Source: Myxococcota bacterium
Lineage (GTDB): Bacteria; Myxococcota; B64-G9
DNA length: 64,000 nt
Direction: 5' to 3'
Assembly: GCA_022710975.1 (NCBI GenBank)
Contig: JAKLGA010000004.1
Coordinates: 248,001-312,000 of the forward strand
This document shows positions 1 through 64,000 of this stretch, one piece after another. The position numbers were made by a program, and so were the translations under genes. The first letter of the stretch is position 1. Every line of letters starts with the position of its first letter. Below the pieces are notes generated by a model that searched no databases, was not told where the DNA came from, and saw nothing but the letters and a program-made list of their open reading frames with translations.

Positions 1-606
1 GAGCTGCTGGCCGAGCGCCTGGACGAGGACGACACGGACGCCGGGCGCTACCTGGGTGTGGTGGTGGCCGAGGGCCAGCGGCTGGGGCGGCTGATCGACA
101 ACGTGCTCACCTTCGGCCGGCACCAGCGCGGGGCGCTGCGCCTGCGGTTCGCTCCCGCCGTGGCGGACGAGATCGTCCGGCGGGCCGTGGAGGGCTTCCG
201 CCCGGCGCTGGCCGAGCGCGGGGTCGAGATCGAGCTCGCGCTGGGCGCGCCGGAGGCGCTCGGGCTGGACGCCGACGCGCTCACCCAGATCGTGGACAAC
301 CTGCTCTCCAACGTGGAGAAGTACGGCGCCCAGGGTGGCCGCGTGCGCGTCGCCACCCGCCAGGAGGGCGCGCGCCTGGTGCTCGGCGTGGCCGACCAGG
401 GCCCGGGCATCCCGGCCGGCGATCGCGAGCGGGTGTTCGCCCCGTTCGAGCGCCTGCAGGACGCGCTGACCGAGGGGGTGGCCGGGACCGGCATCGGGCT
501 GGCCATCGTGCGCGAGCTGGCCCGGCTGCACGGCGGGGACGCCCGGGTGCTGCCCAGCGAGCGCGGGGCGGTGTTCGAGGTGACGCTGGAAGGGAGGCTC
601 GCGTGA
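1..606 (+). CDS. Sensor histidine kinase, C-terminal part (5' end outside window)
   Basis: The reading frame is open from base 1, so the gene begins before the window and its sensor region and phospho-acceptor His are not visible. The first ~40 codons look like the second helix of a HisKA dimerisation domain (motif RLGRLIDNVLTFGR). A HATPase_c domain follows, with an N box (IVDNLLSN), a G1 box DQGPGIP at codons 132-138, an F-box-like VFAPFERL and a G2 box GTGIGLAI from codon 162. These are the ATP-binding elements of an active kinase. The stop overlaps the GTG start of the next gene by four bases, so kinase and regulator are translationally coupled and should be cognate partners. The signal sensed cannot be inferred. 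Confidence 0.93.
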   Translation, partial: ELLAERLDEDDTDAGRYLGVVVAEGQRLGRLIDNVLTFGRHQRGALRLRFAPAVADEIVRRAVEGFRPALAERGVEIELALGAPEALGLDADALTQIVDNLLSNVEKYGAQGGRVRVATRQEGARLVLGVADQGPGIPAGDRERVFAPFERLQDALTEGVAGTGIGLAIVRELARLHGGDARVLPSERGAVFEVTLEGRLA

Positions 607-1337
607 AGGTGCTCATCGCCGAGGACGATCGCCGCACCCGCCAGGGGCTGGTGGAGATCCTGGAGGGCGAGGGTTACCAGACGTTGCCGGCCGAGGACGG
701 GCAGGTGGCGCTGGAGGTGTGGGCCAGGGAGCGGCCGGACGTGGTGCTGCTCGACATCATGATGCCCCGCGCCTCGGGCTACGACGTGTGCCGCGCCATC
801 CGCAAGACGGACGAGCGGGTGCCCATCCTGTTCCTGTCGGCCAAGGGCGAGGAGCTGGACAAGGTGCTGGGGCTGGAGCTCGGTGCGGATGACTTCGTCA
901 CCAAGCCGTTCGGGGTCAAGGAGGTGGTGGCCCGCATCCGCGCGGTCACCCGCCGGGCCCTCAACCGGGACAAGGACCGCCGGCCGGCCTCGTTCACCCT
1001 CGGCGACCTGACCGTCGACCCGGCCGAGCTGCGCGCCCGGCGCGGGCAGGAGGTGATCGAGCTCAGCTTGCGCGAGGTGAAGCTGCTCGAGCTGCTGCAG
1101 CGCAACCCCGGGGTGGTGCTGGATCGCGATCGCTTCTTCAACGAGGTGTGGGGCTACGATCACATGCCGAACAGCCGCACCCTCGATCAGCACATCTCCA
1201 AGCTGCGGAAACGCATCGAGCGCGATCCCAAGAACCCGGTCATCATCCAGACCGTGCACGGCGTGGGCTACCGCTGGGAGCCGGCGCCGCCGACCTCGCC
1301 CCCCCCGCCCCCGGTGAAGAAGTCGAAGGCCAGGTAG
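603..1337 (+). CDS. OmpR/PhoB-family response regulator
   Basis: The protein has 244 residues, starting at a GTG that overlaps the kinase stop. The receiver domain shows the acidic pair D8/D9, the phospho-acceptor D51 in VVLLDIMMP, S79 and K101 in TKPFG, so all switch residues are present. The C-terminal half is a winged-helix Trans_reg_C DNA-binding domain (LSLREVKLLELL, then WGYDHMPNSRTLDQHISKLRKRIE and a VHGVGYRW-type wing ending). A short Pro-rich, Lys-ending tail follows. It should bind tandem promoter repeats after phosphorylation by the upstream kinase. The stop lies five bases from the convergent serpin stop. Confidence 0.96.
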   Translation: MKVLIAEDDRRTRQGLVEILEGEGYQTLPAEDGQVALEVWARERPDVVLLDIMMPRASGYDVCRAIRKTDERVPILFLSAKGEELDKVLGLELGADDFVTKPFGVKEVVARIRAVTRRALNRDKDRRPASFTLGDLTVDPAELRARRGQEVIELSLREVKLLELLQRNPGVVLDRDRFFNEVWGYDHMPNSRTLDQHISKLRKRIERDPKNPVIIQTVHGVGYRWEPAPPTSPPPPPVKKSKAR

Positions 1338-1342
1338 CGCGC

Positions 1343-2650
1343 TCAGCGCGGATCGGTCACCCGGCCCAGGAACAGGATCGCCCCGGTGGGCAGGTCGCGG
1401 ATCAGGTACACGAAGGGTCGGTCCAGGCTGAGCGCCATGAAGGGCGGGGCGCTGGTGTCGCCCACGATCACCGCGGTGGCCGCGGCCGCCTCGGTGCCGG
1501 CCTCGTTCACCGACACGAAGGCCTGGTGCAGCACGTCGTGGATCATCAGCGCGTGCTCGGGGTTCATCCCGGAGAAGTCGGCCGCCGGGCTGAAGGCCAC
1601 CTCCATGCCCAGGGCGGAGAGCAGCGCCTTGATGGAGAAGGTCTCGGTGGCGAACGTCCAGCGCGGCATGGCGAGCTCGACGGTGTACTCGCTCAGCCCG
1701 CCCAGGATGGCGCCGAGCTCCTCGCCGTCCAGCGTGGCCTCGAAGGTCTCGAAGGTGCCCGCGTCCGGGACCACCAGCACCATGTCCAGCTCCTCGCCGT
1801 CGTAGGGCAGGGCCACGGCCTGGTAGCCGGGCCCCTCGGCCCCCTGGAACTGGAAGGTCTGGTGCATGAGTGGCACCCGCGCGCTGGTGCCGTCCAGCAG
1901 GTGGAAGTCTCCGTCCGCCGTGTCCGCCTCCTCGAACGGCTGGTTCCAGGCGGCGTTGAAGTAGATGGCGTTGGTCAGCACCAGCTTGGTGTACTCGCTC
2001 AGCGCCTCGGGCGGGATGAGGTCCTGGATGCGGCCCTCGGTGGCCTCCTCGACCCAGGCGTTGATCACCTCCGCGGCCCCGGCCGCGTCCGCCACGAAGT
2101 CGAGCAGCCGCAGGCCCGCGCCGTAGTGGAGCGCCAGCGCGTCCAGGAAGTCCGCCTGGAAGGCGAAGCCCACCTGGCCCCACAGCGAGTTCACCACCCG
2201 CAGGCGGAAGCCCTCCCCGTCCTGGCCCTGGGCGCCCTGGCCGCGGCTGGCCAGGGCCAGGTCGAGGTGGTTCATGACCGGGTGCAGCCGCTCCTGGGGC
2301 AGGACGAAGCGCAGGGCCGCGGCCATGTCCGTCTCGGTCTGCCCGGCCGCCCCGGCCCAGGTCATGGCCAGCGCCTGGGTCATGCTGAAGGGCGAGAAGA
2401 ACAGGTTGCCGCCCCCGGCGCCGTCGGCCAGGCCCTGGTAGACGTCGAGCGCGAAGGCCAGGTTCCCGGCCACCTGGGCCTCCACGTCGGCGGGCACGGC
2501 CCCGGGCGTGGTGATGCGCGCGAGGTCGGAGCGCAGCTCCTCGCCCGGCGCGGGCGGCAGGTCGTGCCCGCCTCCCGAGCACGCGGCGAGGATCGCGAGC
2601 GTCCCCAACCCCAGCAGCAGACCCCCTGCATTCAGCGCCTTTCGCGGCAT
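1343..2650 (-). CDS. Serpin-family serine protease inhibitor, lipoprotein
   Basis: The protein has 435 residues. I chose the ATG at 2648-2650, which has GGGAGGT just upstream and opens a signal peptide ending in the lipobox LAAC, so the mature protein should be lipid-anchored. The remainder is a full-length serpin. The hinge of the reactive-centre loop reads NEAGTEAAAATAV, starting near residue 382, and matches the small-residue consensus of inhibitory serpins. The C terminus carries the family signature (DRPFVYLIRD, then GRVTDP). By alignment to antitrypsin in my head, P1 falls on a Thr in VGDTSAP, but the loop is about two residues longer, so P1 is uncertain. Likely targets are exogenous or self-secreted serine proteases. 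Confidence 0.95.
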   Translation of the reverse strand: MPRKALNAGGLLLGLGTLAILAACSGGGHDLPPAPGEELRSDLARITTPGAVPADVEAQVAGNLAFALDVYQGLADGAGGGNLFFSPFSMTQALAMTWAGAAGQTETDMAAALRFVLPQERLHPVMNHLDLALASRGQGAQGQDGEGFRLRVVNSLWGQVGFAFQADFLDALALHYGAGLRLLDFVADAAGAAEVINAWVEEATEGRIQDLIPPEALSEYTKLVLTNAIYFNAAWNQPFEEADTADGDFHLLDGTSARVPLMHQTFQFQGAEGPGYQAVALPYDGEELDMVLVVPDAGTFETFEATLDGEELGAILGGLSEYTVELAMPRWTFATETFSIKALLSALGMEVAFSPAADFSGMNPEHALMIHDVLHQAFVSVNEAGTEAAAATAVIVGDTSAPPFMALSLDRPFVYLIRDLPTGAILFLGRVTDPR

Positions 2651-2670
2651 GTCATGTACCTCCCGGTAGG

Positions 2671-2700
2671 ATCCTCTCCGATCCCCCCACCGGCGTGCAA
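2671..2700 (-). promoter_or_regulatory. Possible promoter of the serpin gene
   Basis: Read leftward, a TTGCAC hexamer (2695-2700) is followed after 18 bases by GAGGAT (2671-2676). Transcription would start only a few bases before the Shine-Dalgarno sequence. The -10 match is poor, but the same GAGGAT hexamer occurs in the proposed ankyrin-gene promoter at 24250-24255. Confidence 0.28.
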
Positions 2701-2838
2701 GTCCCGATCCCGGTCGGCCGCAAAGCCCAACCCCCTGTCCCGCAAGAGGTTTCGATGCAATGGGCCCGGGAGATTTCACCTCGAGGAGACTCCTTTCTGA
2801 GGGTTGTCTCGGAATTCCGCGGCGTCGCGCGTCCGGGT

Positions 2839-2867
2839 TTGACTCGGGCGGTCCTTCCGTGTGAACT
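2839..2867 (+). promoter_or_regulatory. Possible promoter of the single-receiver regulator
   Basis: TTGACT (2839-2844) followed 17 bases later by TGAACT (2862-2867), about 30 bases before the ATG at 2898. The -35 is good and the -10 matches only three of six sigma-70 consensus positions. The rest of the 247-base gap between the serpin and this regulator shows nothing else I can name. Confidence 0.33.
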
Positions 2868-2897
2868 TTCTAGCCACCTGGAGGGGAGGAGCACCGC

Positions 2898-3533
2898 ATG
2901 GCCGCACCGCACCCGACCTCGAAGTACGAGCGCCCCATCCTGATCGTGGACGACGAGTGGTCCATGCGCGAGGTGCTGGAGAAGGTGCTCCGGGAGGCCG
3001 GCTACACCCAGCTGGACACGGCCGAGAGCGGCTCCGAGGCGCTGGAGAAGATCAAGGCCAGGACCTTCGACGCGGTGATCCTGGACATGCGCCTGCCCGG
3101 CCTGGACGGCATCCAGGTGCTCCGGGAGGCCAAGAAGCTCCGCCCGCGCAGCGAGTTCATCATGCTGACCGGCTACGCCTCCACCGACTCGGCCATCGAC
3201 GCGGTCAACCTGGAGGCCTTCGGCTACCTGACCAAGCCGCTCGACGATCTGAAGCAGATCGAGGAGATGATCTCGCGCGCGCTCGACCGGGTCATGGCCC
3301 GCGAGGAGCTGCACCACCTGATCGCCGCGCTGCGCCGGCTGGCCACCAAGCTGGAGGCCAACGCGCCGGTCCTGGAGAGCCTGCAGGTGGCCGAGGCGCT
3401 GGGCACGGACGGGATGCAGCTCGCGGACCGGGAGCTGCTCGACACCATCCGCGGCATCGGCGACATGTGCGATCGGGCCGAGAAGATCGAGGAGGCCTCC
3501 TGGCGCGACTCCGACCCGCCCAAGTCCCCTTGA
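2898..3533 (+). CDS. Single-receiver response regulator with helical C-terminal extension
   Basis: The protein has 211 residues, with a strong GGAGGGGAGGA ribosome-binding region before the ATG. Residues ~13-130 form a CheY-like receiver (acidic pair D18/D19, phospho-acceptor D63 in AVILDMRLPGLDG, TGYAS in place of the usual Thr/Ser block, and K in LTKPL). No DNA-binding, GGDEF or other output domain follows. The last ~80 residues are Leu-, Ala- and Glu-rich and probably helical or coiled-coil, so output is likely by protein contact. It has its own promoter region and no kinase beside it. The final residues are polar and probably disordered. Confidence 0.93.
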   Translation: MAAPHPTSKYERPILIVDDEWSMREVLEKVLREAGYTQLDTAESGSEALEKIKARTFDAVILDMRLPGLDGIQVLREAKKLRPRSEFIMLTGYASTDSAIDAVNLEAFGYLTKPLDDLKQIEEMISRALDRVMAREELHHLIAALRRLATKLEANAPVLESLQVAEALGTDGMQLADRELLDTIRGIGDMCDRAEKIEEASWRDSDPPKSP

Positions 3534-3538
3534 TCCTG

Positions 3539-3693
3539 CCCCTCGGGGTGTTCCTCCTCGGGCCTGCGGAACTCGCCGGCTCCATCACGCTCAGGGGCTC
3601 TGCATCCAGGCGCGCAGACCTTGCCATCGCCCCTTCGCGTGGATGGTGGTCGGCTCAGACAGTCCTCGGCCCTTCGGGGAACACCCCGAGGGG
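3539..3693. repeat. Pair of inverted 16-base copies between regulator and asparaginase
   Basis: CCCCTCGGGGTGTTCC at 3539-3554 recurs as its exact reverse complement at 3678-3693. The right-hand copy is part of the hairpin at 3667-3696. The copies bracket the 165-base gap between the convergent regulator and asparaginase genes. They may be remnants of a repetitive extragenic palindrome or a bidirectional terminator. Confidence 0.7.
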
Positions 3694-3696
3694 CCG
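3667..3696. terminator. Hairpin at the convergent gene ends
   Basis: A 13-base stem (3667-3679 with 3684-3696, one G-T mismatch) closes a four-base loop. It lies directly after the asparaginase stop (3699-3701, leftward) and downstream of the regulator stop. No T run follows on either strand, so as an intrinsic terminator it would be of the GC-rich, U-tract-free kind. Confidence 0.5.
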
Positions 3697-3698
3697 GA

Positions 3699-4190
3699 TC
3701 AGCCTCCCAGCTCCTCGAATTCGCCCGTCTTCCGGTTCTTGCGCACGTTGTCCCAGGTGAAGCAGCGGCCGTTCATGGCCACGTACACCCCGTGGGGCAT
3801 GCTCTGGACGAAGGCCAGCGCAGCGCCCAGGTTGAACAGGCCGTCGGAGGAGCCGAACTTGTAGGGGATCATGGCCCCGGTCAGCACGATGGTCTTGGGG
3901 AGCTCGGCCTGACCCAGCACCCTGGCGGTGACCTCCATGGTGTCGGTGCCGTGGGTGACGACCAGCCGGTCGGTCGGGCTCTGCCGGCACTGCTCCAGGA
4001 TGAGCGCCCGGTCGGCCTCGCTCATGTCCAGACTGTCCACCATCATCAGGGTGCGGAGCTCGAGCTGCAGCCGCGAGCGGCCGAGCTGCAGCATCTCCCC
4101 CAGGTGGGTGTCCTTGAAGTACAGCGTGCCGTTCAGCTCGTTGTACTCCTTGTCGAACGTGCCGCCGGTGACCAGGATGCGGATGCTCAT
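3699..4190 (-). CDS. Short single-domain type I/II-like L-asparaginase
   Basis: The protein has 163 residues, about half the length of classical L-asparaginases, and corresponds to their N-terminal catalytic domain only. It has the catalytic Thr in TGGTFDKEY (T11) and the second signature THGTDTME (T82, D83 near residues 79-84), so all catalytic Thr, Asp and Lys-region elements sit in this domain. A stop follows the last strand cleanly and no frameshifted C-terminal domain is visible. Small asparaginase-domain proteins of this size exist in many bacteria. Asn hydrolysis is the likely activity but is not proven for the short form. The ATG at 4188-4190 has no Shine-Dalgarno sequence and lies eight bases after a promoter-like -10, suggesting a leaderless mRNA. 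Confidence 0.88.
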   Translation of the reverse strand: MSIRILVTGGTFDKEYNELNGTLYFKDTHLGEMLQLGRSRLQLELRTLMMVDSLDMSEADRALILEQCRQSPTDRLVVTHGTDTMEVTARVLGQAELPKTIVLTGAMIPYKFGSSDGLFNLGAALAFVQSMPHGVYVAMNGRCFTWDNVRKNRKTGEFEELGG

Positions 4191-4198
4191 GGCCGCTG

Positions 4199-4227
4199 TG
4201 TCTACCGCCGCGCCGGTCGCTTGGCAA
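4199..4227 (-). promoter_or_regulatory. Promoter of the asparaginase gene, probably leaderless
   Basis: Leftward TTGCCA (4222-4227), 17 bases, TAGACA (4199-4204), then eight bases to the ATG at 4190. Transcription would begin at or next to the start codon. The -35 overlaps that of the divergent CAP-gene promoter. Confidence 0.55.
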
Positions 4228-4249
4228 GGGTGCTGGAGACGGGCATGAT
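4221..4249 (+). promoter_or_regulatory. Promoter of the CAP-domain gene
   Basis: TTGGCA (4221-4226), 17 bases, CATGAT (4244-4249), 26 bases before the TTG start at 4276. Its -35 box shares five bases with the -35 of the divergent asparaginase promoter (heptamer TTGGCAA at 4221-4227), so the two promoters cannot easily be occupied together. Confidence 0.45.
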
Positions 4250-4275
4250 GGGCGGCGGGGGCAGGGAGGCGTGCC

Positions 4276-4980
4276 TTGAAGGCGTGGAGCGTCGGAGCGC
4301 TGATCGCGTGCTGGCTCCTCGGTCCGGCCTGCGCGGCGGCCGGGGAGGGGACGAAGGAGCCGCTCGCGGAGCCGGCGGCGCATGGGGAGCCGGAGCCGGC
4401 GCCGGCCGCGGACGCCGCCCCGCCCAGCCCGGAGGAGGAGCTCCTGGCCGAGGTCAACCGGCTGCGCGCGGATCCGCCCGCCTGGGCCGCGAACCTGCGC
4501 TGGTACCGCTCGCTCTTCGACGGCTCGCTCGTGCGCGCGCCCGGGGAGATCGCGCTCCAGACCCAGGAGGGTCCAGCCGCCGTGGACGAGGCCATCCGCT
4601 TCCTGGAGCGCGCGGAGCCCCTGCCGCCGCTCCGGCGCTCGCCCGGCATGTCGCGCGCCGCGGCCGAGCACGCGGCCGACCTCGGGCAGAGCGGCCGGAC
4701 CGGCCACGCGGGCGCGGACGGCTCGCAGGCCTGGGATCGCCTGAACCGCCACGGCCGGTGGCAGAAGACCTCCGGGGAGGTGGTCTCCTTCGGCCAGCGC
4801 GCGGCCCGGCGGGTGGTCATCCAGTTTTTGGTGGACGACGGGGTGCCCGATCGGGGGCACCGCAAGAACCTGTTCGACCCGGGCTTCGCCGTGGCCGGGG
4901 TGGCCTGCGGCCCGCACACCCGCTACGGGCACTGCTGCGTGATCACCCTGGCCGGCGGCTACGAGGAAGCCGAGAGGTGA
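4276..4980 (+). CDS. Secreted CAP/SCP-like domain protein
   Basis: The protein has 234 residues. I chose the TTG at 4276 because GGGAGG lies six bases upstream and it opens a signal peptide (WSVGALIACWLLGPACAAAG). A short Glu/Pro/Ala linker leads into a CAP domain, which begins at LLAEVNRLRADPPAWA and has the conserved His in TGHAGADGS, the acidic SGEVVSFG element and the GHRKNLFDPGF block that forms the rest of the CAP cavity. Members of this superfamily bind lipids, peptides or metals outside the cell, and the bacterial function is mostly unknown. The stop is three bases from the convergent neighbour. Confidence 0.88.
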   Translation: MKAWSVGALIACWLLGPACAAAGEGTKEPLAEPAAHGEPEPAPAADAAPPSPEEELLAEVNRLRADPPAWAANLRWYRSLFDGSLVRAPGEIALQTQEGPAAVDEAIRFLERAEPLPPLRRSPGMSRAAAEHAADLGQSGRTGHAGADGSQAWDRLNRHGRWQKTSGEVVSFGQRAARRVVIQFLVDDGVPDRGHRKNLFDPGFAVAGVACGPHTRYGHCCVITLAGGYEEAER

Positions 4981-4983
4981 GGC

Positions 4984-5787
4984 TCATAGCTGCTGCTCGC
5001 GGTGGGCCCGGACCAGCAGGTGGACGGCCAGGTCGAGCTCGGCCGCGTTCGACCGGCTCTCGGTGAGCTGCCTGGTGCCGATGCTCGCCCCCACCAGGGT
5101 GGGCTTCCGGGGCTGGGTGACCAGGCGCTCGTCGAACCAGGCCGCCCGCGCGCGCTCGCGCAGGATGGCGACCAGCGCCTGGAAGTTCTGGCTCCCGGTC
5201 GGGGCCATGAGCTCGGCGAGCTGCCCGTAGCGCAGGCTGGACTCGCACAGCCGGACCGGGCGCGGGGCACCCTGGGCGTAGAGGTACAGCACCAGCTCGC
5301 GGCTCTCGTCGCTCTCGCGCACGTTGCGGGTCTTCTTGGAGCGCACCGACAGCCCGCCGGTGACCATCGCCCGCCCGACGCTGAGGCGTTTCTGGGTGAC
5401 CGCGGTGGCGCTGGTCTCGGCGCTGATGCGGGTGGCCAGCACCAGGGCCTCGAGCCCGGCGTAGGGCAGGCGGACCGCGCCCGGGCCGGCGAGCGCCAGC
5501 GCCTCCGGCTCCAGGGCGAAGTCTCGCGGCTCGACGAGCTCGTCCCCGCGCGGGATGCTGGCCTGATCGCAGGCGAGCGCGCCGTGCCCTTGCCCGCGCA
5601 GCGCCCGCGCGAGCTCCGCGGCGGTCTCGGCGTCCAGGCCCTGGGCGGCCAGCACCGGCAGCGGGCCCAGGAGCCGCAGGCGCAGGTCGTAGGGCGTCAG
5701 CCCGAACAGCGGCGCCAGCGCCGTGAGCTCCTGCTCGGGCGGTCGCGCCCAGCGGGTGACGGCCACGAGGAAGCGGGCGTCCGCCAA
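4984..5787 (-). CDS. Conserved-looking hypothetical protein, 267 residues
   Basis: I do not recognise this family. The frame begins at a TTG (5785-5787) eight bases after the phosphoglycerate mutase stop. A GTG seven codons later is an alternative, and neither has a strong Shine-Dalgarno sequence. There is no signal peptide or membrane helix. The N-terminal ~60 residues read like a small helical domain that handles two compared values (FGLTPYDLRLRLLGPLPVL). The middle and C-terminal parts contain strands such as VRLPYAGLEALVLATR and RELVLYLYAQG, a basic stretch (VRSKKTRNVRESDESREL) and a helical end. Position suggests co-transcription with gpmA, although a metabolic link is not evident. Confidence 0.72.
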   Translation of the reverse strand: MADARFLVAVTRWARPPEQELTALAPLFGLTPYDLRLRLLGPLPVLAAQGLDAETAAELARALRGQGHGALACDQASIPRGDELVEPRDFALEPEALALAGPGAVRLPYAGLEALVLATRISAETSATAVTQKRLSVGRAMVTGGLSVRSKKTRNVRESDESRELVLYLYAQGAPRPVRLCESSLRYGQLAELMAPTGSQNFQALVAILRERARAAWFDERLVTQPRKPTLVGASIGTRQLTESRSNAAELDLAVHLLVRAHREQQL

Positions 5788-5794
5788 GCCGAGC

Positions 5795-6544
5795 CTACTT
5801 CTTGGCCTTGCCCTGGTTGGCCACGGCCGCCATGGCCTTGGCCACCGCCTCCGGATCGCCCAGGTACTCGTGCCTGCGCGGCCTGAGCTGGTCGTCCAGC
5901 TCGTAGACCAGGGGCAGGCCGGTGGGGATGTTCAGCTCGACGATGTCCGCCTCGCTGACGTCGTCCAGGTACTTGACCAGGGCGCGCAGGCTGTTGCCGT
6001 GGGCGGCGATGACCACGCGCTGGCCCTGGCGGATGGCCGGGGCGATGGTCTCGTGCCACAGCGGCAGGAAGCGGGCGACCGTGTCCTTGAGGCACTCGGT
6101 GCGCGGCAGCTCCGCGCCCGCCAGGCCCTGGTAGCGCCGGTCGCGGCCGGGGAAGCGCTCGTCGGTCGTCTCCAGCGCGGGCGGCTGGACGTCGTACGAG
6201 CGGCGCCAGATCTTGACCTGCGCCTCGCCGAACTTGGCGGCCATCTCGGCCTTGTTCAGCCCCTGCAGCGCGCCGTAGTGGCGCTCGTTCAGGCGCCAGG
6301 AGCGGTGCACCGGGATCCACATCAGGTCCATCTCGTCGAGGGTGATCCACAGGGTGCGGATGGCGCGCTTGAGCACGGAGGTGTAGGCCACGTCGAAGGT
6401 GAAGCCCGCCTCCCGCAGCGCCCGCCCGGCCGCGTGCGCCTCCTCCACGCCCTTCGTGGACAGGTCCACGTCGGTCCAGCCGGTGAAGCGGTTCTCCTTG
6501 TTCCAGGTGCTCTCGCCGTGGCGGATCAGGACCAGCTTGTGCAT
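5795..6544 (-). CDS. gpmA: 2,3-bisphosphoglycerate-dependent phosphoglycerate mutase
   Basis: The 249-residue protein matches the usual length of the dPGM enzyme and interconverts 3- and 2-phosphoglycerate in glycolysis and gluconeogenesis. The phospho-histidine motif is LIRHGEST (H9). The proton donor is a Glu in LNERHYG (E87), and the second His lies in [11 protein letters not shown] (H182). These correspond one-for-one to H10, E88 and H183 of E. coli GpmA. The characteristic [12 protein letters not shown] loop and the RRSYDVQPP insertion are present. The ATG at 6542-6544 follows AGGAGAGG, and the frame extends further upstream without an RBS. The C terminus ends in a Lys-rich tail. Confidence 0.97.
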
Positions 6545-6588
6545 CGCGTGCCTCTCCTTTGGCTCGGGCGCTCCGTGCTCCGGGCACC

Positions 6589-6618
6589 AAGGTACCGCCA
6601 AGCCCGCTCCGGGTTCAA
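6589..6618 (-). promoter_or_regulatory. Possible gpmA promoter
   Basis: Leftward TTGAAC (6613-6618), 18 bases, TACCTT (6589-6594), followed by a ~45-base leader with a good Shine-Dalgarno sequence. The same TACCTT -10 occurs at the polyferredoxin promoter at 30347-30352. Confidence 0.4.
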
Positions 6619-6626
6619 GCTGGCCC

Positions 6627-6656
6627 TTGACCCGGACTGGGCGGAGGGCGCAAGAT
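6627..6656 (+). promoter_or_regulatory. Promoter of the small KOW/Tudor-like gene, probably leaderless
   Basis: TTGACC (6627-6632), 18 bases, CAAGAT (6651-6656), then seven bases to an ATG at 6664. It lies divergently beside the gpmA promoter in the 110-base gap. Confidence 0.45.
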
Positions 6657-6663
6657 GCGGCCC

Positions 6664-6960
6664 ATGTCGATGAAAAGAAGCAAGCAGGTCAATCGCAGGA
6701 ACGAGAAGGACGTGGACGGCGAGGGCTTCGGGTTCGGCAAGCCCAAAGCCGCCGCCGAGCCGACCTGGGACTGGCAAGAGAACGTCGCCAGCCAGCCGGA
6801 GGAGCGCTTCGTCCCCTACGCCATGTCGCGGGTGTTCGAGAAGGGCAACCTGCTCGTGCACCCGACCTTCGGCAAGGGCGTGGTCACCCTCGTGGAGGGC
6901 AAGCGCATCGTGGTGCTGTTCCAGGACGGGCTGAAGAAGCTCGGCCACGGCGCTGCCTGA
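6664..6960 (+). CDS. Small protein with UvrD/PcrA-type Tudor-like C-terminal domain
   Basis: The protein has 98 residues from the ATG at 6664, which sits where a leaderless transcript would begin. An in-frame ATG at 6655 (three codons longer, with GGAGGG six bases upstream) is an equally serious alternative. The first half is charged and probably disordered (Lys/Arg/Asn-rich, then a Trp-containing segment). The second half, from [20 protein letters not shown] to [14 protein letters not shown], matches the small beta-barrel found at the C terminus of UvrD/PcrA helicases and in CarD-like proteins, which contacts RNA polymerase or nucleic acid. A role in transcription or repair is an inference from the fold only. 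Confidence 0.78.
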
Positions 6961-7060
6961 ACCGGCTCTCTGTCGGCCGTCCTGTGCCCCCCAGCCTCTG
7001 TTCCCAGGGGCGGCGGAGCCGCGCGCATCGGTCAGGTAGGTGGGTGGGGTGCGCCGGGGC

Positions 7061-9289
7061 TCAGGCCCGCCGGCGCCGGCGCTCGAGCGCGCCGCCGGCC
7101 AGGAGCAGCAGCGGGAGCCAGAGCGCTGCCTGGTCGGCGCCCTGCCCGCAGGCGCAGCTGCCCTGCAGCACGATCTCCTCGTCCGCGCCCGCGGCGCCGT
7201 CCGGGCCGCCGTCCCAGCCCCCGTCCGGGGGCTCGCAGCCGGCCAGCTCGTCCACCTCGCCGTCGCAGTCGTTGTCCAGTCCGTCGCAGGAGGCCTCCTC
7301 GGCCTCGTAGGCGGCGCCGTAGCGCGCCGCGTCGCAGGCCAGCCACCCACCCGCGCCGCCGCAGGCCTGGGTCGAGCCGGCGCACACCCCGTCCTGGAGC
7401 TCGCAGGCCTGGCCGGTGAGGTCCTCGTCGGTCTCCCCGTCGCAGTCGTCGTCCAGGCCGTTGCAGCCCTCGGCGGCGGGCAGCACGCCGCTGCAATCGC
7501 TCCACTCGCCCTGCGCGTCGCAGGTCTGGGTGCCGGCGGTGCACTCGCCCTCGTCGCTCGAGCAGGGCTGCTGCTCGCCGTCGGTGCAGCAGCCCGGCAG
7601 CCCTTCGTCGACCTGCCCGTCGCAGTCGTTGTCCAGGTCGTCGCAGCTCTGCTCGTCGGCCTCGTAGCCGGCGCCGTAGTTCGAGGCGTCGCAGGCGCCC
7701 GCGCCGCACTCGCGGGTCGAGCCGGCGCACACGCCCTGCTGGAGCTCGCAGGCCGGGCCCGCCAGCCCCTCGTCGGCCTGCCCGTCGCAGTCGTTGTCCA
7801 GCCCGTCGCAGCTCGCCTCGTCGGCCTCGTAGTCCCCGCCGTAGCGGGAGGCGTCGCAGGCCAGCCACCCGCCCGCGCCGCCGCAGGCCTGGGTCGAGCC
7901 GGCGCACACGCCCCGCTGCTCCGCGCAGTCCGGAGCCGTGAGGCCCTCGTCGATCGACCCGTCGCAGTCGTCGTCCAGGCCGTCGCAGTCCTCGGTCCCG
8001 GGGCCCACGCCGCTGCAGCCGCCCCAGTCGCCCGCGCCGTCGCAGGTCTCGACGCCCGCCGTGCACTCGCCCTCGTCGGTCCCGCAGGGCCGCTGGTCGC
8101 CCTGCTGGCAGCCCGCCGTCTCGCCGTAGAAGCTGACCGGATCCAGGCCGCTCGCCCCGCGGCGCTCGTAGGCCGCGAGCTGCAGCAGGTACGGCGCAGT
8201 GAGCGGGATGAACCCGAACTCGTCCGCCACCAGCGGGATGAGGGTGCCGGTGACCGCGTCGTCGTCCCCGAAGATGCCCAGCGCGGTCGCGCACACCATC
8301 TGCACCGCCTCGTTGCCGTCGCCGAGCCCCGCGCGCACCGCGGACTCGTGCGAGCCGTCCCCGGCCGCCAGCAGGCCGGCCCGACCCATGAGCTGCGCCT
8401 GGGCCGACGAGCTCCAGCCGTAGTGGCTGCAGCGCTCGGCGTCCACGCAGGGGTCGGAGTCCGCCATGGCCTGCACGCGCGCGCGCACCCCGGCGTCGTC
8501 GCCGAAGAGGTAGCCGGCCAGCAGCGCGGACACGCCGCGGTAGGGCACGTAGGGGTCGTCCATGGCCAGCGTCATGGCCTGGCGCACGGCGGCCTCGTCC
8601 GGGAAGCCCTGGAACTTGCGCAGCGCCAGCTCGATCCCGGCGCGCAGGAGCTGGAAGTCGTACTTGTCCGGGGTGCGCTCGCCGAACCACTCGCCGTCGC
8701 CCCACCAGCCGTCCGAGTTGTAGCCCAGCCGCGGCCGGCCGAAGAGCTCGAGCAGGCGGGTGACGCCGTCCGCCTCGCTGTAGGTCGCGGCCAGCTTGCC
8801 CGCGCCGAGCTGCTTGGACTGGTCGGAGTTCATCGAGGAGCGCACCAGGGACTCGGACGGGTCCTGGTCCACCCACTCGTCGTCCGCGCCGCGCCACACC
8901 ATGAGCGAGCCGCCGTGGCCGGTGCCCTCGAACACCCGGAGCTGCAGGTACAGCTCGTTGTCGCCGCTCGAGCCCACCCGGGTGATCTGCAGGTCGAAGG
9001 CCGCGTCCTGGCCGGGGTAGATGTCCTGGGAGGCGGGGGTGACGCTCACCTCGAAGTCGCCGTTGTCGGCCCTGAGCTCGGCGTTCTTCACCAGGTAGGG
9101 GAAGTTGTTGCGCACGTACACCCGCAGGGTGCCCGAGTCGCCGGGGAAGACGGTGGACTGCTCGGGCTTGACCACCAGCCGGGCCGGGGTCTCGTAGATG
9201 TTGGTGCACCAGTGCGCCTGGGCGGGCGCCGGGGCGAGGGCCGCGGCGAGCAGGGCCATGCCGACCATCAGTCTGAGTCGTGATACCAA
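7061..9289 (-). CDS. Secreted MopE-like repeat protein with MYXO-CTERM-like tail
   Basis: The protein has 742 residues. I place the start at a TTG (9287-9289) because GGAGGT lies seven bases upstream and it supplies the Arg-containing n-region of the signal peptide; the in-frame ATG at 9266-9268 has no RBS. Cleavage after AQA would leave an N-terminal His (HWCTNIYET). An Ig-like domain follows (PARLVVKPEQSTVFPGDSG), then a helical HEAT-like region over residues ~180-400. Five MopE-type calcium/metal-binding repeats come next (pattern CDGLDNDCDGxxDEG, separated by Cys-rich spacers). The C terminus is a Cys-containing GSCACGQG, a hydrophobic helix and RRRRR, the layout of a MYXO-CTERM sorting signal. 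It is probably displayed at the cell surface. Confidence 0.92.
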   Translation of the reverse strand: MVSRLRLMVGMALLAAALAPAPAQAHWCTNIYETPARLVVKPEQSTVFPGDSGTLRVYVRNNFPYLVKNAELRADNGDFEVSVTPASQDIYPGQDAAFDLQITRVGSSGDNELYLQLRVFEGTGHGGSLMVWRGADDEWVDQDPSESLVRSSMNSDQSKQLGAGKLAATYSEADGVTRLLELFGRPRLGYNSDGWWGDGEWFGERTPDKYDFQLLRAGIELALRKFQGFPDEAAVRQAMTLAMDDPYVPYRGVSALLAGYLFGDDAGVRARVQAMADSDPCVDAERCSHYGWSSSAQAQLMGRAGLLAAGDGSHESAVRAGLGDGNEAVQMVCATALGIFGDDDAVTGTLIPLVADEFGFIPLTAPYLLQLAAYERRGASGLDPVSFYGETAGCQQGDQRPCGTDEGECTAGVETCDGAGDWGGCSGVGPGTEDCDGLDDDCDGSIDEGLTAPDCAEQRGVCAGSTQACGGAGGWLACDASRYGGDYEADEASCDGLDNDCDGQADEGLAGPACELQQGVCAGSTRECGAGACDASNYGAGYEADEQSCDDLDNDCDGQVDEGLPGCCTDGEQQPCSSDEGECTAGTQTCDAQGEWSDCSGVLPAAEGCNGLDDDCDGETDEDLTGQACELQDGVCAGSTQACGGAGGWLACDAARYGAAYEAEEASCDGLDNDCDGEVDELAGCEPPDGGWDGGPDGAAGADEEIVLQGSCACGQGADQAALWLPLLLLAGGALERRRRRA

Positions 9290-9319
9290 GGCTGCCACCT
9301 CCGCGCCGGTCGTCGGTTC

Positions 9320-9348
9320 ATTGTTGCTGTAACTGGTGGAGCGGTCAA
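9320..9348 (-). promoter_or_regulatory. Promoter of the MopE-like gene
   Basis: Leftward TTGACC (9343-9348), 17 bases, AACAAT (9320-9325), giving a leader of about 25 bases before the TTG start. The 105-base divergent gap also holds a TAGACT (9358-9363) that could be the -10 for the rightward DUF362 gene, but I find no matching -35 for it. Confidence 0.45.
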
Positions 9349-9394
9349 GGCCTGGGGTAGACTGGGACGCCCGGAGGCAGGAGGAAGGCGGCGC

Positions 9395-10324
9395 ATGGAC
9401 AGGCGTGAGTTCCTGGGTGTGGCGGCGGCCCTGGGGGCCCTGGTGCGGCCCGGCTGGCTGCGGGCCGCGGAGGCCGCGGCGGCGCCCGGCCAGGACGACC
9501 TGCGGCGCCGGCTGGTGATGGTGCGCGGCAGCGATCCGGGCCGCCAGGTGCGCAAGGCCTTCGAGGCCCTGGGCGGCGCGGGGCGCTTCGTGCGGCCCGG
9601 GGCCTGGGCCGTGGTGAAGCCCAACGCCTCCTTCGCCAACGCGGCCGCCTGGGGCAACAACACCCACCCGGCCGTGGTGGCGGAGGTGTGCAAGGTGCTG
9701 CGCGAGGCCGGCGCCCGCCGGGTGACGGTGCTCGACTACCCGCTGCACCGCGGGGCCGAGGCGCTGGAGGAGAACGGCGTGGCCGAGGCCTGCCGGGCGC
9801 TCCAGGGGGTGGAGCTGCGCGTCCTGGGCGCGCGCCACCACTTCCGGCCGCTGGCCGTGCCGGCCGGGGTGGCGCTCAAGCAGGTCGAGGTGGCCCGCGA
9901 GGTGCTGGACGCGGATCTGCTGGTGAACCTGCCGGTGGCCAAGGCCCACGACGCCGTGGTGGCCAGCGCGGGCTTGAAGAACCTGATGGGCCTGATCTGG
10001 GACCGGGCCGTGTTCCACACCGGGCTGGAGATCCAGCAGGCCATCGCCGATCTGGCCGGGGCCATCCGGCCCCAGCTCACCCTGGTCGACATGACCCGGG
10101 TCATGGTGACCAACGGGCCCAAGGGCCCGGGCGAGGTGGAGACGCCCGAGCTGCTGCTGGCCGGCACCGATCCGGTCGCCCTGGACGCCCTGGCGCTCGG
10201 GCAGGTGCGCTTCAACGGGCGCAAGTTCCGCCCGCGCCAGGTCCGCTACCTGGTGGCCGCCCAGGCGGCCGGCCTGGGCGAGCTCGAGCTCGATCGCATG
10301 GACATCCGCGAGGAGGACGCGTGA
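9395..10324 (+). CDS. Tat-exported DUF362 protein (first copy)
   Basis: The protein has 309 residues, with AGGAGG upstream of the ATG. The N terminus is a twin-arginine signal (MDRREFLGVAAALGALV), which implies export in folded, probably cofactor-bearing form. The rest is a DUF362 domain, with VVKPNASF, HPAVVAEVCKVLREAGA, VTVLDYPL, then LLVNLPVAKAHD, SAGLKNLMGLIWDR and a late GTDPVALDALAL. These blocks recur in the two other DUF362 proteins of the window (25495 and 27479). DUF362 has no firmly assigned reaction and is often found beside iron-sulfur proteins. Its stop overlaps the GTG of the next gene, so it heads the operon running to 22890. No ferredoxin motif is present in this copy. Confidence 0.92.
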   Translation: MDRREFLGVAAALGALVRPGWLRAAEAAAAPGQDDLRRRLVMVRGSDPGRQVRKAFEALGGAGRFVRPGAWAVVKPNASFANAAAWGNNTHPAVVAEVCKVLREAGARRVTVLDYPLHRGAEALEENGVAEACRALQGVELRVLGARHHFRPLAVPAGVALKQVEVAREVLDADLLVNLPVAKAHDAVVASAGLKNLMGLIWDRAVFHTGLEIQQAIADLAGAIRPQLTLVDMTRVMVTNGPKGPGEVETPELLLAGTDPVALDALALGQVRFNGRKFRPRQVRYLVAAQAAGLGELELDRMDIREEDA

Positions 10325-13300
10325 GCGGCCCGCGCGCTGCCCTGCTGCTGTGCGCCGCGGTCCTGTGCGCCGCGCCCCCGGCCGCGGCGCGCTATCCGCG
10401 CGTGGCCCGCGACGCGCAGGGTACCTGGGTGGCGACCGACGGCGCGCTGCTGCGGGTGACCGACGACCTGTTCACCTTCTACACCAGCGCCGATGGCCTG
10501 CCTTCGGACCGGGTGCGCATGGTCACCCCCGACGACCGCGAGGTGTGGGTGGCCACCCCGCGCGGCCTGGCCCGCATGGATCGCAACGCCCAGCGCTGGG
10601 AGGTGCTGCGGGCGCCCGATCCGCTGCCCTCCGACGACGTGCGCGCGGTGAGCGTGGACGACCGCTCGGCCTGGGTGGCCACGGGCGCGGGGGCCGTGCG
10701 CTGGGACAAGGTGACCAAGCGCTGGGAGGCCGTGGACGCGCCCCAGGGCCCCGGCCGCGGGCCGGTCGAGGACGTGCTGTCGCTCGGCCAGACGGTCTGG
10801 TTCGCCTGCGGCCAGGAGCTGCGGGTGCTCGACCGCGGCAGCCAGGCCTGGCGCCGTTACGGCGCCGCCGAGGGCCTGGCGGTGGGGCCCCTCGAGGAGC
10901 TGCTGCAGCTCGGCGAGAGCCTGTGGGTGCTCGGCCGGGACGGCCTGGCCCGCCTGGATCTGCGCGCCGGCTCGCTGTCGGTGTTCGGCCCGGCCCAGGG
11001 CCTGCCCGCCGGCCGGCTGACCGCCTTCGCCCAGGTGCAGGGCGAGGTGTGGCTCGCCGTCGGCGGCCGCCTGGTGGTGTACAACCCCGGCAGCGACGCG
11101 CTCAGCCCCTTCATGTACGCCGAGGGCATGCCCGCGGGCGGGGTGGTGGGCATCGAGGTGTCCGCGCCCTGGGTGTGGGTGGTGACCGAGCACGGGGTGG
11201 GCCTGTTCAACCTGCTGCAGCGCACCTGGGAGCAGAAGCGCGAGGAGGACGGGCTGCGGCCGGCCACCTTCGGCGGCACGGCGCTGGCCGGCAGCATGCT
11301 GGTGCTGCTGTCCGCGGACGGCTACCAGGGCTACCAGCTCCAGCGCGACGACTGGCAGGCCTTCAGCCTGGAGGCGCTGCAGGGCGGCGCCGGGGCCGGG
11401 GCGGACCCGGCGGGCGGGGCGCGCTTCCACGTCGAGGCGACCCTCAGCGTGGATTCGAACGTCGTGCGCTCGTCCGGGGCCTGGTCCCACGACGAGCAGG
11501 TGCTGCCGGACGTGCGCCTGGGCTTCGGCACGCCGCTCGAGGGCGGGCGCAGCCTGGACGCCTCGCTGCGCGTGGATCTGGGCGACGCCATGCAGTCCGG
11601 GGTGCGAGAGTACGACGCCGAGCTGCGCTACCGCGGCTCCTCCGAGGATCTGGTGCGCGAGCTCATCCTGTCGGACGAGCTGCGCCTGCACGCCGAGGAG
11701 GGCCAGCACGATCTGCTGGACGAGATCTGGCTGGAGGGCCTGGGCATCTACCAGCGGCTGGGGCCCGCGCGCGGCCGCGCCCCGGTCAGCGCCGAGCTGG
11801 AGGCCGGCCTGAACCGCGGGGTGCGCGCAAGGGAGTTCTTCCGCGGCACCATCGACTACACGCTGCAGCTCGAGCACCCCTACGTCACCCCGCGCTCCGA
11901 GCGCGTCAAGGTGGACGGCATGCTGCTCGAGCGCGACGTGGACTACATCGTCACCCACACCACCGGGCAGGTCACCTTCCTCAACCCCGACCGGGTCAAC
12001 GCGCTGTCGCTGGTCGAGGTGACCTACACCTACGAGCAGATCCCGCGCAAGGGCTCCACCGCCATCACCCTGCTCGAGCTCCTGCCGCGGGACGACGAGC
12101 TGGGCGCCATGAAGCGCTCGGGCTCGCCCGCCTACGTGACCGACGAGGGCGGCATGTACGCCCAGATCGACGGGGCCGCCCCCAAGTACCTGGAGCGCGG
12201 CTGGGTGGAGAGCGTCTTCCAGGACTACGCCCAGGGCTCGACCAAGGTGTCGGTGCAGATCCACGACATGGGCTCGCCCGAGAACGCGGCCTCCATCTTC
12301 GACTACGACCGGCCGCTCAGCTACGTGGTCCTGTGGGACGAGCCCGACACCATCGCGCTGCTCGACCAGGGGCTGCCCGCGGGCTACGCGGTCAAGATGC
12401 GGCTCGAGCGCTACTACGTCGAGCTCAGCATCGACGACAAGACCAAGGCCTCCGAGATCCTGATCGGCCTGTTCGCCGCCACCATCCGGGCCAAGGGCGA
12501 TCTGGCGGGCATCCAGCGCGACGCGCTCCGGGAGCTGGTCGGCCGGCTGCACCTGGGGGTGAGCCCGCACGACGCCTTCGGCCTGGGGGTGGGCTTCCTG
12601 GGCGCGGGCGACCTCGAGGAGCCGGGCCTGGAGGCGCTGGAGCCGCAGCGCCTGGAGCTCGTCAGCTTCGACGGCTGGACCCGCCACGGCCTGGGCGGCG
12701 GGGATTGGGGCGGCGAGCTGGCCTCCTTCTTCCAGCTCGCCCAGGGCCGCACGACCTGGGCGGGGGGCGGGCAGCGCAGCCTGGGCGCCTCCGGCGACGT
12801 CACCTACACCTCGCCCGCGCTGAACGTGCGCCTGGACGGCGAGTACCAGAGCCCGGACTTCGACGCCCTGGGCAGCCGCGAGACGGCCCTGGGCACCTTC
12901 CAGAGCGAGCTGCGCGGGGAGCTCGCGCTGAGCCCCTGGCGCGGGCTGAACCTCCAGCTGACCTACGACCGCGAGACCTCCGTGCTCCGGCCCGGGCTCG
13001 GCGCCGAGGGCGGGCAGGGGCTGGTCGAGAACCTGGTCGGGCGGCTGAGCTTCGTGCGTGACCGCTGGCCCACCGTGTGGCTGCTGGGCGCCCGCAGCGT
13101 GCTGTCGGGCGGCGGGCACGAGGACGAGAAGTGGCGGGTGGCCGGCTCGTTCGAGTACGACCTGGCCCACGGGCTGCTCGAGGTCCTGGGGTTGAAGAAG
13201 CTGGTGGTCAAGGCCTACTACGATCGCTCGGAGAACGAGGTGCTCGAGGGACCCGAGCCCATCGACCCGCGCGCGGCCGAGCTCTGGCGCGCGCTGGCCT

Positions 13301-14448
13301 CCACGCCAGGCACGGCCGACAACCTGCGGGCCGAGCTCAAGTTCGCCCCCACCAGCACCGAGGACGCCTACGCGCGCTTCGAGCGCAAGACCTTCAGCCC
13401 CGCCTCCAGCGGCGGTCCGGTGCCGCCGCTCGAGGCCTGGGAGCTCCTGGGCGGCGCGGCCAGCCGCTGGCTGCCCGGGCTGGTGCCCACCTTCAACACC
13501 AAGATCGGCTACCAGAAGGGCCTGCGCCCCTCGGCCAGCGGCCCCGGCCAGGCCTTCGAGACCGCGCAGTCCAACCTGTCGGGCGGCCTGGACGTGTTCC
13601 CCGGCCGCTGGCTGGACGCGCTGGCCTCCCTGCAGCTCTCCCTGGGCTACGGCTACACCATGGCCGAGGAGGCCGAGGAGGACGAGGGCGGCCTGCCCGG
13701 GCGGCTGGGCATGAAGGTCGACCAGGCCAAGCACCAGGTCGAGGCCAAGCTGGCCTACGGGCGCTACGACGAGGCCTGGCGCTTCGAGGGCCGCACCAAG
13801 TGGTGGACCGTGTCCGAGCAGGTGAGCCCGGACGAGACGCTGGAGACGGAGCGGACCCTGGAGGTGGTCAGCCGGCTGACCTACCGGCCGGTGTACACCT
13901 CCCCCATCACCGCCCGCCTGGACGCGACCCGCGCGGAGCTGTGGAACCCGGACCTGCTGCGCATGGGCGAGACGCTGCGCTTCGTGCCCGCGCTCGAGTG
14001 GGAGCGGCGCTGGTCGCGCGACCTGGTCAGCCGCCTGCGCTTCGAGGCGCCCATCCGCCTGGTGGACGGGGCCTGGGACGAGCTGGTCGAGCGCAGCCTC
14101 ACATTCAGCGACGTGGGGCTGACGCCCTGGGCCGAGCTGCGCTGGCGGGCGACCGAGCTGTGGGAGGGGAGCCTCGTCCGCCTGTCCTTCCGCGGCGCCC
14201 ACACCTGGGTGCTGCCCTACGAGCGGGGGGCGGGTGGCTCGGGCGCGGAGCGCTCGCGCGAGCTGCTGCTGGCCGGCTACCTGGACTGGGAGAGGCCCGG
14301 GGCGTTCCTGCTGCGCCTGGGGGTGCTGTACGTCTGGCACGTGTGCCAGGAGCTCGACCTGGCCGACACGGGCGCGGCCGACGAGGAGTGCCGGGCGCTC
14401 ACCCGGCACGCCATCCAGCCCAGCCTCAAGCTGCTGGCGCGCTTCTAG
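10321..14448 (+). CDS. Giant propeller / DUF6599-like / beta-barrel envelope protein
   Basis: The protein has 1375 residues, starting at GTG 10321 inside the previous stop, with a signal peptide ending PPAAA. Residues ~20-330 are two-component-type propeller blades (Reg_prop, e.g. FYTSADGLPSDRVRMV and VWVATPRGLARM). Residues ~380-560 are beta-rich and contain a DVDYIVTHTTGQVTF element like those in SprA-type surface proteins. Residues ~600-710 carry a DUF6599-like motif (MYAQIDGAAPKYLERG, then IHDMGSPENAASIFDY). From ~800 to the end, alternating strands (RLDGEYQSPDFDAL, KLAYGRYDEAWRFEGRTK) and a terminal Phe suggest an outer-membrane beta-barrel. The combination is unfamiliar to me. It may expose a periplasmic binding module through the outer membrane. 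Confidence 0.87.
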   Translation: MSGPRAALLLCAAVLCAAPPAAARYPRVARDAQGTWVATDGALLRVTDDLFTFYTSADGLPSDRVRMVTPDDREVWVATPRGLARMDRNAQRWEVLRAPDPLPSDDVRAVSVDDRSAWVATGAGAVRWDKVTKRWEAVDAPQGPGRGPVEDVLSLGQTVWFACGQELRVLDRGSQAWRRYGAAEGLAVGPLEELLQLGESLWVLGRDGLARLDLRAGSLSVFGPAQGLPAGRLTAFAQVQGEVWLAVGGRLVVYNPGSDALSPFMYAEGMPAGGVVGIEVSAPWVWVVTEHGVGLFNLLQRTWEQKREEDGLRPATFGGTALAGSMLVLLSADGYQGYQLQRDDWQAFSLEALQGGAGAGADPAGGARFHVEATLSVDSNVVRSSGAWSHDEQVLPDVRLGFGTPLEGGRSLDASLRVDLGDAMQSGVREYDAELRYRGSSEDLVRELILSDELRLHAEEGQHDLLDEIWLEGLGIYQRLGPARGRAPVSAELEAGLNRGVRAREFFRGTIDYTLQLEHPYVTPRSERVKVDGMLLERDVDYIVTHTTGQVTFLNPDRVNALSLVEVTYTYEQIPRKGSTAITLLELLPRDDELGAMKRSGSPAYVTDEGGMYAQIDGAAPKYLERGWVESVFQDYAQGSTKVSVQIHDMGSPENAASIFDYDRPLSYVVLWDEPDTIALLDQGLPAGYAVKMRLERYYVELSIDDKTKASEILIGLFAATIRAKGDLAGIQRDALRELVGRLHLGVSPHDAFGLGVGFLGAGDLEEPGLEALEPQRLELVSFDGWTRHGLGGGDWGGELASFFQLAQGRTTWAGGGQRSLGASGDVTYTSPALNVRLDGEYQSPDFDALGSRETALGTFQSELRGELALSPWRGLNLQLTYDRETSVLRPGLGAEGGQGLVENLVGRLSFVRDRWPTVWLLGARSVLSGGGHEDEKWRVAGSFEYDLAHGLLEVLGLKKLVVKAYYDRSENEVLEGPEPIDPRAAELWRALASTPGTADNLRAELKFAPTSTEDAYARFERKTFSPASSGGPVPPLEAWELLGGAASRWLPGLVPTFNTKIGYQKGLRPSASGPGQAFETAQSNLSGGLDVFPGRWLDALASLQLSLGYGYTMAEEAEEDEGGLPGRLGMKVDQAKHQVEAKLAYGRYDEAWRFEGRTKWWTVSEQVSPDETLETERTLEVVSRLTYRPVYTSPITARLDATRAELWNPDLLRMGETLRFVPALEWERRWSRDLVSRLRFEAPIRLVDGAWDELVERSLTFSDVGLTPWAELRWRATELWEGSLVRLSFRGAHTWVLPYERGAGGSGAERSRELLLAGYLDWERPGAFLLRLGVLYVWHVCQELDLADTGAADEECRALTRHAIQPSLKLLARF

Positions 14449-14524
14449 CGCGCCGCGGTTTGTGCTAGCTTCGGGCCACTGGACCCGAATCCCTCGGGGC
14501 GATGCACAGCGGGAGGAGTCGAAC

Positions 14525-15079
14525 ATGAAGCGGACCCTGGCGATCCTGGCGGTGGTGCTCCTGGCCTGCCCGTTCGCGGCCTGCGGCGGCGGGGGCGGGG
14601 GCGAGGCCGATCCGGTCGAGAGCTACGTGCCCACCTCGGGCGAGGTGAGCGGCTGGACCGAGGACACGGCCGCGGCCAACAACGGGGCGGCCGGAGCCGA
14701 GGTGTGCCGCGAGGCGGTCGGCATCCCTGACTTCATCGACGGCGCCATCGACCCGTTCGTGGACACGGGCGCCTGGGTGGCGGTGGCCTGGGAGTTCTAC
14801 ACGAACGGCACGAACACCCTCGAGCTGCGGCTCTACGAGATGGGCAACGCCAGCGCCTGCCAGGAGGTGTACGACTACCTGGCCACCCACCCCGAGGGGG
14901 TGGCCTGGCAGGCGGCCAGCCTGGGCGACGCCGGGCGCACCGCGGACCAGGGCCCCTACTGGAAGACCCACGCCCGCAAGGGCAACTACTTCGTCGAGAC
15001 CTTCACCTTCCCGGGCGACGAGCCCACCCAGCAGATCGCCGTGGACTTCGTCGGCGCGGTGCTGGCCGGGCTGCCCTGA
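14525..15079 (+). CDS. DUF6599-like lipoprotein
   Basis: The protein has 184 residues, with GGGAGGAG before the ATG. The signal peptide ends in FAAC followed by a run of Gly, so it is a lipoprotein with a flexible linker. The mature domain includes PDFIDGAIDPFVDTG, EFYTNGTNTLELRLYEMG and ASACQEVYDYLATHP. These parallel the IDGAA ... DMGSPENAASIF core of the preceding barrel protein and the YMDGGAELYL ... YRMGGPAEAF core of the DUF6599 protein at 26582. I therefore assign it to the same superfamily with moderate certainty. It lies between the barrel protein and the W/Mo importer in the same orientation. A hairpin with a TTCGGG/CCCGAA stem (14470-14489) and a TAGCTT (14466-14471) lie in its 76-base upstream gap. 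Confidence 0.8.
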   Translation: MKRTLAILAVVLLACPFAACGGGGGGEADPVESYVPTSGEVSGWTEDTAAANNGAAGAEVCREAVGIPDFIDGAIDPFVDTGAWVAVAWEFYTNGTNTLELRLYEMGNASACQEVYDYLATHPEGVAWQAASLGDAGRTADQGPYWKTHARKGNYFVETFTFPGDEPTQQIAVDFVGAVLAGLP

Positions 15080-15087
15080 GCCGCGCC

Positions 15088-16083
15088 TTGCCGCGTCCGT
15101 CCCGCCGCCCGTCCCGGGCGCTCGCGGTGCTCGCCGCGCTCGCCCCGGCGCTCGCCCTGGGCGCGGGGCCGGGCTGCCAGGGAGGCCGCGACCGGCCCGT
15201 GCTGGTGTTCCACGCCTCCAGCCTGTCGCGCGTGCTGGGCGAGGCCGAGCGCGTCCTGGAGGCGGCCGATCCGCGCCTGGACCTGGTGCTCGAGCCGAGC
15301 GGCTCCCAGGTGGCCGCGCGCAAGCTGGCCGAGCTCGGCCGTCCGGCCGACCTGGTGATCTCCGCGGACTGGCGGGTGCTGGACGAGCTGCTCGAGCCGG
15401 CCCACGCCCCCTGGGTGCTGGGGCTCGCCTCCAACGAGATCGTGCTGGCCTACGGCGAGCACAGCCCGGGCGCCGCGGAGCTGGACGCCGCCCGCTGGCC
15501 GTCCGTCCTGCTGCGGGACGGGGTGCGCCTGGGGCGGGTGGACCCGGACACCGCCCCGCTCGGCTTCCAGACCCTGGTGGTGTGGGAGCTGGCGGCCGCC
15601 GCCCTGGGCCCGCCCGACCTGGCCGCGCGCCTGGTGGCGCGCTGCGAGCCGGGCCGCGTCGTGGCGGACGCCGAGGAGCTGGTCGCGAGCCTCGAGGCGC
15701 GCGCCGTGGACTACGCCTTCCTGCAGCGCAACCTGGTCGAGGAGCACCGGCTGCAGGCCGTGCGGCTGGGCCCGGCCCTCGACCTGTCGCGCCCCGAGCG
15801 CGCCGCGGAGTACGCCCGGGTGCGGGTGCCTGTCAGGCTGCGCGCGGGCGAGCCCCCGGTCTCGCTGCCCGGCGCCCCGGCCGTCTACGGCCTGTGCGTC
15901 CCGCGCGTGGCCACGAACCCGGAGGGCGCGCTCGGCCTGGTCCGTTTCCTGCTCTCGCCCGAGGGCCGCCGGGCGCTCGAGCGCTCGGGCTTCACCCCGC
16001 TCCCACCCGCGCTGCTCGCCGGCCGGGGGCTGCCGCCGGGGCTGGCCGCCGACCCCGCGCCGACCGGGGAGGGCCCGCGATGA
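15088..16083 (+). CDS. wtpA: Tungstate/molybdate ABC transporter substrate-binding protein (WtpA/ModA type)
   Basis: The protein has 331 residues, starting at a TTG eight bases after the lipoprotein stop with no clear RBS. It opens with an Arg-rich n-region and a hydrophobic signal ending near GAGPGC, possibly a lipobox. The mature protein follows the WtpA pattern: VLVFHASSLSRVL, LVLEPSGSQVAARKLAELG, ADLVISADWRVLDELL, ASNEIVLAYGEHSPG. The C-terminal lobe holds FLLSPEGRRALERSGFTPL. WtpA-type proteins bind tungstate and molybdate in the periplasm. Sequence alone cannot tell the two anions apart. Overlap with the permease start (ATGA) shows translational coupling in a three-gene importer. Confidence 0.86.
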   Translation: MPRPSRRPSRALAVLAALAPALALGAGPGCQGGRDRPVLVFHASSLSRVLGEAERVLEAADPRLDLVLEPSGSQVAARKLAELGRPADLVISADWRVLDELLEPAHAPWVLGLASNEIVLAYGEHSPGAAELDAARWPSVLLRDGVRLGRVDPDTAPLGFQTLVVWELAAAALGPPDLAARLVARCEPGRVVADAEELVASLEARAVDYAFLQRNLVEEHRLQAVRLGPALDLSRPERAAEYARVRVPVRLRAGEPPVSLPGAPAVYGLCVPRVATNPEGALGLVRFLLSPEGRRALERSGFTPLPPALLAGRGLPPGLAADPAPTGEGPR

Positions 16084-17321
16084 GCGCCGGGCCCGCCCTG
16101 CTGCCGCGCTGGCCCAGGAGCCTGGGGGCCGTGGCCGCCCTCGGGCTCCTCCACCTCGGGCTCGCGCTGGTGCCCGGGCTGGGGCTCGAGCCGGAGACCA
16201 ACGTCCTGCTGTTCGCCGCGAACCTGTACGTGGCCTATGGCGGCTGGCTGGTCTTCCGGGACGGGCGCCTGGCGGCGGCGCTGGGCTTCGCCGCGGGCTA
16301 CCTGGCCCTGCTGGGGCTCCTGCTGCTCGTCCTGGAGCGCGAGTCGCTGTTCGTGTTGCTGGCCATCGCCTGGGCCAGCGTGTACCGGGTGCCCGTGCTC
16401 CGCTGGCTGGTGCTCCTGTTCGTGCTGTGCTACGTGGTGCTGCAGCCCTACGCCTTCGAGTGCTTCCTGCCGCTGGCGCTGGCCGTGCTGGCCGTGCACG
16501 GGCTCCGGCGGACCGGGGCGGACCGTTTCCGGGTGGCCTGCCTGAGCCTGGGGCTGTTCGTGCTGGCCGCCCTGCTGCTGCCGGTCCTGCACCTGGTGAG
16601 CCAGGACTCGCCCCAGACGCTGCTGGCCACCCTGGCGCGCCCGGACGTGCTGGACGCGCTGGGCAGCAGCCTGGCCACGGCCGGGCTGGCCACGCTGCTG
16701 GTGCTGCTGGGCGGCGTGCCGCTGGCCTACGCGCTGGCCCGGGGGCGCTTCCGCGGCCGCGGGGCGGTTGAGGTGCTCGTCGATCTCCCCATCCTGATCC
16801 CCCAGTCGGTGGTGGGGGTCGCCATCCTGGTGCTGCTCGGGCCGGGCAGCCCGCTGGGGCGCGGGCTGGAGGAGCTCGGGCTGGGGGTGGCCGGACGCTT
16901 CGCCGGCGTGGTGCTGGTGCAGGCCTTCGTCTCCTACCCGTTCCTGGTCAAGGCCGCGCTGACCGCCTTCGAGGGCGTGCCCACCTCGCTGGAGGACGCC
17001 TCGCGCTCGCTGGGGGTCGGCCCCTGGGGCACCTTCTGGCGGGTGTCCCTGCCGCTGGCGGCGCGCGGCGTGCTGACCGGCGTCGCGCTGGCCTTCGCCC
17101 GGGCGGTGAGCGAGTTCGGGGCGCTCTTGCTGGTCGCGCCGCAGCCCGAGACCGGCCCCGTGCTGGTGCACCGGACCTTCCTGCAGGGCGGGGTGGCCGA
17201 CAGCCGGCCGGTGGCCGTGGTGCTGGTGCTGGTGTGCCTGTGGGTGTTCGTGCTGCTGCAGTTCGGGCGCGCCTTCCTGCCCGGCGCGCCGCGCGGCGGG
17301 GCGGGGGAGGTGCCGCGGTGA
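16080..17321 (+). CDS. Tungstate/molybdate ABC permease with extra N-terminal membrane domain
   Basis: The protein has 413 residues, while WtpB/ModB permeases are about 230-280. The C-terminal part (from ~175) is a standard permease: SLATAGLATLLVLLGGVPLAYALARG, LPILIPQSVVGVAILVLLG, and the EAA-type loop TSLEDASRSLGVGPWGTFWRVSLP that docks with the ATPase. The N-terminal ~165 residues add about five hydrophobic helices (ALGLLHLGLALVPGLGL, NVLLFAANLYVAYGGWLVF, FAAGYLALLGLLLLVL, and others) with no recognised domain. The start ATG overlaps the substrate-binding gene stop, and the stop overlaps the ATPase GTG. No frameshift separates the two halves. Confidence 0.88.
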   Translation: MSAGPALLPRWPRSLGAVAALGLLHLGLALVPGLGLEPETNVLLFAANLYVAYGGWLVFRDGRLAAALGFAAGYLALLGLLLLVLERESLFVLLAIAWASVYRVPVLRWLVLLFVLCYVVLQPYAFECFLPLALAVLAVHGLRRTGADRFRVACLSLGLFVLAALLLPVLHLVSQDSPQTLLATLARPDVLDALGSSLATAGLATLLVLLGGVPLAYALARGRFRGRGAVEVLVDLPILIPQSVVGVAILVLLGPGSPLGRGLEELGLGVAGRFAGVVLVQAFVSYPFLVKAALTAFEGVPTSLEDASRSLGVGPWGTFWRVSLPLAARGVLTGVALAFARAVSEFGALLLVAPQPETGPVLVHRTFLQGGVADSRPVAVVLVLVCLWVFVLLQFGRAFLPGAPRGGAGEVPR

Positions 17322-18034
17322 TCGAGCTGCGCGGCTTGACGCTCTCGCTGGGCGCCTTCGCGCTCCGCGATCTCAGCCTGACGGTGCCCGCCGGCGGCTA
17401 CACGGCCGTGCTGGGCCCGAGCGGCAGCGGCAAGAGCGTGCTGCTGCGGCTGGTGGCCGGGCTGCTCGCGCCCGAGCGCGGGGAGGTCCGCCTGGACGGC
17501 CGGGACGCCACGCGGCTGCCCAGCGAGCGCCGCCGGCTGGGCTTCGTCTTCCCGGAGGCGGCCCTGTTTCCGCACCTCGGCGTCGGCCGGAACATCGCCT
17601 ACGGGCTCGGCGCGGCGGGCCTGCCGGCCGCGTCCCGCGCCGCCCGGACGCGCGAGATCGCCCGGGCGCTGGGGGTGGAGGCCCTGCTCGGCCGGCCGGT
17701 CCAGGGCCTCAGCGGCGGGGAGGCGCAGCGCGTGGCGCTGGCCCGCGCGCTGGCGCCCGCGCCGCGGGTGGTGCTGCTGGACGAGCCGCTGGCCCACCTG
17801 GACCCGCCGGCCCGGGAGGAGCTGCGCGCGGAGCTCACCCGGCTGCACCGGGAGCTCGGCTTCACCGCGCTGCACGTGACCCACGATCAGGCCGAGGCGC
17901 GCGCGCTCGGCCAGCGGCTGGCGGTGCTGCGCGAGGGGCGCCTGGTCCAGGAGGGGCCCCGCGACGAGGTGCTGGCCCGGCCGGCGGACGAGTTCGTGGC
18001 GCGCTTCCTGGGCGCCGGGGCCGCGGCGGGCTGA
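17318..18034 (+). CDS. Tungstate/molybdate ABC transporter ATP-binding protein
   Basis: The protein has 238 residues, starting at GTG 17318 overlapping the permease stop. It has Walker A GPSGSGKS (33-40), signature LSGGEAQRVALARAL (from 131), Walker B VVLLDEP (151-157) and the switch His in HVTHDQAEA (H189). The Q-loop position, normally Gln in VFQ, is Pro here (GFVFPEAALFPHL, P79), which is unusual because that Gln contacts the magnesium and the permease. All other catalytic elements are intact and there is no C-terminal TOBE/Mop regulatory domain, so the protein is shorter than ModC or CysA. It powers import with the two preceding proteins. Confidence 0.92.
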   Translation: MIELRGLTLSLGAFALRDLSLTVPAGGYTAVLGPSGSGKSVLLRLVAGLLAPERGEVRLDGRDATRLPSERRRLGFVFPEAALFPHLGVGRNIAYGLGAAGLPAASRAARTREIARALGVEALLGRPVQGLSGGEAQRVALARALAPAPRVVLLDEPLAHLDPPAREELRAELTRLHRELGFTALHVTHDQAEARALGQRLAVLREGRLVQEGPRDEVLARPADEFVARFLGAGAAAG

Positions 18035-18047
18035 GCGGAGGGCGGGC

Positions 18048-19094
18048 GTGGACGCGAACTACCTGCCGCTGTGGAAGACGCTGGACACGCCCTTCGTGTC
18101 CCTCGACCAGAGCCACGTCGAGCTCTTCAGCCTGCTGGCCCTGCTGGGGCTGTGCCTGCTGGCCATGCTCGTCCGCCGCCGCCGCCAGGTCCTGCGCCAC
18201 GCGGTGCAGCTCGTGTCCCTGGTGATCTTCTTCTACGTGGTCTACTCCTGCCTGGGCGTGTTCGGCATGATCCGCAACGCGCTGCACGGGACCACGCTGC
18301 TGGGCACGGTGTTCACCGAGGCCTTCTTCTGGATGGCGCTGCCGGTGGTGGTGCTGGGCTTCAGCCTGACGGCCGGGCCCTACTTCTGCGGCTGGATCTG
18401 CCCGACCGGCACCCTCCAGGAGCTGGTCGTCATCCCCCGCGAGGCGCTGCTCAGCTGGCTGCGACGGCGCGGGCGCCTGGCCCCGGCGGGCGGCCGGCCG
18501 GGCGTGGCGCGGCTGCTCCTGGTCGGGCTGGTCCTGGCCGGCTTCCTGGTGGCGGTCTTCTACCTGGGCGGGACGAAGCGCTTCTACGTCGAGGACTCGA
18601 GCCTGTACTGGGGCGCGGCCCTGGTGCTGCTCGTCTTCCTGGTGGGCGCGGGCCGGGCGGACGATCAGGCCCTGCGCGCGCTGCGGGCGGTGAGCTTCTG
18701 GATCATCGTCGGCTCGGCGCTGCTGAAGAGCATGATCGTCTCGCCGGTGCACTTCGCCTTCGCCGACGTGCGCGATCCCGCCTCCGCGCTGACCACGCTG
18801 GTGCTGGTGGTGGCCTCGCTGTTCCTCAGCCGGGCCTGGTGCCGCTACGTCTGCCCCTGGGGTTACCTGATGGGCTGCGCCCACCGCGTCTCCCGCCTGC
18901 GGGTGGAGCCGGCCGGTGCCTGCGAGGGCTGCGACACCTGCGCGGGCGTCTGCCGGGTGGGCGCGGTTCAGCGCGGGGTCGTGCGGGTGGACGCCTGCCA
19001 GATGTGCCTGGCCTGCGTGGACAGGTGCCCCAGGGGGAACCTGCGCGTGGTGGACCGCTGGGCCCCGCCCGGGGGGCGTGGGGGCCCCCCGTGA
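18048..19094 (+). CDS. NapH-like membrane polyferredoxin (first copy)
   Basis: The protein has 348 residues, with GTG at 18048 after GGAGGG. About five to six membrane helices surround two CxxxCP motifs (FCGWICPTG and WCRYVCPWG), which in NapH, NosR and CcoG relatives sit at the membrane face. A C-terminal ferredoxin-like part carries CEGCDTCAGVC and CQMCLACVDRCP, enough for two [4Fe-4S] clusters. Such proteins pass electrons across or along the cytoplasmic membrane to periplasmic or cytoplasmic partners. It follows the ABC transporter by 13 bases and its stop overlaps the propeller gene start, so it belongs to the same operon. The Gly/Pro end is probably disordered. Confidence 0.92.
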   Translation: MDANYLPLWKTLDTPFVSLDQSHVELFSLLALLGLCLLAMLVRRRRQVLRHAVQLVSLVIFFYVVYSCLGVFGMIRNALHGTTLLGTVFTEAFFWMALPVVVLGFSLTAGPYFCGWICPTGTLQELVVIPREALLSWLRRRGRLAPAGGRPGVARLLLVGLVLAGFLVAVFYLGGTKRFYVEDSSLYWGAALVLLVFLVGAGRADDQALRALRAVSFWIIVGSALLKSMIVSPVHFAFADVRDPASALTTLVLVVASLFLSRAWCRYVCPWGYLMGCAHRVSRLRVEPAGACEGCDTCAGVCRVGAVQRGVVRVDACQMCLACVDRCPRGNLRVVDRWAPPGGRGGPP

Positions 19095-20584
19095 GGCCGC
19101 CCGCCGCCCTGGCGGCGCTGGCGCTGCTGGGCCTGGCCGCGGGCGCGCGGGCCGAGGCGTACTTCCCCGAGGGCGCGCGCGTCCGGCCGGGCGACTGGCC
19201 GCTCCCGCGCCACGATCCCCAGAACCGGGCCGCGGCGGAGCTCGGCGGGACCGAGGCGCCGCGCGGCTGGACCTTCGAGCCCGCCCGCCACCCCTTCGGC
19301 TACCAGCCGGGCCTGCCGGTGTGGTCCTCGCCCGCCCTCGGCCGGGTGGGCGGCCGGGCGGTGCTGGCCATCGGCTGCCACGACCGCAACCTGTACCTGC
19401 TGGACGCGGCCACGGGCCAGGAGCTGTGGCGCTACACCGCGGGCGGGGTGGTGGCCGGGGCGCCGCTGCTGTGGTGGGACGGCGCGCGCCACCTGGTGCT
19501 GGCCGCCTCCAGCGACCGGCAGGTCTTCGCCCTGGACGGCGAGAGCGGGGCGCGGGTGTGGGCCGCGGCGCTCGAGCCCTGGACCCCCTCCCTGGGCGGG
19601 GCGCGCCTGTCGGCCCCGGCCATGTGCTGGGTGGCGGGCCGGCCCGCGGTCGTGGTGGGCCACTGGTTGTGGGACAAGTCGCTGGCGGGCAACCGCCAGG
19701 CGGCCGGGCTGAGCGCGCTGGACGCCCGCAGCGGCGCGCGCCTGTGGCGCACCGAGTTCCTGGACAACCGCGTGGGGGATCCGCTGTGCGTGCGCGTCGA
19801 CGGCCGCGGGCTGGTGCTGGCCGCCTCCCTGGACGGCAACCTGCGCGCGCTCGAGGCCGACACCGGCGCGCTCGCCTGGAGCCTGCGCGAGACCCTGCCC
19901 ATCGCCGGGGCGCCGGGCTTCAGCGACGGGCCCGAGGGCCCGCGGGTGGTGGTGGGCTCCCACTTCGGCAAGCTGCGGGCCCTGGACGCCCGCAGCGGGG
20001 CGGAGGTGTGGAGCCACAAGGTCGGCCAGTGGCTCACGGCCGCACCCGCGCTGCTCGAGGACGGCGGGCGGCGCCTGTGGGTGGCGGGCGCCTTCGACGA
20101 TCGGGTGCACGCCGTGGACGCGCTGAGCGGCGCCCCGGCCTGGCGGCACGCGCTGGGCGGGCCGGTCTACTCGTCGCCCGTGGTGGTGCCCACCGAGGGC
20201 GAGCCCACCCTGGTCGTGGCGGCCGAGGACCACCAGCTCCACGGCCTGGCCGCCCGCGACGGGGTCGGGCTGTGGAGCGTGTTCACCGGCGCCCCGCGCT
20301 GGGACGGTGTGCCGCTGGGCGAGACGCCCTGGGGCTCTCCGGCCGCGGCCCGCCTCGGCGGTCGCTGGATGATCTACTTCGGCTCCTACGACGGGGTGCT
20401 GTACGCCTTCCCCCTGAGCCAGGCGGTGGCGCTGGGCCCGTCCCCGCCCTGGTCGGGCCTGCGCTTCTGGCTGACCATGGCCGGCGTCCTGGTGGGCACG
20501 GCCGGGCTGGCGCTGGGGCTCAGCCGGCGGGCCGCCCGGCTGCGGCGCGCGCGGGGCTCGACCGACGCCAGGGCGATGCCGTAG
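19091..20584 (+). CDS. PQQ-type beta-propeller protein with C-terminal membrane anchor
   Basis: The protein has 497 residues, with GTG at 19091 overlapping the previous stop. A signal peptide (AALALLGLAAGARAEA) is followed by about seven to eight PQQ_2 blades with the usual signatures (LYLLDAATGQELWRY, VFALDGESGARVWAA, LSALDARSGARLWR, VHAVDALSGAPAWRH, LHGLAARDGVGLWS). A hydrophobic helix (FWLTMAGVLVGTAGLALGL) and a basic tail end it, so the propeller faces the periplasm on a C-terminal anchor. No dehydrogenase active-site Cys pair is evident, so a scaffold or assembly role seems more likely than PQQ catalysis. Its position between two NapH-like proteins suggests it docks with one or both. Confidence 0.88.
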   Translation: MRPPAALAALALLGLAAGARAEAYFPEGARVRPGDWPLPRHDPQNRAAAELGGTEAPRGWTFEPARHPFGYQPGLPVWSSPALGRVGGRAVLAIGCHDRNLYLLDAATGQELWRYTAGGVVAGAPLLWWDGARHLVLAASSDRQVFALDGESGARVWAAALEPWTPSLGGARLSAPAMCWVAGRPAVVVGHWLWDKSLAGNRQAAGLSALDARSGARLWRTEFLDNRVGDPLCVRVDGRGLVLAASLDGNLRALEADTGALAWSLRETLPIAGAPGFSDGPEGPRVVVGSHFGKLRALDARSGAEVWSHKVGQWLTAAPALLEDGGRRLWVAGAFDDRVHAVDALSGAPAWRHALGGPVYSSPVVVPTEGEPTLVVAAEDHQLHGLAARDGVGLWSVFTGAPRWDGVPLGETPWGSPAAARLGGRWMIYFGSYDGVLYAFPLSQAVALGPSPPWSGLRFWLTMAGVLVGTAGLALGLSRRAARLRRARGSTDARAMP

Positions 20585-20587
20585 ACT
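20558..20587 (+). promoter_or_regulatory. Possible internal promoter before the second NapH-like gene
   Basis: TCGACC (20558-20563), 18 bases, TAGACT (20582-20587), nine bases before the ATG at 20597, which has no Shine-Dalgarno sequence. The first three bases of the -10 are also the stop codon of the propeller gene, so this could be chance. Confidence 0.28.
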
Positions 20588-20596
20588 GCTGGCCCG

Positions 20597-21589
20597 ATGG
20601 CTCGAGGCATGGGACACATCACCCGCCTGCGCTGGATCGTGCGCTTCGCCGCCTTCGCGCTGCTCTTGTACGGCGGCTTCGCCCTGGCAGGCCTGGACGC
20701 GGCCACGCGCCTGGCCGGGCTCCGGCAGACCAGCGCGCCGGTGGCCGCCCCCGCCGGGCGGGTGAAGCCGGTGCCCGGGCGGCCGTCCGCCTCCCAGGTG
20801 GTGCTCCCGGCCACGGTGTGCATCTACCAGCGCCAGGGGCTGTGCCGCGGCTGCAGCCTGTACTTCGTCTCGGATCTCCTGACCTGGCAGCCGCCGCTCG
20901 AGCGCTTCGGCCCCTACCTGCTGCTGCTCCTCCTGGCGATGCTGCTGGCGGGCAGGCTGTGGTGCGGCTGGGTGTGCCCGCTGGGGCTGGTGAGCGATGT
21001 CCTCACCCGCCTGCGGGTGGCGGTCGGGCTGCGGCGCCTGCGGCTGTCGGCCCGCGCGCGCGACGGGCTGGTGTGGGCCAAGTACACGCTGCTGGTGCTG
21101 GCGCTGGGGGTGGCCGCCCTGGCCTCGCTGCCCGGGCTGGCGGAGGCGCGCATCTCGCTGATGGACCCCTTCTGCCGGGTGTGCCCGGCGCGCATCTTCA
21201 CCCCCTTCTTCACCCTCGATGACCTGTGCTGGACCGATCTGTCCACCTCGACCGCCAGCGTGTTCACCGTCCTCGGGCTGCTGGCCTTCGGGCTGTTCTT
21301 CCTGGGGCTGGCCATCCGGCGGTTCTGGTGCCGGCTGTGCCCGGTGGGGGGTCTGTCGGCGCTGTTCAACCGCACCGGCCTGGTGTCGCTGGTCAAGGAC
21401 GGCTCGCGCTGCGTGCGCTGCGGCGCCTGCGAGCGGGTGTGCCCCCTGGACGTGCGCCGGGTGCGGGAGGCGGAGCACGGGGTGGTGACCTCCTACGAGT
21501 GCCACCTGTGCCTGCGGTGCGTGGAGGCCTGCCCCGAGCCAGGCTGCCTGCGCTTCCACTGGCTCGGGCGGAAGGTGACCGGCTCATGA
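20597..21589 (+). CDS. NapH-like membrane polyferredoxin (second copy)
   Basis: The protein has 330 residues. The N-terminal helix is followed by a periplasmic stretch holding CIYQRQGLCRGCSLYFVSD, an extra Cys set not seen in the first copy. Next come membrane helices with WCGWVCPLG and WCRLCPVGG, a lone DPFCRVCPARIF motif, and a C-terminal ferredoxin with CVRCGACERVCPLD and CHLCLRCVEACP. This supports two [4Fe-4S] clusters plus possible extra metal sites. An ATG four codons downstream (20609) could be the true start. The stop overlaps the ATG of the HgdB-like gene (ATGA), which ties this membrane protein to that iron-sulfur protein as a likely electron donor and acceptor pair. Confidence 0.9.
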   Translation: MARGMGHITRLRWIVRFAAFALLLYGGFALAGLDAATRLAGLRQTSAPVAAPAGRVKPVPGRPSASQVVLPATVCIYQRQGLCRGCSLYFVSDLLTWQPPLERFGPYLLLLLLAMLLAGRLWCGWVCPLGLVSDVLTRLRVAVGLRRLRLSARARDGLVWAKYTLLVLALGVAALASLPGLAEARISLMDPFCRVCPARIFTPFFTLDDLCWTDLSTSTASVFTVLGLLAFGLFFLGLAIRRFWCRLCPVGGLSALFNRTGLVSLVKDGSRCVRCGACERVCPLDVRRVREAEHGVVTSYECHLCLRCVEACPEPGCLRFHWLGRKVTGS

Positions 21590-22890
21590 CCGCCATCCGT
21601 CCGCCGTCCGCCCCGGCGCTGGCCGCGGCCTGCCGCGAGGCGGCGGAGCGCAGCCTGGCCCGGCTGGAGGCGCGCCCCGGCCGGCCCGCGGGGCTGAAGC
21701 CCTTCTACGCGTGGCTGCGCCAGGGGGCGGCCACCGCCGAGGCTGGCGGGGCGCCGCTGGTCGGCCAGGTGTGCAACTTCCTGCCCGAGGAGCTGGCCCT
21801 GGCCGCGGGGGTGCGACCCGTGCGGCTGGAGGTCGGCTGCCAGGCGGCGGTCGAGGCGGCCGGCTCCGAGGTGTCTCCGGACGGGGTGTGCTGCGCCGTG
21901 CGCGCGCTCCTGGGCGGGCTGGGGACGGGCCCCCTGGGGTTCACCCGGCTGGACCTGGTGGTGGTGCCGGCCGCGTGCGACGGCAAGCGCAAGCTGGCCG
22001 GGTTGCTCGCGCGGCGCTCCGGGATGGAGGTCGTGGCCCTCGAGCTGCCTCGACGGAAACGCGACCCGGCCTCCGCGGAGCGTTTCGTCGAGGAGCTCCG
22101 CGCGCTGCTCGCGCGGCTGGAGCGGCTGGGCGGGCGCCGGGCCGGGCGGCGGGAGCTGGCCGCGGCGATCGCGCTCATCCAGCGCCGGGCCGCAGCCTTC
22201 CGCGGACTCCAAGACCTGCGGCGGGCCGCGCGGCCGCCGCTCGGGGCCGCCGAGCTGTTCGCCGTGGCCCAGTCCGCGTTCCTGGCGGACACGGCCGGGT
22301 GGGTGGCGCAGGCCGAGGCCCTGCTGGCCGAGCTCCGGGCCGGGCCGCCGCCGTCGGGGCCGCCCCCGGTGCGGTTGCTGCTGACCGGCGCCCCTGTCCT
22401 GTGGCCGGACTTCGAGCTGCTGCTGGCGGCCGAGGAGGCCGGGGCGGACTTCGTGGCCGACGACCTGTGCTCGGGCTCGGAGCGGCTGGCGCACCCACCG
22501 GTCGTGGACGAGCCCACCCGGGACGGGCTGCTGCGCGCCGCCGCCGAGCGCGTGCTCCAGCCCTGCACCTGCCCCTGCTTCGCCGAGCACGAGGATCGCC
22601 CGCGGCGGGTCCTGGAGCTGGCCCGCCAGTCCGGCGCGCAGGGCGTGGTGCACCACACCCTGCGCGGCTGCGCCCTGTTCGAGCTGGAGAGGGCCGAGCT
22701 GCTGGCGGGCCTGCAGCTGCATGGCCTGCCGTCGCTCAGCCTGACCGCCGAGTTCGGGCTCCAGGAGGGCGGCATGCTGCGCAACCGCCTGGACGCCTTC
22801 GTCGAGGTGGTGCGCGGGCTGGCTGGATCCTCGAGCCTGGTTCTCAAGGCGAAGAGGATCCCGTCCAGTGAGCGGAGCGAGCCGGGCTAG
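21586..22890 (+). CDS. 2-hydroxyacyl-CoA dehydratase D-family (HgdB/double-cubane type) protein
   Basis: The protein has 434 residues. The fold and Cys pattern match the HgdB/BcrB/YjiM family: VGQVCNFLPEELALAAGVRP near the N terminus, then GVCCAVRALLGG, VPAACDGKRKL, ADDLCSGSERL and a late PCTCPCF, with YWG-like blocks absent. Relatives are alpha/beta subunits of 2-hydroxyacyl-CoA dehydratases and benzoyl-CoA reductases, or single-subunit double-cubane [8Fe-9S] proteins that reduce small molecules using an ATP-dependent activator. No second subunit and no HgdC-type activator ATPase lie nearby, so the double-cubane type is more likely. Substrate unknown. It ends the rightward operon, and its stop overlaps the convergent gene by four bases. 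Confidence 0.82.
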   Translation: MTAIRPPSAPALAAACREAAERSLARLEARPGRPAGLKPFYAWLRQGAATAEAGGAPLVGQVCNFLPEELALAAGVRPVRLEVGCQAAVEAAGSEVSPDGVCCAVRALLGGLGTGPLGFTRLDLVVVPAACDGKRKLAGLLARRSGMEVVALELPRRKRDPASAERFVEELRALLARLERLGGRRAGRRELAAAIALIQRRAAAFRGLQDLRRAARPPLGAAELFAVAQSAFLADTAGWVAQAEALLAELRAGPPPSGPPPVRLLLTGAPVLWPDFELLLAAEEAGADFVADDLCSGSERLAHPPVVDEPTRDGLLRAAAERVLQPCTCPCFAEHEDRPRRVLELARQSGAQGVVHHTLRGCALFELERAELLAGLQLHGLPSLSLTAEFGLQEGGMLRNRLDAFVEVVRGLAGSSSLVLKAKRIPSSERSEPG

Positions 22891-23411
22891 ATCGGATCCG
22901 GGCGCGCCTGGGCCCGGCGCTTGAGCCACAGGCCCCAGCCGAGCAACCCGCCCAGCGACAGCAGGCACACCCCGGCGATGATCCAGGTCCGGGTCGAGGA
23001 GCGCTGGGCGCCGATCTGCACCGCGCCCACGTCGACCCAGCCGTCGCCCGGCTGGGCGGCCCGGGGGCGGGCGTCCACCACCAGCCGGAAGGCGGCCAGC
23101 GCGGACTGGCCCTCGGCCCGGGCGCGCACCTCGAGCGGCAGCCGGCGGGGCGGGGTGGCCGGGGTGCGGCGCACCTTCAGGACGACCTCGACGCGGTCCG
23201 CGGGCCGGAGCCGATCGAGGCGGGCGGGCAGCACCTCGATCTGGCAGCCCTCGGCGGACGCCTCCACCTGCACCCCGTGGAGCTCGGTCACCCCCAGGTT
23301 GCGCACGAGCAGCGGCGCCTCGGCCGGCCCGTCCGCCAGGCGCAGGACCGACTCCAGGGGCACGATCCCCAGCACCTCGGCGGCCGCCAGCAGCAGGCAG
23401 AGCGGCGTCAT
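22887..23411 (-). CDS. Exported protein with Ig-like domain and C-terminal anchor
   Basis: The protein has 174 residues, with the ATG at 23409-23411 overlapping the ankyrin gene stop. It has a signal-like N terminus (TPLCLLLAAAEVLG) and a beta-rich domain of CARDB or BatD type (PLLVRNLGVTELHGVQVEAS, LRPADRVEVVLKVRRTP, RLPLEVRARAEGQ). A C-terminal helix (WIIAGVCLLSLGGLLGWGLWL) with a KRR-containing tail follows. The domain should face the periplasm. Coupling to the ankyrin lipoprotein suggests a pair working at the same membrane. The precise family is not recognised. Confidence 0.75.
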   Translation of the reverse strand: MTPLCLLLAAAEVLGIVPLESVLRLADGPAEAPLLVRNLGVTELHGVQVEASAEGCQIEVLPARLDRLRPADRVEVVLKVRRTPATPPRRLPLEVRARAEGQSALAAFRLVVDARPRAAQPGDGWVDVGAVQIGAQRSSTRTWIIAGVCLLSLGGLLGWGLWLKRRAQARPDPI

Positions 23412-24244
23412 GGCTCGGGCACCACCATCTCCAGCGGGCTCCGGCCGCGGGCGTCGCGCTGGGTCACGCTGGCGCCAGCCGAGATGAGCGCGTCGGCCAC
23501 CTCGGGGTTGCGGGCCAGGTGCAGCGGGGTCATGCCAAGGGCGTCGCGCGCCTCGAGATCGGCCCCGGCCTGCAGCAGCAGGCGCACCACCGCGCCCGAG
23601 CCGGCCTCGTGCAGCGGGCTCAGGCCGTAGCGGTTGCGGGCGTGGGGGTCCGCTCCGCGGGCCAGCAGCAGCCGGACAAGCTCCACGCGGCCCTCGAGCG
23701 CCGCCCAGTGGAGCGCGGTCATGTCGTTGAGGCCCCGGGCGTCCACCCGGCCGCCGCGCTCCAGCAGCAGCGCGACCACACCAGGCCGGTCGAGCAGCAC
23801 GGCCGTGGTGAGCGGCGTCCAGTCGAAGCGGTTCCGCGCCTCGAGCGGCGCGCCGCGCTCGAGCAGCAGGCCGGCCACCTCGGGCGTGGCCGCCAGGTGC
23901 AGCGGGGTGTGCAGGCGCTCGTCGCGGGCGTCGACGGCCGCCCCCCGCTCGAGGAGCAGCCGGGCCGCGCCGGGCGTGGATGCCAGGTGCAGCGGGGTGA
24001 GCCCGCGCGCGTCCCGGGCGCGCGCATCGGCGCCGGAGGCGAGCAGGCGAGCGACCTCGGCGTCCTTCCCCCAGAAGGCGGCGCGGTGGACCGGCCCCAG
24101 GCTGGCGTCGGGCCCCGTCAGGCCGTGCAGCCGGAGCGCCCGACCCCAGTCCTCGCCGCAGCCCGCGCAGGCGAGCGAGGCGAGCGCCAGCGCGGCGGTC
24201 GCCAGCCGGGGGAGGGTGGTCAGGGGTCGGACCCGGGCGCGCAT
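23408..24244 (-). CDS. Ankyrin-repeat lipoprotein
   Basis: The protein has 278 residues. The N terminus is a signal sequence with Cys residues in SLACAGC, consistent with lipid modification. From ~45 onward there are about seven ankyrin repeats (typical lines: DARGLTPLHLASTPGAARLL, RLHTPLHLAATPEVAGLLLE, LNDMTALHWAALEGRVELVR). Ankyrin repeats bind proteins and have no catalytic role. The start ATG (24242-24244) lies five bases after a GAGGAT that could serve either as a weak RBS or as the -10 of a leaderless promoter. Partner candidates include the coupled Ig-like membrane protein. Confidence 0.88.
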   Translation of the reverse strand: MRARVRPLTTLPRLATAALALASLACAGCGEDWGRALRLHGLTGPDASLGPVHRAAFWGKDAEVARLLASGADARARDARGLTPLHLASTPGAARLLLERGAAVDARDERLHTPLHLAATPEVAGLLLERGAPLEARNRFDWTPLTTAVLLDRPGVVALLLERGGRVDARGLNDMTALHWAALEGRVELVRLLLARGADPHARNRYGLSPLHEAGSGAVVRLLLQAGADLEARDALGMTPLHLARNPEVADALISAGASVTQRDARGRSPLEMVVPEP

Positions 24245-24249
24245 GGCCG

Positions 24250-24279
24250 ATCCTCGTCAGACTCACGGGCAGAGGTCAA
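24250..24279 (-). promoter_or_regulatory. Possible promoter of the ankyrin lipoprotein gene
   Basis: Leftward TTGACC (24274-24279), 18 bases, GAGGAT (24250-24255), five bases before the ATG. It resembles the TTGACC-18-CAAGAT element at 6627-6656. Confidence 0.38.
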
Positions 24280-24290
24280 GCGGTGGGAGC

Positions 24291-24632
24291 TCAGGCTTCC
24301 TTGTGGCGACAGCGGGGGCAGAGCCGGTTGTGGACCCCGACCGAGACGAAGGGAGTGCCGCAGCCCAGGCAGGCCCGCAGCGCCACGTCGGGCTTGCCGA
24401 TCGCGCACCACTTGACGAACTGGGCGGACAGCCCCAGCTCGCGGGCCCGGTGCAGGACGGCGCTGCGGCTGTACCCCTGGCCGGCCAGCTCCCGGAGCAT
24501 GGCCCGGCGGTTGCTCAGGTAGCCGCGCACGATGCAGCCGTCGATGTCCAGGGTGAAGGGCGGCGGAGCCACGACCGCCAGCGGGCGCGCCGGCCTGCCG
24601 GCCTGTTCGAGCGCGTGCGCGTGGGCGCTCAC
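24291..24632 (-). CDS. Small zinc-ribbon protein
   Basis: The protein has 113 residues, with GTG at 24630-24632 overlapping the previous gene's stop (GTGA). The N-terminal part has a Leu- and Arg-rich helical stretch (RRAMLRELAGQGYSRSAVL, then RARELGLSAQFVKWCAIG) that resembles a small helix-turn-helix or recruitment module. The C terminus is a zinc ribbon with paired Cys (RACLGCGTPFVSVGVHNRLC and PRC). Zinc ribbons of this type occur in small regulators, including phage-derived ones. DNA or RNA binding is plausible but unproven. Coupling to the basic protein upstream suggests joint function. Confidence 0.72.
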   Translation of the reverse strand: MSAHAHALEQAGRPARPLAVVAPPPFTLDIDGCIVRGYLSNRRAMLRELAGQGYSRSAVLHRARELGLSAQFVKWCAIGKPDVALRACLGCGTPFVSVGVHNRLCPRCRHKEA

Positions 24633-24874
24633 CTCTCGCCTCCGCGCTCCCCGCGCCGGATGGGCACCACCCGCAGGATGGGCTTGCCGTCCTTGTCCAC
24701 CTTGGGGGGCTCGGGCTTGGGGGGCGGGGCGTCGGGCTGGCCGGCCGCCCCTTGGGAGGCGGCGGCCGGGTCGTCCTTCCGGGCGGCCAGGCGCTTGGCT
24801 TTCTCCTCGCGCTTCTGGTCCCGGGTCATCTCCCGCTGGCGCTTCTTGAAGGTCTGACGTCCGTGGCGAGCCAT
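24629..24874 (-). CDS. Small highly basic protein
   Basis: The protein has 81 residues from the ATG at 24872-24874, with AGGCAGG upstream. A GTG two codons earlier is also in frame. The first ~35 residues are Lys/Arg/Glu-rich and probably one long helix (GRQTFKKRQREMTRDQKREE). Next comes a Pro/Ala/Lys low-complexity linker and a short strand-like end (KPILRVVPIRRGERGG). Composition suggests RNA or ribosome association. I do not recognise a named family. It is translationally coupled to the zinc-ribbon gene and sits 90 bases from the RRM gene, with nothing recognisable in that gap. Confidence 0.68.
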   Translation of the reverse strand: MARHGRQTFKKRQREMTRDQKREEKAKRLAARKDDPAAASQGAAGQPDAPPPKPEPPKVDKDGKPILRVVPIRRGERGGER

Positions 24875-24964
24875 GGCCACCTGCCTTTCGAGACAGAGAT
24901 CGACATCGGGCCAGGACGGCTAGGCCCACCCGAAGAACGTCAGGCTGAGGGCGTGGTCAGAAGG

Positions 24965-25270
24965 CTAGTAGCGCTCGCGCCGGCCGCCGCGGTCACCACC
25001 ACGGCCGCCGCCGCCGCCGTCACGGCGGGCCTGCGGGCGGGCCTCGTTGACCGTCAGGGCCCGGCCACCGACGTCCTGGCCGTTGATGGCCTCGATGGCC
25101 TTGCGGGCGGAGGCGTCGTCCGCCATCTCGACGAAGCCGAAGCCCCGCGAGCGGCCCGTGTCGCGGTCTGTCACCACGCTGGCGGAGTCCACCTCGCCAT
25201 GCGCCTTGAACAGCTCGGCGAGTTGATCGTTGTCCATGGAGAACGGAAGGTTGCCGACGAAGATCTTCAC
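24965..25270 (-). CDS. RRM-type RNA-binding protein with Gly/Arg-rich tail
   Basis: The protein has 101 residues. The GTG at 25268-25270 opens directly into strand 1 of the RRM. RNP2 is KIFVGNLPF (2-10) and RNP1 is RGFGFVEM (42-49), with the aromatic residues that stack on RNA bases intact. The last ~20 residues are a Gly/Arg tail (RRDGGGGGRGGDRGGRRERY), which adds non-specific RNA affinity. Bacterial proteins of this layout, best known in cyanobacteria, are often cold-induced RNA chaperones. The 5' leader contains strong inverted repeats, so expression may be controlled through RNA structure. Confidence 0.94.
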   Translation of the reverse strand: MKIFVGNLPFSMDNDQLAELFKAHGEVDSASVVTDRDTGRSRGFGFVEMADDASARKAIEAINGQDVGGRALTVNEARPQARRDGGGGGRGGDRGGRRERY

Positions 25271-25308
25271 GATGAACCGGTCCTTTGCGCGGGGCGAAGA
25301 ATGAAATT

Positions 25309-25346
25309 GGACCAGGACAAAAGCCCCGGCCGATCCGGCCTGGTCC
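25309..25346 (-). promoter_or_regulatory. Inverted repeats upstream of the RRM gene
   Basis: GGACCAGG (25309-25316) pairs with CCTGGTCC (25339-25346), and inside the right half a shorter palindrome (GGCCG/CGGCC, 25328-25340) could form instead. They lie 39-76 bases before the GTG, in the leader or promoter. The rest of the 224-base divergent gap also has an eight-base T run (about 25410-25417) and a TAGAGT (25472-25477) before the rightward DUF362 gene. Confidence 0.4.
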
Positions 25347-25494
25347 CCACCCTGACCCGGACTGCCCGGGCGAGGGTGACGTACCATGACCCATTTCCCT
25401 GCCGATGTACAGATCTTTTTTTCGAGGTCCCGGGGTCGCGATTTCTGGAGGTGCCAGGTCCCGAGTTCTGCTAGAGTTGCCGCGAGGTGAGGCC

Positions 25495-26589
25495 ATGCAG
25501 GACGGTCAGGGCAGAGGTGGACGGGCAGGGCGGCAGGGCGGGTTGAGCCGGCGGCGATTCCTGGCCGCGGTGGGGGGAGGCGCGGCCGCGCTGGGCGCCG
25601 CGGCCTGCCTGCCCCACGTGTCGGGCGAGTGGGGCACCTGCAGCGAGCCGGACGGCGGCGGCGCCGACGGGGCGCAGGATGGTGGCGGGGGCGCTCCGCC
25701 CGCGCCGCTCTCCAACCGGGTGGTGGAGATCGCCCCCCCGGGCCTGGTGGATCCGGACACCCTGCTCATCGACACCACCCGGCTGCCGGAGCTCCTGTCC
25801 GCCGGCCTGCTGGCCCTGACCGGCGCGGCCAGCCTGGCCGAGGCCTGGCAGGTCGTGCTGCCCGGGCGCCTGCCCGGGGAGCGGGTGGGGCTCAAGGTCA
25901 ACACCTTGAACGCGCGGGTGTCCTCCTCGCCCGCCGTGGTCAGCGCGCTGGTGGCCTCGCTGCGGGCCGACGCGGGCGTCCCGGACGCCGAGCTGCTCGT
26001 GTGGGACCGCAGCCTGCGCGAGCTCACCCGGGCCGGCTTCGACGGGGCGGCGCTGGGCTGCTCGCTGGTCGGCACCCAGGCCTCCTCCACGGACCCGACC
26101 GGCCCGGGCTACCTGCGCGAGTCCGTGTGCCTGTCGGGGCGGCAGATCTACCTGTCCAGCGTGCTGACGGCGGGGCTCGAGCACCTGATCAACGTGGCGG
26201 TGATGAAGAACCACCTGGCGGCCGGCTTCACCGGGGTGCTCAAGAACCACTACGGCTCCTTCTCCAGGCCGGAGGACTTCCACGAGGGCTGCGAGCAGCA
26301 CATCGCCAGGCTGAACGCGCTGCCCGCCATCGCGTCGAAGAGCCGGCTGCACGTGCTGGATGCCCTGGTCGGGGTGTGCGCCGGCGACACGGCCGACCCG
26401 CCCGACTGCGCCCCGGGCAAGCTGCTGCTCGCCTTCGATCCCGTGGCCCTCGACCGGCGCGGGGTGGAGGTGCGGGACGAGGTCCGCGCGGCCAGGGGCG
26501 CCCCGCCCGGAGCGCCCGCGGCTTATCTGGAGCTGGCGGCCGAGCTGGGTCTGGGCTCCCTCGAGTACGACCTCGTGCGGATCACCTGA
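25495..26589 (+). CDS. Tat-exported DUF362 lipoprotein (second copy)
   Basis: The protein has 364 residues, from the ATG at 25495 after GAGGTGAGG; the frame is open further upstream but without an RBS. The signal combines a twin-arginine motif (LSRRRFLAAVGGGAAALG) with a lipobox (GAAAC), so the protein should be exported folded and lipid-anchored. An Asp/Gly/Ala linker follows. The DUF362 core shows VGLKVNTLNA, SPAVVSALVASLRADAGVP, LINVAVMKNHLAAGFTGVLKN (the counterpart of the LPVAKAHD/GLKNLMG blocks) and LLLAFDPVALDRRGVEV. It faces the leftward DUF6599/DUF362/polyferredoxin genes and overlaps the DUF6599 stop by eight bases. Confidence 0.9.
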   Translation: MQDGQGRGGRAGRQGGLSRRRFLAAVGGGAAALGAAACLPHVSGEWGTCSEPDGGGADGAQDGGGGAPPAPLSNRVVEIAPPGLVDPDTLLIDTTRLPELLSAGLLALTGAASLAEAWQVVLPGRLPGERVGLKVNTLNARVSSSPAVVSALVASLRADAGVPDAELLVWDRSLRELTRAGFDGAALGCSLVGTQASSTDPTGPGYLRESVCLSGRQIYLSSVLTAGLEHLINVAVMKNHLAAGFTGVLKNHYGSFSRPEDFHEGCEQHIARLNALPAIASKSRLHVLDALVGVCAGDTADPPDCAPGKLLLAFDPVALDRRGVEVRDEVRAARGAPPGAPAAYLELAAELGLGSLEYDLVRIT

Positions 26590-27475
26590 GCTTGGCCAGC
26601 CAGGCGGCGGCCTCGGTGGCGTCCCTGGCCCCGCCCACCCAGCGCAGCACCGCCCCCTCGACGCGCACGAGCTGGTGGGTCTCGTCCGGCCCCACGCCGG
26701 CCAGGCCGCCGTCCGCGGGCTTCAGGCCGAGCTTCTGGCCCAGCGCCTGCGCCGCCGCTCCGGCCGCGGTGGGGCTGGGGTAGGCAGCCCGGGTGAGCTG
26801 CAGGTCCCCGTCCGCGCCGGGGTACAGGGCCAGCACGGCCTGGCCGCCCCCCTCGAACAGGACGTCGGCCTCGCCCTCGAGCCACAGGGTGCGCGCGGTG
26901 TCGGGGTGCACCAGGTAGCGCTGGCTGCCCGGCAGCGCGCCCTCGGGCAGGTGCGCCAGCTCCGCCGGGGGCAGGCTGTCACCGGGCAGGCGGGCGTAGG
27001 TGGCCCGGCCGAGCGCGAGCAGGGCGGCGGTCGCCTGTGTGGCCGGGGTCTCGGCCACCACGCGGACGTAGAAGCGCCCGCGGAAGAAGCTCAGCATCCC
27101 GTTCGTCAGGCTGGCCGGGCCGCCCACGTCCTGGGCCGTGCCCCGCCCGCCGAAGGCGCAGATGCCGAAGGCCTCGGCCGGGCCGCCCATGCGGTAGATG
27201 GCCACGCGCGCGCTCGCGTCGCCGAGGCGGTAGCGGCGCACGCCCAGCTCGTCGAACCCGAAGCCCAGGTAGAGCTCCGCCCCGCCATCCATGTAGTCGA
27301 ACAGCCTCCGTCCCACGAAGTGCTCGGCCGGCTCGCCGGGCACGATGCCCAGGGCGGCGTCCGCGCCCGGCAGCAGCGCGATCACCTGGGGGGGCTCTGC
27401 GCCGGCGGCCGGGGCGGCGGGCGCGGACAGACACAGGAGCGCGGCCAGGGGTGTCCAGGCGAGTGCGGTGCGCAT
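26582..27475 (-). CDS. DUF6599 family exported protein
   Basis: The protein has 297 residues, with a signal peptide ending PAAPAAGA. The core reads RRLFDYMDGGAELYLGFGF, then VRRYRLGDASARVAIYRMGG and EAFGICAFGGRG, which is the DUF6599 pattern (Y-x-hydrophobic-x-G-A-A, Y, then YxMG followed by A). A second half (YLVHPDTARTLWLEGEAD onward) is beta-rich. No function is established for the family. The gene is three bases from the stop of the DUF362 gene at 27479, with which it is co-transcribed, and its end overlaps the convergent DUF362 lipoprotein gene. Export suggests it works in the periplasm. Confidence 0.87.
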   Translation of the reverse strand: MRTALAWTPLAALLCLSAPAAPAAGAEPPQVIALLPGADAALGIVPGEPAEHFVGRRLFDYMDGGAELYLGFGFDELGVRRYRLGDASARVAIYRMGGPAEAFGICAFGGRGTAQDVGGPASLTNGMLSFFRGRFYVRVVAETPATQATAALLALGRATYARLPGDSLPPAELAHLPEGALPGSQRYLVHPDTARTLWLEGEADVLFEGGGQAVLALYPGADGDLQLTRAAYPSPTAAGAAAQALGQKLGLKPADGGLAGVGPDETHQLVRVEGAVLRWVGGARDATEAAAWLAKLR

Positions 27476-27478
27476 GCG

Positions 27479-28405
27479 TCAGACCTCGAGGCGCTGGATC
27501 TGGTCGTCGGGCAGGCCGAGCTGGCCCACGCCCATGTCCTGGCAGCGGGCCAGGTGCTTGATCTGCCGGGGCTTGATCTTCCGGTCGTAGAGCGGCGCCA
27601 GCTCCACGCCGGCCGCGTCCACCGCCACCAGGTCGCTGCCGGCCAGGATGGCGTTGGTGGTCTCGAGCTTGCCCGGCCCGGAGGGCCCGCCCGAGGTCAT
27701 CACCTGCAGCCCGTCCAGCACGGTGAGCTGCGCCTTGAGGAGCGTGTTGAGATCGGCCACCGCCTGGTTGAGGTCCAGCTCCGAGTGGAAGATCTCGCGG
27801 TCGTGCACCAGGCCCATCATGCCCTTGGCCGCGCCGGAGAAGCCGGCCGCCGAGTGGCTCTTGGCGATGGGCGCGGCGATGAGCACGTCCGCCTCCAGCG
27901 CCTCCTTGAGCACCCGGGTGCGCTTCAACGACTTGCCCCTGGGGACGTCCACCTGGACGTAGAACTTCTCGTCCATGGGCAGCAGCACGTGGACGTCCAG
28001 CCCTGCGAGCGCCGCGCGGATGCCGTTCTGCTGCAGGCAGGCCTCCGGGGCGCGCATGGGGTTGTCCATGACCATCACCCGGGCGGCGCCGGCCTCGAGC
28101 ACCTCGCGCACCACGGCCGCGACCACGCGCGGATCCGTGGTGGCGCGCACGGCCGGCGCGGTGGGGAAGCCCATGTTGGGCTTGATGAGCACCCTGGCGC
28201 CCTTCTTCACGAAGGCGGCCATGCCGCCCAGCGGGGCGAGCGCCTTCTTGACGGCGCCGGCCACGTCGGCCGGTACCCCCGGCCCGCGCACCTGGACGAG
28301 CTGCAGCTTGCCCGCGGCCCGCGAGAGGCTCGGCCGACCCAGGGCCAAAGCCGCCGCGGTCAGCGCGGCCTGCCTGAGGAAGTCGCGACGCGAGGAGTCG
28401 GACAT
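27479..28405 (-). CDS. Tat-exported DUF362 protein (third copy)
   Basis: The protein has 308 residues, with a strong GGAGGT before the ATG (28403-28405). It has a twin-arginine signal (SSRRDFLRQAALTAAALALG). The core contains VLIKPNMGFPTAPAVRATTD, VVAAVVREVLEAGAARVMVM, DVLIAAPIAKSHSAAGFSGA, AKGMMGLVHDREIFH and AGSDLVAVDAAGVEL. It is closer to the copy at 9395 than to the lipoprotein copy at 25495: both share the TDPRVVAAV/HPAVVAEV block, the SAGLKNLMG/GAAKGMMG block and a late LVAVDAAG/PVALDALA block. It lies 80 bases downstream of the polyferredoxin gene and directly upstream of DUF6599, forming one leftward unit. Confidence 0.92.
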   Translation of the reverse strand: MSDSSRRDFLRQAALTAAALALGRPSLSRAAGKLQLVQVRGPGVPADVAGAVKKALAPLGGMAAFVKKGARVLIKPNMGFPTAPAVRATTDPRVVAAVVREVLEAGAARVMVMDNPMRAPEACLQQNGIRAALAGLDVHVLLPMDEKFYVQVDVPRGKSLKRTRVLKEALEADVLIAAPIAKSHSAAGFSGAAKGMMGLVHDREIFHSELDLNQAVADLNTLLKAQLTVLDGLQVMTSGGPSGPGKLETTNAILAGSDLVAVDAAGVELAPLYDRKIKPRQIKHLARCQDMGVGQLGLPDDQIQRLEV

Positions 28406-28485
28406 GTTCACCTCCGCCCTGACGCGGGCCAGTCTACCCGATCCCGACGCGCCAGACCACGCCGGTATGCACACGGCGTCGGGCC

Positions 28486-30339
28486 TCAGGCGTCGGGGTC
28501 GATGCCGGGCGGCAGCGCGGGCAGGGCGTCGTCGCCCTCGGCCTCGATGCCTGGCGGCAGCGCGGGCTTGCCGTCCGGTCCAGGCGGGGCGTCGGGGCCG
28601 GGGTAAGGGAGCCCGGGCTCGAGCCGCTGCGGCGCGTCGCCAGCCCTGGGCCGCGGGTCGAAGACCTGGTCGGGGAGCGCCCCGCCCTTGGCCTGGAAGT
28701 CGTAGCCCAGCAGCGCCGCCTCGGCCACGTAGGAGCCCGTGGCCAGGCGCAGCTCGCCGTGGGGGGTGACCAGGATGGCGGCCTCGCCGGCCACCGGGCA
28801 GCGCTTCTCGCAGGTGCCGCAGCCCGCGCAGCGCTTCTGCTCCACCACCGGCAGGCCCGCCTTGTGGGCGGCGTCGCGCACCGCGTAGATGGCGTTGTAC
28901 GGGCAGACCTCGTCGCAGATCAGGCAGCGCCGGTCCTGGGCCCAGGCGATGCAGCGCTCCTTGCGGATGACCGCCGTGCCGAGCTTGGCGTGCTGTTTCT
29001 CTGGCAGCGGCAGCGCGCGGATGGCCCCGGTCGGGCACACCTGGCCGCACACGTGGCAGGTGTGCTCGCAGGAGCCCTGGCGCATGACCGCGACCGGCGT
29101 CCACAGCCCCTCCAGGCCGGTGCGCTGCCAGTCCGGCTGCAGGCAGTTGGTCAGGCAGGCGCGCATGCACTCACCGCAGCGCACGCAGCGGTCGAGGAAC
29201 TCCGGCTCGGGCACCGCCCCGGGCGGCCGCAGCACGTCCGCGTGGGGCCGCTGGCCGGGGCGGGGGTGGGCGCGGTCGGCGCCGAGCGGCAGGCCGGCCG
29301 CCAGACCGCCCAGCGCCGAGGCCAGGAAGCCGCGCCGGGCGAGCCCGGGGCCGGGCCGGGCCGCGTCCGTGTCCGCCTTCCGCGCGGCGAAGCCGAAGCG
29401 GATGGCGTCCTCCGGGCACACGCCCGCGCACCCCCGGCACACGATGCACTCGTGCCGGTCGAAGGCCTTGCCCCCCTCGTGGATGGCGCCGGTCGGGCAG
29501 GCGCGGGTGCAGCGGTTGCAGGCGGTGCAGCTCTCGTTCACCCGCCGGCGGTAGGGCGCGAAGCGCCCCAGCCAGCCCAGGCCCGAGCCCAGCGGGCACA
29601 GGTGGCGGCACCAGAAGCGCGGCTGGAGCCGGCCGAGCAGCAGCAGCGCGGCCAGCAGCAGGAAGGTCCAGGCCGCGCCGTCGAAGGCCGGGCTGGGCAG
29701 CTCGGTGTACTGCAGACCGATCCAGCCCAGCCACTCGGACACCGGCCGCAGGGCGTCCAGGCCGGCCGACTGCAGCAGCAGGCCGAAGGGGTAGAACAGC
29801 ACCGCGGCGAAGCGGGTGGCCAGCGCGATCGGGTCCACGAAGCCGAGCAGGTTCGTGCCGGCCAGGCCGGCGAACAGCAGCACCAGCAGCACCGCGTGCT
29901 TGGCGGGCCGGGCGCGCAGGTAAGACTCGCGGTTCTCCTTGAGCCCCTGGCGCCGGCCGAGGAAGCGGTCCGACAGGTCGAGCAGCGCCCCCAGCGGGCA
30001 GGCGTGCGAGCAGAACACCCGGCCCATGACGACGCTCACGGCCACGAGCAGCAGCGACAGGAGGCAGGCGGTCTCCAGCGCGCGCGCGGCCAGGCCCTGC
30101 ACCACGGCCACCAGCGGGTCGATGCGCAGGAAGCTCTCCACCCCCCAGCCCGGCCGGCCGTCGTAGGCGGCCAGCCACAGGAGGCCGACGAACAGGGCGG
30201 CGAAGCCCACCTGGAACCCGCGCCGCGCGTCCCAGCGGAGGCCGGCCAGCACGGCCAGGGCCAGCCCGAGCCCGAGGAAGGCGAAGGCGGGGTGGAAGCC
30301 CGAGGCGGCCACCGCGGCCGCGGGTGCGCTGGTCGGCAT
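28486..30339 (-). CDS. NapH-NapG-like fused polyferredoxin
   Basis: The protein has 617 residues. The N-terminal ~230 residues hold five to six membrane helices and two CxxxCP motifs (FCSHACPLG, FWCRHLCPLG), as in NapH. A ferredoxin part follows with CTACNRCTRACPTGAI and CIVCRGCAGVCPEDAI. Then an internal Tat-like stretch (LARRGFLASALGGLAAGLPL) leads into a NapG-like part with CVRCGECMRACLTNCLQP, CEHTCHVCGQVCPTGAI, CLICDEVCPYNAI and CAGCGTCEKRCPV, for up to six [4Fe-4S] clusters in all. The end is a Pro-rich tail with a duplicated ALPPGI. It could carry electrons from membrane quinol to the periplasm. The ATG lacks an RBS and lies seven bases after a -10, so I prefer it over an upstream in-frame TTG that belongs to the -35. 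Confidence 0.93.
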   Translation of the reverse strand: MPTSAPAAAVAASGFHPAFAFLGLGLALAVLAGLRWDARRGFQVGFAALFVGLLWLAAYDGRPGWGVESFLRIDPLVAVVQGLAARALETACLLSLLLVAVSVVMGRVFCSHACPLGALLDLSDRFLGRRQGLKENRESYLRARPAKHAVLLVLLFAGLAGTNLLGFVDPIALATRFAAVLFYPFGLLLQSAGLDALRPVSEWLGWIGLQYTELPSPAFDGAAWTFLLLAALLLLGRLQPRFWCRHLCPLGSGLGWLGRFAPYRRRVNESCTACNRCTRACPTGAIHEGGKAFDRHECIVCRGCAGVCPEDAIRFGFAARKADTDAARPGPGLARRGFLASALGGLAAGLPLGADRAHPRPGQRPHADVLRPPGAVPEPEFLDRCVRCGECMRACLTNCLQPDWQRTGLEGLWTPVAVMRQGSCEHTCHVCGQVCPTGAIRALPLPEKQHAKLGTAVIRKERCIAWAQDRRCLICDEVCPYNAIYAVRDAAHKAGLPVVEQKRCAGCGTCEKRCPVAGEAAILVTPHGELRLATGSYVAEAALLGYDFQAKGGALPDQVFDPRPRAGDAPQRLEPGLPYPGPDAPPGPDGKPALPPGIEAEGDDALPALPPGIDPDA

Positions 30340-30346
30340 GGAGGAG

Positions 30347-30375
30347 AAGGTACCATCCGCCCGGTGGGCCGACAA
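30347..30375 (-). promoter_or_regulatory. Promoter of the fused polyferredoxin gene, probably leaderless
   Basis: Leftward TTGTCG (30370-30375), 17 bases, TACCTT (30347-30352), then seven bases to the ATG at 30339. There is no Shine-Dalgarno sequence between the -10 and the start. Confidence 0.5.
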
Positions 30376-30467
30376 GCGATCCCGGGCCGGGCGGCCCGGA
30401 GGAAGGCTGGCCGCGGGCGGGTTCTCGGGTTAGGATGGAGCCGAGGGATCTCTGCGAGGAGGCGAGC

Positions 30468-33400
30468 ATGGTTCACCTCCGCTGTTCCACCCGGGTGGGT
30501 GGCTTGCTGGTCGCGGCGCTGGCCCTGGCCCTGGCCGGTTGCACCAAGGACGCGGCCGGGGGAAACCGCGCCCCGCGGGCCGTGGCCGGCGCCGATCTCG
30601 TGGCCGCGCTGGACGAGACGGTGCTGCTGGACGGCCGTGCCAGCAGCGACCCGGATGGGGACGCGCTCACCTTCGCCTGGAGCGCGGTGGCCGCGCCCGG
30701 CGGGGGCACCTTCGACCTCGCGGCGCCCGCCGCGGCCCAGACCTCGTTCAGCCCGCACACCCTCGGGACCTACCTGGTGCGGCTCCTGGTGGAGGACGGC
30801 CGCGGCGGCAGCGGCCAGGACATCGTCCAGATCCGCGTGGGGGGCGGCTGCGGCGCGGACGGGGAGTGCGACGACGGGGTGGACTGCACCGCGGACAGCT
30901 GCGTGCAGGGCGCCTGCCAGCACGCGCCCCAGGGCTCCTCCTGCCCGGACGACGGCCTCTACTGCACCGGCCTCGAGAGCTGCGACCCGGCCGCTGGCTG
31001 CGTGGCCTCGGGCGATCCGTGCGCGGCGCGCGGCCTGACCTGCGACGAGGCCGCGGACGGCTGCACCGGCTGCGCCCAGGACGCCGACTGCGACGACCAG
31101 GTGGCCTGCACCGTCGACGCGTGCGTGGCCGAGACCTGCAGCAACACCCCGGACCCGGGCCAGTGCCCGGACGACGGACTCCACTGCAACGGCCTCGAGT
31201 CCTGCGACGCGCTGCAGGGCTGCCTGCACTCGGGCGATCCCTGCGCCCAGGCCGACTTCCTGTGCGACGAGGCCGGCGACCGCTGCGTGGCGTGCCTGGG
31301 CGTCGCGGACTGCGACGACCTGGTCGCCTGCACCGGCGACGCCTGCACGGACGGGGTGTGCGGTCACACCCCGGACCCGGCGCTGTGCCCGGACGACGGC
31401 CTGTTCTGCACGGGGGTCGAGTCGTGCGACGCGCTGCTCGGCTGCGTGGCCTCCGGCGATCCCTGCCTGGCTGCCGCCCAGGTCTGCGACGACGGCCTGG
31501 ACGCCTGCGTATCCTGCCAGGCCGACCTCGACTGCGATGACCAGGACCCATGCACGGCCGACACCTGCCAGGGCGACGGCACCTGCCTGCGGGAGCCGAT
31601 GGTGTGCGACGACGGGGTGGGCTGCACGGCCGACGCCTGCGTGGGCGGCGCGTGCGTGTTCACCCCCGACGATCTCCTGTGCGCCGACGACGGCCAGTTC
31701 TGCGACGGCGCCGAGTACTGCAACCCGGCGCTGGACTGCACGAGCGCCGGCGATCCGTGTGAGGCGCTGGGCGAGGAGTGCCGCCTGTTCTGCGACGAGG
31801 CCCTGGGCCAGTGCGCCGACCCGGCCGGGACCCCCTGCGGCGACGGCAACGAGAACGCGCCCTGCGATCTGGCCGACCAGTGCGACGGCGCGGGCGCCTG
31901 CGATCCGCGCCGGCCGGGCGCGGAGGTGGCCTGCCCGGACTCCAACCTGGCTGATTGCTGGAAGGCGGGCTGCGACGGCGCGGGTGGCTGTGACCAGCAA
32001 GCCGGGCCCGAGGAGGTGGGCACCGAGTGCCGGGCCGCGGGGGACGGTTGCGATCCGCCCGAGAGCTGCGCCGGCGTGGGCGGGCCCTGCCCGCCCGACC
32101 AGCACGCTCAGGACGGCACGCCCTGCGATAGCGGCCAGGGCGACGTGTGCGGCGCCACCTGCCAGACCGGGACCTGCGACGGCGCTCCACCGCCCGACGG
32201 GACGCCCTGCGGCGTGGCCGGAATGTGCTGCTCCGAGGCCTGCGAGGAGGGCGCGGTCTGCTGCCTCGACGCCGAGTGCGACGACGTCAACACCTGCACC
32301 GACGACACCTGCACCGCCGGCCAGTGCGAGCAGGCCTGCGGCGATCCCAACTGCTTCAGCCTGGCGGCCCCGGGCACCGGCGCGACCGGCGCCCCGGTCG
32401 GGATGACCCTGAACCTGTGCGACGCGGGTCTGCCGCCCGCCAGCTTCACCTGCTTCTCCAGCCGCAACGACGAACTGGTGATCGACGAGCACTTCGAGGT
32501 GAACTACGGGGTGTTCCAGACCAACGGCGGCGATCTCGAGCGCACCGCCGCGGCGCAGAACCCCGGCAGCCAGGGCTCCATGGGCGTGGCGGTGTGCGGC
32601 AACCTCGCCTGGGTCGGCGGGGACATCGGCACCAGCGGCCGGCACGACCTGCTGCTGCGCTTCTCCATGGCCAACGACGACACGGACGACCACGAGCTGA
32701 CGACCGCCACCTACCGCGCCTGCCCGGCCGCGACCCCGGAGTGCGAGTGGCGCACCCTGGCGCTGGTGGGCGACAACCTGAGCCAGCCCTACCAGGACTT
32801 TCGGCTGCTCCTGCCGCCCGGCGCCGACGATCAGCCGCAGGCGCGGCTGAGCTTCATCCTGACCAACGCCAACAACGGCAGCGACTGCACCTACCTCGAC
32901 GACGTGCAGCTCGTCGACCTGCCGGACCACAGCGTGGCGCGGACCCTGCTGTCCGAGGACTTCGAGGCCGGGCCGGGCGCCTTCACCCTGAGCGGCGCGG
33001 ACACGAACATCGTGGCGGACAACGGTGGCCAGGTGCTCCAGGTGGTGGACAACCGCGGTCACACCGCCACGGCCCAGGTGGACACCCGGGGCGCCGACCC
33101 GCAGAACCTGCTGGTGGTGCGCTGGCTGTGGCGGCAGGCGGACGACGTCCTCGCCGCCGACAAGTACGTCTTCCTGCAGGTGTCCACCGACGGCGGGGGG
33201 AGCTGGGCCCAGCTGGCCGGCACCGGCCACGGGTTCCGCCCGACCCTCTACACCGAGTACCGGGCGGTGCTGCCGTGCGAGGCGTACGGCCTCGCGGACC
33301 TGCGGCTGCGTTTCATCGCCCCGACGACCTCCACGGCCGACAGCAACGATGGCGTGCGCGTCGATGACTTCCGGGTGGAGGAGTGGGACATGGCCTGGAC

Positions 33401-33575
33401 GGACGAGTTCGGGCCGGTGGTCGACCAGGGCGGCGGGCGCTACGGCCTCACGGTCACCTCCGGCCTGTCCGGCGCCGCCATGCTGTGGTGTCGCCAGGGC
33501 TGCGGCGGCGGGGCCCTGTGGTCGAACCCGGTCGACGTCACCTTCTCGGACGCCGGCCGGGCCGCGCAGCCCTGA
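30468..33575 (+). CDS. Cys-rich modular surface lipoprotein with PKD-like domain
   Basis: The protein has 1035 residues, with GCGAGGAGG before the ATG at 30468. The signal ends in LAGC. Residues ~30-120 are a PKD-like fold (VLLDGRASSDPDGDALTFAW and GTYLVRLLVEDGRGGSGQDI). The next ~500 residues are Cys-rich units of ~45 residues with recurring CxxDxCVxGxC, CPDDGLxCxGxESCD and SGDPC phrases, as in other myxobacterial surface proteins. The C-terminal third has two jelly-roll-like domains (HFEVNYGVFQTNGGDLER, then SEDFEAGPGAFTLSGADTNI) that look like carbohydrate- or protein-binding modules. It is probably an adhesin or scaffold on the outer surface. Function unproven. Confidence 0.88.
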   Translation: MVHLRCSTRVGGLLVAALALALAGCTKDAAGGNRAPRAVAGADLVAALDETVLLDGRASSDPDGDALTFAWSAVAAPGGGTFDLAAPAAAQTSFSPHTLGTYLVRLLVEDGRGGSGQDIVQIRVGGGCGADGECDDGVDCTADSCVQGACQHAPQGSSCPDDGLYCTGLESCDPAAGCVASGDPCAARGLTCDEAADGCTGCAQDADCDDQVACTVDACVAETCSNTPDPGQCPDDGLHCNGLESCDALQGCLHSGDPCAQADFLCDEAGDRCVACLGVADCDDLVACTGDACTDGVCGHTPDPALCPDDGLFCTGVESCDALLGCVASGDPCLAAAQVCDDGLDACVSCQADLDCDDQDPCTADTCQGDGTCLREPMVCDDGVGCTADACVGGACVFTPDDLLCADDGQFCDGAEYCNPALDCTSAGDPCEALGEECRLFCDEALGQCADPAGTPCGDGNENAPCDLADQCDGAGACDPRRPGAEVACPDSNLADCWKAGCDGAGGCDQQAGPEEVGTECRAAGDGCDPPESCAGVGGPCPPDQHAQDGTPCDSGQGDVCGATCQTGTCDGAPPPDGTPCGVAGMCCSEACEEGAVCCLDAECDDVNTCTDDTCTAGQCEQACGDPNCFSLAAPGTGATGAPVGMTLNLCDAGLPPASFTCFSSRNDELVIDEHFEVNYGVFQTNGGDLERTAAAQNPGSQGSMGVAVCGNLAWVGGDIGTSGRHDLLLRFSMANDDTDDHELTTATYRACPAATPECEWRTLALVGDNLSQPYQDFRLLLPPGADDQPQARLSFILTNANNGSDCTYLDDVQLVDLPDHSVARTLLSEDFEAGPGAFTLSGADTNIVADNGGQVLQVVDNRGHTATAQVDTRGADPQNLLVVRWLWRQADDVLAADKYVFLQVSTDGGGSWAQLAGTGHGFRPTLYTEYRAVLPCEAYGLADLRLRFIAPTTSTADSNDGVRVDDFRVEEWDMAWTDEFGPVVDQGGGRYGLTVTSGLSGAAMLWCRQGCGGGALWSNPVDVTFSDAGRAAQP

Positions 33576-33596
33576 GCGCGCCCCGGGCGGACGGGC

Positions 33597-34721
33597 TCAG
33601 GCTGGATCCCACGGGAAGCGGTGGCCGCCGAGCTTGCACTCCTGGCGCATGACATCGATGTGCTTGCGCAGCGCCCCGTTGACCGGCGCGCCCTTGTCCT
33701 TGCGCTCCAGCCACACCAGGTGTTCCTTCTCGCCCGCGGTGTAGATGCGGGTCGCGCCCGGGGCCTTCTTCGAGGCGCGCAGCTGCCGGCAGATCTCGCC
33801 GGTCAGGCGCTTGAAGTCCTGGAGCGGGCAGAAGGCCTCCACGTCGATGGCCAGGAAGAAGTGCCCGAGCTTGTAGGGCACGGGCTTCCCGCCCTCGAAG
33901 CCCAGCAGCCCCTTCATGAAGGCGCCCTGCTGGAGCGCCGCGCACAGCATCTCCACCACCGTGGCGTAGCCGTAGCCCTTGTAGCCCGCGGTCTCCTCGC
34001 CCAGGCCGCCCAGCGGGGTGAGCGCGGCCGTGCCCTTGACCAGATCCTTGAGGATCTGGGCGGTGTCGGTGCGCGTCCGGCCCTGCTCGTCGATCACCCA
34101 GCCCGGCGGGAGTTGCTTGCCCTCGCGCTCGTACCACTCGATCTTGCCCCGCTGGCTGACGCTGGTGGCGCAGTCGATCACGAAGGGGAAGTCCTCGTCG
34201 GTCGGCAGCCCGAAGGTCATGGGGTTCGTGCCCAGCATGTTCTCGACCCCGAAGGTGGGGGCGATGGAGGGTCGGGCGTTCGAGCCGGTCATGCCGATCA
34301 TGCCTGCCTGGCAGGCCATGATCGAGTAGTAGCCGGCGATGCCGTAGTGGGTGGAGTTGCGCACGGCCACCATGCCCAGGCCGTACCGCCTGGCCTTGTC
34401 GATGCACAGCTGCATGGCGCGTTGCCCGATCACGTGGCCCATGCCGTGGTGGCCGTCCACCACCGCGGTGGTGGGCCCCTCGCGCACGATCTCGAACTCC
34501 GTCCTGGCGAACTGGATGCCCTGCTTGAGGCGATCGTAGTAGATGGGCTTCATGCGGCCGATGCCGTGGGACTCGATGCCGCGCTTGTCCGCGGTGATGA
34601 GCACCTCGGCGCACACGGCCGCGTCCTCGGGCGGCACGCCGACGGCGACGAACACGTCGCGCATGAAGCGCTCCAGCGCGTCGAAGGGCACCCAGTCGAT
34701 CCGCTCTTGCCCGCTCGCCAT
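33597..34721 (-). CDS. Malate/L-lactate dehydrogenase family (Ldh_2) oxidoreductase
   Basis: The protein has 374 residues from the ATG at 34719-34721, with AGGAGAGGT seven bases upstream. The family signatures are present: ADKRGIESHGIGRM near the N terminus, the catalytic-region NSTHYGIAGYYS, NMLGTNPMTFGLPTDE and TAGYKGYGYATVVEMLC late in the sequence. This NAD(P)-dependent family includes malate, ureidoglycolate, sulfolactate and delta1-piperideine-2-carboxylate reductases, and the substrate cannot be fixed from the motifs. The protein is cytoplasmic, with no signal. It is slightly longer than usual at the C terminus (Lys-rich ASKKAPGATRIYTAGEKEH segment). Single gene with its own promoter. 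Confidence 0.92.
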   Translation of the reverse strand: MASGQERIDWVPFDALERFMRDVFVAVGVPPEDAAVCAEVLITADKRGIESHGIGRMKPIYYDRLKQGIQFARTEFEIVREGPTTAVVDGHHGMGHVIGQRAMQLCIDKARRYGLGMVAVRNSTHYGIAGYYSIMACQAGMIGMTGSNARPSIAPTFGVENMLGTNPMTFGLPTDEDFPFVIDCATSVSQRGKIEWYEREGKQLPPGWVIDEQGRTRTDTAQILKDLVKGTAALTPLGGLGEETAGYKGYGYATVVEMLCAALQQGAFMKGLLGFEGGKPVPYKLGHFFLAIDVEAFCPLQDFKRLTGEICRQLRASKKAPGATRIYTAGEKEHLVWLERKDKGAPVNGALRKHIDVMRQECKLGGHRFPWDPA

Positions 34722-34765
34722 GGCCCGCACCTCTCCTTGACCCCATCGAGGGGTGTTCGGGGCTC

Positions 34766-34793
34766 ACTGTAACGCCCCGCGTCAGGAAAGCAA
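34766..34793 (-). promoter_or_regulatory. Possible promoter of the Ldh_2 gene
   Basis: Leftward TTGCTT (34788-34793), 16 bases, TACAGT (34766-34771), ~45 bases before the ATG. A CCCC/GGGG mini-hairpin (34741-34753) lies in the leader. Confidence 0.33.
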
Positions 34794-34802
34794 GGGCGGC
34801 GA

Positions 34803-37448
34803 TCAGGGCCCGATGGACTCGAGCTCGAGCAGCGGATCGTCGTCCTGCCGGGGCAGCGCGCGGTCGTAGAGCGCGGTGAGCCGCCAGCGCGCGAGCTCCT
34901 CGGCCTCGGCGCGGGCTGCGTCCGGGGTGGCGGCCTCGGCCTCCTGCTCGAGCCGGGTCTGCGCGCGGGGGCGGGGGATGAGGCTGTGGCTGACCACCCA
35001 CAGGCCGGGCCGCTCCTGGTGGATGGCGGTCAGGCGCGGCTGTCGCGCGCGCGGGGTGACGTCCAGGCCGGCGTGCTCGGCCAGGAGCGGCGCCAGGGCG
35101 TCGCGCAGCCGCTCCGGGCTCCAGGCGTGGCGCTCGGTCTGCCGCACCAGCGCCGCGGCCCCCTCCCAGTCGCGCCGCGCCAGGGCGCCCACGAGCACGT
35201 GCAGCTCGTTGCGCACCCGGGCGGCGAAGGCGCGCGGGTCGTCGGTGAGCTGGCGGGGCGGGGCGGGCCGGGCCTCGGGCTCCAGCGGTGCGGGTCGGTC
35301 CACCGGCCCGCGCACCAGCAGCTCCCACTCCTCGAGCAGCGAGGAGTCGGTGCGCCGCACCACCCCGTGCAGGAAGGCCAGCACGTCCTCGAAGGCCTCG
35401 GTCCACAGGCCCTCGGGCACGCTCTGCACCGCGGTGCGGTAGGCCTGGCCGAGGTGCCGCAGCAGCAGGCCCTCGGAGCGCTCCAGGCCGTACTCGTTCA
35501 CGTACTCGTTGAAGGTCATGCAGCGCTCGACCAGCTCGCGCGCGATGCTCTTGGGCCGGATGGCGTCCTGGCCCACCCAGGGGTGGTAGGCGGAGAAGGC
35601 CTCGAAGGTCTGGTAGATGAACTCCGCCAGCGGCTTGGGGTGCTCGACCTCCTCGAGCCGGGCCATGCGCTCCTCGTACTCCACGCCCTCGGCCTTGAGG
35701 CGCGCGATGAGCTCGCCCTTGAGCCTGTCCACCTGCCTGAGGAGCAGCACGCGCGGATCCTCCAGCACCGCCTCGACCAGGCTGAGCACGTCCAGCGGCC
35801 AGCTCTCCACGGCCGGGTCCAGGTGGGTGGCGGCCTCCACCAGGTAGAGCGACAGGCTCTGGTTCAGGGAGAAGTCGCGCTGCAGGTCCGCGCGCACCAG
35901 CGCCTCACTGCCCCCGCCCGCCCTGGGGCGGAGCTCCGCGATGCCGGCCTTCACCAGCGCCCGGAAGAGCTGGGCCGCGCGCTTGCGCTGGGCCTGCTTC
36001 TCCCGCTCGGAGGCGTGGATGCGGGCGATGATGTCCACCAGCCGGGCGTAGCCGTTGCCGCCCTCGACCTCGTCGGCGCCCTGCAGGAGGTTCAGCAGCA
36101 TGCCGTGGGTCACCTCGAAGCGCGGCTCGAGCGCCTCGGGCAGCGAGGCCCGCAGGCGCTCGAACATGGCCTGGTCCCAGGGCAGCGCCCCGGGGGGCGG
36201 CTTCTTCTTGACCAGCTTCTTCTTCAGGTGCGGCTGGGCCTGGAGCTTGAGATCGATGCGGTGGTTCTCCGCCACCCACTCGGGCGCCAGCACCACCACC
36301 CGGCCCTTGTCGTCGAAGCCCTTGCGCCCGGCCCGGCCCGAGATCTGGTGGAACTCGCGCGCCTTGAGGCGGTTGTTCCTCACGCCGTCGTACTTGTAGA
36401 GCTGCCTGAGCAGCACGGTGCGGATGGGGATGTTGACGCCCACCCCCAGGGTGTCGGTGCCGGAGATCACCTTGACCAGCCCGGTCTGCGCCAGGCGCTC
36501 GGTCAGCAGGCGGTACTTGGGCAGCAGCCCGGCGTGGTGGAGCCCGATGCCGTGCCGCAGCAGGCGGTGGATCTCCTTGCCGAAGGGGGTGTCGAAGCGC
36601 GCCCCCTCGAGCTCGGCGTCCAGCCGGGCCTTCTCCTCCCGGGAGCACACGTCCAGGCTCATCAGGGCCTGGGCCTGCTCGGCCGCCTCGCGCTGGGTGA
36701 AGTTGACCAGGTAGATGGGCGCCGCGTCGGCCCGCACCAGGTCCTCGATGCACTCGTGCAGGATGGCCTCGCGGTACTCGAACTCGAGCGGCACCGGGCG
36801 CACGTCGCCGCGCACCACGCTCACCTTGCGGCCGCTGAAGGTGGACAGGCGCCCGGCGATGTCCTCCACGTCGCCCAGCGTCGCGGACATGAGCAGGAAG
36901 ACCGTGTCCCTGAGGGTGATGAGTGGGAGCTGCCAGGCCGCCCCGCGGTCCCGGTCTCCGTAGTAGTGGAACTCGTCCATGACCACGTAGTCCACGTCCA
37001 GGTCGTCGTCCCGCAGCGCCATGTTGGCCAGGATCTCGGCCGTGCAGCAGATGACCGGGGCGCCGGGGTTCACGCTGCCGTCCCCGGTCATCAGGCCCAC
37101 GTTCTCGGGCCCCAGCGCCTCGCACAGGGCGAAGAACTTCTCGTTCACCAGGGCCTTGGTGGGCGCGGTGTAGAAGCTCACCCGCTCCTCGGCCAGGGCC
37201 TGGAAGTGCAGGAAGAGCGCCACCAGGCTCTTGCCCGAGCCGGTCGGGGTGGTCAGCAGCACGTGCCGGTGGGCCAAGAGCTCGAGGATGGCCTCCTCCT
37301 GGGCCGGGTAGAGGGTCAGCCCCAGGCCGGAGGCGTACTCCAGGAACGAGGACAGCAGCGCGTCCGGATCGGGCGCCCCGTCCGTCGTCTCGGGCAGGCC
37401 GTCGAGCCGGTCGTTCAGGTTGGGTTGCTTGTCCTCGGGCGCGCCCAT
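34803..37448 (-). CDS. Ski2-like DEAD/DEAH helicase with DUF3516-type C terminus
   Basis: The protein has 881 residues. It has Walker A TPTGSGKS (67-74), motif Ia TAPTKALVNEKF, Walker B as DEFH (158-161), motif III SAT (188-190) and motif VI QISGRAGRKG, so ATPase and helicase functions should be intact. The second RecA domain also has SGTDTLGVGVNIPIRTV. The C-terminal half (Leu/Glu-rich, with LLQGADEVEGGNGYARLVDI and a late EEWELLVRG) fits the DUF3516 helicase family known from actinobacteria and myxobacteria. A role in RNA or DNA unwinding is likely, but the substrate is unknown. The ATG has no RBS and follows a weak TAAACC by seven bases. Confidence 0.92.
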   Translation of the reverse strand: MGAPEDKQPNLNDRLDGLPETTDGAPDPDALLSSFLEYASGLGLTLYPAQEEAILELLAHRHVLLTTPTGSGKSLVALFLHFQALAEERVSFYTAPTKALVNEKFFALCEALGPENVGLMTGDGSVNPGAPVICCTAEILANMALRDDDLDVDYVVMDEFHYYGDRDRGAAWQLPLITLRDTVFLLMSATLGDVEDIAGRLSTFSGRKVSVVRGDVRPVPLEFEYREAILHECIEDLVRADAAPIYLVNFTQREAAEQAQALMSLDVCSREEKARLDAELEGARFDTPFGKEIHRLLRHGIGLHHAGLLPKYRLLTERLAQTGLVKVISGTDTLGVGVNIPIRTVLLRQLYKYDGVRNNRLKAREFHQISGRAGRKGFDDKGRVVVLAPEWVAENHRIDLKLQAQPHLKKKLVKKKPPPGALPWDQAMFERLRASLPEALEPRFEVTHGMLLNLLQGADEVEGGNGYARLVDIIARIHASEREKQAQRKRAAQLFRALVKAGIAELRPRAGGGSEALVRADLQRDFSLNQSLSLYLVEAATHLDPAVESWPLDVLSLVEAVLEDPRVLLLRQVDRLKGELIARLKAEGVEYEERMARLEEVEHPKPLAEFIYQTFEAFSAYHPWVGQDAIRPKSIARELVERCMTFNEYVNEYGLERSEGLLLRHLGQAYRTAVQSVPEGLWTEAFEDVLAFLHGVVRRTDSSLLEEWELLVRGPVDRPAPLEPEARPAPPRQLTDDPRAFAARVRNELHVLVGALARRDWEGAAALVRQTERHAWSPERLRDALAPLLAEHAGLDVTPRARQPRLTAIHQERPGLWVVSHSLIPRPRAQTRLEQEAEAATPDAARAEAEELARWRLTALYDRALPRQDDDPLLELESIGP

Positions 37449-37527
37449 GGCGCCCGGTTTACCATGGGTCGGGATGTTCAGTCCCGTCCTTTTGTGGGAT
37501 CATTTCGGGGACATCACCGGAGGTCGC

Positions 37528-38865
37528 ATGCCCCGCACACGCACGCTCGGCCTGGTCTGCGCGCTCCTGTCCCTCGGCCTGGCGCCCGCGCCGGCCCTCG
37601 CCCGGGGGCCGATCGTGGCCCTGTTCGGGATGGAGGATCGCGGCGAGGTGCTCGAGCAGGCGGTGCGGGACAACCTGATCGAGTACCTGGCGGCCCGGCT
37701 GACCGAAGGCGGCTTCCAGGTGGTGCCGCTGGATCAGGTGCGGGAGCGCATCCGCAGCCTGCGGCTCGAGTCCGTCAAGGCCTGCTACGACCAGAACTGC
37801 CAGATCGAGCTGGGCCGCGAGCTGGCCGCGCAGAAGACGCTGGCCACCAAGATCCTGCGCATCGGCAAGAGCTGCCAGGTCACGGCCGTGCTGTACGACC
37901 TCAAGCTGGCCGCCACCGAGAGCGCCGCCACCGAGGAGGCCGTCTGCGAGATCGATCCGCTCATGGAAGCGGTCAAGAAGATCGCCACCCGCCTGTGCGC
38001 GCCGCTGGCCGCGGCCGAGCTGAAGGCCGACGAAGGGCTGGCCGAGTTCGAGGAGCTGGCCAAGAAGGTGGCCTCCGAGCGGGCCGCGAAGAAGCGCATG
38101 GAGCAGGCCTGGCAGCTCGTGGCCGGTATCGCCAAGGACGACCAGGTGCAGAAGGCCAAGCGCGTCGAGGCGCTGCAGAAGTTCCTGGCGGCCTTCCCCA
38201 AGGACGGGCCGTACTACGCCGAGGCCGAGAGGTTGCTCCGGGAGCTCGCCAGCTCGGCCCTGCTGATCAAGACCAACCCTGACGGGGCCGAGATCCGCGT
38301 GGCCGGGGAGCTCATCGGGCGGGCCCCGCTCACCCGGGAGTTCAGGCCCGGCCAGCACGAGATCTCCGCGAGCCTGGCCGGCCACCGCGAGGCGCGGGTC
38401 ACGGTGAGCACGGAGCCCGAGCGCAACGGGGAGGTCATCCTGACCCTCGAGCCCCTGCCGCCGCCGCCCCCCATCGCGCCTGTCCCCGTGCCCCCGCCCG
38501 CGGAGGCCGCGCCCGGGCCGGAGGCCGCGGCCGGCGCGCCCGCGAGGCCCATGCATCCGCTGGAGGTGTGGGGGCACGTGAGCCTCTGGACCGGGGTGGC
38601 CTGCCTGGCGCTGGGCGGCGTCGGGCTCGGCGTGGGGCTGGGGTACAGCGCCGACTTCGAGGACGGCGATCTGGCCGCCGAGGACAAGGCCCGGAGCATG
38701 ACCGGGCTCATGTGGGCCGGGTTGGCGCTGGGCGCCGTCCTGACCGCCACCGGCGGCATCCTGTGGGGGCTTGCGCCGGACGAGCCGGCGGCGGTCGTGG
38801 CGCCCTCGCTCGCGCCGACCGCGGACGGCCAGGGGCTTGGCCTGTCGCTCGGCGGGAGGTGGTGA
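37528..38865 (+). CDS. Exported PEGA-domain protein
   Basis: The protein has 445 residues, from the ATG at 37528 after GGAGGT. The signal peptide ends PAPALA. The N-terminal domain (GPIVALFGMEDRGEVLEQAV, LTEGGFQVVPLDQVRERIR, CYDQNCQIELGRELAAQKTL) resembles the TolB/Curli-assembly-like receptor domain that detects protein levels in myxobacterial lipoproteins. A helical region precedes a PEGA domain (SSALLIKTNPDGAEIRVAGE, then IGRAPLTREFRPGQHEISAS). A Pro-rich linker and two hydrophobic helices (SLWTGVACLALGGVGLGVG, GLMWAGLALGAVLTATGG) end the protein. It is probably anchored in the envelope. It is followed one base later by the FG-GAP lipoprotein gene. Confidence 0.88.
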   Translation: MPRTRTLGLVCALLSLGLAPAPALARGPIVALFGMEDRGEVLEQAVRDNLIEYLAARLTEGGFQVVPLDQVRERIRSLRLESVKACYDQNCQIELGRELAAQKTLATKILRIGKSCQVTAVLYDLKLAATESAATEEAVCEIDPLMEAVKKIATRLCAPLAAAELKADEGLAEFEELAKKVASERAAKKRMEQAWQLVAGIAKDDQVQKAKRVEALQKFLAAFPKDGPYYAEAERLLRELASSALLIKTNPDGAEIRVAGELIGRAPLTREFRPGQHEISASLAGHREARVTVSTEPERNGEVILTLEPLPPPPPIAPVPVPPPAEAAPGPEAAAGAPARPMHPLEVWGHVSLWTGVACLALGGVGLGVGLGYSADFEDGDLAAEDKARSMTGLMWAGLALGAVLTATGGILWGLAPDEPAAVVAPSLAPTADGQGLGLSLGGRW

Positions 38866-38866
38866 C

Positions 38867-40372
38867 ATGCGCGCCGCGCTGACGCTGGCCGCCGCGTGCC
38901 TGCTGGCCCTGGCCGGCTGCGACGTCCTGCTCCCGGACAAGGGCGACCTGGGGGAGCCGTGCCTGGGGAGCGGGATCTGCAAGGGCAGCCTGCAGTGCCG
39001 GGGCGGGGTGTGCTCCCTGCCCACCGAGGACGGCGCCGATGGCTTCGATGGCTGGGATGGCGGCGAGGACGGCGCCGACGCGAACGCCGAGGACGCGGGT
39101 GAGGATGCGGGTGAGGATGCGGGTGAGGATGCGGGTGAGGATGCAGGTGAGGATGCAGGTGAGGATGCAGGAGAGGATGCAGGAGAGGACGCCGGCGAGG
39201 ACGCGGGCGAGGACGGAGAGGACGCCGAGGACGCGGGCGCCGATTGCACGCCGGGCGTGGAGCTGTTCGCCGCCAGGGTCGACTACCCGACCGGGGGCAG
39301 CAGCGTGGCAGTGGCGACGGGCGACCTCAACGGCGACCAGATCCTGGATCTGGCGGTCGTCGTGGGGAGCACGAACCAGGTGGGCATCCTCCTGGGAAAC
39401 GGGACCGGCGGAGTGGGGGACGGGACCTTCGCGGGCGTGACGCCTTACCCGACGGACGCGGCGCCCTGGTCCCTGGCCGTGGGCGACTTCAACCACGATC
39501 AGATCCTGGACCTGGCGGTGGGCTGCAGCTCCAACAGCAAGGTCAGCGTCCTGCTGGGGCAGGGGAGCGGGAACGTCGGAGACGGGACGTTCGGCGCCAG
39601 GACGGACTACGCCACCGCCGCGGGCCCGATCGGGATCACCGCCGGTGACTTCAATGCCGACCAGACCCTCGACCTGGCCGTGGCCCTCAACGGCTCCAAC
39701 GCCGTCAGCGTCCTGCTGGGGCACGAGACCAGCGGCGAGGCGGACGGGACGTTCCCCGCCCACGCAGAGTACCCGACCGGCCAGTCACCCTGGTCGCTCG
39801 TCCACGGAGACTTCAACGAGGACGGGATCCTGGATCTGGCCGTGCCCAGCATCGCCGACGACAGCATCGGCGTGCTCCTCGGAAACCAGGTCGGCGGAGC
39901 GGCGGACGGGACCTTCGCGGCCAAGGCCGACTACGGATGCGGGGACGAGAGCGTGGCCGCGGCCCACGCGGACTTCGACCAGGACGGGATCCCGGACCTG
40001 GCCGTGGTCAGCATGCTCGACGACACCGTCAGCGTGCTGCTGGGGAACGGAGACGCCGGGGTGGGGGACGGCACCTTCGCCGCCCGCGTGACCTACGCCA
40101 CGGGCGATCGGCCGATCGCCGTGCTGGCCGGCGACCTCGACTCCGACGGGCTCCTGGATCTGGTGACGGCGAACAACCACGGCGACAGTCTCAGCCTGCT
40201 GCCCGGGAACGGGGACGGCACGTTTGACCCGGCCCGGCCCCTCTCCGCCAGCAGCTACCCCAACGGCCTGGCGAGCGGGGACTTCAACGGGGACGGCTTG
40301 ACCGATCTGGCCATCGCCAACCAGGGCTCCAACGACGTCAGCGTCCTGCTGCGCCAGAACCCCTGCCCGTAG
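38867..40372 (+). CDS. FG-GAP/VCBS-repeat lipoprotein
   Basis: The protein has 501 residues, with GGGAGGTGG before the ATG; it begins one base after the PEGA gene stop. Signal ends LAGC. After a short Cys-rich part (EPCLGSGICKGSLQCRGGVC) comes a strongly acidic linker with ten EDAG units (see 39089-39208). Residues ~130-500 form about seven FG-GAP blades, each with a calcium-binding DxNxDxxxD loop (DFNHDQILDLAVG, DFNEDGILDLAVP, DFNGDGLTDLAIA) and an ending like VSVLLGNG. This is an integrin-type propeller, likely extracellular and calcium-stabilised. The gene pair suggests joint function at the outer surface. Confidence 0.92.
   Translation: MRAALTLAAACLLALAGCDVLLPDKGDLGEPCLGSGICKGSLQCRGGVCSLPTEDGADGFDGWDGGEDGADANAEDAGEDAGEDAGEDAGEDAGEDAGEDAGEDAGEDAGEDAGEDGEDAEDAGADCTPGVELFAARVDYPTGGSSVAVATGDLNGDQILDLAVVVGSTNQVGILLGNGTGGVGDGTFAGVTPYPTDAAPWSLAVGDFNHDQILDLAVGCSSNSKVSVLLGQGSGNVGDGTFGARTDYATAAGPIGITAGDFNADQTLDLAVALNGSNAVSVLLGHETSGEADGTFPAHAEYPTGQSPWSLVHGDFNEDGILDLAVPSIADDSIGVLLGNQVGGAADGTFAAKADYGCGDESVAAAHADFDQDGIPDLAVVSMLDDTVSVLLGNGDAGVGDGTFAARVTYATGDRPIAVLAGDLDSDGLLDLVTANNHGDSLSLLPGNGDGTFDPARPLSASSYPNGLASGDFNGDGLTDLAIANQGSNDVSVLLRQNPCP
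39089..39208 (+). repeat. In-frame 12-base minisatellite encoding EDAG x10
   Basis: Ten tandem 12-base units starting GAGGATGCGGGT, each encoding Glu-Asp-Ala-Gly. The middle units are identical or differ by one base (GCAGGT, GCAGGA), and the end units use GAC in place of GAT. Near-identity at synonymous sites indicates recent slippage or expansion, so the linker length probably varies between strains. Confidence 0.95.
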
Positions 40373-40382
40373 GCTTGCTCGA

Positions 40383-40545
40383 GCTAGCCCCGTGTCGCTG
40401 CGCGACACGGGACCAGCAAATCGAGCCCGATTCCCAGGGCGAAGCATTGCTAGCCCAGTGGCGCGCAGCGACACGGGACCAGCAAATCGAGCCCGATTCC
40501 CAGGGCGAAGAATTGCTAGCCCAGTGGCGCGCAGCGACACGGGAC
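40383..40545. repeat. 66-base tandem repeat, about 2.5 copies
   Basis: Units start at 40383 and 40449, each GCTAGCCC..., with a partial third unit from 40515 that matches for 31 bases. The last ~45 bases of units 1 and 2 differ at only one position. The first unit holds a perfect ten-base stem (40389-40398 with 40402-40411, three-base loop). The block fills much of the 278-base gap between the convergent FG-GAP and arrestin-like genes, which holds no gene. Confidence 0.9.
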
Positions 40546-40571
40546 AAGAAACTCTTCGCGCTGGCAGGACA

Positions 40572-40605
40572 GGACTTTCTTCGCGCCTTCGGCGCTAGAA
40601 AGTCC
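40572..40605. terminator. Compound hairpin between convergent genes
   Basis: GGACTTTCT (40572-40580) pairs with AGAAAGTCC (40597-40605), and inside it GCGCC (40583-40587) pairs with GGCGC (40591-40595) across a TTC loop. A second GCGCCTTCGGCGC copy follows at 40613-40625. This is likely a bidirectional transcription stop for the FG-GAP and arrestin-like genes. Confidence 0.55.
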
Positions 40606-40650
40606 AGTCTGCGCGCCTTCGGCGCTTGAGAATCCAGCGCGCTCGAGTTT

Positions 40651-41736
40651 CTAGCCGATGATGCGGCCGTCGCCGGAGATGACCGGGGTGGGCTTCGGCA
40701 TGGTCGGGGTGGGCAGGACCGCCAGCTCGTAGCTGGTGACGTAGTCGGGCCAGCCCTCGATGTCGAACTTCACCGAGCAGGACCAGGTGATCGAGTGGTT
40801 GTTGAGCGCCAGGCTGCAGGGGCCCGCGGCCGGGATGTCCACCACCGTGCCGAGCGTGCAGGGCGCGCCCGAGGCCAGCGCCCCCTGGTCGATCTGCACC
40901 GGCGGCGTGGCGGTGAAGGCGGTGTGCCTGAGGGTGACGCTGCGGGTGCGGGTCTTGCCCTGGGAGTAGTAGGTCTCGTAATAGACCACCTTCTCCTCGG
41001 CCGCGATCGCCACCTCGACCTTGTTCAGCTTGAGGGGCTTCGAGGGGCTCAGCCCGAAGCTGAAGGTCATGGGCTGGCCGGGCGCGACCACCTGGGGGTC
41101 GATGGTGACCTTGGGGACGCCGAGCCTGCGGGTGGCCAGGAAGCGCCGCAGCAGGCCGATGCCGAAGAGCGCCGCCAGGACCGCCCCGCCGAGCAGGCCC
41201 AGGAAGATGCCGCCACTGACGCGGCCCTCCTCCTGGATGAAGTAGCCGGCCACCCCGCCGATCACCAGCATGATCGACCACAGGATGATCAGCTTCACGC
41301 CCGCGGACATCCCCGGCGCGGGAGGCGCGGGCGCGTGGTAGCCGGGGCCGGCGTGGTAGTTGGGCACGGGTGCCGGCTTGAGGACGAACAGCTCCACGGC
41401 CTTGGGATCGAGCGCCCAGGGGATGTCCGCGCGGGCGGTCAGGCGCCAGTTGACCTTCATCAGGTGGCCGTCGTAGGTGATCGGCCCCGCCGGCGCCGGC
41501 AGGGTGAAGGGGTAGCGGTTCTGCTCCTCGCCGCGCCACTCGCCGCTGAACAGGGTGGCGGCCGGGCCCTTGCCCGTGACCTGCCCGGAGCGGGACGTGG
41601 TGAACCACTCCGTCTCCAGGGTGAGCCCCTTGCACTTGCAGTCCTTGTTGACGCTCACCAGGACCGAGCCGCGCAGCTCCTCCCCCAGGCGGACCACCGG
41701 CGTGTCGAGCTGAATGCTGAGATCGCACTTGGACAT
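40651..41736 (-). CDS. Arrestin-like membrane protein
   Basis: The protein has 361 residues from the ATG at 41734-41736 after GGGAGGG. The N-terminal ~130 residues resemble an arrestin/SpoOM beta-sandwich (LSIQLDTPVVRLGEELRGSV, FTLPAPAGPITYDGHLMKVN, LTARADIPWALD). A Pro-rich linker leads to two membrane helices near residues 160-210 (VKLIILWSIMLVIGGVAGYF and GIFLGLLGGAVLAALFGIGL). A second beta-sandwich follows (GVPKVTIDPQVVAPGQPMTF through LGTVVDIPAAGPCSLAL). SpoOM relatives regulate cell-surface or sporulation events. Both beta domains flank the membrane segment on the same side. Exact role unknown. Confidence 0.78.
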   Translation of the reverse strand: MSKCDLSIQLDTPVVRLGEELRGSVLVSVNKDCKCKGLTLETEWFTTSRSGQVTGKGPAATLFSGEWRGEEQNRYPFTLPAPAGPITYDGHLMKVNWRLTARADIPWALDPKAVELFVLKPAPVPNYHAGPGYHAPAPPAPGMSAGVKLIILWSIMLVIGGVAGYFIQEEGRVSGGIFLGLLGGAVLAALFGIGLLRRFLATRRLGVPKVTIDPQVVAPGQPMTFSFGLSPSKPLKLNKVEVAIAAEEKVVYYETYYSQGKTRTRSVTLRHTAFTATPPVQIDQGALASGAPCTLGTVVDIPAAGPCSLALNNHSITWSCSVKFDIEGWPDYVTSYELAVLPTPTMPKPTPVISGDGRIIG

Positions 41737-41808
41737 GGATTGCCCTCCCGCGGTCGTTGGATGGCAGGAGCGTACCACAGCCGGGCCGGCCTGCCCAGCC
41801 AGGCGGGC

Positions 41809-41827
41809 CCGGCGATTTGATCGCCGG
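41809..41827. promoter_or_regulatory. Palindrome over the -35 of the alanine aminotransferase promoter
   Basis: CCGGCGAT-TTG-ATCGCCGG: a perfect eight-base inverted repeat with a three-base centre. It overlaps the proposed -35 (41817-41822), as an operator would. A second, imperfect 13-base inverted repeat (41780-41792 with 41801-41813) overlaps its left arm. Confidence 0.45.
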
Positions 41828-41845
41828 CCGGCTTGGCAGTAGATT
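41817..41845 (+). promoter_or_regulatory. Promoter of the alanine aminotransferase gene
   Basis: TTGATC (41817-41822), 17 bases, TAGATT (41840-41845), 28 bases before the ATG at 41874, which has its own GGAGGGAG. Confidence 0.5.
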
Positions 41846-41873
41846 GCCCTCGGCCTTCACCCGGAGGGAGCCC

Positions 41874-43235
41874 ATGACGGTGCGGCTGACCGACCTGCCC
41901 AGGTGCGTGCTGGACACGGAGTACGCGGTGCGCGGCCCGATCGTGGCCCGCGCCCAGGAGCTCGAGCGCCAGGGCCGCGAGATCATCTACTGCAACATCG
42001 GCAATCCCCAGGCGCTCAAGCAGCGGCCGATCACCTACCTCCGCCAGGTCCTGGCCCTGTGCGAGTGCCCGGAGCTCATGGACGCCGGCGCCGCCGCGGC
42101 CGGCTTCCCCGCGGACGTGCTGGACGCCGCCCGCGCCGTCATCCAGGGCAGCCGCCACGGGCTGGGCGCCTACAGCGAGAGCAAGGGCATGCGCTTCGTG
42201 CGCGAGGCGGTGGCGGAGTTCATCGCGGAGCGCGACGGCATCCCGGCCGATCCCGAGGCGATCTACCTGACCGACGGCGCCTCCAAGGGCGTGCAGACCG
42301 CCCTGCGGCTGCTGATCTCGGGGCCGCAGGACGGAGTGCTGATCCCCATCCCGCAGTACCCGCTGTACTCGGCCAGCCTCACCCTCCTCTGCGCCCAGCA
42401 GGTGGGCTACTACCTCGACGAGGACCACGGCTGGATGCTGTCCAGGGAGAAGCTCGAGGCCGCGCTGGCCGACGCCCGGCAGCGTGGCGTGACGGTGCGC
42501 GCCATCTGCGTGATCAACCCCGGCAACCCCACCGGCGCGGTGCTGGACGCGGACAACATCGCCATGGTGATCGCCTTCGCCAGGGAGCACGGGCTCAGCA
42601 TCCTGGCCGACGAGGTCTACCAGGAGAACATCTACCGGCCCGGCGATCGCTTCGTGTCCTTCGCCAAGGTGATGCACGCGCGCGGCGAGCGCGAGGTCAG
42701 CCTGTTCAGCTTCCACTCCTGCTCCAAGGGGTTCCTGGGGGAGTGCGGGCACCGCGGCGGCTACCTCGAGGTGCGCAACGTCCCCGCGGACGTGGTGGCC
42801 CAGATCACCAAGCTGCAGTCGGTCAGCCTGTGCTCGAACCTGCCGGGCCAGGTGGTGACCTACCTGATGGTGCGCCCGCCCCGGCCGGGCAGCCCCTCCT
42901 GGGCGCGCTACCAGGCCGAGCGCGAGGGCATCCTGGGCGAGCTGCGGGAGCGGGCCAGGCTGCTCGCCGACGGGCTGAACGCGGTGCCGGGCATCCGCTG
43001 CAACCAGGTGACCGGGGCCATGTACGCCTTCCCGCGGATCAGCCTGCCCCCGGGCCGCTCGGACTTCGACTACTGCCTGGCCCTGCTGGAGCAGACGGGC
43101 ATCTGCGTCGTACCCGGCTCCGGCTTCGGCCAGCAGCCCGGCACGGCGCACCTGCGCACCACCATCCTGCCGCCGACGGACAAGATCCGGCTGGTGGTCG
43201 AGCGGCTGGCCGCCTTCCACCGGAGCTACCGCTAG
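41874..43235 (+). CDS. Alanine aminotransferase (eukaryotic-type, class I PLP enzyme)
   Basis: The protein has 453 residues, with GGAGGGAG before the ATG. PLP enzyme signatures: the GAYSESKGMRFVR N-terminal block, NPGNPTG (215-221), the PLP-ring aspartate in ADEVYQENIY (D246) and the Schiff-base Lys in HSCSKGFLGECGHRGGYLEV (K285). The SxSKGxxGECGxRGGY block and the ~450-residue length match plant and animal alanine aminotransferases rather than bacterial AlaA/AlaC. Alanine and 2-oxoglutarate are the expected substrates. It is cytoplasmic. The upstream palindrome suggests repression by a DNA-binding protein. Confidence 0.92.
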   Translation: MTVRLTDLPRCVLDTEYAVRGPIVARAQELERQGREIIYCNIGNPQALKQRPITYLRQVLALCECPELMDAGAAAAGFPADVLDAARAVIQGSRHGLGAYSESKGMRFVREAVAEFIAERDGIPADPEAIYLTDGASKGVQTALRLLISGPQDGVLIPIPQYPLYSASLTLLCAQQVGYYLDEDHGWMLSREKLEAALADARQRGVTVRAICVINPGNPTGAVLDADNIAMVIAFAREHGLSILADEVYQENIYRPGDRFVSFAKVMHARGEREVSLFSFHSCSKGFLGECGHRGGYLEVRNVPADVVAQITKLQSVSLCSNLPGQVVTYLMVRPPRPGSPSWARYQAEREGILGELRERARLLADGLNAVPGIRCNQVTGAMYAFPRISLPPGRSDFDYCLALLEQTGICVVPGSGFGQQPGTAHLRTTILPPTDKIRLVVERLAAFHRSYR

Positions 43236-43267
43236 CCCTGTCCGGGGCGGGCGGGGGAGGGAGCCGC

Positions 43268-44392
43268 GTGGGCGAGCCGGGCGAGAAGACGCCTCCCGCG
43301 GGTGCGGCGCCGGGCGCGGCCGAGAAACCCGCCGAGCCCGCGGCCGCGCCGCGTTTCGTCGAGTCCTCGGGAGAGCCGGACCTGCCGCCCGAGGTGCTCG
43401 GCCAGCGCATCTGCGACTTCGGCCTGCGCATCGAGGGCAGCCCGCTGGAGGCGGTGCTCGAGCGCTTCAAGAAGGAGCTCGAGGCGCGCGGACCCGCGAA
43501 GCTGAAGCCGGTCTTCTACCTGTCCGACGAGTGGGGCGTGCCCGAGAGCACGGTGGCCATCGGAATCCCCTTCTACCTGGCGGACGAGCGCCTGCGCAAG
43601 GTGCAGCGGGTCAAGGGCGGGCGGGTGGAGGGGCTGAACCGGGAGGACATCCTGCGCTACCTGCGGCACGAGCTGGGCCACGTGGTGAACTACGCCTTCC
43701 GGCTGCACGAGGGCGAGGAGTGGACGCGGGTGTTCGGCGCCATGTCGCGGCCCTACCTGGACGAGTACCGCTCGGTGCCCTTCCACCCCGACTTCGTGCG
43801 CCACCTGCCGGGCCAGTACGCCCAGAAGCACCCGGACGACGACTGGGCCGAGACCTTCGCGGTGTGGATGACCCCGCGCCTGGACTGGCGCGCCATGTAC
43901 GCCGACGCGCCGGGCGCGCTCAGGAAGCTCGAGCTGTGCGATCGGCTCATGGCGGAGCTGCGGGATCGCGAGCCGCCGGTGACCGCGGTGGAGCTGCTCG
44001 GGCAGGCGGCCGAGCTGCAGATGACCGTGCAGGAGTTCTACCAGGACGCGCCGCCCGACGGGTTGCCGCTCCCGCGCAGCCTGGACGGCGAGCTGCGCAG
44101 CGTGTTCTCCAGCGGGGCCGAGGCGGCCGGCGGGCCGGAGGCGGTCCGGCTGGGCTCCGGCGCGACGCTGCTCCGGCGCCAGCGCGCCTCCCTGGTGGAC
44201 GCGGTCTACCACTACACCGGCTGCGATCCGGCGCTGCTGGAGCCGTTGCTCGATCACCTGGCCGCCCGGGCCAAGGAGCTGGAGCTCGGCTACCCGCTGG
44301 CCGCGCGCGACGAGGTGCTGGTGCACACGGCCACGCTGCTGACCACCCTGGCCATGAACTACCTGTACCGCGGGTCGTTCTTCGCCCGCTGA
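43268..44392 (+). CDS. Zinc metallopeptidase-like protein
   Basis: The protein has 374 residues from GTG at 43268, with GGGAGGGAG upstream. The N-terminal ~30 residues are Ala/Pro-rich and probably disordered. The zinc site is HELGH (134-138) in RYLRHELGHVVNYAF, and a downstream Glu in DDDWAETFAVWMTP (E195) fits the third ligand of the putative zinc-binding metallopeptidase family (PF15887 type). There is no signal peptide, so it may act in the cytoplasm. The C-terminal half (helical, RRQRASLVDAVYHYTGCDPA) is unassigned. It lies 32 bases after the aminotransferase gene and 10 bases before the CocE-type lipoprotein gene, with which it may share an mRNA. Confidence 0.83.
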   Translation: MGEPGEKTPPAGAAPGAAEKPAEPAAAPRFVESSGEPDLPPEVLGQRICDFGLRIEGSPLEAVLERFKKELEARGPAKLKPVFYLSDEWGVPESTVAIGIPFYLADERLRKVQRVKGGRVEGLNREDILRYLRHELGHVVNYAFRLHEGEEWTRVFGAMSRPYLDEYRSVPFHPDFVRHLPGQYAQKHPDDDWAETFAVWMTPRLDWRAMYADAPGALRKLELCDRLMAELRDREPPVTAVELLGQAAELQMTVQEFYQDAPPDGLPLPRSLDGELRSVFSSGAEAAGGPEAVRLGSGATLLRRQRASLVDAVYHYTGCDPALLEPLLDHLAARAKELELGYPLAARDEVLVHTATLLTTLAMNYLYRGSFFAR

Positions 44393-44402
44393 GGAGGGGG
44401 AC

Positions 44403-46139
44403 ATGCGTGGGGCTGTGCTGGGCCTGTGGGTGATCGCCTGCGCGCTGCTCGGCTGTGACCCGGGCGGGGACGGGCCGGACGCCGACGGATCGGACGGATC
44501 CGACGGCTCGGTCGGATCCGACGGCTCGGACGGCGGCCCCGACGAGGGCCCCGACGACCAGGCGCCCGACTGCGCCCGGCACGTGTTCGAGGACGTGTCC
44601 ATTCCCTTGCGGGACGGGCAGGCGCTGGCCGCCTTCGTGCGCCGCGCCCAGACCCCGGGTTGCCGCCTGCCCACCATCCTGATCCAGACCCCGTACGACA
44701 AGGAGAACGCCCGCACGCTGTGGCTGGCGGACCCCGCGGGCGAGCCGCTGTTCGCCAGCCCCGACTACAACTTCGTGGTGCTGGACTGGCGCGGCTTCTT
44801 CGGCTCCCGGGCCGCCGCGGTCCAGGGCGCCCAGCCCTACGGTCAGGACGGGTACGACGCGGTGGAGTGGATCGCCGCCCGGCCCTGGTCGGACGGGCAG
44901 GTGGGCACCTGGGGGGTGTCGGCCCTGTGCGTGCAGCAGTGGCGCACCGCCCTCGAGCGGCCGCCCCACCTGCGGGCGTTCGTGCCCATCTTCTGCCAGG
45001 CCAACACGACCTACGCCCAGTACTACCCGGGCGGCGTGCTGCGGCAGGAGTACGTCGACTTCCTGTCGGCCTACTTCGGGATGAGCGATCTCATCCTGGC
45101 CCACCCCTACCGCGACGCCCTGTGGCGGGCGGTCGAGGGGCTGCTCGAACTCGCCCGGGTGGAGGCGCCCGCCCTGGTGGTCGCCGGCTGGTGGGACCTC
45201 CACAACCCGGGCAGCCTGCAGGACTTCGAGGCGCTGCGCACCCTGAGCCCCGAGGCGGTGCGGGCCCTGCACCGGTTGCTGATCGGCCCCTGGATCCACT
45301 TCGCCACCGGCGGGGAGAGCCAGGGGGCCGGCCGCCAGCTCGACGCCCAGGAGCTCCTGTACGTCGACGCGGACCGGCGCATCCAGCGAGACAGCCTGGC
45401 CTTCTTCGATCTGCACCTGCGCGGACGGCAGTCCGAGGCCTCGGGCTGGGCGCCGGCGCGCTGGCTGACCGGCGGGGACGGGCTGTGGGAGTCGGCCGAG
45501 GCCTGGCCGCCCACCGGCGCGGCCCGGGCGGTGTTCTACCCCGCCCCGGGCGGCGCGCTGGCCGGCGAGGCGCCCGCCGAGAGCCGGCTGGACTTCCCCT
45601 GCGACCCCGACGATCCCTCTCCCAGCGTGGGCGGCTGCACCCTGCTGCCCAGCCTCTACCACGGGCCGCGCGACCAGGCCGAGGTCGTGGCCCGGCCGGA
45701 CGCGCTGGTGTTCGTGAGCGAGCCGCTGGCGGAGCCGCTGCGGCTGCGGGCCACGGCCCGCGCCGAGCTGGAGGTCTCCACGAGCGGCCAGGACGCGGAC
45801 TTCGCCGTGCGCCTGACGGACGTGGCTCCGGACGGCGCGCACCTGCTGCTCGGCGAGGGCATCCAGCGTCTCAAGCTGGCCGGGGATCTCGGCGCACCCG
45901 CCCCGGTCGCCCCCGGCCAGCGGGCCACCCTCACGGTCTGGCTGGCCAACGAGCTGGGGTACACCTTCGCCGCCGGCCACCGGGTCGGGCTGGTGGTCAG
46001 CGGCAGCAACTACCCGCGCTTCGCGCGCAACCCGAACAGCGGGGCGGACTTCTACCAGGACGCGGCCAGCTCGGTGACGGTGCAGAGCAGCGTCCACCTG
46101 GGCGGCGCCACCCGCCTGGTGCTGCCGGCCGGCCGGTGA
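44403..46139 (+). CDS. CocE/NonD-type alpha/beta hydrolase lipoprotein (X-Pro dipeptidyl-peptidase family)
   Basis: The protein has 578 residues with signal ending ALLGC, so a lipoprotein. A ~40-residue Asp/Gly/Ser linker encoded by repetitive DNA follows. The catalytic domain is of the CocE/X-Pro type: YDKENARTLWLADP, LDWRGFFGS, and the nucleophile Ser in TWGVSALCVQQW (S173, where GxSxxG is more usual). Asp (AGWWD, D265) and His (GPWIH, H299) complete the triad. The C-terminal beta-sandwich (LRATARAELEVSTSGQDADF, FAAGHRVGLVVSGSNYPRFA) is typical of the family. Substrates may be dipeptides with proline or esters. Confidence 0.9.
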   Translation: MRGAVLGLWVIACALLGCDPGGDGPDADGSDGSDGSVGSDGSDGGPDEGPDDQAPDCARHVFEDVSIPLRDGQALAAFVRRAQTPGCRLPTILIQTPYDKENARTLWLADPAGEPLFASPDYNFVVLDWRGFFGSRAAAVQGAQPYGQDGYDAVEWIAARPWSDGQVGTWGVSALCVQQWRTALERPPHLRAFVPIFCQANTTYAQYYPGGVLRQEYVDFLSAYFGMSDLILAHPYRDALWRAVEGLLELARVEAPALVVAGWWDLHNPGSLQDFEALRTLSPEAVRALHRLLIGPWIHFATGGESQGAGRQLDAQELLYVDADRRIQRDSLAFFDLHLRGRQSEASGWAPARWLTGGDGLWESAEAWPPTGAARAVFYPAPGGALAGEAPAESRLDFPCDPDDPSPSVGGCTLLPSLYHGPRDQAEVVARPDALVFVSEPLAEPLRLRATARAELEVSTSGQDADFAVRLTDVAPDGAHLLLGEGIQRLKLAGDLGAPAPVAPGQRATLTVWLANELGYTFAAGHRVGLVVSGSNYPRFARNPNSGADFYQDAASSVTVQSSVHLGGATRLVLPAGR

Positions 46140-46143
46140 GCCC

Positions 46144-48918
46144 TCAGGGCAGGCGGCAGGGCGGCCCGCAGCGGTAGTCGTCGGAGTCGAAGTACTCGCA
46201 GTACTCGCCCAGGCACTCCTCGTCCTCCTGGCAGGGCTGGCCCTGGAACTTCAGCGCCTGGCAGGTGCTGGTGGCCGGGTCGCAGTAGAGCGTGGCGGGC
46301 TCGCAGGCCTTGCCGGCGCAGCTCTGGCCGGCCTGGGCGTAGGCCTCGCATACCCCGGCGCCGCCGCAGAAGCTGCCCGGCATGCAGGCGTTGGCCCACA
46401 TGAGCGACTCGCAGGCCTGGCCCAGGCGGCTGCGCGGCTTGCAGGTGAAGCCATCCATGAAGTCGCAGTAGGCGTGCTCCTCGCACACCATCATCAGGGT
46501 GCAGGTCGCGCCGGCCGGGGCGGGCGTGCACTCGAGCCGCATGACCTCGCACTGACCCCGCCGGCAGAAGGCCGGGGCCAGGCACTCGAGGTCCGAGGAG
46601 AAGCTGGAGTCGCAGGCGGCGCCGGGCCGCTTGCGGGCCGTGCAGGCGCCGTTCAGGCAGTAGGCGTCCTGGGTGCACTCGAAGGACCCGCAGGCCTCAC
46701 CCAGCCGGGGCTGGAGCTTGCAGGTCTCGGAGCTCGGAGAGCACCAGCCGGACTGGCACTCCCAGTCGTCCTCGCAGCCGGAGCCGTCGGGCCTGGGCGC
46801 GGTGCAGCGCGAGGGGTAGGAGCGGTGATCGCAGTACTCACCCGCGGCGCAGTCCTCGTCGCTGTTGCACAGGCCGGGCTCGCTGCAGTAGCCGTTCGCG
46901 CACAGGCCGCCCACGCAGTCCTCGTCGGCGTCGCAGTCCTCGCCCGTGGGGAGCTTGGCCACGCAGGTCGACCAGCGGCAGAAGTGCAGACACTGGTCCT
47001 CGTACTCGTCGCACGGCTCGCCGTCGGCCTTGCGGGGGGCGCAGGTGGCCGGCCAGTCCTCGTCGTCGCAGTACTGCGCGGCCTCGCACTGCTCGTTCTC
47101 GAAGCACTGCCCGGGCGCCGCGCAGCGCATGCTGCTCCAGGCGTAGACGCACATCCCGCCCTCGCACTCCTCGTCGGCGCGGCACTCGCTGCCGTAGGGC
47201 TTCGAGAGGCGGCACGCGCCGTTGGAGCAGTAGTGGATGCACTGCTCGTCCCGCTCGCAGCTCGCGCCGTCGGCCCGCGCGTCCGCGCACAGCGCGCCGT
47301 CGCAGAAGCCCTGGCACTCGCTGTCCCAGCCGCAGGCCTCGCCGCTCGGGTGGCCGCAGACCAGGGCCGCGGGATCGCAGAAGCCTTGGCTGCAGGCGTC
47401 GTCGTCGGTGCAGGCCCCGCCGGCGTCGCGGCGGGGCTGGCACTGGCTGGACTCCGGGTCGCAGAAGTAGCGGTCCTCGCACTGGACCGTGCTGGTGCAT
47501 GGATCTCCCGGCTCGCCGAGGGTGAAGCAGGCGCCCTCGAGGCACAGCCAGGAGACGCACTCCTCGGGGGAGACGCAGGGCTCGCCGTCCGCCCTCGGGC
47601 TGACGCAGCTGGTGTAGTTCAGGCAGCGCATCGACCTGCACATCTCGTGGCCCCAGCAGGTCGCGCCGTCGGCCAGCCCGCAGAAGCCCTGATCGCAGAC
47701 CACCTGCGCGCACTCCTCGGGCCGGGTGCAGGCCGCGCCGTTCTCCAGCATGGTGAAGCAGGCCCCGTCCAGGCAGCGGTTGGTCGCGCAGTCGCCGTCG
47801 ACGGCGCAGGGGGCGCCCTCCGGGAGCTGGTGGAGGGGCACGCACACGCCCTGGTAGCAGATCATGTACTGGGGGTCGTAGCAGTCGTCGACCACGTCGC
47901 AGGGATCGCCCGCGTCGTGCGTCTGGTCGCACGCGCCGCGGAAGCAGATGTCCCAGCACTGCGCGTCGTCCTCGCAGGCCTCGCCGATCTGTCGGACCCG
48001 GATGCACGCGCCCTGGTAGCAGCGGCCGGTCGTGCACACCTCGTCCGCGTCGCAGGCCCCGCCCTCCTCGCGGTAGCTGGTGCAGCTCCCCAGGTGACAG
48101 AGCTGGGACTCGCACTCCGCGTGCTGGGCGCAGGCCTGGCCGTCCGCGCGCGGCGTCATGCACAGGCTGGCGACGCAGCGCCCGGACAGGCAGTGCTCGT
48201 GGGAGGTGCACACGTTGCCGTCCTGGACCCGGGCCTGGCACAGGGGCGGCTGCAGCGTGTAGTCACACCAGGCTTGGAGGCTGCAGGCGTAGTCGTGGCA
48301 GGGCTCGCCCGCGCCCGGCAGCGGGGCGCACATGGCGCAGGTTTGCCCGTCGGCGGAGGGCTGGCAGGTCAGGCCCTCGATGCAGTCTTCATCCTCCTGG
48401 CAGGCCTCGCCTTCGGCGACCGAGCCCGGCGGCGGCGGGTCGTCCGGGTCGTACACCTCGAAGGCTGCCTGGCAGGAGGCCGGCTGGCCGGGCGAGTCCT
48501 CGTCGCCCAGCCCGCCGCCCGAGAAGATCCCCTCGATCACGGCGCAGTCGGCGCTGCCGAGCCACTCGGCGCAGGCGCCGCCCTGGTCTTGGTCGTAGAT
48601 CACCTGCCGCTCGACGATCTGGCGGTTCCAGCGATCGCGGTCGCTGCCCTCGGAGATGCCGCAGCCCAGGCCGAAGGCGAACACCTGCACGCACTCCTGG
48701 CGGCAGCGGAAGGCGTAGCCGAGCTCGAGCCCGAGCTCGCAGCGCTCCATGGCGTCGCACGCGGCGGCGAACAGCTCGCGCACCCCGGTGTAGGGGCCGT
48801 CGGGCTGGGCGCACCAGTCCTGGCCGCCCCCACCGGGGCTGCCGTCGTCGCAGCCGGTGCTGAGCAAGCAAGCGAGGGCGATCCACATCCACGAGGAAAC
48901 GCGGCAGGCGCGGCGCAT
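46144..48918 (-). CDS. Large Cys-rich lipoprotein
   Basis: The protein has 924 residues from the ATG at 48916-48918, with AAAGGGG upstream. The signal ends STGC. The first ~170 residues are a moderately Cys-rich domain (RELFAAACDAMERCELGLEL, VFAFGLGCGI, QAAFEVYDPDD). The remaining ~750 residues are roughly 20 Cys-rich units of about 35-40 residues (recurring GxxCxxDxECxxGxCxxGxC and DGxxCxxHxEC). These are disulfide-rich modules of a kind common in myxobacterial surface proteins and built for durability outside the cell. No catalytic motif is visible. The stop lies four bases from the convergent hydrolase gene. Confidence 0.88.
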   Translation of the reverse strand: MRRACRVSSWMWIALACLLSTGCDDGSPGGGGQDWCAQPDGPYTGVRELFAAACDAMERCELGLELGYAFRCRQECVQVFAFGLGCGISEGSDRDRWNRQIVERQVIYDQDQGGACAEWLGSADCAVIEGIFSGGGLGDEDSPGQPASCQAAFEVYDPDDPPPPGSVAEGEACQEDEDCIEGLTCQPSADGQTCAMCAPLPGAGEPCHDYACSLQAWCDYTLQPPLCQARVQDGNVCTSHEHCLSGRCVASLCMTPRADGQACAQHAECESQLCHLGSCTSYREEGGACDADEVCTTGRCYQGACIRVRQIGEACEDDAQCWDICFRGACDQTHDAGDPCDVVDDCYDPQYMICYQGVCVPLHQLPEGAPCAVDGDCATNRCLDGACFTMLENGAACTRPEECAQVVCDQGFCGLADGATCWGHEMCRSMRCLNYTSCVSPRADGEPCVSPEECVSWLCLEGACFTLGEPGDPCTSTVQCEDRYFCDPESSQCQPRRDAGGACTDDDACSQGFCDPAALVCGHPSGEACGWDSECQGFCDGALCADARADGASCERDEQCIHYCSNGACRLSKPYGSECRADEECEGGMCVYAWSSMRCAAPGQCFENEQCEAAQYCDDEDWPATCAPRKADGEPCDEYEDQCLHFCRWSTCVAKLPTGEDCDADEDCVGGLCANGYCSEPGLCNSDEDCAAGEYCDHRSYPSRCTAPRPDGSGCEDDWECQSGWCSPSSETCKLQPRLGEACGSFECTQDAYCLNGACTARKRPGAACDSSFSSDLECLAPAFCRRGQCEVMRLECTPAPAGATCTLMMVCEEHAYCDFMDGFTCKPRSRLGQACESLMWANACMPGSFCGGAGVCEAYAQAGQSCAGKACEPATLYCDPATSTCQALKFQGQPCQEDEECLGEYCEYFDSDDYRCGPPCRLP

Positions 48919-48950
48919 GGCGGGCCCCTTTCTCTCCGGTCCCACCTCCG

Positions 48951-48979
48951 AGGCTAACCGCGCGCTGGCGCGCGGGCAA
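48951..48979 (-). promoter_or_regulatory. Promoter of the large Cys-rich lipoprotein gene
   Basis: Leftward TTGCCC (48974-48979), 17 bases, TAGCCT (48951-48956), 32 bases before the ATG with a good RBS between. It lies in the 70-base gap next to the end of the upstream gene. Confidence 0.5.
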
Positions 48980-48988
48980 GGGGGGGGC

Positions 48989-50863
48989 TCACTCCCGCCA
49001 GGGCGGCGGGATTCCGGCCTGGGAGAACACCGGCCGCCGGGCCAGGTAACGGGCCGGGTCGCCCAGGAAGCGCTCGAGCTCCCGGCGGACCGGATCGCCG
49101 GCCGCCAGGTCGGCCTTGCGGGCCTCCAGGGCCCTCCACAGGACCGGGTGCACCCGGTGCCGGTGCCACTCCATGGGATCGCGACCGCGGCTGGCGGGCC
49201 GCGGATCGCAGGCGGCCGCGGCCTCCACCCGCTCCACGAATCCGGTCACCGCCTCGCGGGCGATGGCCGCGCGCTCCGGCGCGGGCAGCGCCTCCCAGGC
49301 CGCCCAGAAGAGCGTCTCCGGCTCGATGAAGTCGCTCTTGACCCGGCCCTGGCTCATGGCCAGGCTCTCCGCGCGGGCCTCGGCCCGCAGCCGCTCGAGG
49401 GCCCGGGGGCCCTTGTGGCGGAGCAGGGTCCGCTCCGCGTCCCCGAGGAGCTGGTCCTGCAGCAGCGAGGCGCGCGCCTCGACCCCGGGGTGGGCGCTCA
49501 GGTGGCGGGCGAAGTTCGTGTCCAGCAGCAGCGCCTCGGTGAAGTCGCGTGCCGAGGTGCGGCCCATCTGGCCGCGGTCCTCGTAGCTGGCCTCGTCGTA
49601 CAGGTGCGCGAGCTCGAGCGGCGCGTCGAGCTCCGGCACCCGGTCCGGGTCGAGCACCTTGTCGCTCTTCACGTGGCACTGGCCGGCGATCTGCAGGCGA
49701 TTCAGGTTGCCCTCGCTGTAGCGCATGATCTGGTCGGGCCGGTAGCCCGTCTCGTGCGGGTGGGCCGCCTGCCAGTAGCCCGGGTGGACGCTCTGGGCCT
49801 GGAGCCTGAGCGCGCGGCCGAAGGCGAAGTTGGTCTGGAACACCTCGCGGGCGTCACCGACGGGCCCGCGGGCCGGGTCCATGAGCCCGGCGGGCGGGGC
49901 GGGGCAGGGGCCGAAACCGCGGTCGAGCAGCGCGTGCTCCACCCGCAGCGGGCCGTTGGCCCGCGGGTGGAAGCCGCCGGCCCGGTAGGCCGCGAGCACG
50001 CGCTGGTAGGCCTGGAAGCGCGGGCGGGTGGCCCGGTAGGCCCGATCGTCCGGGTTGGGCCAGTCCATCATCCAGGTGCACAGCTCCGGGTGATCGAGCC
50101 GCGCGGCCACGTCGTCCGCCAGCAGGCTGCCCCGCATGAAGGTCTTGGCCGAGAGCGAGAACTGGGCCCCGCCGTGGGCGATGGATGCGCTCAGACCCGC
50201 CTTGCGCGGGACCTCCCAGACGAACTCGTCCAGGAAGCGCACGAACAGCTCCTCCTCGAACCAGGCAAGCGGCACGGGCTTGATGCTGAACTCGACGGTC
50301 TCGGGGTCGATGGTCACCCGCACCTTGAAGGGCTCCGCCTGCCGGTCGGCCCACCCGAACTCCACGGCCAGGCGGCGCGTGCCCCACTGGTCCTGGTCGG
50401 TCTCCAGCTTCGCCCGCTCGAACAGGCAGCAGGGATCGCGCTCGGAGAGCTTCTGCGCGTACTTGTCGAGGATGCCCTGGGCCACGGCCCGCTGGGGCCC
50501 CAGCATGTCGCGGTGCAGGAAGTAGGCGTCCTCGCCCCCCTCCCTGGCCGCCAGCGCCTTCCACAGCTCGACCGTGCGGCGGGACTGGAAGGTGGGCTCC
50601 ATCCCGAGCCAGGCGGCCTCGAAGGCCTGGCGCAGGCGATCGCGGCTGGCCTGCTGGGCGGCCGCCATGCGCTCGGCCGCGGCCCGGGCCTCGGGGTGCA
50701 GGTCGGCGCGGGCCACGCCCTTGTCCTGGCCGGATCTCCTCTTGTCGGCTTTCCTCTTGCCGGCTTTCCTCTTGCCGGCCTTCTCCTTGTCGGCTTTCTT
50801 CTTGCCGTCCTTCTTCTTGTTGTCCTTCTTCTTGCCGCCCTTCTTGTCCTTCTTCTTTCCCAT
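48989..50863 (-). CDS. Unrecognised 624-residue protein with Lys-rich N terminus
   Basis: The ATG at 50861-50863 follows AGGAGGG. The first ~50 residues are almost all Lys, Asp and Gly and encoded by a short tandem repeat (see 50732-50860). The rest is well-folded-looking but I do not recognise it: FLHRDMLGPQRAVAQGIL, WFEEELFVRFLDEFVWEV, SIAHGGAQFSLSAKTFMRG, HKGPRALERLRAEARAESL and several Asp/Glu/His-rich helices. No signal, no membrane helix, no Walker or common catalytic motif is evident. The Lys tail suggests nucleic-acid or membrane-surface binding. Single gene diverging from the papain-family gene. Confidence 0.75.
   Translation of the reverse strand: MGKKKDKKGGKKKDNKKKDGKKKADKEKAGKRKAGKRKADKRRSGQDKGVARADLHPEARAAAERMAAAQQASRDRLRQAFEAAWLGMEPTFQSRRTVELWKALAAREGGEDAYFLHRDMLGPQRAVAQGILDKYAQKLSERDPCCLFERAKLETDQDQWGTRRLAVEFGWADRQAEPFKVRVTIDPETVEFSIKPVPLAWFEEELFVRFLDEFVWEVPRKAGLSASIAHGGAQFSLSAKTFMRGSLLADDVAARLDHPELCTWMMDWPNPDDRAYRATRPRFQAYQRVLAAYRAGGFHPRANGPLRVEHALLDRGFGPCPAPPAGLMDPARGPVGDAREVFQTNFAFGRALRLQAQSVHPGYWQAAHPHETGYRPDQIMRYSEGNLNRLQIAGQCHVKSDKVLDPDRVPELDAPLELAHLYDEASYEDRGQMGRTSARDFTEALLLDTNFARHLSAHPGVEARASLLQDQLLGDAERTLLRHKGPRALERLRAEARAESLAMSQGRVKSDFIEPETLFWAAWEALPAPERAAIAREAVTGFVERVEAAAACDPRPASRGRDPMEWHRHRVHPVLWRALEARKADLAAGDPVRRELERFLGDPARYLARRPVFSQAGIPPPWRE
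50732..50860 (-). repeat. Lys-codon tandem repeat region
   Basis: Degenerate 15-base units (GCCGGCTTTCCTCTT on the + strand) and nearby variants encode the Lys/Ala/Asp-rich N terminus of the 624-residue protein on the minus strand. Similar slippage-prone DNA encodes the EDAG linker at 39089. Confidence 0.75.
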
Positions 50864-50901
50864 GCCCTCCTTTTCCCAGAGTGGGCAAAGGTACGCAAGG
50901 C

Positions 50902-50931
50902 TTGCTTTCGGGCTGGCAATGGGCGTAGGAA
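50902..50931 (+). promoter_or_regulatory. Possible promoter of the papain-family gene
   Basis: TTGCTT (50902-50907), 18 bases, TAGGAA (50926-50931), ~38 bases before the ATG. No equally good -10 is visible for the leftward 624-residue gene in the same 106-base gap; a TACCTT appears there without a well-spaced -35. Confidence 0.35.
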
Positions 50932-50969
50932 TCCCGCCGCCCCGCAGGGGGCTTCCAAGGAGCACCCCC

Positions 50970-53900
50970 ATGTCCACGAAGATCCTGACCGTCGTCGTCG
51001 CGCTCAGCCTGCTCGCGGGCCCGGCCGGGGCCCAGACCAAGTCCCACGACGAGGCCGCGGCCGGCCGCGCGGCCCGCCTCGCGGCCGTCAAGCGGGCGGT
51101 GGCGGAGCGCGGCGCGCGCTGGACGCCCACGGACAACCCGATCTGGCGGCTCGGCCCCGAGGAGCAGCGGCGCCTGGTGGGCGCCCTGGAGAGTCCCCTC
51201 CCGCCCGTGGGCGCGCTGCCCTGGGCGCCGGCCCGGCGGAAGGATCTGCCGGCTCACCTCGACTGGCGCGATCTGGGCGGCGACTTCGTGACGCCCGTCC
51301 GCAACCAGGGCGGCTGCGGCTCGTGCTGGGCCTTCGCGGCCACGGCGGTGGCGGAGTCCACCTACCTCATCGAGCAGGGGCTGTCCGGCGTGGACAAGGA
51401 TCTGTCGGAGCAGGACGTGCTGAGCTGCAGCGGCGGCGGCACCTGCCTGGGCGGCTTCCCGGACGTGGCCCTGCAGCAGGCGGTGAGCCCGGGCATCTCG
51501 GACGAGGCCTGCTTCCCCTACCAGGCCATGGATCTGCCCTGCGATCAGAAGTGCGCGGACTGGCCCGGGCGGGTGACCCGCTTCCACGCCCTGCGCATGC
51601 TGGAGACCATCGACACCCCGGTCCTGCAGGCCGCCCTCAGCGAGGCGCCCCTGGTGACCTGCTTCGCGGTGTACGAGGACTTCTTCTCCTACGGCGGCGG
51701 CGTCTACCAGCACGTGTGGGGCGAGGTGGTGGCCGGGCACGCGGTGGAGATCGTCGGCTGGGACGACGCGGACCAGGCCTGGATCTGCAAGAACTCCTGG
51801 GGTCCCGAGTGGGGCGAGCAGGGCTTCTTCCGCATCCGCTACCTGGACAGCGGCGTGGGTGGCTGCCCCTGGGGCCTGCAGCCCAACCGCCCGCCGGCGC
51901 TGCAGCCGGTCTACACCCCGACCGGGCAGGCCGGGGCGCCGCTCCGCTACCAGCTCTTGGCCTGGGACCCGGACGGCGACCCGCTGCGCTACGAGATGGA
52001 GGTCCCGACCGAGCTGGCCGGCGCCACGCTCGACCCGGACCGGGGCTCGTTCGAGTGGACCCCGCCGGCCGGCAGCGAGGGGGTGTACCAGGTCACCTTC
52101 CGCGTGTGGGACGGCTGGGAGCCGTCCCTGTCCGCCGAGGCCGTGGCCCTGGTGAGCGTGTGCGACGGCCCCTGCGACGACGGGAACCCGTGCACCGACG
52201 ACACCTGCCCGGGCGGGGCGTGCCAGCACCAGGACAACACGGTCATGTGCCCGGACGACCTCGAGCCGTGCACCGACGACCAGTGCCTGGCCGGGACCTG
52301 CCACCGGCCGCTGGCCGACGGCAGTGAGTGCCCGGACGACGGCAGCGAGTGCAGCCTCGACGCCTGCCTGGCCGGCCGCTGCGAGCACCCCCAGCTCCCC
52401 GACGGCACGCCCTGCGCCGACGACTGGAACCCCTGCACCGGCGACGCCTGCCTGGCTGGCCTGTGCAACCACCCGGCGCTGCCCGAGGGCTCCCCCTGCG
52501 ACGACGGCGTGGCCTGCACCACGCCCGACCAGTGCATCGCCGGCGAGTGCCGCGGCAAGGTGCCGCTCGCCTGCGAGGACGACGTCGACTGCACCCTGGA
52601 CTCGTGCTACGACGGGGGCCCGCACTTCGAGAAGACCGGCGCGCCCTACGCGGACATCTCCGCGACCGGCCTGGAGCTCGGCCTGGACGGCGACGACCTG
52701 GCCGCCGGCCCGCTGCCCATCGGCTTCGACTACCCGCATCCGGACGGCGCCCCGCGGGCGGAGCTGTGGGTGAGCACCAACGGCCTGGTGAGCTTCGGGG
52801 GGCCGAGCCTGGCCTACCTCGAGACCTGCATCCCGGACGGCAACCTGCCGAACGACCTCGTCGCGCCCTTCTGGCGCGATCTGGTGTGCCGGGCCGTGGA
52901 CGGCTGCCACGTCTACGCCGAGCTCCACGGCGCGGCGCCCGAGCGCGAGCTGGTGGTGCAGTGGACCGACATCCGCGCCTTCGGGCTGAAGCACAGCCGC
53001 TTCTCCTTCCAGCTCGCGCTCACCGAGCAGGGCCGCATGGAGTTCCGCTACGCGGACCTCGAGCCGCTGACCGGTTTCTGGGTGACCATCGGCTGGGAGG
53101 GGCCGCAGGGCTGGGACGGCTACGGGTTGTCCTGCGGCTGGCCGACCCTGGAGCCCTGGTCCACCCACGCCTTCACCACCGACACGACCCAGTGCTGGAA
53201 CCAGCCCGAGAAGGGTCGCTGCTACATCGGTGGGGTGTGCTACCAGGACGGCGAGCCTCACCCCTCGAACCCGTGCCTGTCCTGCCAGGGCTGGATGAAC
53301 CCCTACGAGTGGTCGCCGCTCGACGGCAACCTGTGCGACGACGGCCAGGCCTGCGACGGGGTGGACGTGTGCTCGGCGGGCGACTGCCAGCCCACCCAGC
53401 TCCCAGCGGAGTGCCGCGACGACAGCGAGTGCACCCGCGACGGCTGCCAGGACCTGCCCGACGGCGGCTACGCCTGCGTCCAGGTCATCCTGCCGGACCT
53501 GTGCCTGATCGACGGCGCCTGCCTCAAGGTGGGGGCGATCGATCCGCAGAACCCCTGCCAGGCCTGCGATCCGGACGTCGGTCCGGCCGCCTGGAGCCCG
53601 CTGGAGGGCGCCTGGTGCGACGACGGCGATCCGTGCAGCACGGACGACACCTGCGTGGCCGGGGCGTGCCTGGGCACGGCCTACACCTGCCCGGGCGGCG
53701 CCTGCGTCGAGAGCGCGAGCTGCGACGGGCTGGGCGGCTGCCGCTTCGCCTTCGCCCCCGCCGGCACGCCCTGCGGGGAGGCGCGCTGCGAGGACGGCTG
53801 GCTGGACATGCAGGGCCGCTGCGACGAGCTGGGCGCGTGCTGGCCCGGGCTGCGGCGCACCTGCGAGCCCTACGTGTGCGCCGCCTCCGACGCCTGCGGC

Positions 53901-54521
53901 GCGGGCTGCGCGGCGGACGGGGAGTGCGCCGAGGGCTACACCTGCAACCTGGGCGACGGGGTGTGCGTGGCCCGGCTCCGCGACGGCGAGGCCTGCGCCG
54001 CGGACTCGGCCTGCGTCTCGGGCCACTGCCAGAACGGCCTGTGCTGCCAGGACGGCGACTGCTGCCTGGCGGACGGGGACTGCCCGGCCGCCCTGGCCCT
54101 CGAGCCCGTGTGCACCGACCCGCCCCGCTGCCAGGGGGTGCGCGGGGTGGCGGCCTGCGACGCGAGCCACCGCTGCTACACCCGCTACGAGGAGGACGAC
54201 TCGGCCTGCGGCGCGGAGCTCAGCTTCCCCTGCCGGGGCGGCGCGACGACCTGCAACGGCGAGAGCGAGCAGACCCCGGCCGCCTGCCTGATCGCCTGCC
54301 GCGAGGACGCGGATTGCCTGTTCGAGGAGGCCTGCAGCCAGGGCTACTGCGTGGCCCGCGGCCCGTCGCTGCCCGACGGCGGCGGAGACGGCGGCGCGGA
54401 TGACGACACCCCGGCTGGCGACGGCGGCGGCTGCGGCTGCGCCGCGGGCGGCGGCTCGCCCGAGGGCCTGGCCCTGCTCGGCCTGCTCGGCCTGGTCGCG
54501 CTCCGCCGCAGGCCCGCCTGA
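50970..54521 (+). CDS. Secreted papain-family (C1) cysteine protease with Cys-rich and MYXO-CTERM-like regions
   Basis: The protein has 1183 residues; AAGGAGC precedes the ATG. Signal peptide ends PAGA. There is a short pro-region but no I29 inhibitor-like propeptide. The C1 catalytic core has the oxyanion Gln in RNQGGCGSCWAFA (Q113), Cys (C119), His in AGHAVEIVGWD (H257) and Asn in CKNSWGPEWGE (N275). It is followed by a cadherin-like domain (LRYQLLAWDPDGDPLRYEM), ~200 residues of Cys-rich units, a beta-sandwich (ELWVSTNGLVSFGG, nidogen-like start), more Cys-rich units and a C-terminal GGGCGCAAGGGS, hydrophobic helix and RRRPA, fitting MYXO-CTERM. The protease is probably displayed on the cell surface. 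Confidence 0.93.
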   Translation: MSTKILTVVVALSLLAGPAGAQTKSHDEAAAGRAARLAAVKRAVAERGARWTPTDNPIWRLGPEEQRRLVGALESPLPPVGALPWAPARRKDLPAHLDWRDLGGDFVTPVRNQGGCGSCWAFAATAVAESTYLIEQGLSGVDKDLSEQDVLSCSGGGTCLGGFPDVALQQAVSPGISDEACFPYQAMDLPCDQKCADWPGRVTRFHALRMLETIDTPVLQAALSEAPLVTCFAVYEDFFSYGGGVYQHVWGEVVAGHAVEIVGWDDADQAWICKNSWGPEWGEQGFFRIRYLDSGVGGCPWGLQPNRPPALQPVYTPTGQAGAPLRYQLLAWDPDGDPLRYEMEVPTELAGATLDPDRGSFEWTPPAGSEGVYQVTFRVWDGWEPSLSAEAVALVSVCDGPCDDGNPCTDDTCPGGACQHQDNTVMCPDDLEPCTDDQCLAGTCHRPLADGSECPDDGSECSLDACLAGRCEHPQLPDGTPCADDWNPCTGDACLAGLCNHPALPEGSPCDDGVACTTPDQCIAGECRGKVPLACEDDVDCTLDSCYDGGPHFEKTGAPYADISATGLELGLDGDDLAAGPLPIGFDYPHPDGAPRAELWVSTNGLVSFGGPSLAYLETCIPDGNLPNDLVAPFWRDLVCRAVDGCHVYAELHGAAPERELVVQWTDIRAFGLKHSRFSFQLALTEQGRMEFRYADLEPLTGFWVTIGWEGPQGWDGYGLSCGWPTLEPWSTHAFTTDTTQCWNQPEKGRCYIGGVCYQDGEPHPSNPCLSCQGWMNPYEWSPLDGNLCDDGQACDGVDVCSAGDCQPTQLPAECRDDSECTRDGCQDLPDGGYACVQVILPDLCLIDGACLKVGAIDPQNPCQACDPDVGPAAWSPLEGAWCDDGDPCSTDDTCVAGACLGTAYTCPGGACVESASCDGLGGCRFAFAPAGTPCGEARCEDGWLDMQGRCDELGACWPGLRRTCEPYVCAASDACGAGCAADGECAEGYTCNLGDGVCVARLRDGEACAADSACVSGHCQNGLCCQDGDCCLADGDCPAALALEPVCTDPPRCQGVRGVAACDASHRCYTRYEEDDSACGAELSFPCRGGATTCNGESEQTPAACLIACREDADCLFEEACSQGYCVARGPSLPDGGGDGGADDDTPAGDGGGCGCAAGGGSPEGLALLGLLGLVALRRRPA

Positions 54522-54563
54522 TCCCCGTTCCCTGGACCGCGGCGCCCGGCGCGCGAGCTCGCC

Positions 54564-55763
54564 TCACCTTGCCCGCAGGTTGCCGAAGCCGGGCAGGAGC
54601 GGCAGGTCGAGCGGGGAGAGCAGCCCGGGCTTCGCCGCGCACACGGCCGGGATGGCGTGCACGGCGCGCATGCCGGTCGCCAGGCAGCCGGCCCGGTTGG
54701 GGTCGCCCGTGGCCCGATCCCGCAGCGCCATCTCCTGCTCGATGCAGGGCTCGCCCTCGATGATCACCCGGTACACGTCGTGCGGGTACATCTTGCCCCT
54801 GGGCCAGTCGGGCGCGGCGGCCTGGGTGACCCGGTTGCAGTGCTCGAGCACGATGCGCGGCTCTCCCTTGACCCAGCCGCGGATCTCGAAGCGGATGGCG
54901 GCGCAGCAGCCCGCCGGGATCACCCCGTGGGGGTAGCGGATCTCCACGGGCGTGGCCCACTTCTCCCAGACGGTGTCGATCTTCTCGAGCTCCGCCCCCA
55001 GGGCGTCGGCCATCATGGGCACGGTGTGGCCCCAGCCGTAGATCAGCACCTCGGGGTTCTCCAGCATGGCCCGGTGCTCCATGGGACGGCCCAGGCCCAT
55101 GGGCGCGTAGTCCCCGGCGTAGGAGGCGTAGTCGAGGATCTCCTGCACGCGCACGCGCTCCACCCGGCCGCACACGCCCATGAGGGTCATGGGCACCAGA
55201 TCGTTGGCGAAGCCCGGGTCGATGCCGGTGGTGAAGCAGGCCTTGCCGGTCGCCAGGCAGACCTCCTGGAGGGTGCCGGCCACGGCCGTGGGGCAGGCCG
55301 CGGGGTAGACCAGCGGGGTCATGGCGGTGGACACCACGTGCTTGCCCATGCGCATGGCGAGCGTCATGTTCGCCAGGTTCTCGGCCAGGTGCTCGGCGGT
55401 CGGGCCGAAGTAGGCCACCGCGTCGGCCTCGCGGGCCAGCACCGCGCGGGCGTCGCGGGAGGCCCTCAGCCCCATCGGGGGCAGCCCGCACAGCTCGCCC
55501 ACGTCCTGGCCGTCCTTGTCGGCCGCGTGGACGATCACCCCGACCAGCTCGAACCGGGGGTGGTCGCGGAGCTGGCGGATGATCTGCTTGCCGACGAAGC
55601 CCGTGCCCCACACGATGACCTTGTAGCGGCGGCCCGCGTCCGCGCGGGGCGCCTCGCGTCCGCCCCGGTAGCCCCGGCCGGACTTCAGCAGCAGCAGGAA
55701 CCCCAGCAGCTTGGCCTGCTGGTCGAGCACGCGGGTCTTCCAGCTCTTCAGGGAGTCGAGCAC
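54564..55763 (-). CDS. Dihydrodipicolinate-reductase-like dehydrogenase (2,4-diaminopentanoate dehydrogenase type)
   Basis: The protein has 399 residues from a GTG (55761-55763) after GAGGAGGAAC. It has a Rossmann fold with the nucleotide loop VIVWGTGFVGKQIIRQL, VVSTAMTPLVYP, TGIDPGFANDLVPMTLMGVC and a catalytic domain ending DYAPMGLGRPMEHRA and EMALRDRATGDPN. The family includes dihydrodipicolinate reductase (DapB) and 2,4-diaminopentanoate dehydrogenase (Ord); the ~400-residue length and ordering favour the latter type. The N-terminal ~25 residues are a hydrophobic helix of unclear use. Last gene of the three-gene leftward unit. Confidence 0.84.
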   Translation of the reverse strand: MLDSLKSWKTRVLDQQAKLLGFLLLLKSGRGYRGGREAPRADAGRRYKVIVWGTGFVGKQIIRQLRDHPRFELVGVIVHAADKDGQDVGELCGLPPMGLRASRDARAVLAREADAVAYFGPTAEHLAENLANMTLAMRMGKHVVSTAMTPLVYPAACPTAVAGTLQEVCLATGKACFTTGIDPGFANDLVPMTLMGVCGRVERVRVQEILDYASYAGDYAPMGLGRPMEHRAMLENPEVLIYGWGHTVPMMADALGAELEKIDTVWEKWATPVEIRYPHGVIPAGCCAAIRFEIRGWVKGEPRIVLEHCNRVTQAAAPDWPRGKMYPHDVYRVIIEGEPCIEQEMALRDRATGDPNRAGCLATGMRAVHAIPAVCAAKPGLLSPLDLPLLPGFGNLRAR

Positions 55764-55781
55764 GTGTTCCTCCTCGGGTGG

Positions 55782-56792
55782 TCAGGCGTCGGCCGGGGGC
55801 AGCGGGTCGAGGCGCAGGCCGCGGGAGGCGAGCAGCGCGAGGCTCCGCTCCCACAGGCGCGCGCCGTTGGCGGGCGCCGCGGCGCGCGCGTCGGGCTGGG
55901 CCTCGTGCCGCAGGTACAGGTAGAGCTGGCTCCGGCCCTCGAGGGCCGGGCTCACCGCGCAGTACACGGCCGGCCAGACGGCCTTGCGCGGGTCGATGAA
56001 GAAGCTGGTCATGAGCTTGCCCGCCAGCCCCGCCTCGCGCGAGATGCGGCTGCGGAACGCGCCGGGGCAGTAAGAGAACACGCCCACGGCCGGCCGCCCA
56101 CCGCGCATGAGCCGGCGGCCCAGCTCGCAGGCGAAGGTCTGCACGTAGAGCTTCGAGTGTCCGTACCAGGTGGTGCCCGAGAGCAGCGAGAACTCGGGGA
56201 AGTGCCCGAAGCGCTCGAAGTCGATGGGCGGCGCCTGGCGGTGGGACTCGGAGGAGGTGATCAGGATCCTCGGCGTGGCCCCGCCCGCCGGGCTCCGGCC
56301 GGGCAGGGTGCCGTCCTGGAGCAGGCGGTGGAGCAGCACGAAGCTCCCCAGGAAGTTGACCTGGAACAGCTCGCAGAAGCCGTCCGCGGTGAGCCGGTTG
56401 CGGGCCGGCGCCACGCCGGCGTTGGACACCACCCGGTCGAGCCGCACGCCGTCGCGCGCCAGCCCGTCGCACAGCGCCAGCACGCTCGAGAGGTCCGCCA
56501 GGTCGAGCGGGCGCTGGGAGATCTCGCGGTTGCCGCTCTCGCGCTGGAGCTCCTCGGCCAGGCCCTGGTGGCCCGCGCGGCAGGCCAGGATCAGGCGCGC
56601 GCCGCGCCGGGCCAGCTCGCCCGCCAGCACCCGGCCGAGGCCCGAGCTCGGGCCGGTCAGCAGGCAGGTCTGGCCGTCCAGCCGGTCGGCCTCGCCGAGC
56701 GGGCCCGCGGACCCGCGCTCCAGGTGGTGGTCCAGGACCGCTTTGAGCCCCGCCAGGATGGGGTCGATGTGCCCGCGCCCGCCCAGCCTCAT
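55782..56792 (-). CDS. Short-chain dehydrogenase/reductase (retinol-dehydrogenase-like)
   Basis: The protein has 336 residues, with ATG 56790-56792 overlapping the upstream stop. SDR signatures: cofactor loop TGPSSGLGRVLAGEL, NAG, a Ser in ITSSESH, and the YxxxK pair in WYGHSKLYVQTFACEL. It is longer than classical SDRs at the N terminus (helix ILAGLKAVLDHHLERG) and C terminus, as in retinol-dehydrogenase-like enzymes. Residues such as APARNRLTADGFCELFQVNF and SYCPGAFRSRISREAG are conserved across that group. Substrate probably a hydrophobic alcohol/ketone; role in this unit unknown. Confidence 0.9.
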   Translation of the reverse strand: MRLGGRGHIDPILAGLKAVLDHHLERGSAGPLGEADRLDGQTCLLTGPSSGLGRVLAGELARRGARLILACRAGHQGLAEELQRESGNREISQRPLDLADLSSVLALCDGLARDGVRLDRVVSNAGVAPARNRLTADGFCELFQVNFLGSFVLLHRLLQDGTLPGRSPAGGATPRILITSSESHRQAPPIDFERFGHFPEFSLLSGTTWYGHSKLYVQTFACELGRRLMRGGRPAVGVFSYCPGAFRSRISREAGLAGKLMTSFFIDPRKAVWPAVYCAVSPALEGRSQLYLYLRHEAQPDARAAAPANGARLWERSLALLASRGLRLDPLPPADA

Positions 56793-59215
56793 GGCCGGCC
56801 CTTGCCCTGCGGCTCGATCCAGAAGAGGGTGCCCTGGAGGGTGTCCTCGAGCGTCACCCCGCGGGCGCGCAGCTCGTCGCGGATGCGGTCGGCCTCGCCG
56901 TAGTCCTTGCGCTCCCGGGCCTCCTCGCGCCGGTGCACCAGCGCCTCGAGCTCGGCGTCCTCGGCCCCGGGGCTGGCGACCGCGAAGTCGAGCAGGCCCA
57001 GCGCCGGCTCGAGCTTGCGCAGCGTGTCCAGGAGCAGCTGGGCCTCGGCCCGGGTGAGCAGCCCCTGGACCAGGCGCAGGTTGACCTTGCGGATCATGCT
57101 GAAGAGCGCGCCGAGGGCCTTGGGGACGTTGAGATCGGCCTGCAGCGCCTCGTCGAACTCGTGGGTGAGCGCCTGGGCGAGCTCGGCCACGGCCTCCGGG
57201 CCGGCCTCCTGGCAAGCCTCCTCCGCCGCGGGCGGCTCGGCGGGCGGCGGCCGGGAGGCCTCGGGGGCCTCGGCGCGGGCGGCCTGGGTGAGCCGCCAGA
57301 CGAAGGTGTCGATGCGCCGGAGCGCGGCCCGGGCGAGCTGCAACCCCTTGGGCGAGTAGGTCAGCGGCTGGCGGTAGTGGAAGGAGGCGAGCAGGTAGCG
57401 CAGCTCGCGGCCCGTGTAGCCCAGCGCCTGGACGTCCGCCAGGGTGACCGCGTTGCCGGCGGGGCGGGACATCTTCTTGCCGTCCACCAGCACCGGCTCC
57501 GAGTGCAGCCAGAAGCGGGCCTGGCTCTTGCCGTGCAGCGCCTCGCACTGGGCCATCTCGTTCTCGTTGTGAGGGAAGATGAGGTCGGTCGAGCCGGTGT
57601 GGATGTCGAACTCCTCGCCCAGGAAGCGGGTGGACATGCAGGCGCACTCCACGTGCAGCCCCGGCCGACCGTTGCCCCACTCGGTCTCGAAGAAGATGTC
57701 GCGGGCCATCTCGGCCAGCGTGGAGCGCTTGAACAGGGTGAAGTCGCGGGGGTCGTCCTTCTGGTACTCGTCGAGGTCCACGGTGGTACCCAGGCGGATC
57801 TTGGTGAGATCCAGGCCCGACAGCGCCCCGTAGCGGGCGTGCTTGCCGATGTCGAAGTAGACGCTGCGCAGCCGCTCGTAGGCGAAGCCGCGCTCGATCA
57901 GCCGCCGGGTGAAGGCGGCCATGTCGTCCACGTGCTCGCTGGCCCGCGGGTACTTCCAGGCGCGCTTGATGCGCAGCGCGTCCAGCGCGGCCAGGAAGCC
58001 CTCGGTTTCCCGCGCGGTGAGCGTCTTCAGCGGCTCGCCCAGGCGCTCGGAGGCCTGGATGGTGTTGTCGTCGAGATCGGTGATGTTGACCACGTGGCGC
58101 ACCTCGAGCCCCAGGTACTCGAGCGCGCGCCGGAGCAGATCGGCCACCAGCATGCGCCGCAGCAGCGCCAGCGTGGGCGGCGCGTCCACCGTGGGACCGC
58201 AGGTGTACATGCTCACCTTGCCGGGCTGGAGCGGCTCGAACCGCCGCCGGGCGCGGGCCAGGGTGTCGTGCAGCTCGAGCTTCAGCTCGCGCGCGGCCTG
58301 CGGGGCGGCCACCGAGAAGAGCGAGGTGCTGAGGTAGCGCTCGCCACCGTCCGGCAGCAGGGCCACCACCACGCCCTCCGGGAGGCAGCGGGCCTGCTGC
58401 AGGGCCACGTGCAGCGCCGCGCCGGAGCTCATGCCCACGAACAGGCCCTCCTCGCGGGCCAGCAGGCGGGCGGCCGCGTAGGCGTCCTCGTCGGCCACGT
58501 TGACCTTCTCGTCCAGCCTCTTGCGGTCGAAGATGCCCGGCCGGTAGGCCTCCTTCATGTTCTTCAGGCCCTGGATCTTGTGGCCCAGGAAGGGCTCCAC
58601 GCCGATGATCTTCACCCGCGGGTCGTACTCCTTCAGCCGCGCGCTCAGACCCATGAGGGTGCCCGATGTGCCCATGCTGGCCACCAGGTGGGTGAGCCGG
58701 CCGCCGGTCTGCTCCCACAACTCCGGGCCGGTGCCGTGGTAGTGGGCCCCGGGGTTGGCGGGGTTGTTGTACTGATCGGGGATGTAGTACTTGCCCGGCT
58801 CGCGCCGGGTGAGCCGGTAGACCACCTCGATGGCGCCGTCGGTGCCCAGCTTGGGCGGGGTCAGCAGGAACTCGGCCCCCAGGGCGGCCAGGATCTGGCG
58901 GCGCTCCTGGCTGACCGCCTCGCTCATGGCCAGCAGCACCTTGTAGCCCTTGATGGCGCCCACCAGGGCCAGGCCGATGCCGGTGTTGCCGCTGGTGGCC
59001 TCGAGGATGATCCTGTCGCGGGTCAGCTCGCCGCTCTGCTCGGCCGCCTCGATCATGCTCTTGGCCACGCGGTCCTTCACCGAGCCGCCCGGGTTGTGGC
59101 ACTCCAGCTTGACCCACACCTCGACCTTCGGGTTGGGCTGCAGGCGGCGCAGCTTGACGAGCGGCGTGTGGCCGATGAGCTCCAGGGCACCCGAGGGGAA
59201 GACCGGTGAATTCAT
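56789..59215 (-). CDS. Cysteine synthase fused to a cysteinyl-tRNA-synthetase-like domain
   Basis: The protein has 808 residues. Residues 1-300 are a cysteine synthase/CBS-type PLP enzyme: the Schiff-base Lys in ECHNPGGSVKDR (K47), TSGNTG (74-79), GTSGT (182-186) and the Ser in MSSGAAL. Residues ~330-800 are CysRS-like. The zinc ligands map to C339 (TCGPTV), C524 (HVEC), H549 and E553 (FPHNENE), all kept. However, HIGH aligns with TLAL (348-351), the conserved Trp before HIEC is Leu (L520), and KMSKS is KMSRP (581-585). The reading frame is continuous throughout. ATP use is doubtful and the natural activity may be something other than aminoacylation. The ATG lacks an RBS and lies seven bases after TAGCTT. 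Confidence 0.9.
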   Translation of the reverse strand: MNSPVFPSGALELIGHTPLVKLRRLQPNPKVEVWVKLECHNPGGSVKDRVAKSMIEAAEQSGELTRDRIILEATSGNTGIGLALVGAIKGYKVLLAMSEAVSQERRQILAALGAEFLLTPPKLGTDGAIEVVYRLTRREPGKYYIPDQYNNPANPGAHYHGTGPELWEQTGGRLTHLVASMGTSGTLMGLSARLKEYDPRVKIIGVEPFLGHKIQGLKNMKEAYRPGIFDRKRLDEKVNVADEDAYAAARLLAREEGLFVGMSSGAALHVALQQARCLPEGVVVALLPDGGERYLSTSLFSVAAPQAARELKLELHDTLARARRRFEPLQPGKVSMYTCGPTVDAPPTLALLRRMLVADLLRRALEYLGLEVRHVVNITDLDDNTIQASERLGEPLKTLTARETEGFLAALDALRIKRAWKYPRASEHVDDMAAFTRRLIERGFAYERLRSVYFDIGKHARYGALSGLDLTKIRLGTTVDLDEYQKDDPRDFTLFKRSTLAEMARDIFFETEWGNGRPGLHVECACMSTRFLGEEFDIHTGSTDLIFPHNENEMAQCEALHGKSQARFWLHSEPVLVDGKKMSRPAGNAVTLADVQALGYTGRELRYLLASFHYRQPLTYSPKGLQLARAALRRIDTFVWRLTQAARAEAPEASRPPPAEPPAAEEACQEAGPEAVAELAQALTHEFDEALQADLNVPKALGALFSMIRKVNLRLVQGLLTRAEAQLLLDTLRKLEPALGLLDFAVASPGAEDAELEALVHRREEARERKDYGEADRIRDELRARGVTLEDTLQGTLFWIEPQGKGRP

Positions 59216-59222
59216 GGCCGGG

Positions 59223-59251
59223 AAGCTAGCACGAGCCGGTCACGGGCGAAA
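59223..59251 (-). promoter_or_regulatory. Promoter of the cysteine synthase/CysRS-like unit, probably leaderless
   Basis: Leftward TTTCGC (59246-59251) or TTTTCG one base further, 17-18 bases, TAGCTT (59223-59228), then seven bases to the ATG at 59215. The -35 is weak. GTGCTAGCTTC here occurs identically before the lipoprotein gene at 14525. Confidence 0.35.
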
Positions 59252-59271
59252 AGAAGGAAGAGGAAGAGGCT

Positions 59272-61149
59272 TCATGGAGGGTAGGACCGGAAGGCGGACA
59301 GGCAGGCCAGGAGCAAGGCGAGCCACACGAGCTCGGGGCCCGGGCCGGAGGCTGCTGCGCCGCATGCGCACCCGCCGCCGCCATCCGCCTCCCGCGCTCC
59401 ATCCTCGCCTCCGGAATCGTCCGGGTCCTTCTCCTGGCCTCCCCCCTCGAAGCCGTCCTGTGCCTGGCCGTCCAGTCCTCCGTCCTCGGGCCCGAGGCAC
59501 TCCGCCTGGCAGGCGCGGTCCAGGCAGCTCCAGGTCGCGGTGGCCGGGGCGGGGCAGGGCTCGGAGAGCTCCTGGCAGTCGGCGTCCTCGCGGCACAGCG
59601 CGAAGCGGGCCGCGGTGATCTCCGAGCCGTCCGGCCGGAAGGCTCGGAACGAGAGGGTGCGCGGGCTGGCGGTGAACTCGCCCAGGCTGCAGGTCTCCTC
59701 GGCGGCCTGGGTGGTCGGGGCCCAGGGTGAGTCCAGGGCGTGGACCTGCGCACCGCCGCACTCGGTCACGTAGCGGATGCCGTTCAGCATGGCCAGGGTG
59801 AAGTTGTGGTTGTGCCCGGCCACCACCAGGTCCACCCCGTGCCGCTCCCACAGGGATCGCCACGAGGGTCGATCGGCGGTGCCGCCCTCGGAGAACAGCA
59901 GGCCCTCGCCGCTGTGGTAGCCGCCCTGGCTGTAGGGCCCGCGGTGCAGCGCCACCACCTTCCAGCGCACGGCCGGGTCGGCCGCGGCGGCGCGCAGGCG
60001 GTCCTCCAGCCAGGGGGTCTGGGAGTCCAGGATGCCCTCGAGGTCGTAGCCCGTGGTGCGGCCGGTGTAGAGCACGAAGAAGTGGGTGTGGCCCAGGCGG
60101 AAGTCGAAGTGATCGAGCCTGGGCGGATCGGTCACCGGGCGCGGCAGCGCGTCCCAGAAGTACGCCCCGTCCTCCTCGTGGTTGCCCATGGCGGTGGCGT
60201 GGGGCGCGGCGGCGAGCAGGGCCGCCAGATCGCCGAACGCCACGCTCCAGCGGCCGATCTCCGGCGGCAGGAAGCCGCCGGCGCCATCGGCCGAGGAGGC
60301 CACCAGGTCCCCCGTGCCGAGCACCAGGTGAGGGCGGAAGGCCAGCGCCAGGGCGGCCAGCGCGCGCACGCGCTCCGGGGTGGTCGCGTCCTGGTACTGG
60401 GTGTCGCCCAGGTGCACGAAGCGCAGCGTGCCCGCGGGGTCCGGCGGAGGCAGGCAGGTCCGATCGGGCCCGGGGACGCCGTCCACCACCACGCGGTAGT
60501 GCAGCTCGTCCCCGGGCGGGAGGGGGTCCAGGGGGAGCAGGTGGCGGTGGACGCCGGCCAGGCCCGCGGAGTGGCCGTAGGCGGTGTCGGCGCCCCACTC
60601 GATCCGCACCTCGGCGGGGCCGAAGGTGTCGTGGCCCAGCGCCAGCGCCCCGCCGGCTCCCACCACGCCCAGGTAGGGGCCGCAGAAGGCGGCCAGCTCC
60701 GCCGTGGCGCGCTCGCCCAGCGGCTGCCCGGCGGCGTCGAAGGTGAGCAGCATGTCGCGCCACACGAAGACGCGATCCGCGCTGGAGGCCTGGCCGGCCG
60801 CCAGCCGCCGCGGAGCGATCTCGTCCCCGCCGCCGCCGTAGGTGAAGTCCTTCTCGATGCCCGGGCAGGCGCTCGCGTCGCACACGGCGTGGGCGTACTT
60901 GTACTCGAAGGCGTCGGGCGGGGTCTGCACGTCGGCGGTGAGCTCCCAGCGGGTGTCGCCCACGCGGGCCATGGGGTCGTGCTGGAACACGTCCGGGTCC
61001 AGGCGGTTCGAGCGCAGCAGGACCGTGTCGCCGGGCGGGGTGCAGTGGGGCACCTCGGCGCGGAAGGTGACCGGCCCGGCCGCGGCGCCCGGCGCCAGCA
61101 GGGCGATCGCCAGGAGGAGGGGCGGGGAGGGAGTTGCGCGCCGCGGCAT
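59272..61149 (-). CDS. Secreted calcineurin-like phosphoesterase with C-terminal anchor
   Basis: The protein has 625 residues with signal ending PGAAA. Near the N terminus is a CBM20/starch-binding-like beta domain (CTPPGDTVLLRSNRLDPDVF and RWELTADVQTPPDAFEYKYA). A purple-acid-phosphatase-like N domain follows (VRIEWGADTAYGHSAG). The metallophosphoesterase core is complete: GDTQYQD, GTGDLV, GNHEE, ALHRGPYSQGG and GHNHNF, the metal ligands. A Cys/Asp/Gly-rich linker ends in a CACGAA...LVWLALLLACL helix but lacks terminal Arg residues (FRSYPP), so it only partly fits MYXO-CTERM. It is probably an extracellular phosphatase or nucleotidase anchored to the envelope. Confidence 0.9.
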   Translation of the reverse strand: MPRRATPSPPLLLAIALLAPGAAAGPVTFRAEVPHCTPPGDTVLLRSNRLDPDVFQHDPMARVGDTRWELTADVQTPPDAFEYKYAHAVCDASACPGIEKDFTYGGGGDEIAPRRLAAGQASSADRVFVWRDMLLTFDAAGQPLGERATAELAAFCGPYLGVVGAGGALALGHDTFGPAEVRIEWGADTAYGHSAGLAGVHRHLLPLDPLPPGDELHYRVVVDGVPGPDRTCLPPPDPAGTLRFVHLGDTQYQDATTPERVRALAALALAFRPHLVLGTGDLVASSADGAGGFLPPEIGRWSVAFGDLAALLAAAPHATAMGNHEEDGAYFWDALPRPVTDPPRLDHFDFRLGHTHFFVLYTGRTTGYDLEGILDSQTPWLEDRLRAAAADPAVRWKVVALHRGPYSQGGYHSGEGLLFSEGGTADRPSWRSLWERHGVDLVVAGHNHNFTLAMLNGIRYVTECGGAQVHALDSPWAPTTQAAEETCSLGEFTASPRTLSFRAFRPDGSEITAARFALCREDADCQELSEPCPAPATATWSCLDRACQAECLGPEDGGLDGQAQDGFEGGGQEKDPDDSGGEDGAREADGGGGCACGAAASGPGPELVWLALLLACLSAFRSYPP

Positions 61150-61155
61150 CGGCCC

Positions 61156-61185
61156 ATGCTAGCGCAACGCCCTCCCCGGGGTCAC
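61156..61185 (-). promoter_or_regulatory. Promoter of the phosphoesterase gene, probably leaderless
   Basis: Leftward GTGACC (61180-61185), 18 bases, TAGCAT (61156-61161), then six bases to the ATG at 61149, with no RBS between. Confidence 0.38.
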
Positions 61186-61235
61186 GCTTCGCGCCGCCGC
61201 CGGACTGTGATACATCAGACCCCGGAGGCAGTGGC

Positions 61236-62495
61236 ATGCCCGAGACCGTCCTGTGGCTCCACGACTGGCTCCAGTCCTGCGGGCTGGCCGGCTGGCCGTG
61301 CGACGCGCTGGCCTGGACGCTCACCGGGCTCGCGGTGCTCGCGGCCGCGGGCCTGGCCTACCTGCTGGCCCGGCTGCTGCTGGTGCGCGTGGTCAGCTTC
61401 TTCGTGCGCCGCACCCGCACCCAGTGGGACGACGCCCTGGCCAGGCGGCGGGCCTTCCGCCGCCTGGCGCACCTGCTGCCGGCCCTGGTGCTGTACGGCT
61501 CGGCCGGGCTGTTCGGCCCGGTGGCCGGCCTGGTGGAGCGCCTGGCGCTCAGCTACATGACGCTGGTGGTGCTGCTGGTGCTGATGGCGGTCGCCAACGC
61601 GGCGGTGGACATCTACCAGACCTACGCGGTGGCCCGCTCCCGGCCGATCAAGGGCTTCGTCGAGGTGGCCAAGATCGCGCTCGGTTTCGTGGTGGGCGTG
61701 TTCATCCTGGCCACCCTGCTCGACCGCGAGCCCTGGCTGCTGCTGTCCGGCCTGGGCGCGCTGACCGCGGTGCTGCTGCTGGTGTTCAAGGACTCCCTGC
61801 TCGGGCTGGTGGCCGGGGTGCAGCTCGCGGTCAACGATCTCGTGCACATCGGCGACTGGATCGAGATGCCCAAGTACGGCGCGGACGGGGACGTGATCGA
61901 CATCTCGCTGCACACGGTCAAGGTGCAGAACTGGGACAAGACCATCACCAGCCTGCCCTCCTACGCCCTGGTGTCCGACTCGTTCAAGAACTGGCGCAGC
62001 ATGACCCAGGCCGGCGCCCGGCGCATCAAGCGCGCGCTGAACATCGACATCTCGAGCGTGCGCTACCTCACCGAGGCGGACCTCGAGCGGCTCGCGCACG
62101 TCCAGCTCATCGCCGACTACCTGCGCGAGAAGCGCCAGGAGATCGCCGCCTTCAACGCGGAGCAGCACGCGGACCCGAGCCTGCCGCTGAACGGCCGGCA
62201 GCTCACCAACGTGGGCACCTTCCGGGCCTACGTGGCCGCCTACCTCCGGCGACACCCCAAGATCCACCAGGGCCTGACGCTCATGGTGCGCCACCTCGAG
62301 CCCACCCCCCAGGGGCTGCCGCTGGAGCTGTACGCGTTCACCAACGACCCGACCTGGGCGACCTACGAGAACATCCAGGCGGACATCTTCGATCACATCC
62401 TGGCCGCCGCCCCGCTGTTCGACCTGCGGGTGTTCCAGGTCCCCTCCAGCGGGGACGTGCAGAAGCTGGGCGAGGCGCTGGGCCGTCGGGCCTGA
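61236..62495 (+). CDS. ybdG: MscS-family mechanosensitive channel, YbdG type
   Basis: The protein has 419 residues, close to E. coli YbdG (415). Start ATG 61236 follows CGGAGGC. Five membrane helices lead to the pore helix and cytoplasmic beta domain with the YbdG signatures GDWIEMPKYGADGDVIDISL, VKVQNWDKTITSLPSYAL, SDSFKNWRSM and RRIKRALNIDISSVRYL. The C-terminal region (LRDYLREKRQEIAAFNAEQH and ELYAFTNDPTWATYENIQAD) is also family-typical. The channel opens during hypo-osmotic shock; YbdG homologues contribute a small mechanosensitive current. It diverges from the phosphatase gene. Confidence 0.94.
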   Translation: MPETVLWLHDWLQSCGLAGWPCDALAWTLTGLAVLAAAGLAYLLARLLLVRVVSFFVRRTRTQWDDALARRRAFRRLAHLLPALVLYGSAGLFGPVAGLVERLALSYMTLVVLLVLMAVANAAVDIYQTYAVARSRPIKGFVEVAKIALGFVVGVFILATLLDREPWLLLSGLGALTAVLLLVFKDSLLGLVAGVQLAVNDLVHIGDWIEMPKYGADGDVIDISLHTVKVQNWDKTITSLPSYALVSDSFKNWRSMTQAGARRIKRALNIDISSVRYLTEADLERLAHVQLIADYLREKRQEIAAFNAEQHADPSLPLNGRQLTNVGTFRAYVAAYLRRHPKIHQGLTLMVRHLEPTPQGLPLELYAFTNDPTWATYENIQADIFDHILAAAPLFDLRVFQVPSSGDVQKLGEALGRRA

Positions 62496-62516
62496 GCGCC
62501 CGTGGAGGTGAACGTG

Positions 62517-63125
62517 GTGGCGACCGCTCCCCAGACCGGCCCCGGGGCCATCAAGGGGGCGCTGATCCGCGCCTTCCTGGTGTGGTATCAGGGCCGCCAC
62601 GGCCGCGAGCGGATGGCCGAGCTGATCCAGCGCGTCCCCATGCCGCACCGCGCGGCGCTGTCGCTCGAGCGCGACGGGCTGGGCGTCCTGGTCAACGGGT
62701 GGTACCCGGCGCCCATGGTCCACGCGGTGCTCGACACCATGGAGCAGCTCCACGGCAGCGCGGAGATGCCCGCGCTCCTGCGCGAGGGCTGCGAGCACGC
62801 CACGGCCGCGCTCCTGCGGGGCGTCTACATGCTGCTCTTCCGCATGGTGGGCACCCCGCAGATGTACTCGCGGAACATCCAGCGGGCCTGGTTGAAGCTC
62901 CACTCCAGCGGGGAGCGCGAGCTGAAGCTGCTGGGGCCGGACACGGCGGAGTCCTTCATTCGCAACTGGCCCGACCACCACCGCTGGACCTGCCTGGTGG
63001 CGCACGAGACCCTGCGCTTCGCCTTCCGGACCATGGGGTACAAGCAGGCCGAGGTCGAGGTGCACGAATGCGTCTCCCGCGGGCACGCTCACTGCCGGGC
63101 GACGCTGAGCTTCCGTAAGGGCTGA
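62517..63125 (+). CDS. Small hypothetical protein, possibly DUF2378-like
   Basis: The protein has 202 residues from the GTG at 62517, chosen because GGAGG (62504-62508) lies eight bases upstream; an earlier GTG at 62502 overlaps that RBS and is less likely. The sequence (FLVWYQGRHGRERMAELIQR, VLVNGWYPAPMVHAVLDTM, REGCEHATAALLRGVYMLLF) and a C-terminal GYKQAEVEVHECVSRGHAHC recall DUF2378-like proteins of myxobacteria, with a faint similarity to V4R ligand-binding folds. The match is weak. Function unknown. It starts 21 bases after the YbdG gene and may be co-transcribed. Confidence 0.68.
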   Translation: MATAPQTGPGAIKGALIRAFLVWYQGRHGRERMAELIQRVPMPHRAALSLERDGLGVLVNGWYPAPMVHAVLDTMEQLHGSAEMPALLREGCEHATAALLRGVYMLLFRMVGTPQMYSRNIQRAWLKLHSSGERELKLLGPDTAESFIRNWPDHHRWTCLVAHETLRFAFRTMGYKQAEVEVHECVSRGHAHCRATLSFRKG

Positions 63126-63165
63126 GGGTCCGCCCTCCGCCCGGCGCTCGTCCCGGGAGGTCCGC

Positions 63166-64000
63166 ATGCGCTCGCTCGCCGTACTCGCCCTCGGCCTCTC
63201 CCTCGCGGCCTGCTCGGCCGGCACCGTCGGCGGCGACGGTGGACTGGACGGCCTGGAGGTCGACGGGCTCGACGGAGACGACGGGACGGGGCCCGACGAC
63301 GGCGCGGGGGCCGACGACGGCGCGGGCGACGACGGGCTGCCCGACGCCGCGGACGGCGGCGAGGACGCCGCCGAGGACGGCGACGACGGGGCGGGCGGCG
63401 ACGACGGTGGGCCGGTGTTCGGCGCCGAGCTCTACGTGGCCACCTGGGGCGACGACCTCAACCCCGGCACCCGCGAGCTGCCCTTCGCCACCCTCGAGCG
63501 CGCGCGCGAGGAGGTGCGCGCCCGCAGGGCCCAGGGCCTGCCCGAGGGCGGGCTGGTGGTGTGGCTGCGCGGCGGGCTCTACCTCCGGGCGGCGACCCTC
63601 GAGCTCGGGGCCGAGGACTCGGGCGAGGAGGGCCGGCCGGTGGTGTGGGCCTCCGCCCCGGGCGAGAGCGCCCGGCTGGCCGGGGCGACGCTCCTCGACC
63701 CCGCGGGCTGGCAGGCCGTCGAGCCGGGCGCGGCCGCCTGGGACCGGCTGGACGCCTCCGCCCAGGGCCAGGTCGTGGCCCTGGAGCTGCCCGGGCAGGG
63801 CCTCACCGACTACGGGGCGCTGAGCCCGCGGGGTTTCTACGCCGGCGCGGGCGCGGCGCTCGAGCTCTTCGCCGACGGCGCGCCGCTGGAGCTCGCCCGC
63901 TGGCCGGATCCGGACGAGGACGATCCCCCGCCGACGCCCCAGGACCCGGTCCTCACCCTGTTCGGCCAGCCGGTCCCGGACGTCTCCGGCACCTACCAGG
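63166..64000 (+). CDS. Right-handed beta-helix lipoprotein, N-terminal part (3' end outside window)
   Basis: 278 codons are visible and the frame is still open at the window end. GGGAGG precedes the ATG at 63166. Signal ends LAAC. A ~60-residue Asp/Gly/Ala linker is followed by a DUF1565/beta-helix start (LYVATWGDDLNPGTRELPFA and TLERAREEVRARRAQGLPEG) and repeated hydrophobic ladders (LVVWLRGGLYLRAATLELG). Proteins of this layout are often extracellular polysaccharide lyases or adhesins. The catalytic part is not reached. Confidence 0.85.
   Translation, partial: MRSLAVLALGLSLAACSAGTVGGDGGLDGLEVDGLDGDDGTGPDDGAGADDGAGDDGLPDAADGGEDAAEDGDDGAGGDDGGPVFGAELYVATWGDDLNPGTRELPFATLERAREEVRARRAQGLPEGGLVVWLRGGLYLRAATLELGAEDSGEEGRPVVWASAPGESARLAGATLLDPAGWQAVEPGAAAWDRLDASAQGQVVALELPGQGLTDYGALSPRGFYAGAGAALELFADGAPLELARWPDPDEDDPPPTPQDPVLTLFGQPVPDVSGTYQ

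Follow-up and report, generated by a model that had tools for sequence, protein, structure and literature searches.

A sister clade of double-cubane proteins associated with a membrane polyferredoxin and lacking a linked activator in a family of Myxococcota

Can a protein related to the 2-hydroxyacyl-CoA dehydratases operate with neither a second subunit nor an ATP-dependent activator encoded beside it? This question was raised by a gene (21586..22890, + strand) in the window analyzed here, a stretch of 64,000 nucleotides from a Myxococcota genome (G000; 7.1 Mb, 29 contigs). The encoded protein of 434 aa matched PF06050 (HGD-D) with 222 bits against a cut-off of 28.4. An earlier note on this DNA had described it as an HgdB-type protein without an adjacent partner subunit or activator, and had proposed that it might draw low-potential electrons directly from the membrane chain. 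Profile searches of the contigs bore out the first point, as neither a second PF06050 match nor a match to the activator family PF01869 was found on its contig (C24). A search of the whole genome for HgdC-type activators identified an HgdC-like gene on contig C3 and a BcrA/BcrD-like pair on contig C1, located beside other PF06050 genes, of which each of these contigs carried two.

Among solved relatives, the closest by sequence were double-cubane proteins (DCCPs; E 6.5e-32 and 1.3e-31), followed by MbdN and BzdN (6e-16 and 7e-16) and then by the beta subunit of 2-hydroxyisocaproyl-CoA dehydratase (1.7e-07). Exactly six cysteines were invariant in the DCCP-like protein, its six orthologs (hereinafter the seven are referred to as window-type) and two canonical DCCPs: C63 (codon start 21772), C102 (21889), C131 (21976), C295 (22468), C329 (22570), and C362 (22669), which are the predicted cluster cysteines. 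In a MAFFT alignment, they corresponded to C36/73/100/263/293/327 of BzdN, which are the [8Fe-9S] ligands of that protein (PMC11971306); in a pairwise alignment, BzdN C73 stood opposite C103, one residue off the invariant C102. The six cysteines were complete in the window-type, DCCP, and BzdN/BcrC-like rows wherever sequence was present (one DCCP row was truncated), and the HgdA/HgdB- and BcrB-like rows of the same alignment did not have the full set. An AF2 model made from the seven window-type sequences (mean pLDDT 81.4, pTM 0.85) had DCCP (6eno) as its top match in both Foldseek (E 2e-23, TM 0.80) and VIA-align 2 (Z 45, 2.1 A, 395 residues). BzdN and the HadC-type chains of the dehydratase beta subunit were close behind (Z 41-42), so that the fold alone cannot separate DCCP from these proteins; outside the PF06050 group, the structural search gave nothing above Z 6.1.

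A tree was calculated from 46 rows, comprising 44 of the 46 PF06050 hits from the nine genomes of the family together with DCCP and BzdN; it was rooted at the midpoint for drawing only, and its HgdA/HgdB and Bcr branch labels were taken from profile scores in the own genome. The seven window-type proteins formed one clade (100/100), which joined the DCCP clade at 99/94 as its sister, outside the DCCP clade itself and apart from the BzdN/BcrC-like and HgdA/HgdB-like branches. With the DCCP model NF040772, the protein scored 194 bits, below the cut-off of 350. Four other orthologs scored 170-253, and the two canonical DCCPs of the family 438 and 453. Since the BcrC-like subunit of the own genome scored 213, this model alone does not single out the DCCP-like protein. 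Given the score below the cut-off and the sister position, we assign the protein, on the basis of its sequence, to a sister clade of DCCP rather than to DCCP, with a shared predicted fold and six shared putative ligand cysteines. It is not a subunit of a 2-hydroxyacyl-CoA dehydratase. The placement among double-cubane proteins, which the earlier note had named as a point to check, proved right by sequence, tree, and fold. DCCPs are described as homodimers with one cluster per monomer (PMC11971306); the absence of a gene for a second subunit is therefore expected.

The window-type protein thus resembles DCCP of Carboxydothermus hydrogenoformans (PDB 6eno, 7yyl, 7yzm; NF040772), its nearest clade, in fold, in the six cluster cysteines, and in having one kind of subunit, but differs in its NF040772 score and in that no gene for the ATP-dependent reductase DCCP-R is adjacent; in Calderihabitans, DCCP and its reductase have neighbouring locus tags (PMC7306483). 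DCCP is characterized as an [8Fe-9S] homodimer that reduces small molecules at the expense of ATP. It is instead paired with a NapH-like polyferredoxin, whereas canonical DCCPs of two family genomes (G002, G008) lie beside an activator. With BzdN/BcrC of class I benzoyl-CoA reductase (PDB 8s02), it shares the fold and the six [8Fe-9S] cysteines. Those proteins form heterodimers with BzdO/BcrB and have an ATP-dependent activator; the window-type protein has neither gene linked and belongs to a separate branch.

The window-type gene was present in seven of the nine family genomes (G000, G001, G004-G008). A profile scan of the same phylum detected the clade in 7/195 genomes, with scores of at least 540 bits; the best match beyond these scored 243. 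A first scan of wider genome contigs found no relative, and a second, with two strict peptide patterns derived from the alignment, returned six loci, which correspond to the six known relatives; other phyla were covered only through these two patterns. One plasmid match was obtained, at 28% identity. The contigs of the seven genes (18 kb to >300 kb) contained no other PF06050 match, and hence no HgdA/HgdB-type second subunit alongside, and none contained a PF01869 match (0/7). An adjacent activator in relatives, which would have pointed to a rearrangement in the own genome, was thus looked for at the six orthologous loci and not found.

In the nine family genomes, PF01869 was found within 10 kb of 32 of the 39 remaining PF06050 genes and of none of the seven window-type genes (Fisher test, p 6e-5, which treats genes as independent although kinship is shared and HgdAB pairs are counted twice). 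Five of the seven other genes without a nearby activator lay at or near contig ends, and the remaining two constituted a single HgdAB pair in the middle of a contig (G005, C98). For one of the five, a canonical-clade DCCP in G003, the contig was cut on the upstream side, and 11.8 kb of downstream sequence contained no activator. Because of this DCCP and the G005 pair, an unlinked activator is not unique to the window-type clade. In G002 and G008, a canonical DCCP was directly followed by an activator, with no Fd2 in the stretch covered. G008 carried both arrangements: the canonical DCCP match was 25 bp from the activator match, and the window-type gene was directly behind Fd2. The missing linked activator is a real oddity of the locus; the missing second subunit is not. 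As a separate observation, the next ORF after the canonical-clade DCCP of G003 (L135 1-1600) was not an activator; we take it to resemble YedF/TusA.

The gene that precedes the DCCP-like gene encodes Fd2 (20597..21589, +), a NapH-like membrane polyferredoxin with about four TM helices and two C-terminal 4Fe-4S motifs, which matched the Fer4_5 and 4Fe-4S dicluster profiles. The ATG of the DCCP-like gene overlaps the TGA of Fd2 (CTCATGACC), in line with the translational coupling read from the DNA earlier. At E <= 1e-20, Fd2 was detected in the same seven genomes as the window-type gene and in 0/87 others (94 searched); inside the family, this co-occurrence is weak evidence, since only two genomes lack the pair. 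Fd2 directly preceded the window-type gene in five of the seven, with overlapping start and stop codons in four (G000, G004, G007, G008) and a one-base gap in G006; non-ATG starts (GTG or TTG) were assumed in three of these five pairs. In G005, Fd2 was about 8 kb away, and in G001 the two genes were on separate contigs. The G005 Fd2 (L045 700-1100) was without the second 4Fe-4S motif, via a deletion or frame change, which may be real decay or an assembly error.

Hydropathy windows of Fd2 merged into four TM helices, and six cysteines (C75, C83, C86, C193, C196, C211) were invariant in six aligned sequences. If the ferredoxin end is inside, these cysteines would lie on outer (periplasmic) loops; this topology is not clear-cut, as the first outer loop has 7 K/R vs 1 D/E, which disfavours an outside placement. 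The fold model of Fd2 was of low confidence (pLDDT 41). Fd2 is similar to the NapH/RdhC/NosR module in its four or so TM helices and its first motif, CX3CP, and its C-terminal 4Fe-4S motifs are as in NapH and NosR. It is unlike the module in its six further conserved cysteines in loops read as periplasmic and in its second motif, CX2CP, where NapH has a second CX3CP; its scores against two NapH models (74 and 75 bits) were below the cut-offs of 213 and 234. NapH of Wolinella has been proposed to accept electrons from quinol, and the cytosolic ferredoxin NapF requires it for attachment to the membrane (PMC5928378). By analogy, NapH and NapF provide a fair model for how Fd2 might recruit a soluble Fe-S partner.

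Upstream of Fd2, genes were identified for a WtpABC-like ABC transporter (15088..18034, +; 15088-16083, 16080-17321, and 17318-18034, starts placed partly by eye), each protein of which scored below its NCBIfam Wtp cut-off, for a second NapH-like membrane polyferredoxin, Fd1 (18048..19094, +; profile matches), and for a BamB/PQQ-like beta-propeller (19091..20584, +; profile match; its start, a signal peptide, and a C-terminal TM were assigned by eye). The transporter and propeller genes were syntenic. Convergent with the DCCP-like gene (22887..24244, -) were genes for an Ig-like TM protein (22887-23411, -), read by eye with no Pfam match, and an ankyrin-repeat protein (23408-24244, -). A gene at 25495..26589 (+; profile match) encodes a DUF362 protein in which a Tat-like signal was noted by eye; a homologue of it adjoins the window-type gene in G001 and G005.

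Fd1 was found in 11/94 genomes, namely the seven and G018, G023, G024, and G037. The latter four, which belong to the same phylum, had the order wtpABC, Fd1, propeller, with an opposite-strand ankyrin gene next in three of them, and contained neither Fd2 nor a window-type gene. In G000 and G004, the Fd2 pair was flanked by the propeller on one side and the Ig/ankyrin genes on the other, and G006 had it in the same place but inverted; in G007 and G008, the pair was not on the same contig as the Fd1 module. As four genomes have the cluster without the pair, and G000, G004, and G006 have the pair within it, Fd2 and the DCCP-like gene look as if they had been added together to an older cluster of wtpABC, Fd1, and propeller. 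In G023 and G024, a single ORF combined ankyrin repeats with a subsequent Ig/TM tail of similar appearance (by eye); at 22887-24244 in the window, the two are separate genes.

Our preferred reading, to which we give a probability of roughly 0.6, is that a cytosolic double-cubane redox protein works with a dedicated membrane polyferredoxin, Fd2, and that the pair was added to an older cluster. The DCCP-like protein would be a cytosolic, probably homodimeric protein with a double-cubane [8Fe-9S] cluster, as its six cysteines suggest. Fd2 would tether it to the membrane's inner face, both forming one working unit, and would exchange electrons with it through its two cytosolic [4Fe-4S] clusters; the contact, like the direction of the electrons and any substrate, is something we infer. 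The pair would thereby have joined a membrane redox and transport cluster of WtpABC-like transporter, Fd1, and propeller. The two genomes in which Fd2 is not adjacent (G005, G001) count against this reading.

A plausible alternative, at slightly under even odds, is that a DCCP-type reductase is primed in trans by an unlinked activator, with Fd2 serving another step or only membrane recruitment. It overlaps the preferred reading, as either allows an ATP-dependent activase in trans, and the odds given here consequently do not sum to one. Candidates in the own genome are HgdC of C3, BcrA/BcrD of C1, and three fused double-domain activases on C5, C13, and C23 (L004, L005, L006), each >1000 aa with two BcrAD ATPase domains, DUF2229, and the CAAGTG and CxVF motifs, on contigs with no PF06050 gene. 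Activation in trans is further favoured by the presence of PF01869 proteins in all nine family genomes, by the unlinked HgdAB and canonical-clade DCCP genes mentioned above, by ten PF01869 hits, in five of these genomes, that are partial and fall outside the activator assignment, and by the double-cubane enzymes and class I benzoyl-CoA reductases described in PMC11971306, which rely on an ATP-dependent module for electron activation. Against it, none of the 24 full-length single-domain activators in these genomes is left over, as each lay within 2 kb of another PF06050 gene; this count sets apart the ten partial hits, seven kinase-like genes of ~900 bp, and 39 rows that belong to fused ORFs >1000 aa. 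Such fused ORFs occurred in 9/9 family genomes, and so also in G002 and G003, where the window-type gene is missing. It is very improbable that the protein belongs, as a subunit, to a 2-hydroxyacyl-CoA dehydratase or benzoyl-CoA reductase and that a rearrangement removed its partner and activator from the neighbourhood. PF06050 membership and the fold match to BzdN and the HadC-type chains agree with it; we rejected it on the basis of the tree and of the six orthologous loci, which are likewise without partner and activator; besides, activator-linked PF06050 genes are present on C1 and C3 of the own genome.

Electrons may also run the other way, from the cytosol through the double cubane and Fd2 to periplasmic partners, in which case the DCCP-like protein might have a non-catalytic role, storing electrons for the Wtp-like/Fd1/propeller system or acting as its redox sensor. 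We regard this as unlikely. It agrees with the six conserved Fd2 cysteines on loops read as periplasmic, with the propeller and DUF362 neighbours, whose signal peptides were read by eye, with the proposed route from quinol via Wolinella NapH and NapG to the periplasmic nitrate reductase (PMC5928378), and with the reading of the BzdN [8Fe-9S] cluster as a centre of electron transfer or storage (PMC11971306), but it depends on a topology of Fd2 that was taken from hydropathy. Electrons may, as the earlier note proposed, pass straight from the membrane chain to the DCCP-like protein. The potential cited for the quinol couple is -74 mV, and the making of low-potential electrons from quinol is called unresolved in the same source (PMC5928378), while the second and third electrons into the BzdNO clusters need less than -600 mV (PMC11971306). 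An energy input would therefore be needed, which counts against a simple transfer of membrane electrons. A bolder version, in which the ATP-driven activator has been dropped altogether and electrons are gained or shed through the dedicated polyferredoxin, is quite doubtful; very low-potential [8Fe-9S] chemistry would then be linked to the membrane rather than to ATP hydrolysis, with proton-motive reverse electron transfer as one possible route.

The biological function of DCCPs is called unknown in PMC11971306. A sister clade accompanied by a polyferredoxin rather than an activator would provide a two-gene unit for asking whether ATP is replaceable, and Fd2 is a candidate physical partner for a DCCP-type protein. 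Literature searches joining 2-hydroxyacyl-CoA dehydratase with polyferredoxin, and NapH with DUF362, gave no match.

A tungsten link via aldehyde:ferredoxin oxidoreductase was considered and rejected, as the WtpABC-like module does not track AFOR_N. AFOR_N was present in 9/9 family genomes, including G002 and G003, which had no Fd1 or Fd2 match at E 1e-20 and no window-type gene, and Fd1 was present without AFOR_N in G018 and G024. The own genome has a kinase-like PF01869 homologue on C27. A kinase-like PF01869 gene of ~900 bp (L052 9045-10862) occurred in exactly the seven genomes with the window-type gene; a motif scan did not find CAAGTG in it, and the match to the same seven of nine may be chance, with only two genomes lacking it. 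Further, a neighbouring block at 25495-30375 in the window encoded a third polyferredoxin (NapH plus NapG-like) along with a DUF6599 protein and a pair of DUF362 proteins, for which Tat-like signals were noted by eye; elsewhere, DUF362 was found again in G005 and G006, and DUF6599 in G006.

Follow-up and report, generated by a model that had tools for sequence, protein, structure and literature searches.

The analysed window is a 64,000-nucleotide stretch (C24:248001-312000) of a Myxococcota genome of 7.13 Mb with a G+C content of 73.7%, and it carries two clusters of DUF362, DUF6599 and NapH-like genes (Table 1). In cluster B, a co-directional run on the minus strand from 30339 to 26582 holds the NapH-NapG fusion (NapHG), DUF362c and DUF6599, with about 80 bases between DUF362c and NapHG and 3 bases between DUF6599 and DUF362c; the plus-strand gene for DUF362b is convergent with this run. 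This is the second DUF362/DUF6599/polyferredoxin set that a first-pass annotation had placed at 25495-30339 without mention of strands, and all of its genes are present with the ends it had assigned. Cluster A occupies the plus strand at 9395-22890, from DUF362a to the HGD-D protein, and additionally holds a tungstate-type ABC transporter, a PQQ-type propeller and two NapH-like proteins. The HGD-D protein matches NF040772 at 194 bits, below the cut-off of 350, and adjoins the two NapH-like proteins. Cys/Asp-rich repeat proteins at 7061-9268 (minus strand) and 30435-33575 (plus strand) flank the clusters, the former with repeats of the CDGLDNDCDG type found in MopE-like proteins. An Rfam scan of the window gave no match.

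Table 1. Genes of the two clusters, with positions in the window.
Feature	Position	Strand	Match
NapH-NapG fusion polyferredoxin, 617 aa	28486..30339	-	NapG and NapH models both match
DUF362c, 308 aa, twin-Arg signal, LarA-like predicted fold, His184/Lys194/His207	27479..28405	-	PF04015, 161.7 bits
DUF6599 protein, 297 aa, N-terminus signal peptide-like, two lobes	26582..27475	-	PF20244, 91.8 bits
DUF362b, 364 aa	25495..26589	+	PF04015, 60.8 bits
DUF362a, 309 aa	9395..10324	+	
1375-aa secreted protein with DUF6599 domain at aa 611-727	10321..14448	+	PF20244, 33.2 bits
Small lipoprotein-like protein, distant DUF6599-type domain	14525..15079	+	transitive evidence only
WtpA-like solute-binding protein, tungstate-type	15088..16083	+	below curated cut-off
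ABC permease, WtpB-like	16080..17321	+	
ABC ATPase, WtpC-like	17318..18034	+	
NapH-like membrane ferredoxin 1	18048..19094	+	
Beta-propeller protein, PQQ/BamB-type	19091..20584	+	
NapH-like membrane ferredoxin 2	20597..21589	+	
HGD-D protein, double-cubane-cluster type	21586..22890	+	

The DUF362 proteins of the window score 60.8 to 161.7 bits, above the PF04015 cut-off of 24 bits, and the DUF6599 protein of cluster B and the 1375-aa protein both exceed the PF20244 cut-off of 27 bits. DUF362b begins with an RR-x-F motif followed by a hydrophobic segment. In the 1375-aa protein, repeats resembling a propeller and a probable barrel accompany the DUF6599 domain, which is the only part with a family match; the domain sits between the repeats and the barrel-like part, and SprA is matched weakly over a short stretch. 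A DUF362 gene directly adjoins the gene for a protein of this type in nearly every genome seen. The small protein encoded at 14525-15079 has no Pfam match, stays under the PF20244 cut-off, scores weakly with a profile built without it and was joined to the family by iterated profiles. The first-pass annotation had counted DUF362, DUF6599-like modules and NapH-like proteins three times each within 21 kb; the three DUF362 and three NapH-like proteins stand, and the third DUF6599-like module is linked transitively only. The whole genome encodes eight DUF362 and three DUF6599 proteins, and because three of the former and two of the latter lie in the window, the clustering is not due to chance (about 0.02 DUF362 expected per 21 kb).

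The WtpA-like protein, putatively of the tungstate type, scores 154 bits against a WtpA equivalog cut-off of 242.75. Four AOR-family tungsten-type genes lie elsewhere in the genome (C8, C28, C10 and C29; L179-L182), and their products could plausibly be the clients of the WtpABC-like transporter, whose presence therefore does not show that the module uses tungsten.

The fusion is built of a NapH-like membrane part, an internal twin-Arg segment at about residue 335 and a NapG-like part, and six 4Fe-4S motifs were recognised by inspection. The internal segment (...LARRGFLASALGGLAAG...) is weakly hydrophobic, with a mean hydropathy of 0.99, and a regular expression finds such a twin-Arg segment in 16 of 39 matches, the window included. 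Both halves fall below the NCBIfam equivalog cut-offs (95.4 against 269 for NapG; 92.7 against 234 for NapH), and there was no nitrate reductase gene among the genes scanned. A fused polyferredoxin of the delta proteobacterium MLMS-1 was shown to need both Sec and Tat (PMC5449189), and the same internal twin-Arg arrangement suggests that the NapG part here lies outside the membrane. Since NapGH is a quinol dehydrogenase in E. coli and Wolinella (cited in PMC5449189), it is reasonable to infer that NapHG exchanges electrons with quinones.

In six other Myxococcota genomes (L099, L100, L103, L104, L105 and L107) clusters A and B are contiguous over about 10 kb, in the order 1375-aa-type protein, DUF362a, DUF362b, small protein, DUF6599, DUF362c and NapHG. 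The L107 locus also contains WtpA, and in L068 the row comprises DUF362a, the large protein, WtpA, WtpB, WtpC, NapH1 and the PQQ-type protein. Most simply, clusters A and B can be read as pieces of a single ancestral locus, opened up in the window. Several paralogues within 21 kb are also what recent tandem duplication without any shared function would leave; this explanation is extremely improbable, as the paralogues are divergent (DUF362a 39% and DUF362b 28% identical to DUF362c) and each position is kept across families, and it was rejected because gene order is conserved.

Phylogenetic profiling across 195 Myxococcota genomes, an approach the first-pass annotation had suggested, recovered DUF6599 in 24, DUF362 in 68 and NapHG-like fusions in 33. 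DUF6599 overlaps with DUF362 in 22 of its 24 genomes (p 1e-9) and with the fusion in 21 of 24 (p 7e-17), both p values ignoring phylogeny. DUF362 does not imply DUF6599, since 46 of the 68 genomes have DUF362 alone. All 50 genomes of a second sample, to which named DUF6599 loci had led, also have DUF362; this sample lies mostly outside Myxococcota, was chosen by DUF6599 and is rich in Aminicenantes. Besides the window, at least 14 Myxococcota genomes have DUF6599, DUF362 and NapHG in one contiguous stretch; the three are also near one another in MAGs of Zixibacteria, Acidobacteria and Latescibacterota, and in a Zixibacteria MAG they form a contiguous triad. An IMG/VR scan found no DUF6599 relative and therefore no sign of phage carriage.

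The neighbourhood of DUF6599 was further surveyed in the 53 loci flanked on each side by 2.5 kb of sequence or more. DUF362 lies within 2.5 kb in 38 of them and NapHG in nine. NapH is a common partner in Myxococcota and a minority partner elsewhere, where other proteins stand in for it: an AmmeMemoRadiSam-type radical-SAM protein together with a SpdSyn-like membrane protein occurs in 25 of the 53 loci, and an aldo/keto reductase with a ferredoxin tail in nine. Judged by a simple motif rule, 47 of 68 Myxococcota DUF362 domains are preceded by a twin-Arg motif; in Aminicenantes-type loci it was found on the radical-SAM protein (25/34) and on none of 41 DUF362 proteins, and 18 of 20 aldo/keto reductases carry it, suggesting an Fe-S partner with an export signal as the common theme of these loci. 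At L124:3587-6849 and in other Aminicenantes loci, the twin-Arg AmmeMemoRadiSam-type protein adjoins DUF362/DUF6599 and is followed by the SpdSyn-like membrane protein; export would be unusual for a radical-SAM enzyme. Twin-Arg aldo/keto reductases with C-terminal ferredoxin domains flank DUF6599/NapHG loci of Latescibacterota and Acidobacteria (L130:6586-7815; L143:3802-5031 and 8918-10186).

These data bear on whether all three families belong together, as the first-pass annotation had proposed in treating them as one functional unit. DUF362 and DUF6599 form a robust unit, and the gene unit as a whole is well supported; what did not hold is the constancy of NapH. The counter-case named there, families occurring mostly without NapH-like neighbours, was found in part for NapH and was not found for the DUF362-DUF6599 pair. 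DUF362 and DUF6599 could accordingly be the real functional pair, with NapHG as a general electron-transfer protein that only happens to lie near them often, a reading compatible with either view of the cofactor discussed below. We consider it less likely than not. Around a third DUF362-DUF6599 pair in the same genome (L012), the 8-10 kb of flanking sequence examined on each side contain no NapH; in the window's own family, all other genera have their closest NapHG on a different contig (L083-L090); and the low NapHG count elsewhere points the same way. Against this stand a triad that is contiguous in a Zixibacteria MAG and in 15 or more Myxococcota genomes (the window included), the DUF6599-NapHG co-occurrence and, in L088, a distance of about 8 kb between NapHG and the Wtp/small-protein genes.

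The AlphaFold model of DUF362c (pLDDT 94) allowed the family to be placed structurally. Foldseek returned 18 matches at E<0.001, all to the family of LarA, lactate racemase (LarA or malate racemase type); the LarA N-terminal domain fold was recognised at E 3e-8. A VIA comparison with LarA gave Z 18.9 and an rmsd of 2.8 over 210 residues, aligning model residues 41-275 with LarA residues of about 31-270, against Z of at most 5.6 for unrelated folds. A LarA-like N-domain fold of DUF362 is thus well supported by structure prediction. Profile alignment with hhalign (E 1.5e-5) sets DUF362 H184, K194 and H207 on LarA H174, K184 and H200, with a spacing of H-x9-K-x12-H versus H-x9-K-x15-H in LarA homologues from relatives. 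K194 and H207 are kept in 55 of 55 DUF362 sequences and H184 in 54 of 55, and all three are invariant (24/24) in a second, more divergent set. In LarA, His174 is catalytic, Lys184 tethers the nickel-pincer nucleotide (NPN) and His200 binds nickel (PMC7583248, PMC12611868). The profile alignment gave no conserved DUF362 equivalents of LarA Asp72, Arg75 and the second catalytic His108, and the LarA C-terminal domain with Lys298 is absent from DUF362c. LarA relatives missing catalytic residues may carry out other hydride-mediated reactions (PMC7583248). The window DUF362 falls under the curated Pfam Lar_N cut-off (17 bits versus 23.3), and sequence searches of the PDB found no relative of DUF362 or DUF6599. 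In the open-access literature searched, the only tie between DUF362 and NPN was that DUF362 had served as an outgroup.

The genome encodes LarC, a LarE that scores above its cut-off, and, beside LarC, a LarB recognised by sequence inspection; the LarB-LarC pair lies at C25:185000-197000 (L187). No Lar_N match was found in the genome, so LarA was not detected. The sensitivity of Lar_N is imperfect, as it gave no match in C. glutamicum, for which a LarA homologue has been reported (PMC7583248). Reportedly, about 15% of genomes, many of them cyanobacterial, have larB, larE and larC but no larA, from which it was concluded that an unidentified NPN protein exists, expected to have a fold distinct from LarA (PMC11796402). 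DUF362 as that protein would be distinct in sequence but LarA-like in its N-domain. The control genomes of S. elongatus and H. volcanii contain DUF362 and LarC and no Lar_N, and H. volcanii larBCE were independently listed as possibly serving an unknown enzyme (PMC8305020). Among the LarA-negative Myxococcota listed, DUF362 occurs in seven of nine genomes with strong LarC versus none of 11 without (p 5e-4); the exceptions, G044 and G193, have LarC and LarE with both Lar_N and DUF362 absent. The correlation is confounded, since almost all genomes of the phylum have LarC (175 of 195) and the LarC-negative set includes small reduced genomes. Phylum-wide LarC profiling is of little use alone for the first of these reasons. 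LarE was looked for in 15 genomes and follows LarC there. In the 50 DUF6599-selected genomes, LarC was found in 41 and Lar_N in 37, so this set does not separate the two.

NPN is thus a plausible candidate for the DUF362 cofactor. The alternative, to which we give roughly a one-in-three standing, is that DUF362 has a LarA fold with a different cofactor (another metal or an Fe-S partner), its His-Lys-His a different metal or substrate site, and that LarBCE serve something else. It would account for the loss of D72, R75, H108 and the C-terminal domain, for the Fe-S clusters carried by the redox partners seen, and for the Bacteroides ihuae control, which has DUF362 without LarC and does not fit the NPN reading. 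Against it, the NPN-thioamide Lys and the nickel-binding His are kept without exception at equivalent places, and LarB, LarC and LarE are present where LarA is not detectable.

The DUF6599 model (pLDDT 92) has two lobes, both similar to folds of periplasmic sensor or binding proteins. The N-lobe resembles PknH (Z 12.5), and the C-lobe resembles TiME and RseB/MucB at Z 8-10, not far from what common arrangements give as background. In-frame TGA codons in DUF6599 matches of six genera had raised selenocysteine as a candidate, which was rejected: the true gene ends there and the match runs past it.

The reading we favour, at somewhat below even odds, is an envelope redox module in which a LarA-fold, most likely NPN-bearing DUF362 works with NapHG, leading to the quinone pool, and with DUF6599 as partner. 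It builds on the gene unit, the family assignments, the predicted fold, the invariant residues and the presence of LarB, LarC and LarE; NPN loading, electron flow, the reaction and the role of DUF6599 are what we infer from them. DUF362 would be exported folded by Tat with its cofactor tethered. This cofactor would most likely be NPN supplied by LarB, LarE and LarC of the same cell, with Lys194 as its attachment point and His207 as the nickel ligand. Because DUF362 lacks the second catalytic His and the C-terminal lid domain, it would probably not racemise its substrate, a small hydroxy or carbonyl compound, but carry out hydride chemistry in one direction. NapHG would carry electrons across the membrane between the DUF362 site and the quinone pool, in either direction. 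DUF6599, a near-constant and putatively periplasmic partner, may, at a guess, be a substrate binder or a lid over the open active site. More tentative is the wider proposal that DUF362 is the NPN user in LarA-less, NPN-making genomes, acting here as a periplasmic oxidoreductase coupled by the polyferredoxin to the quinone pool with DUF6599 as partner subunit.

DUF362 is widespread, often multi-copy and without assigned function, and the LarA-like model with its invariant cofactor-binding Lys and His makes the question of NPN use testable with existing co-expression systems. If the proposal is true, it would give DUF6599 its first functional context and, to our knowledge, link NPN chemistry to an electron-transport chain for the first time.

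Compared with known systems, DUF362 shares with the LarA superfamily of nickel-dependent 2-hydroxyacid racemases (DUF2088, PF09861) the predicted N-domain fold, the NPN-tether Lys, the nickel-ligand His and one catalytic His, and the two belong to a common Pfam clan, CL0471 (PMC11770544). It differs from LarA in being shorter, without the C-terminal domain, D72, R75 and H108, and, in the window, in its predicted Tat export and its link to a polyferredoxin. The lobes of DUF6599 are predicted to resemble the PknH sensor domain and the C-terminal domains of RseB/MucB/TiME, but no sequence relation was found, and a shared fold shows no function. NapHG shares with the MLMS-1 Sec-Tat polyferredoxin the NapH-NapG fusion and the internal, weakly hydrophobic twin-Arg segment, whereas it differs from NapGH in its scores, far below the NapH and NapG cut-offs, and in having DUF362 and DUF6599 as neighbours.
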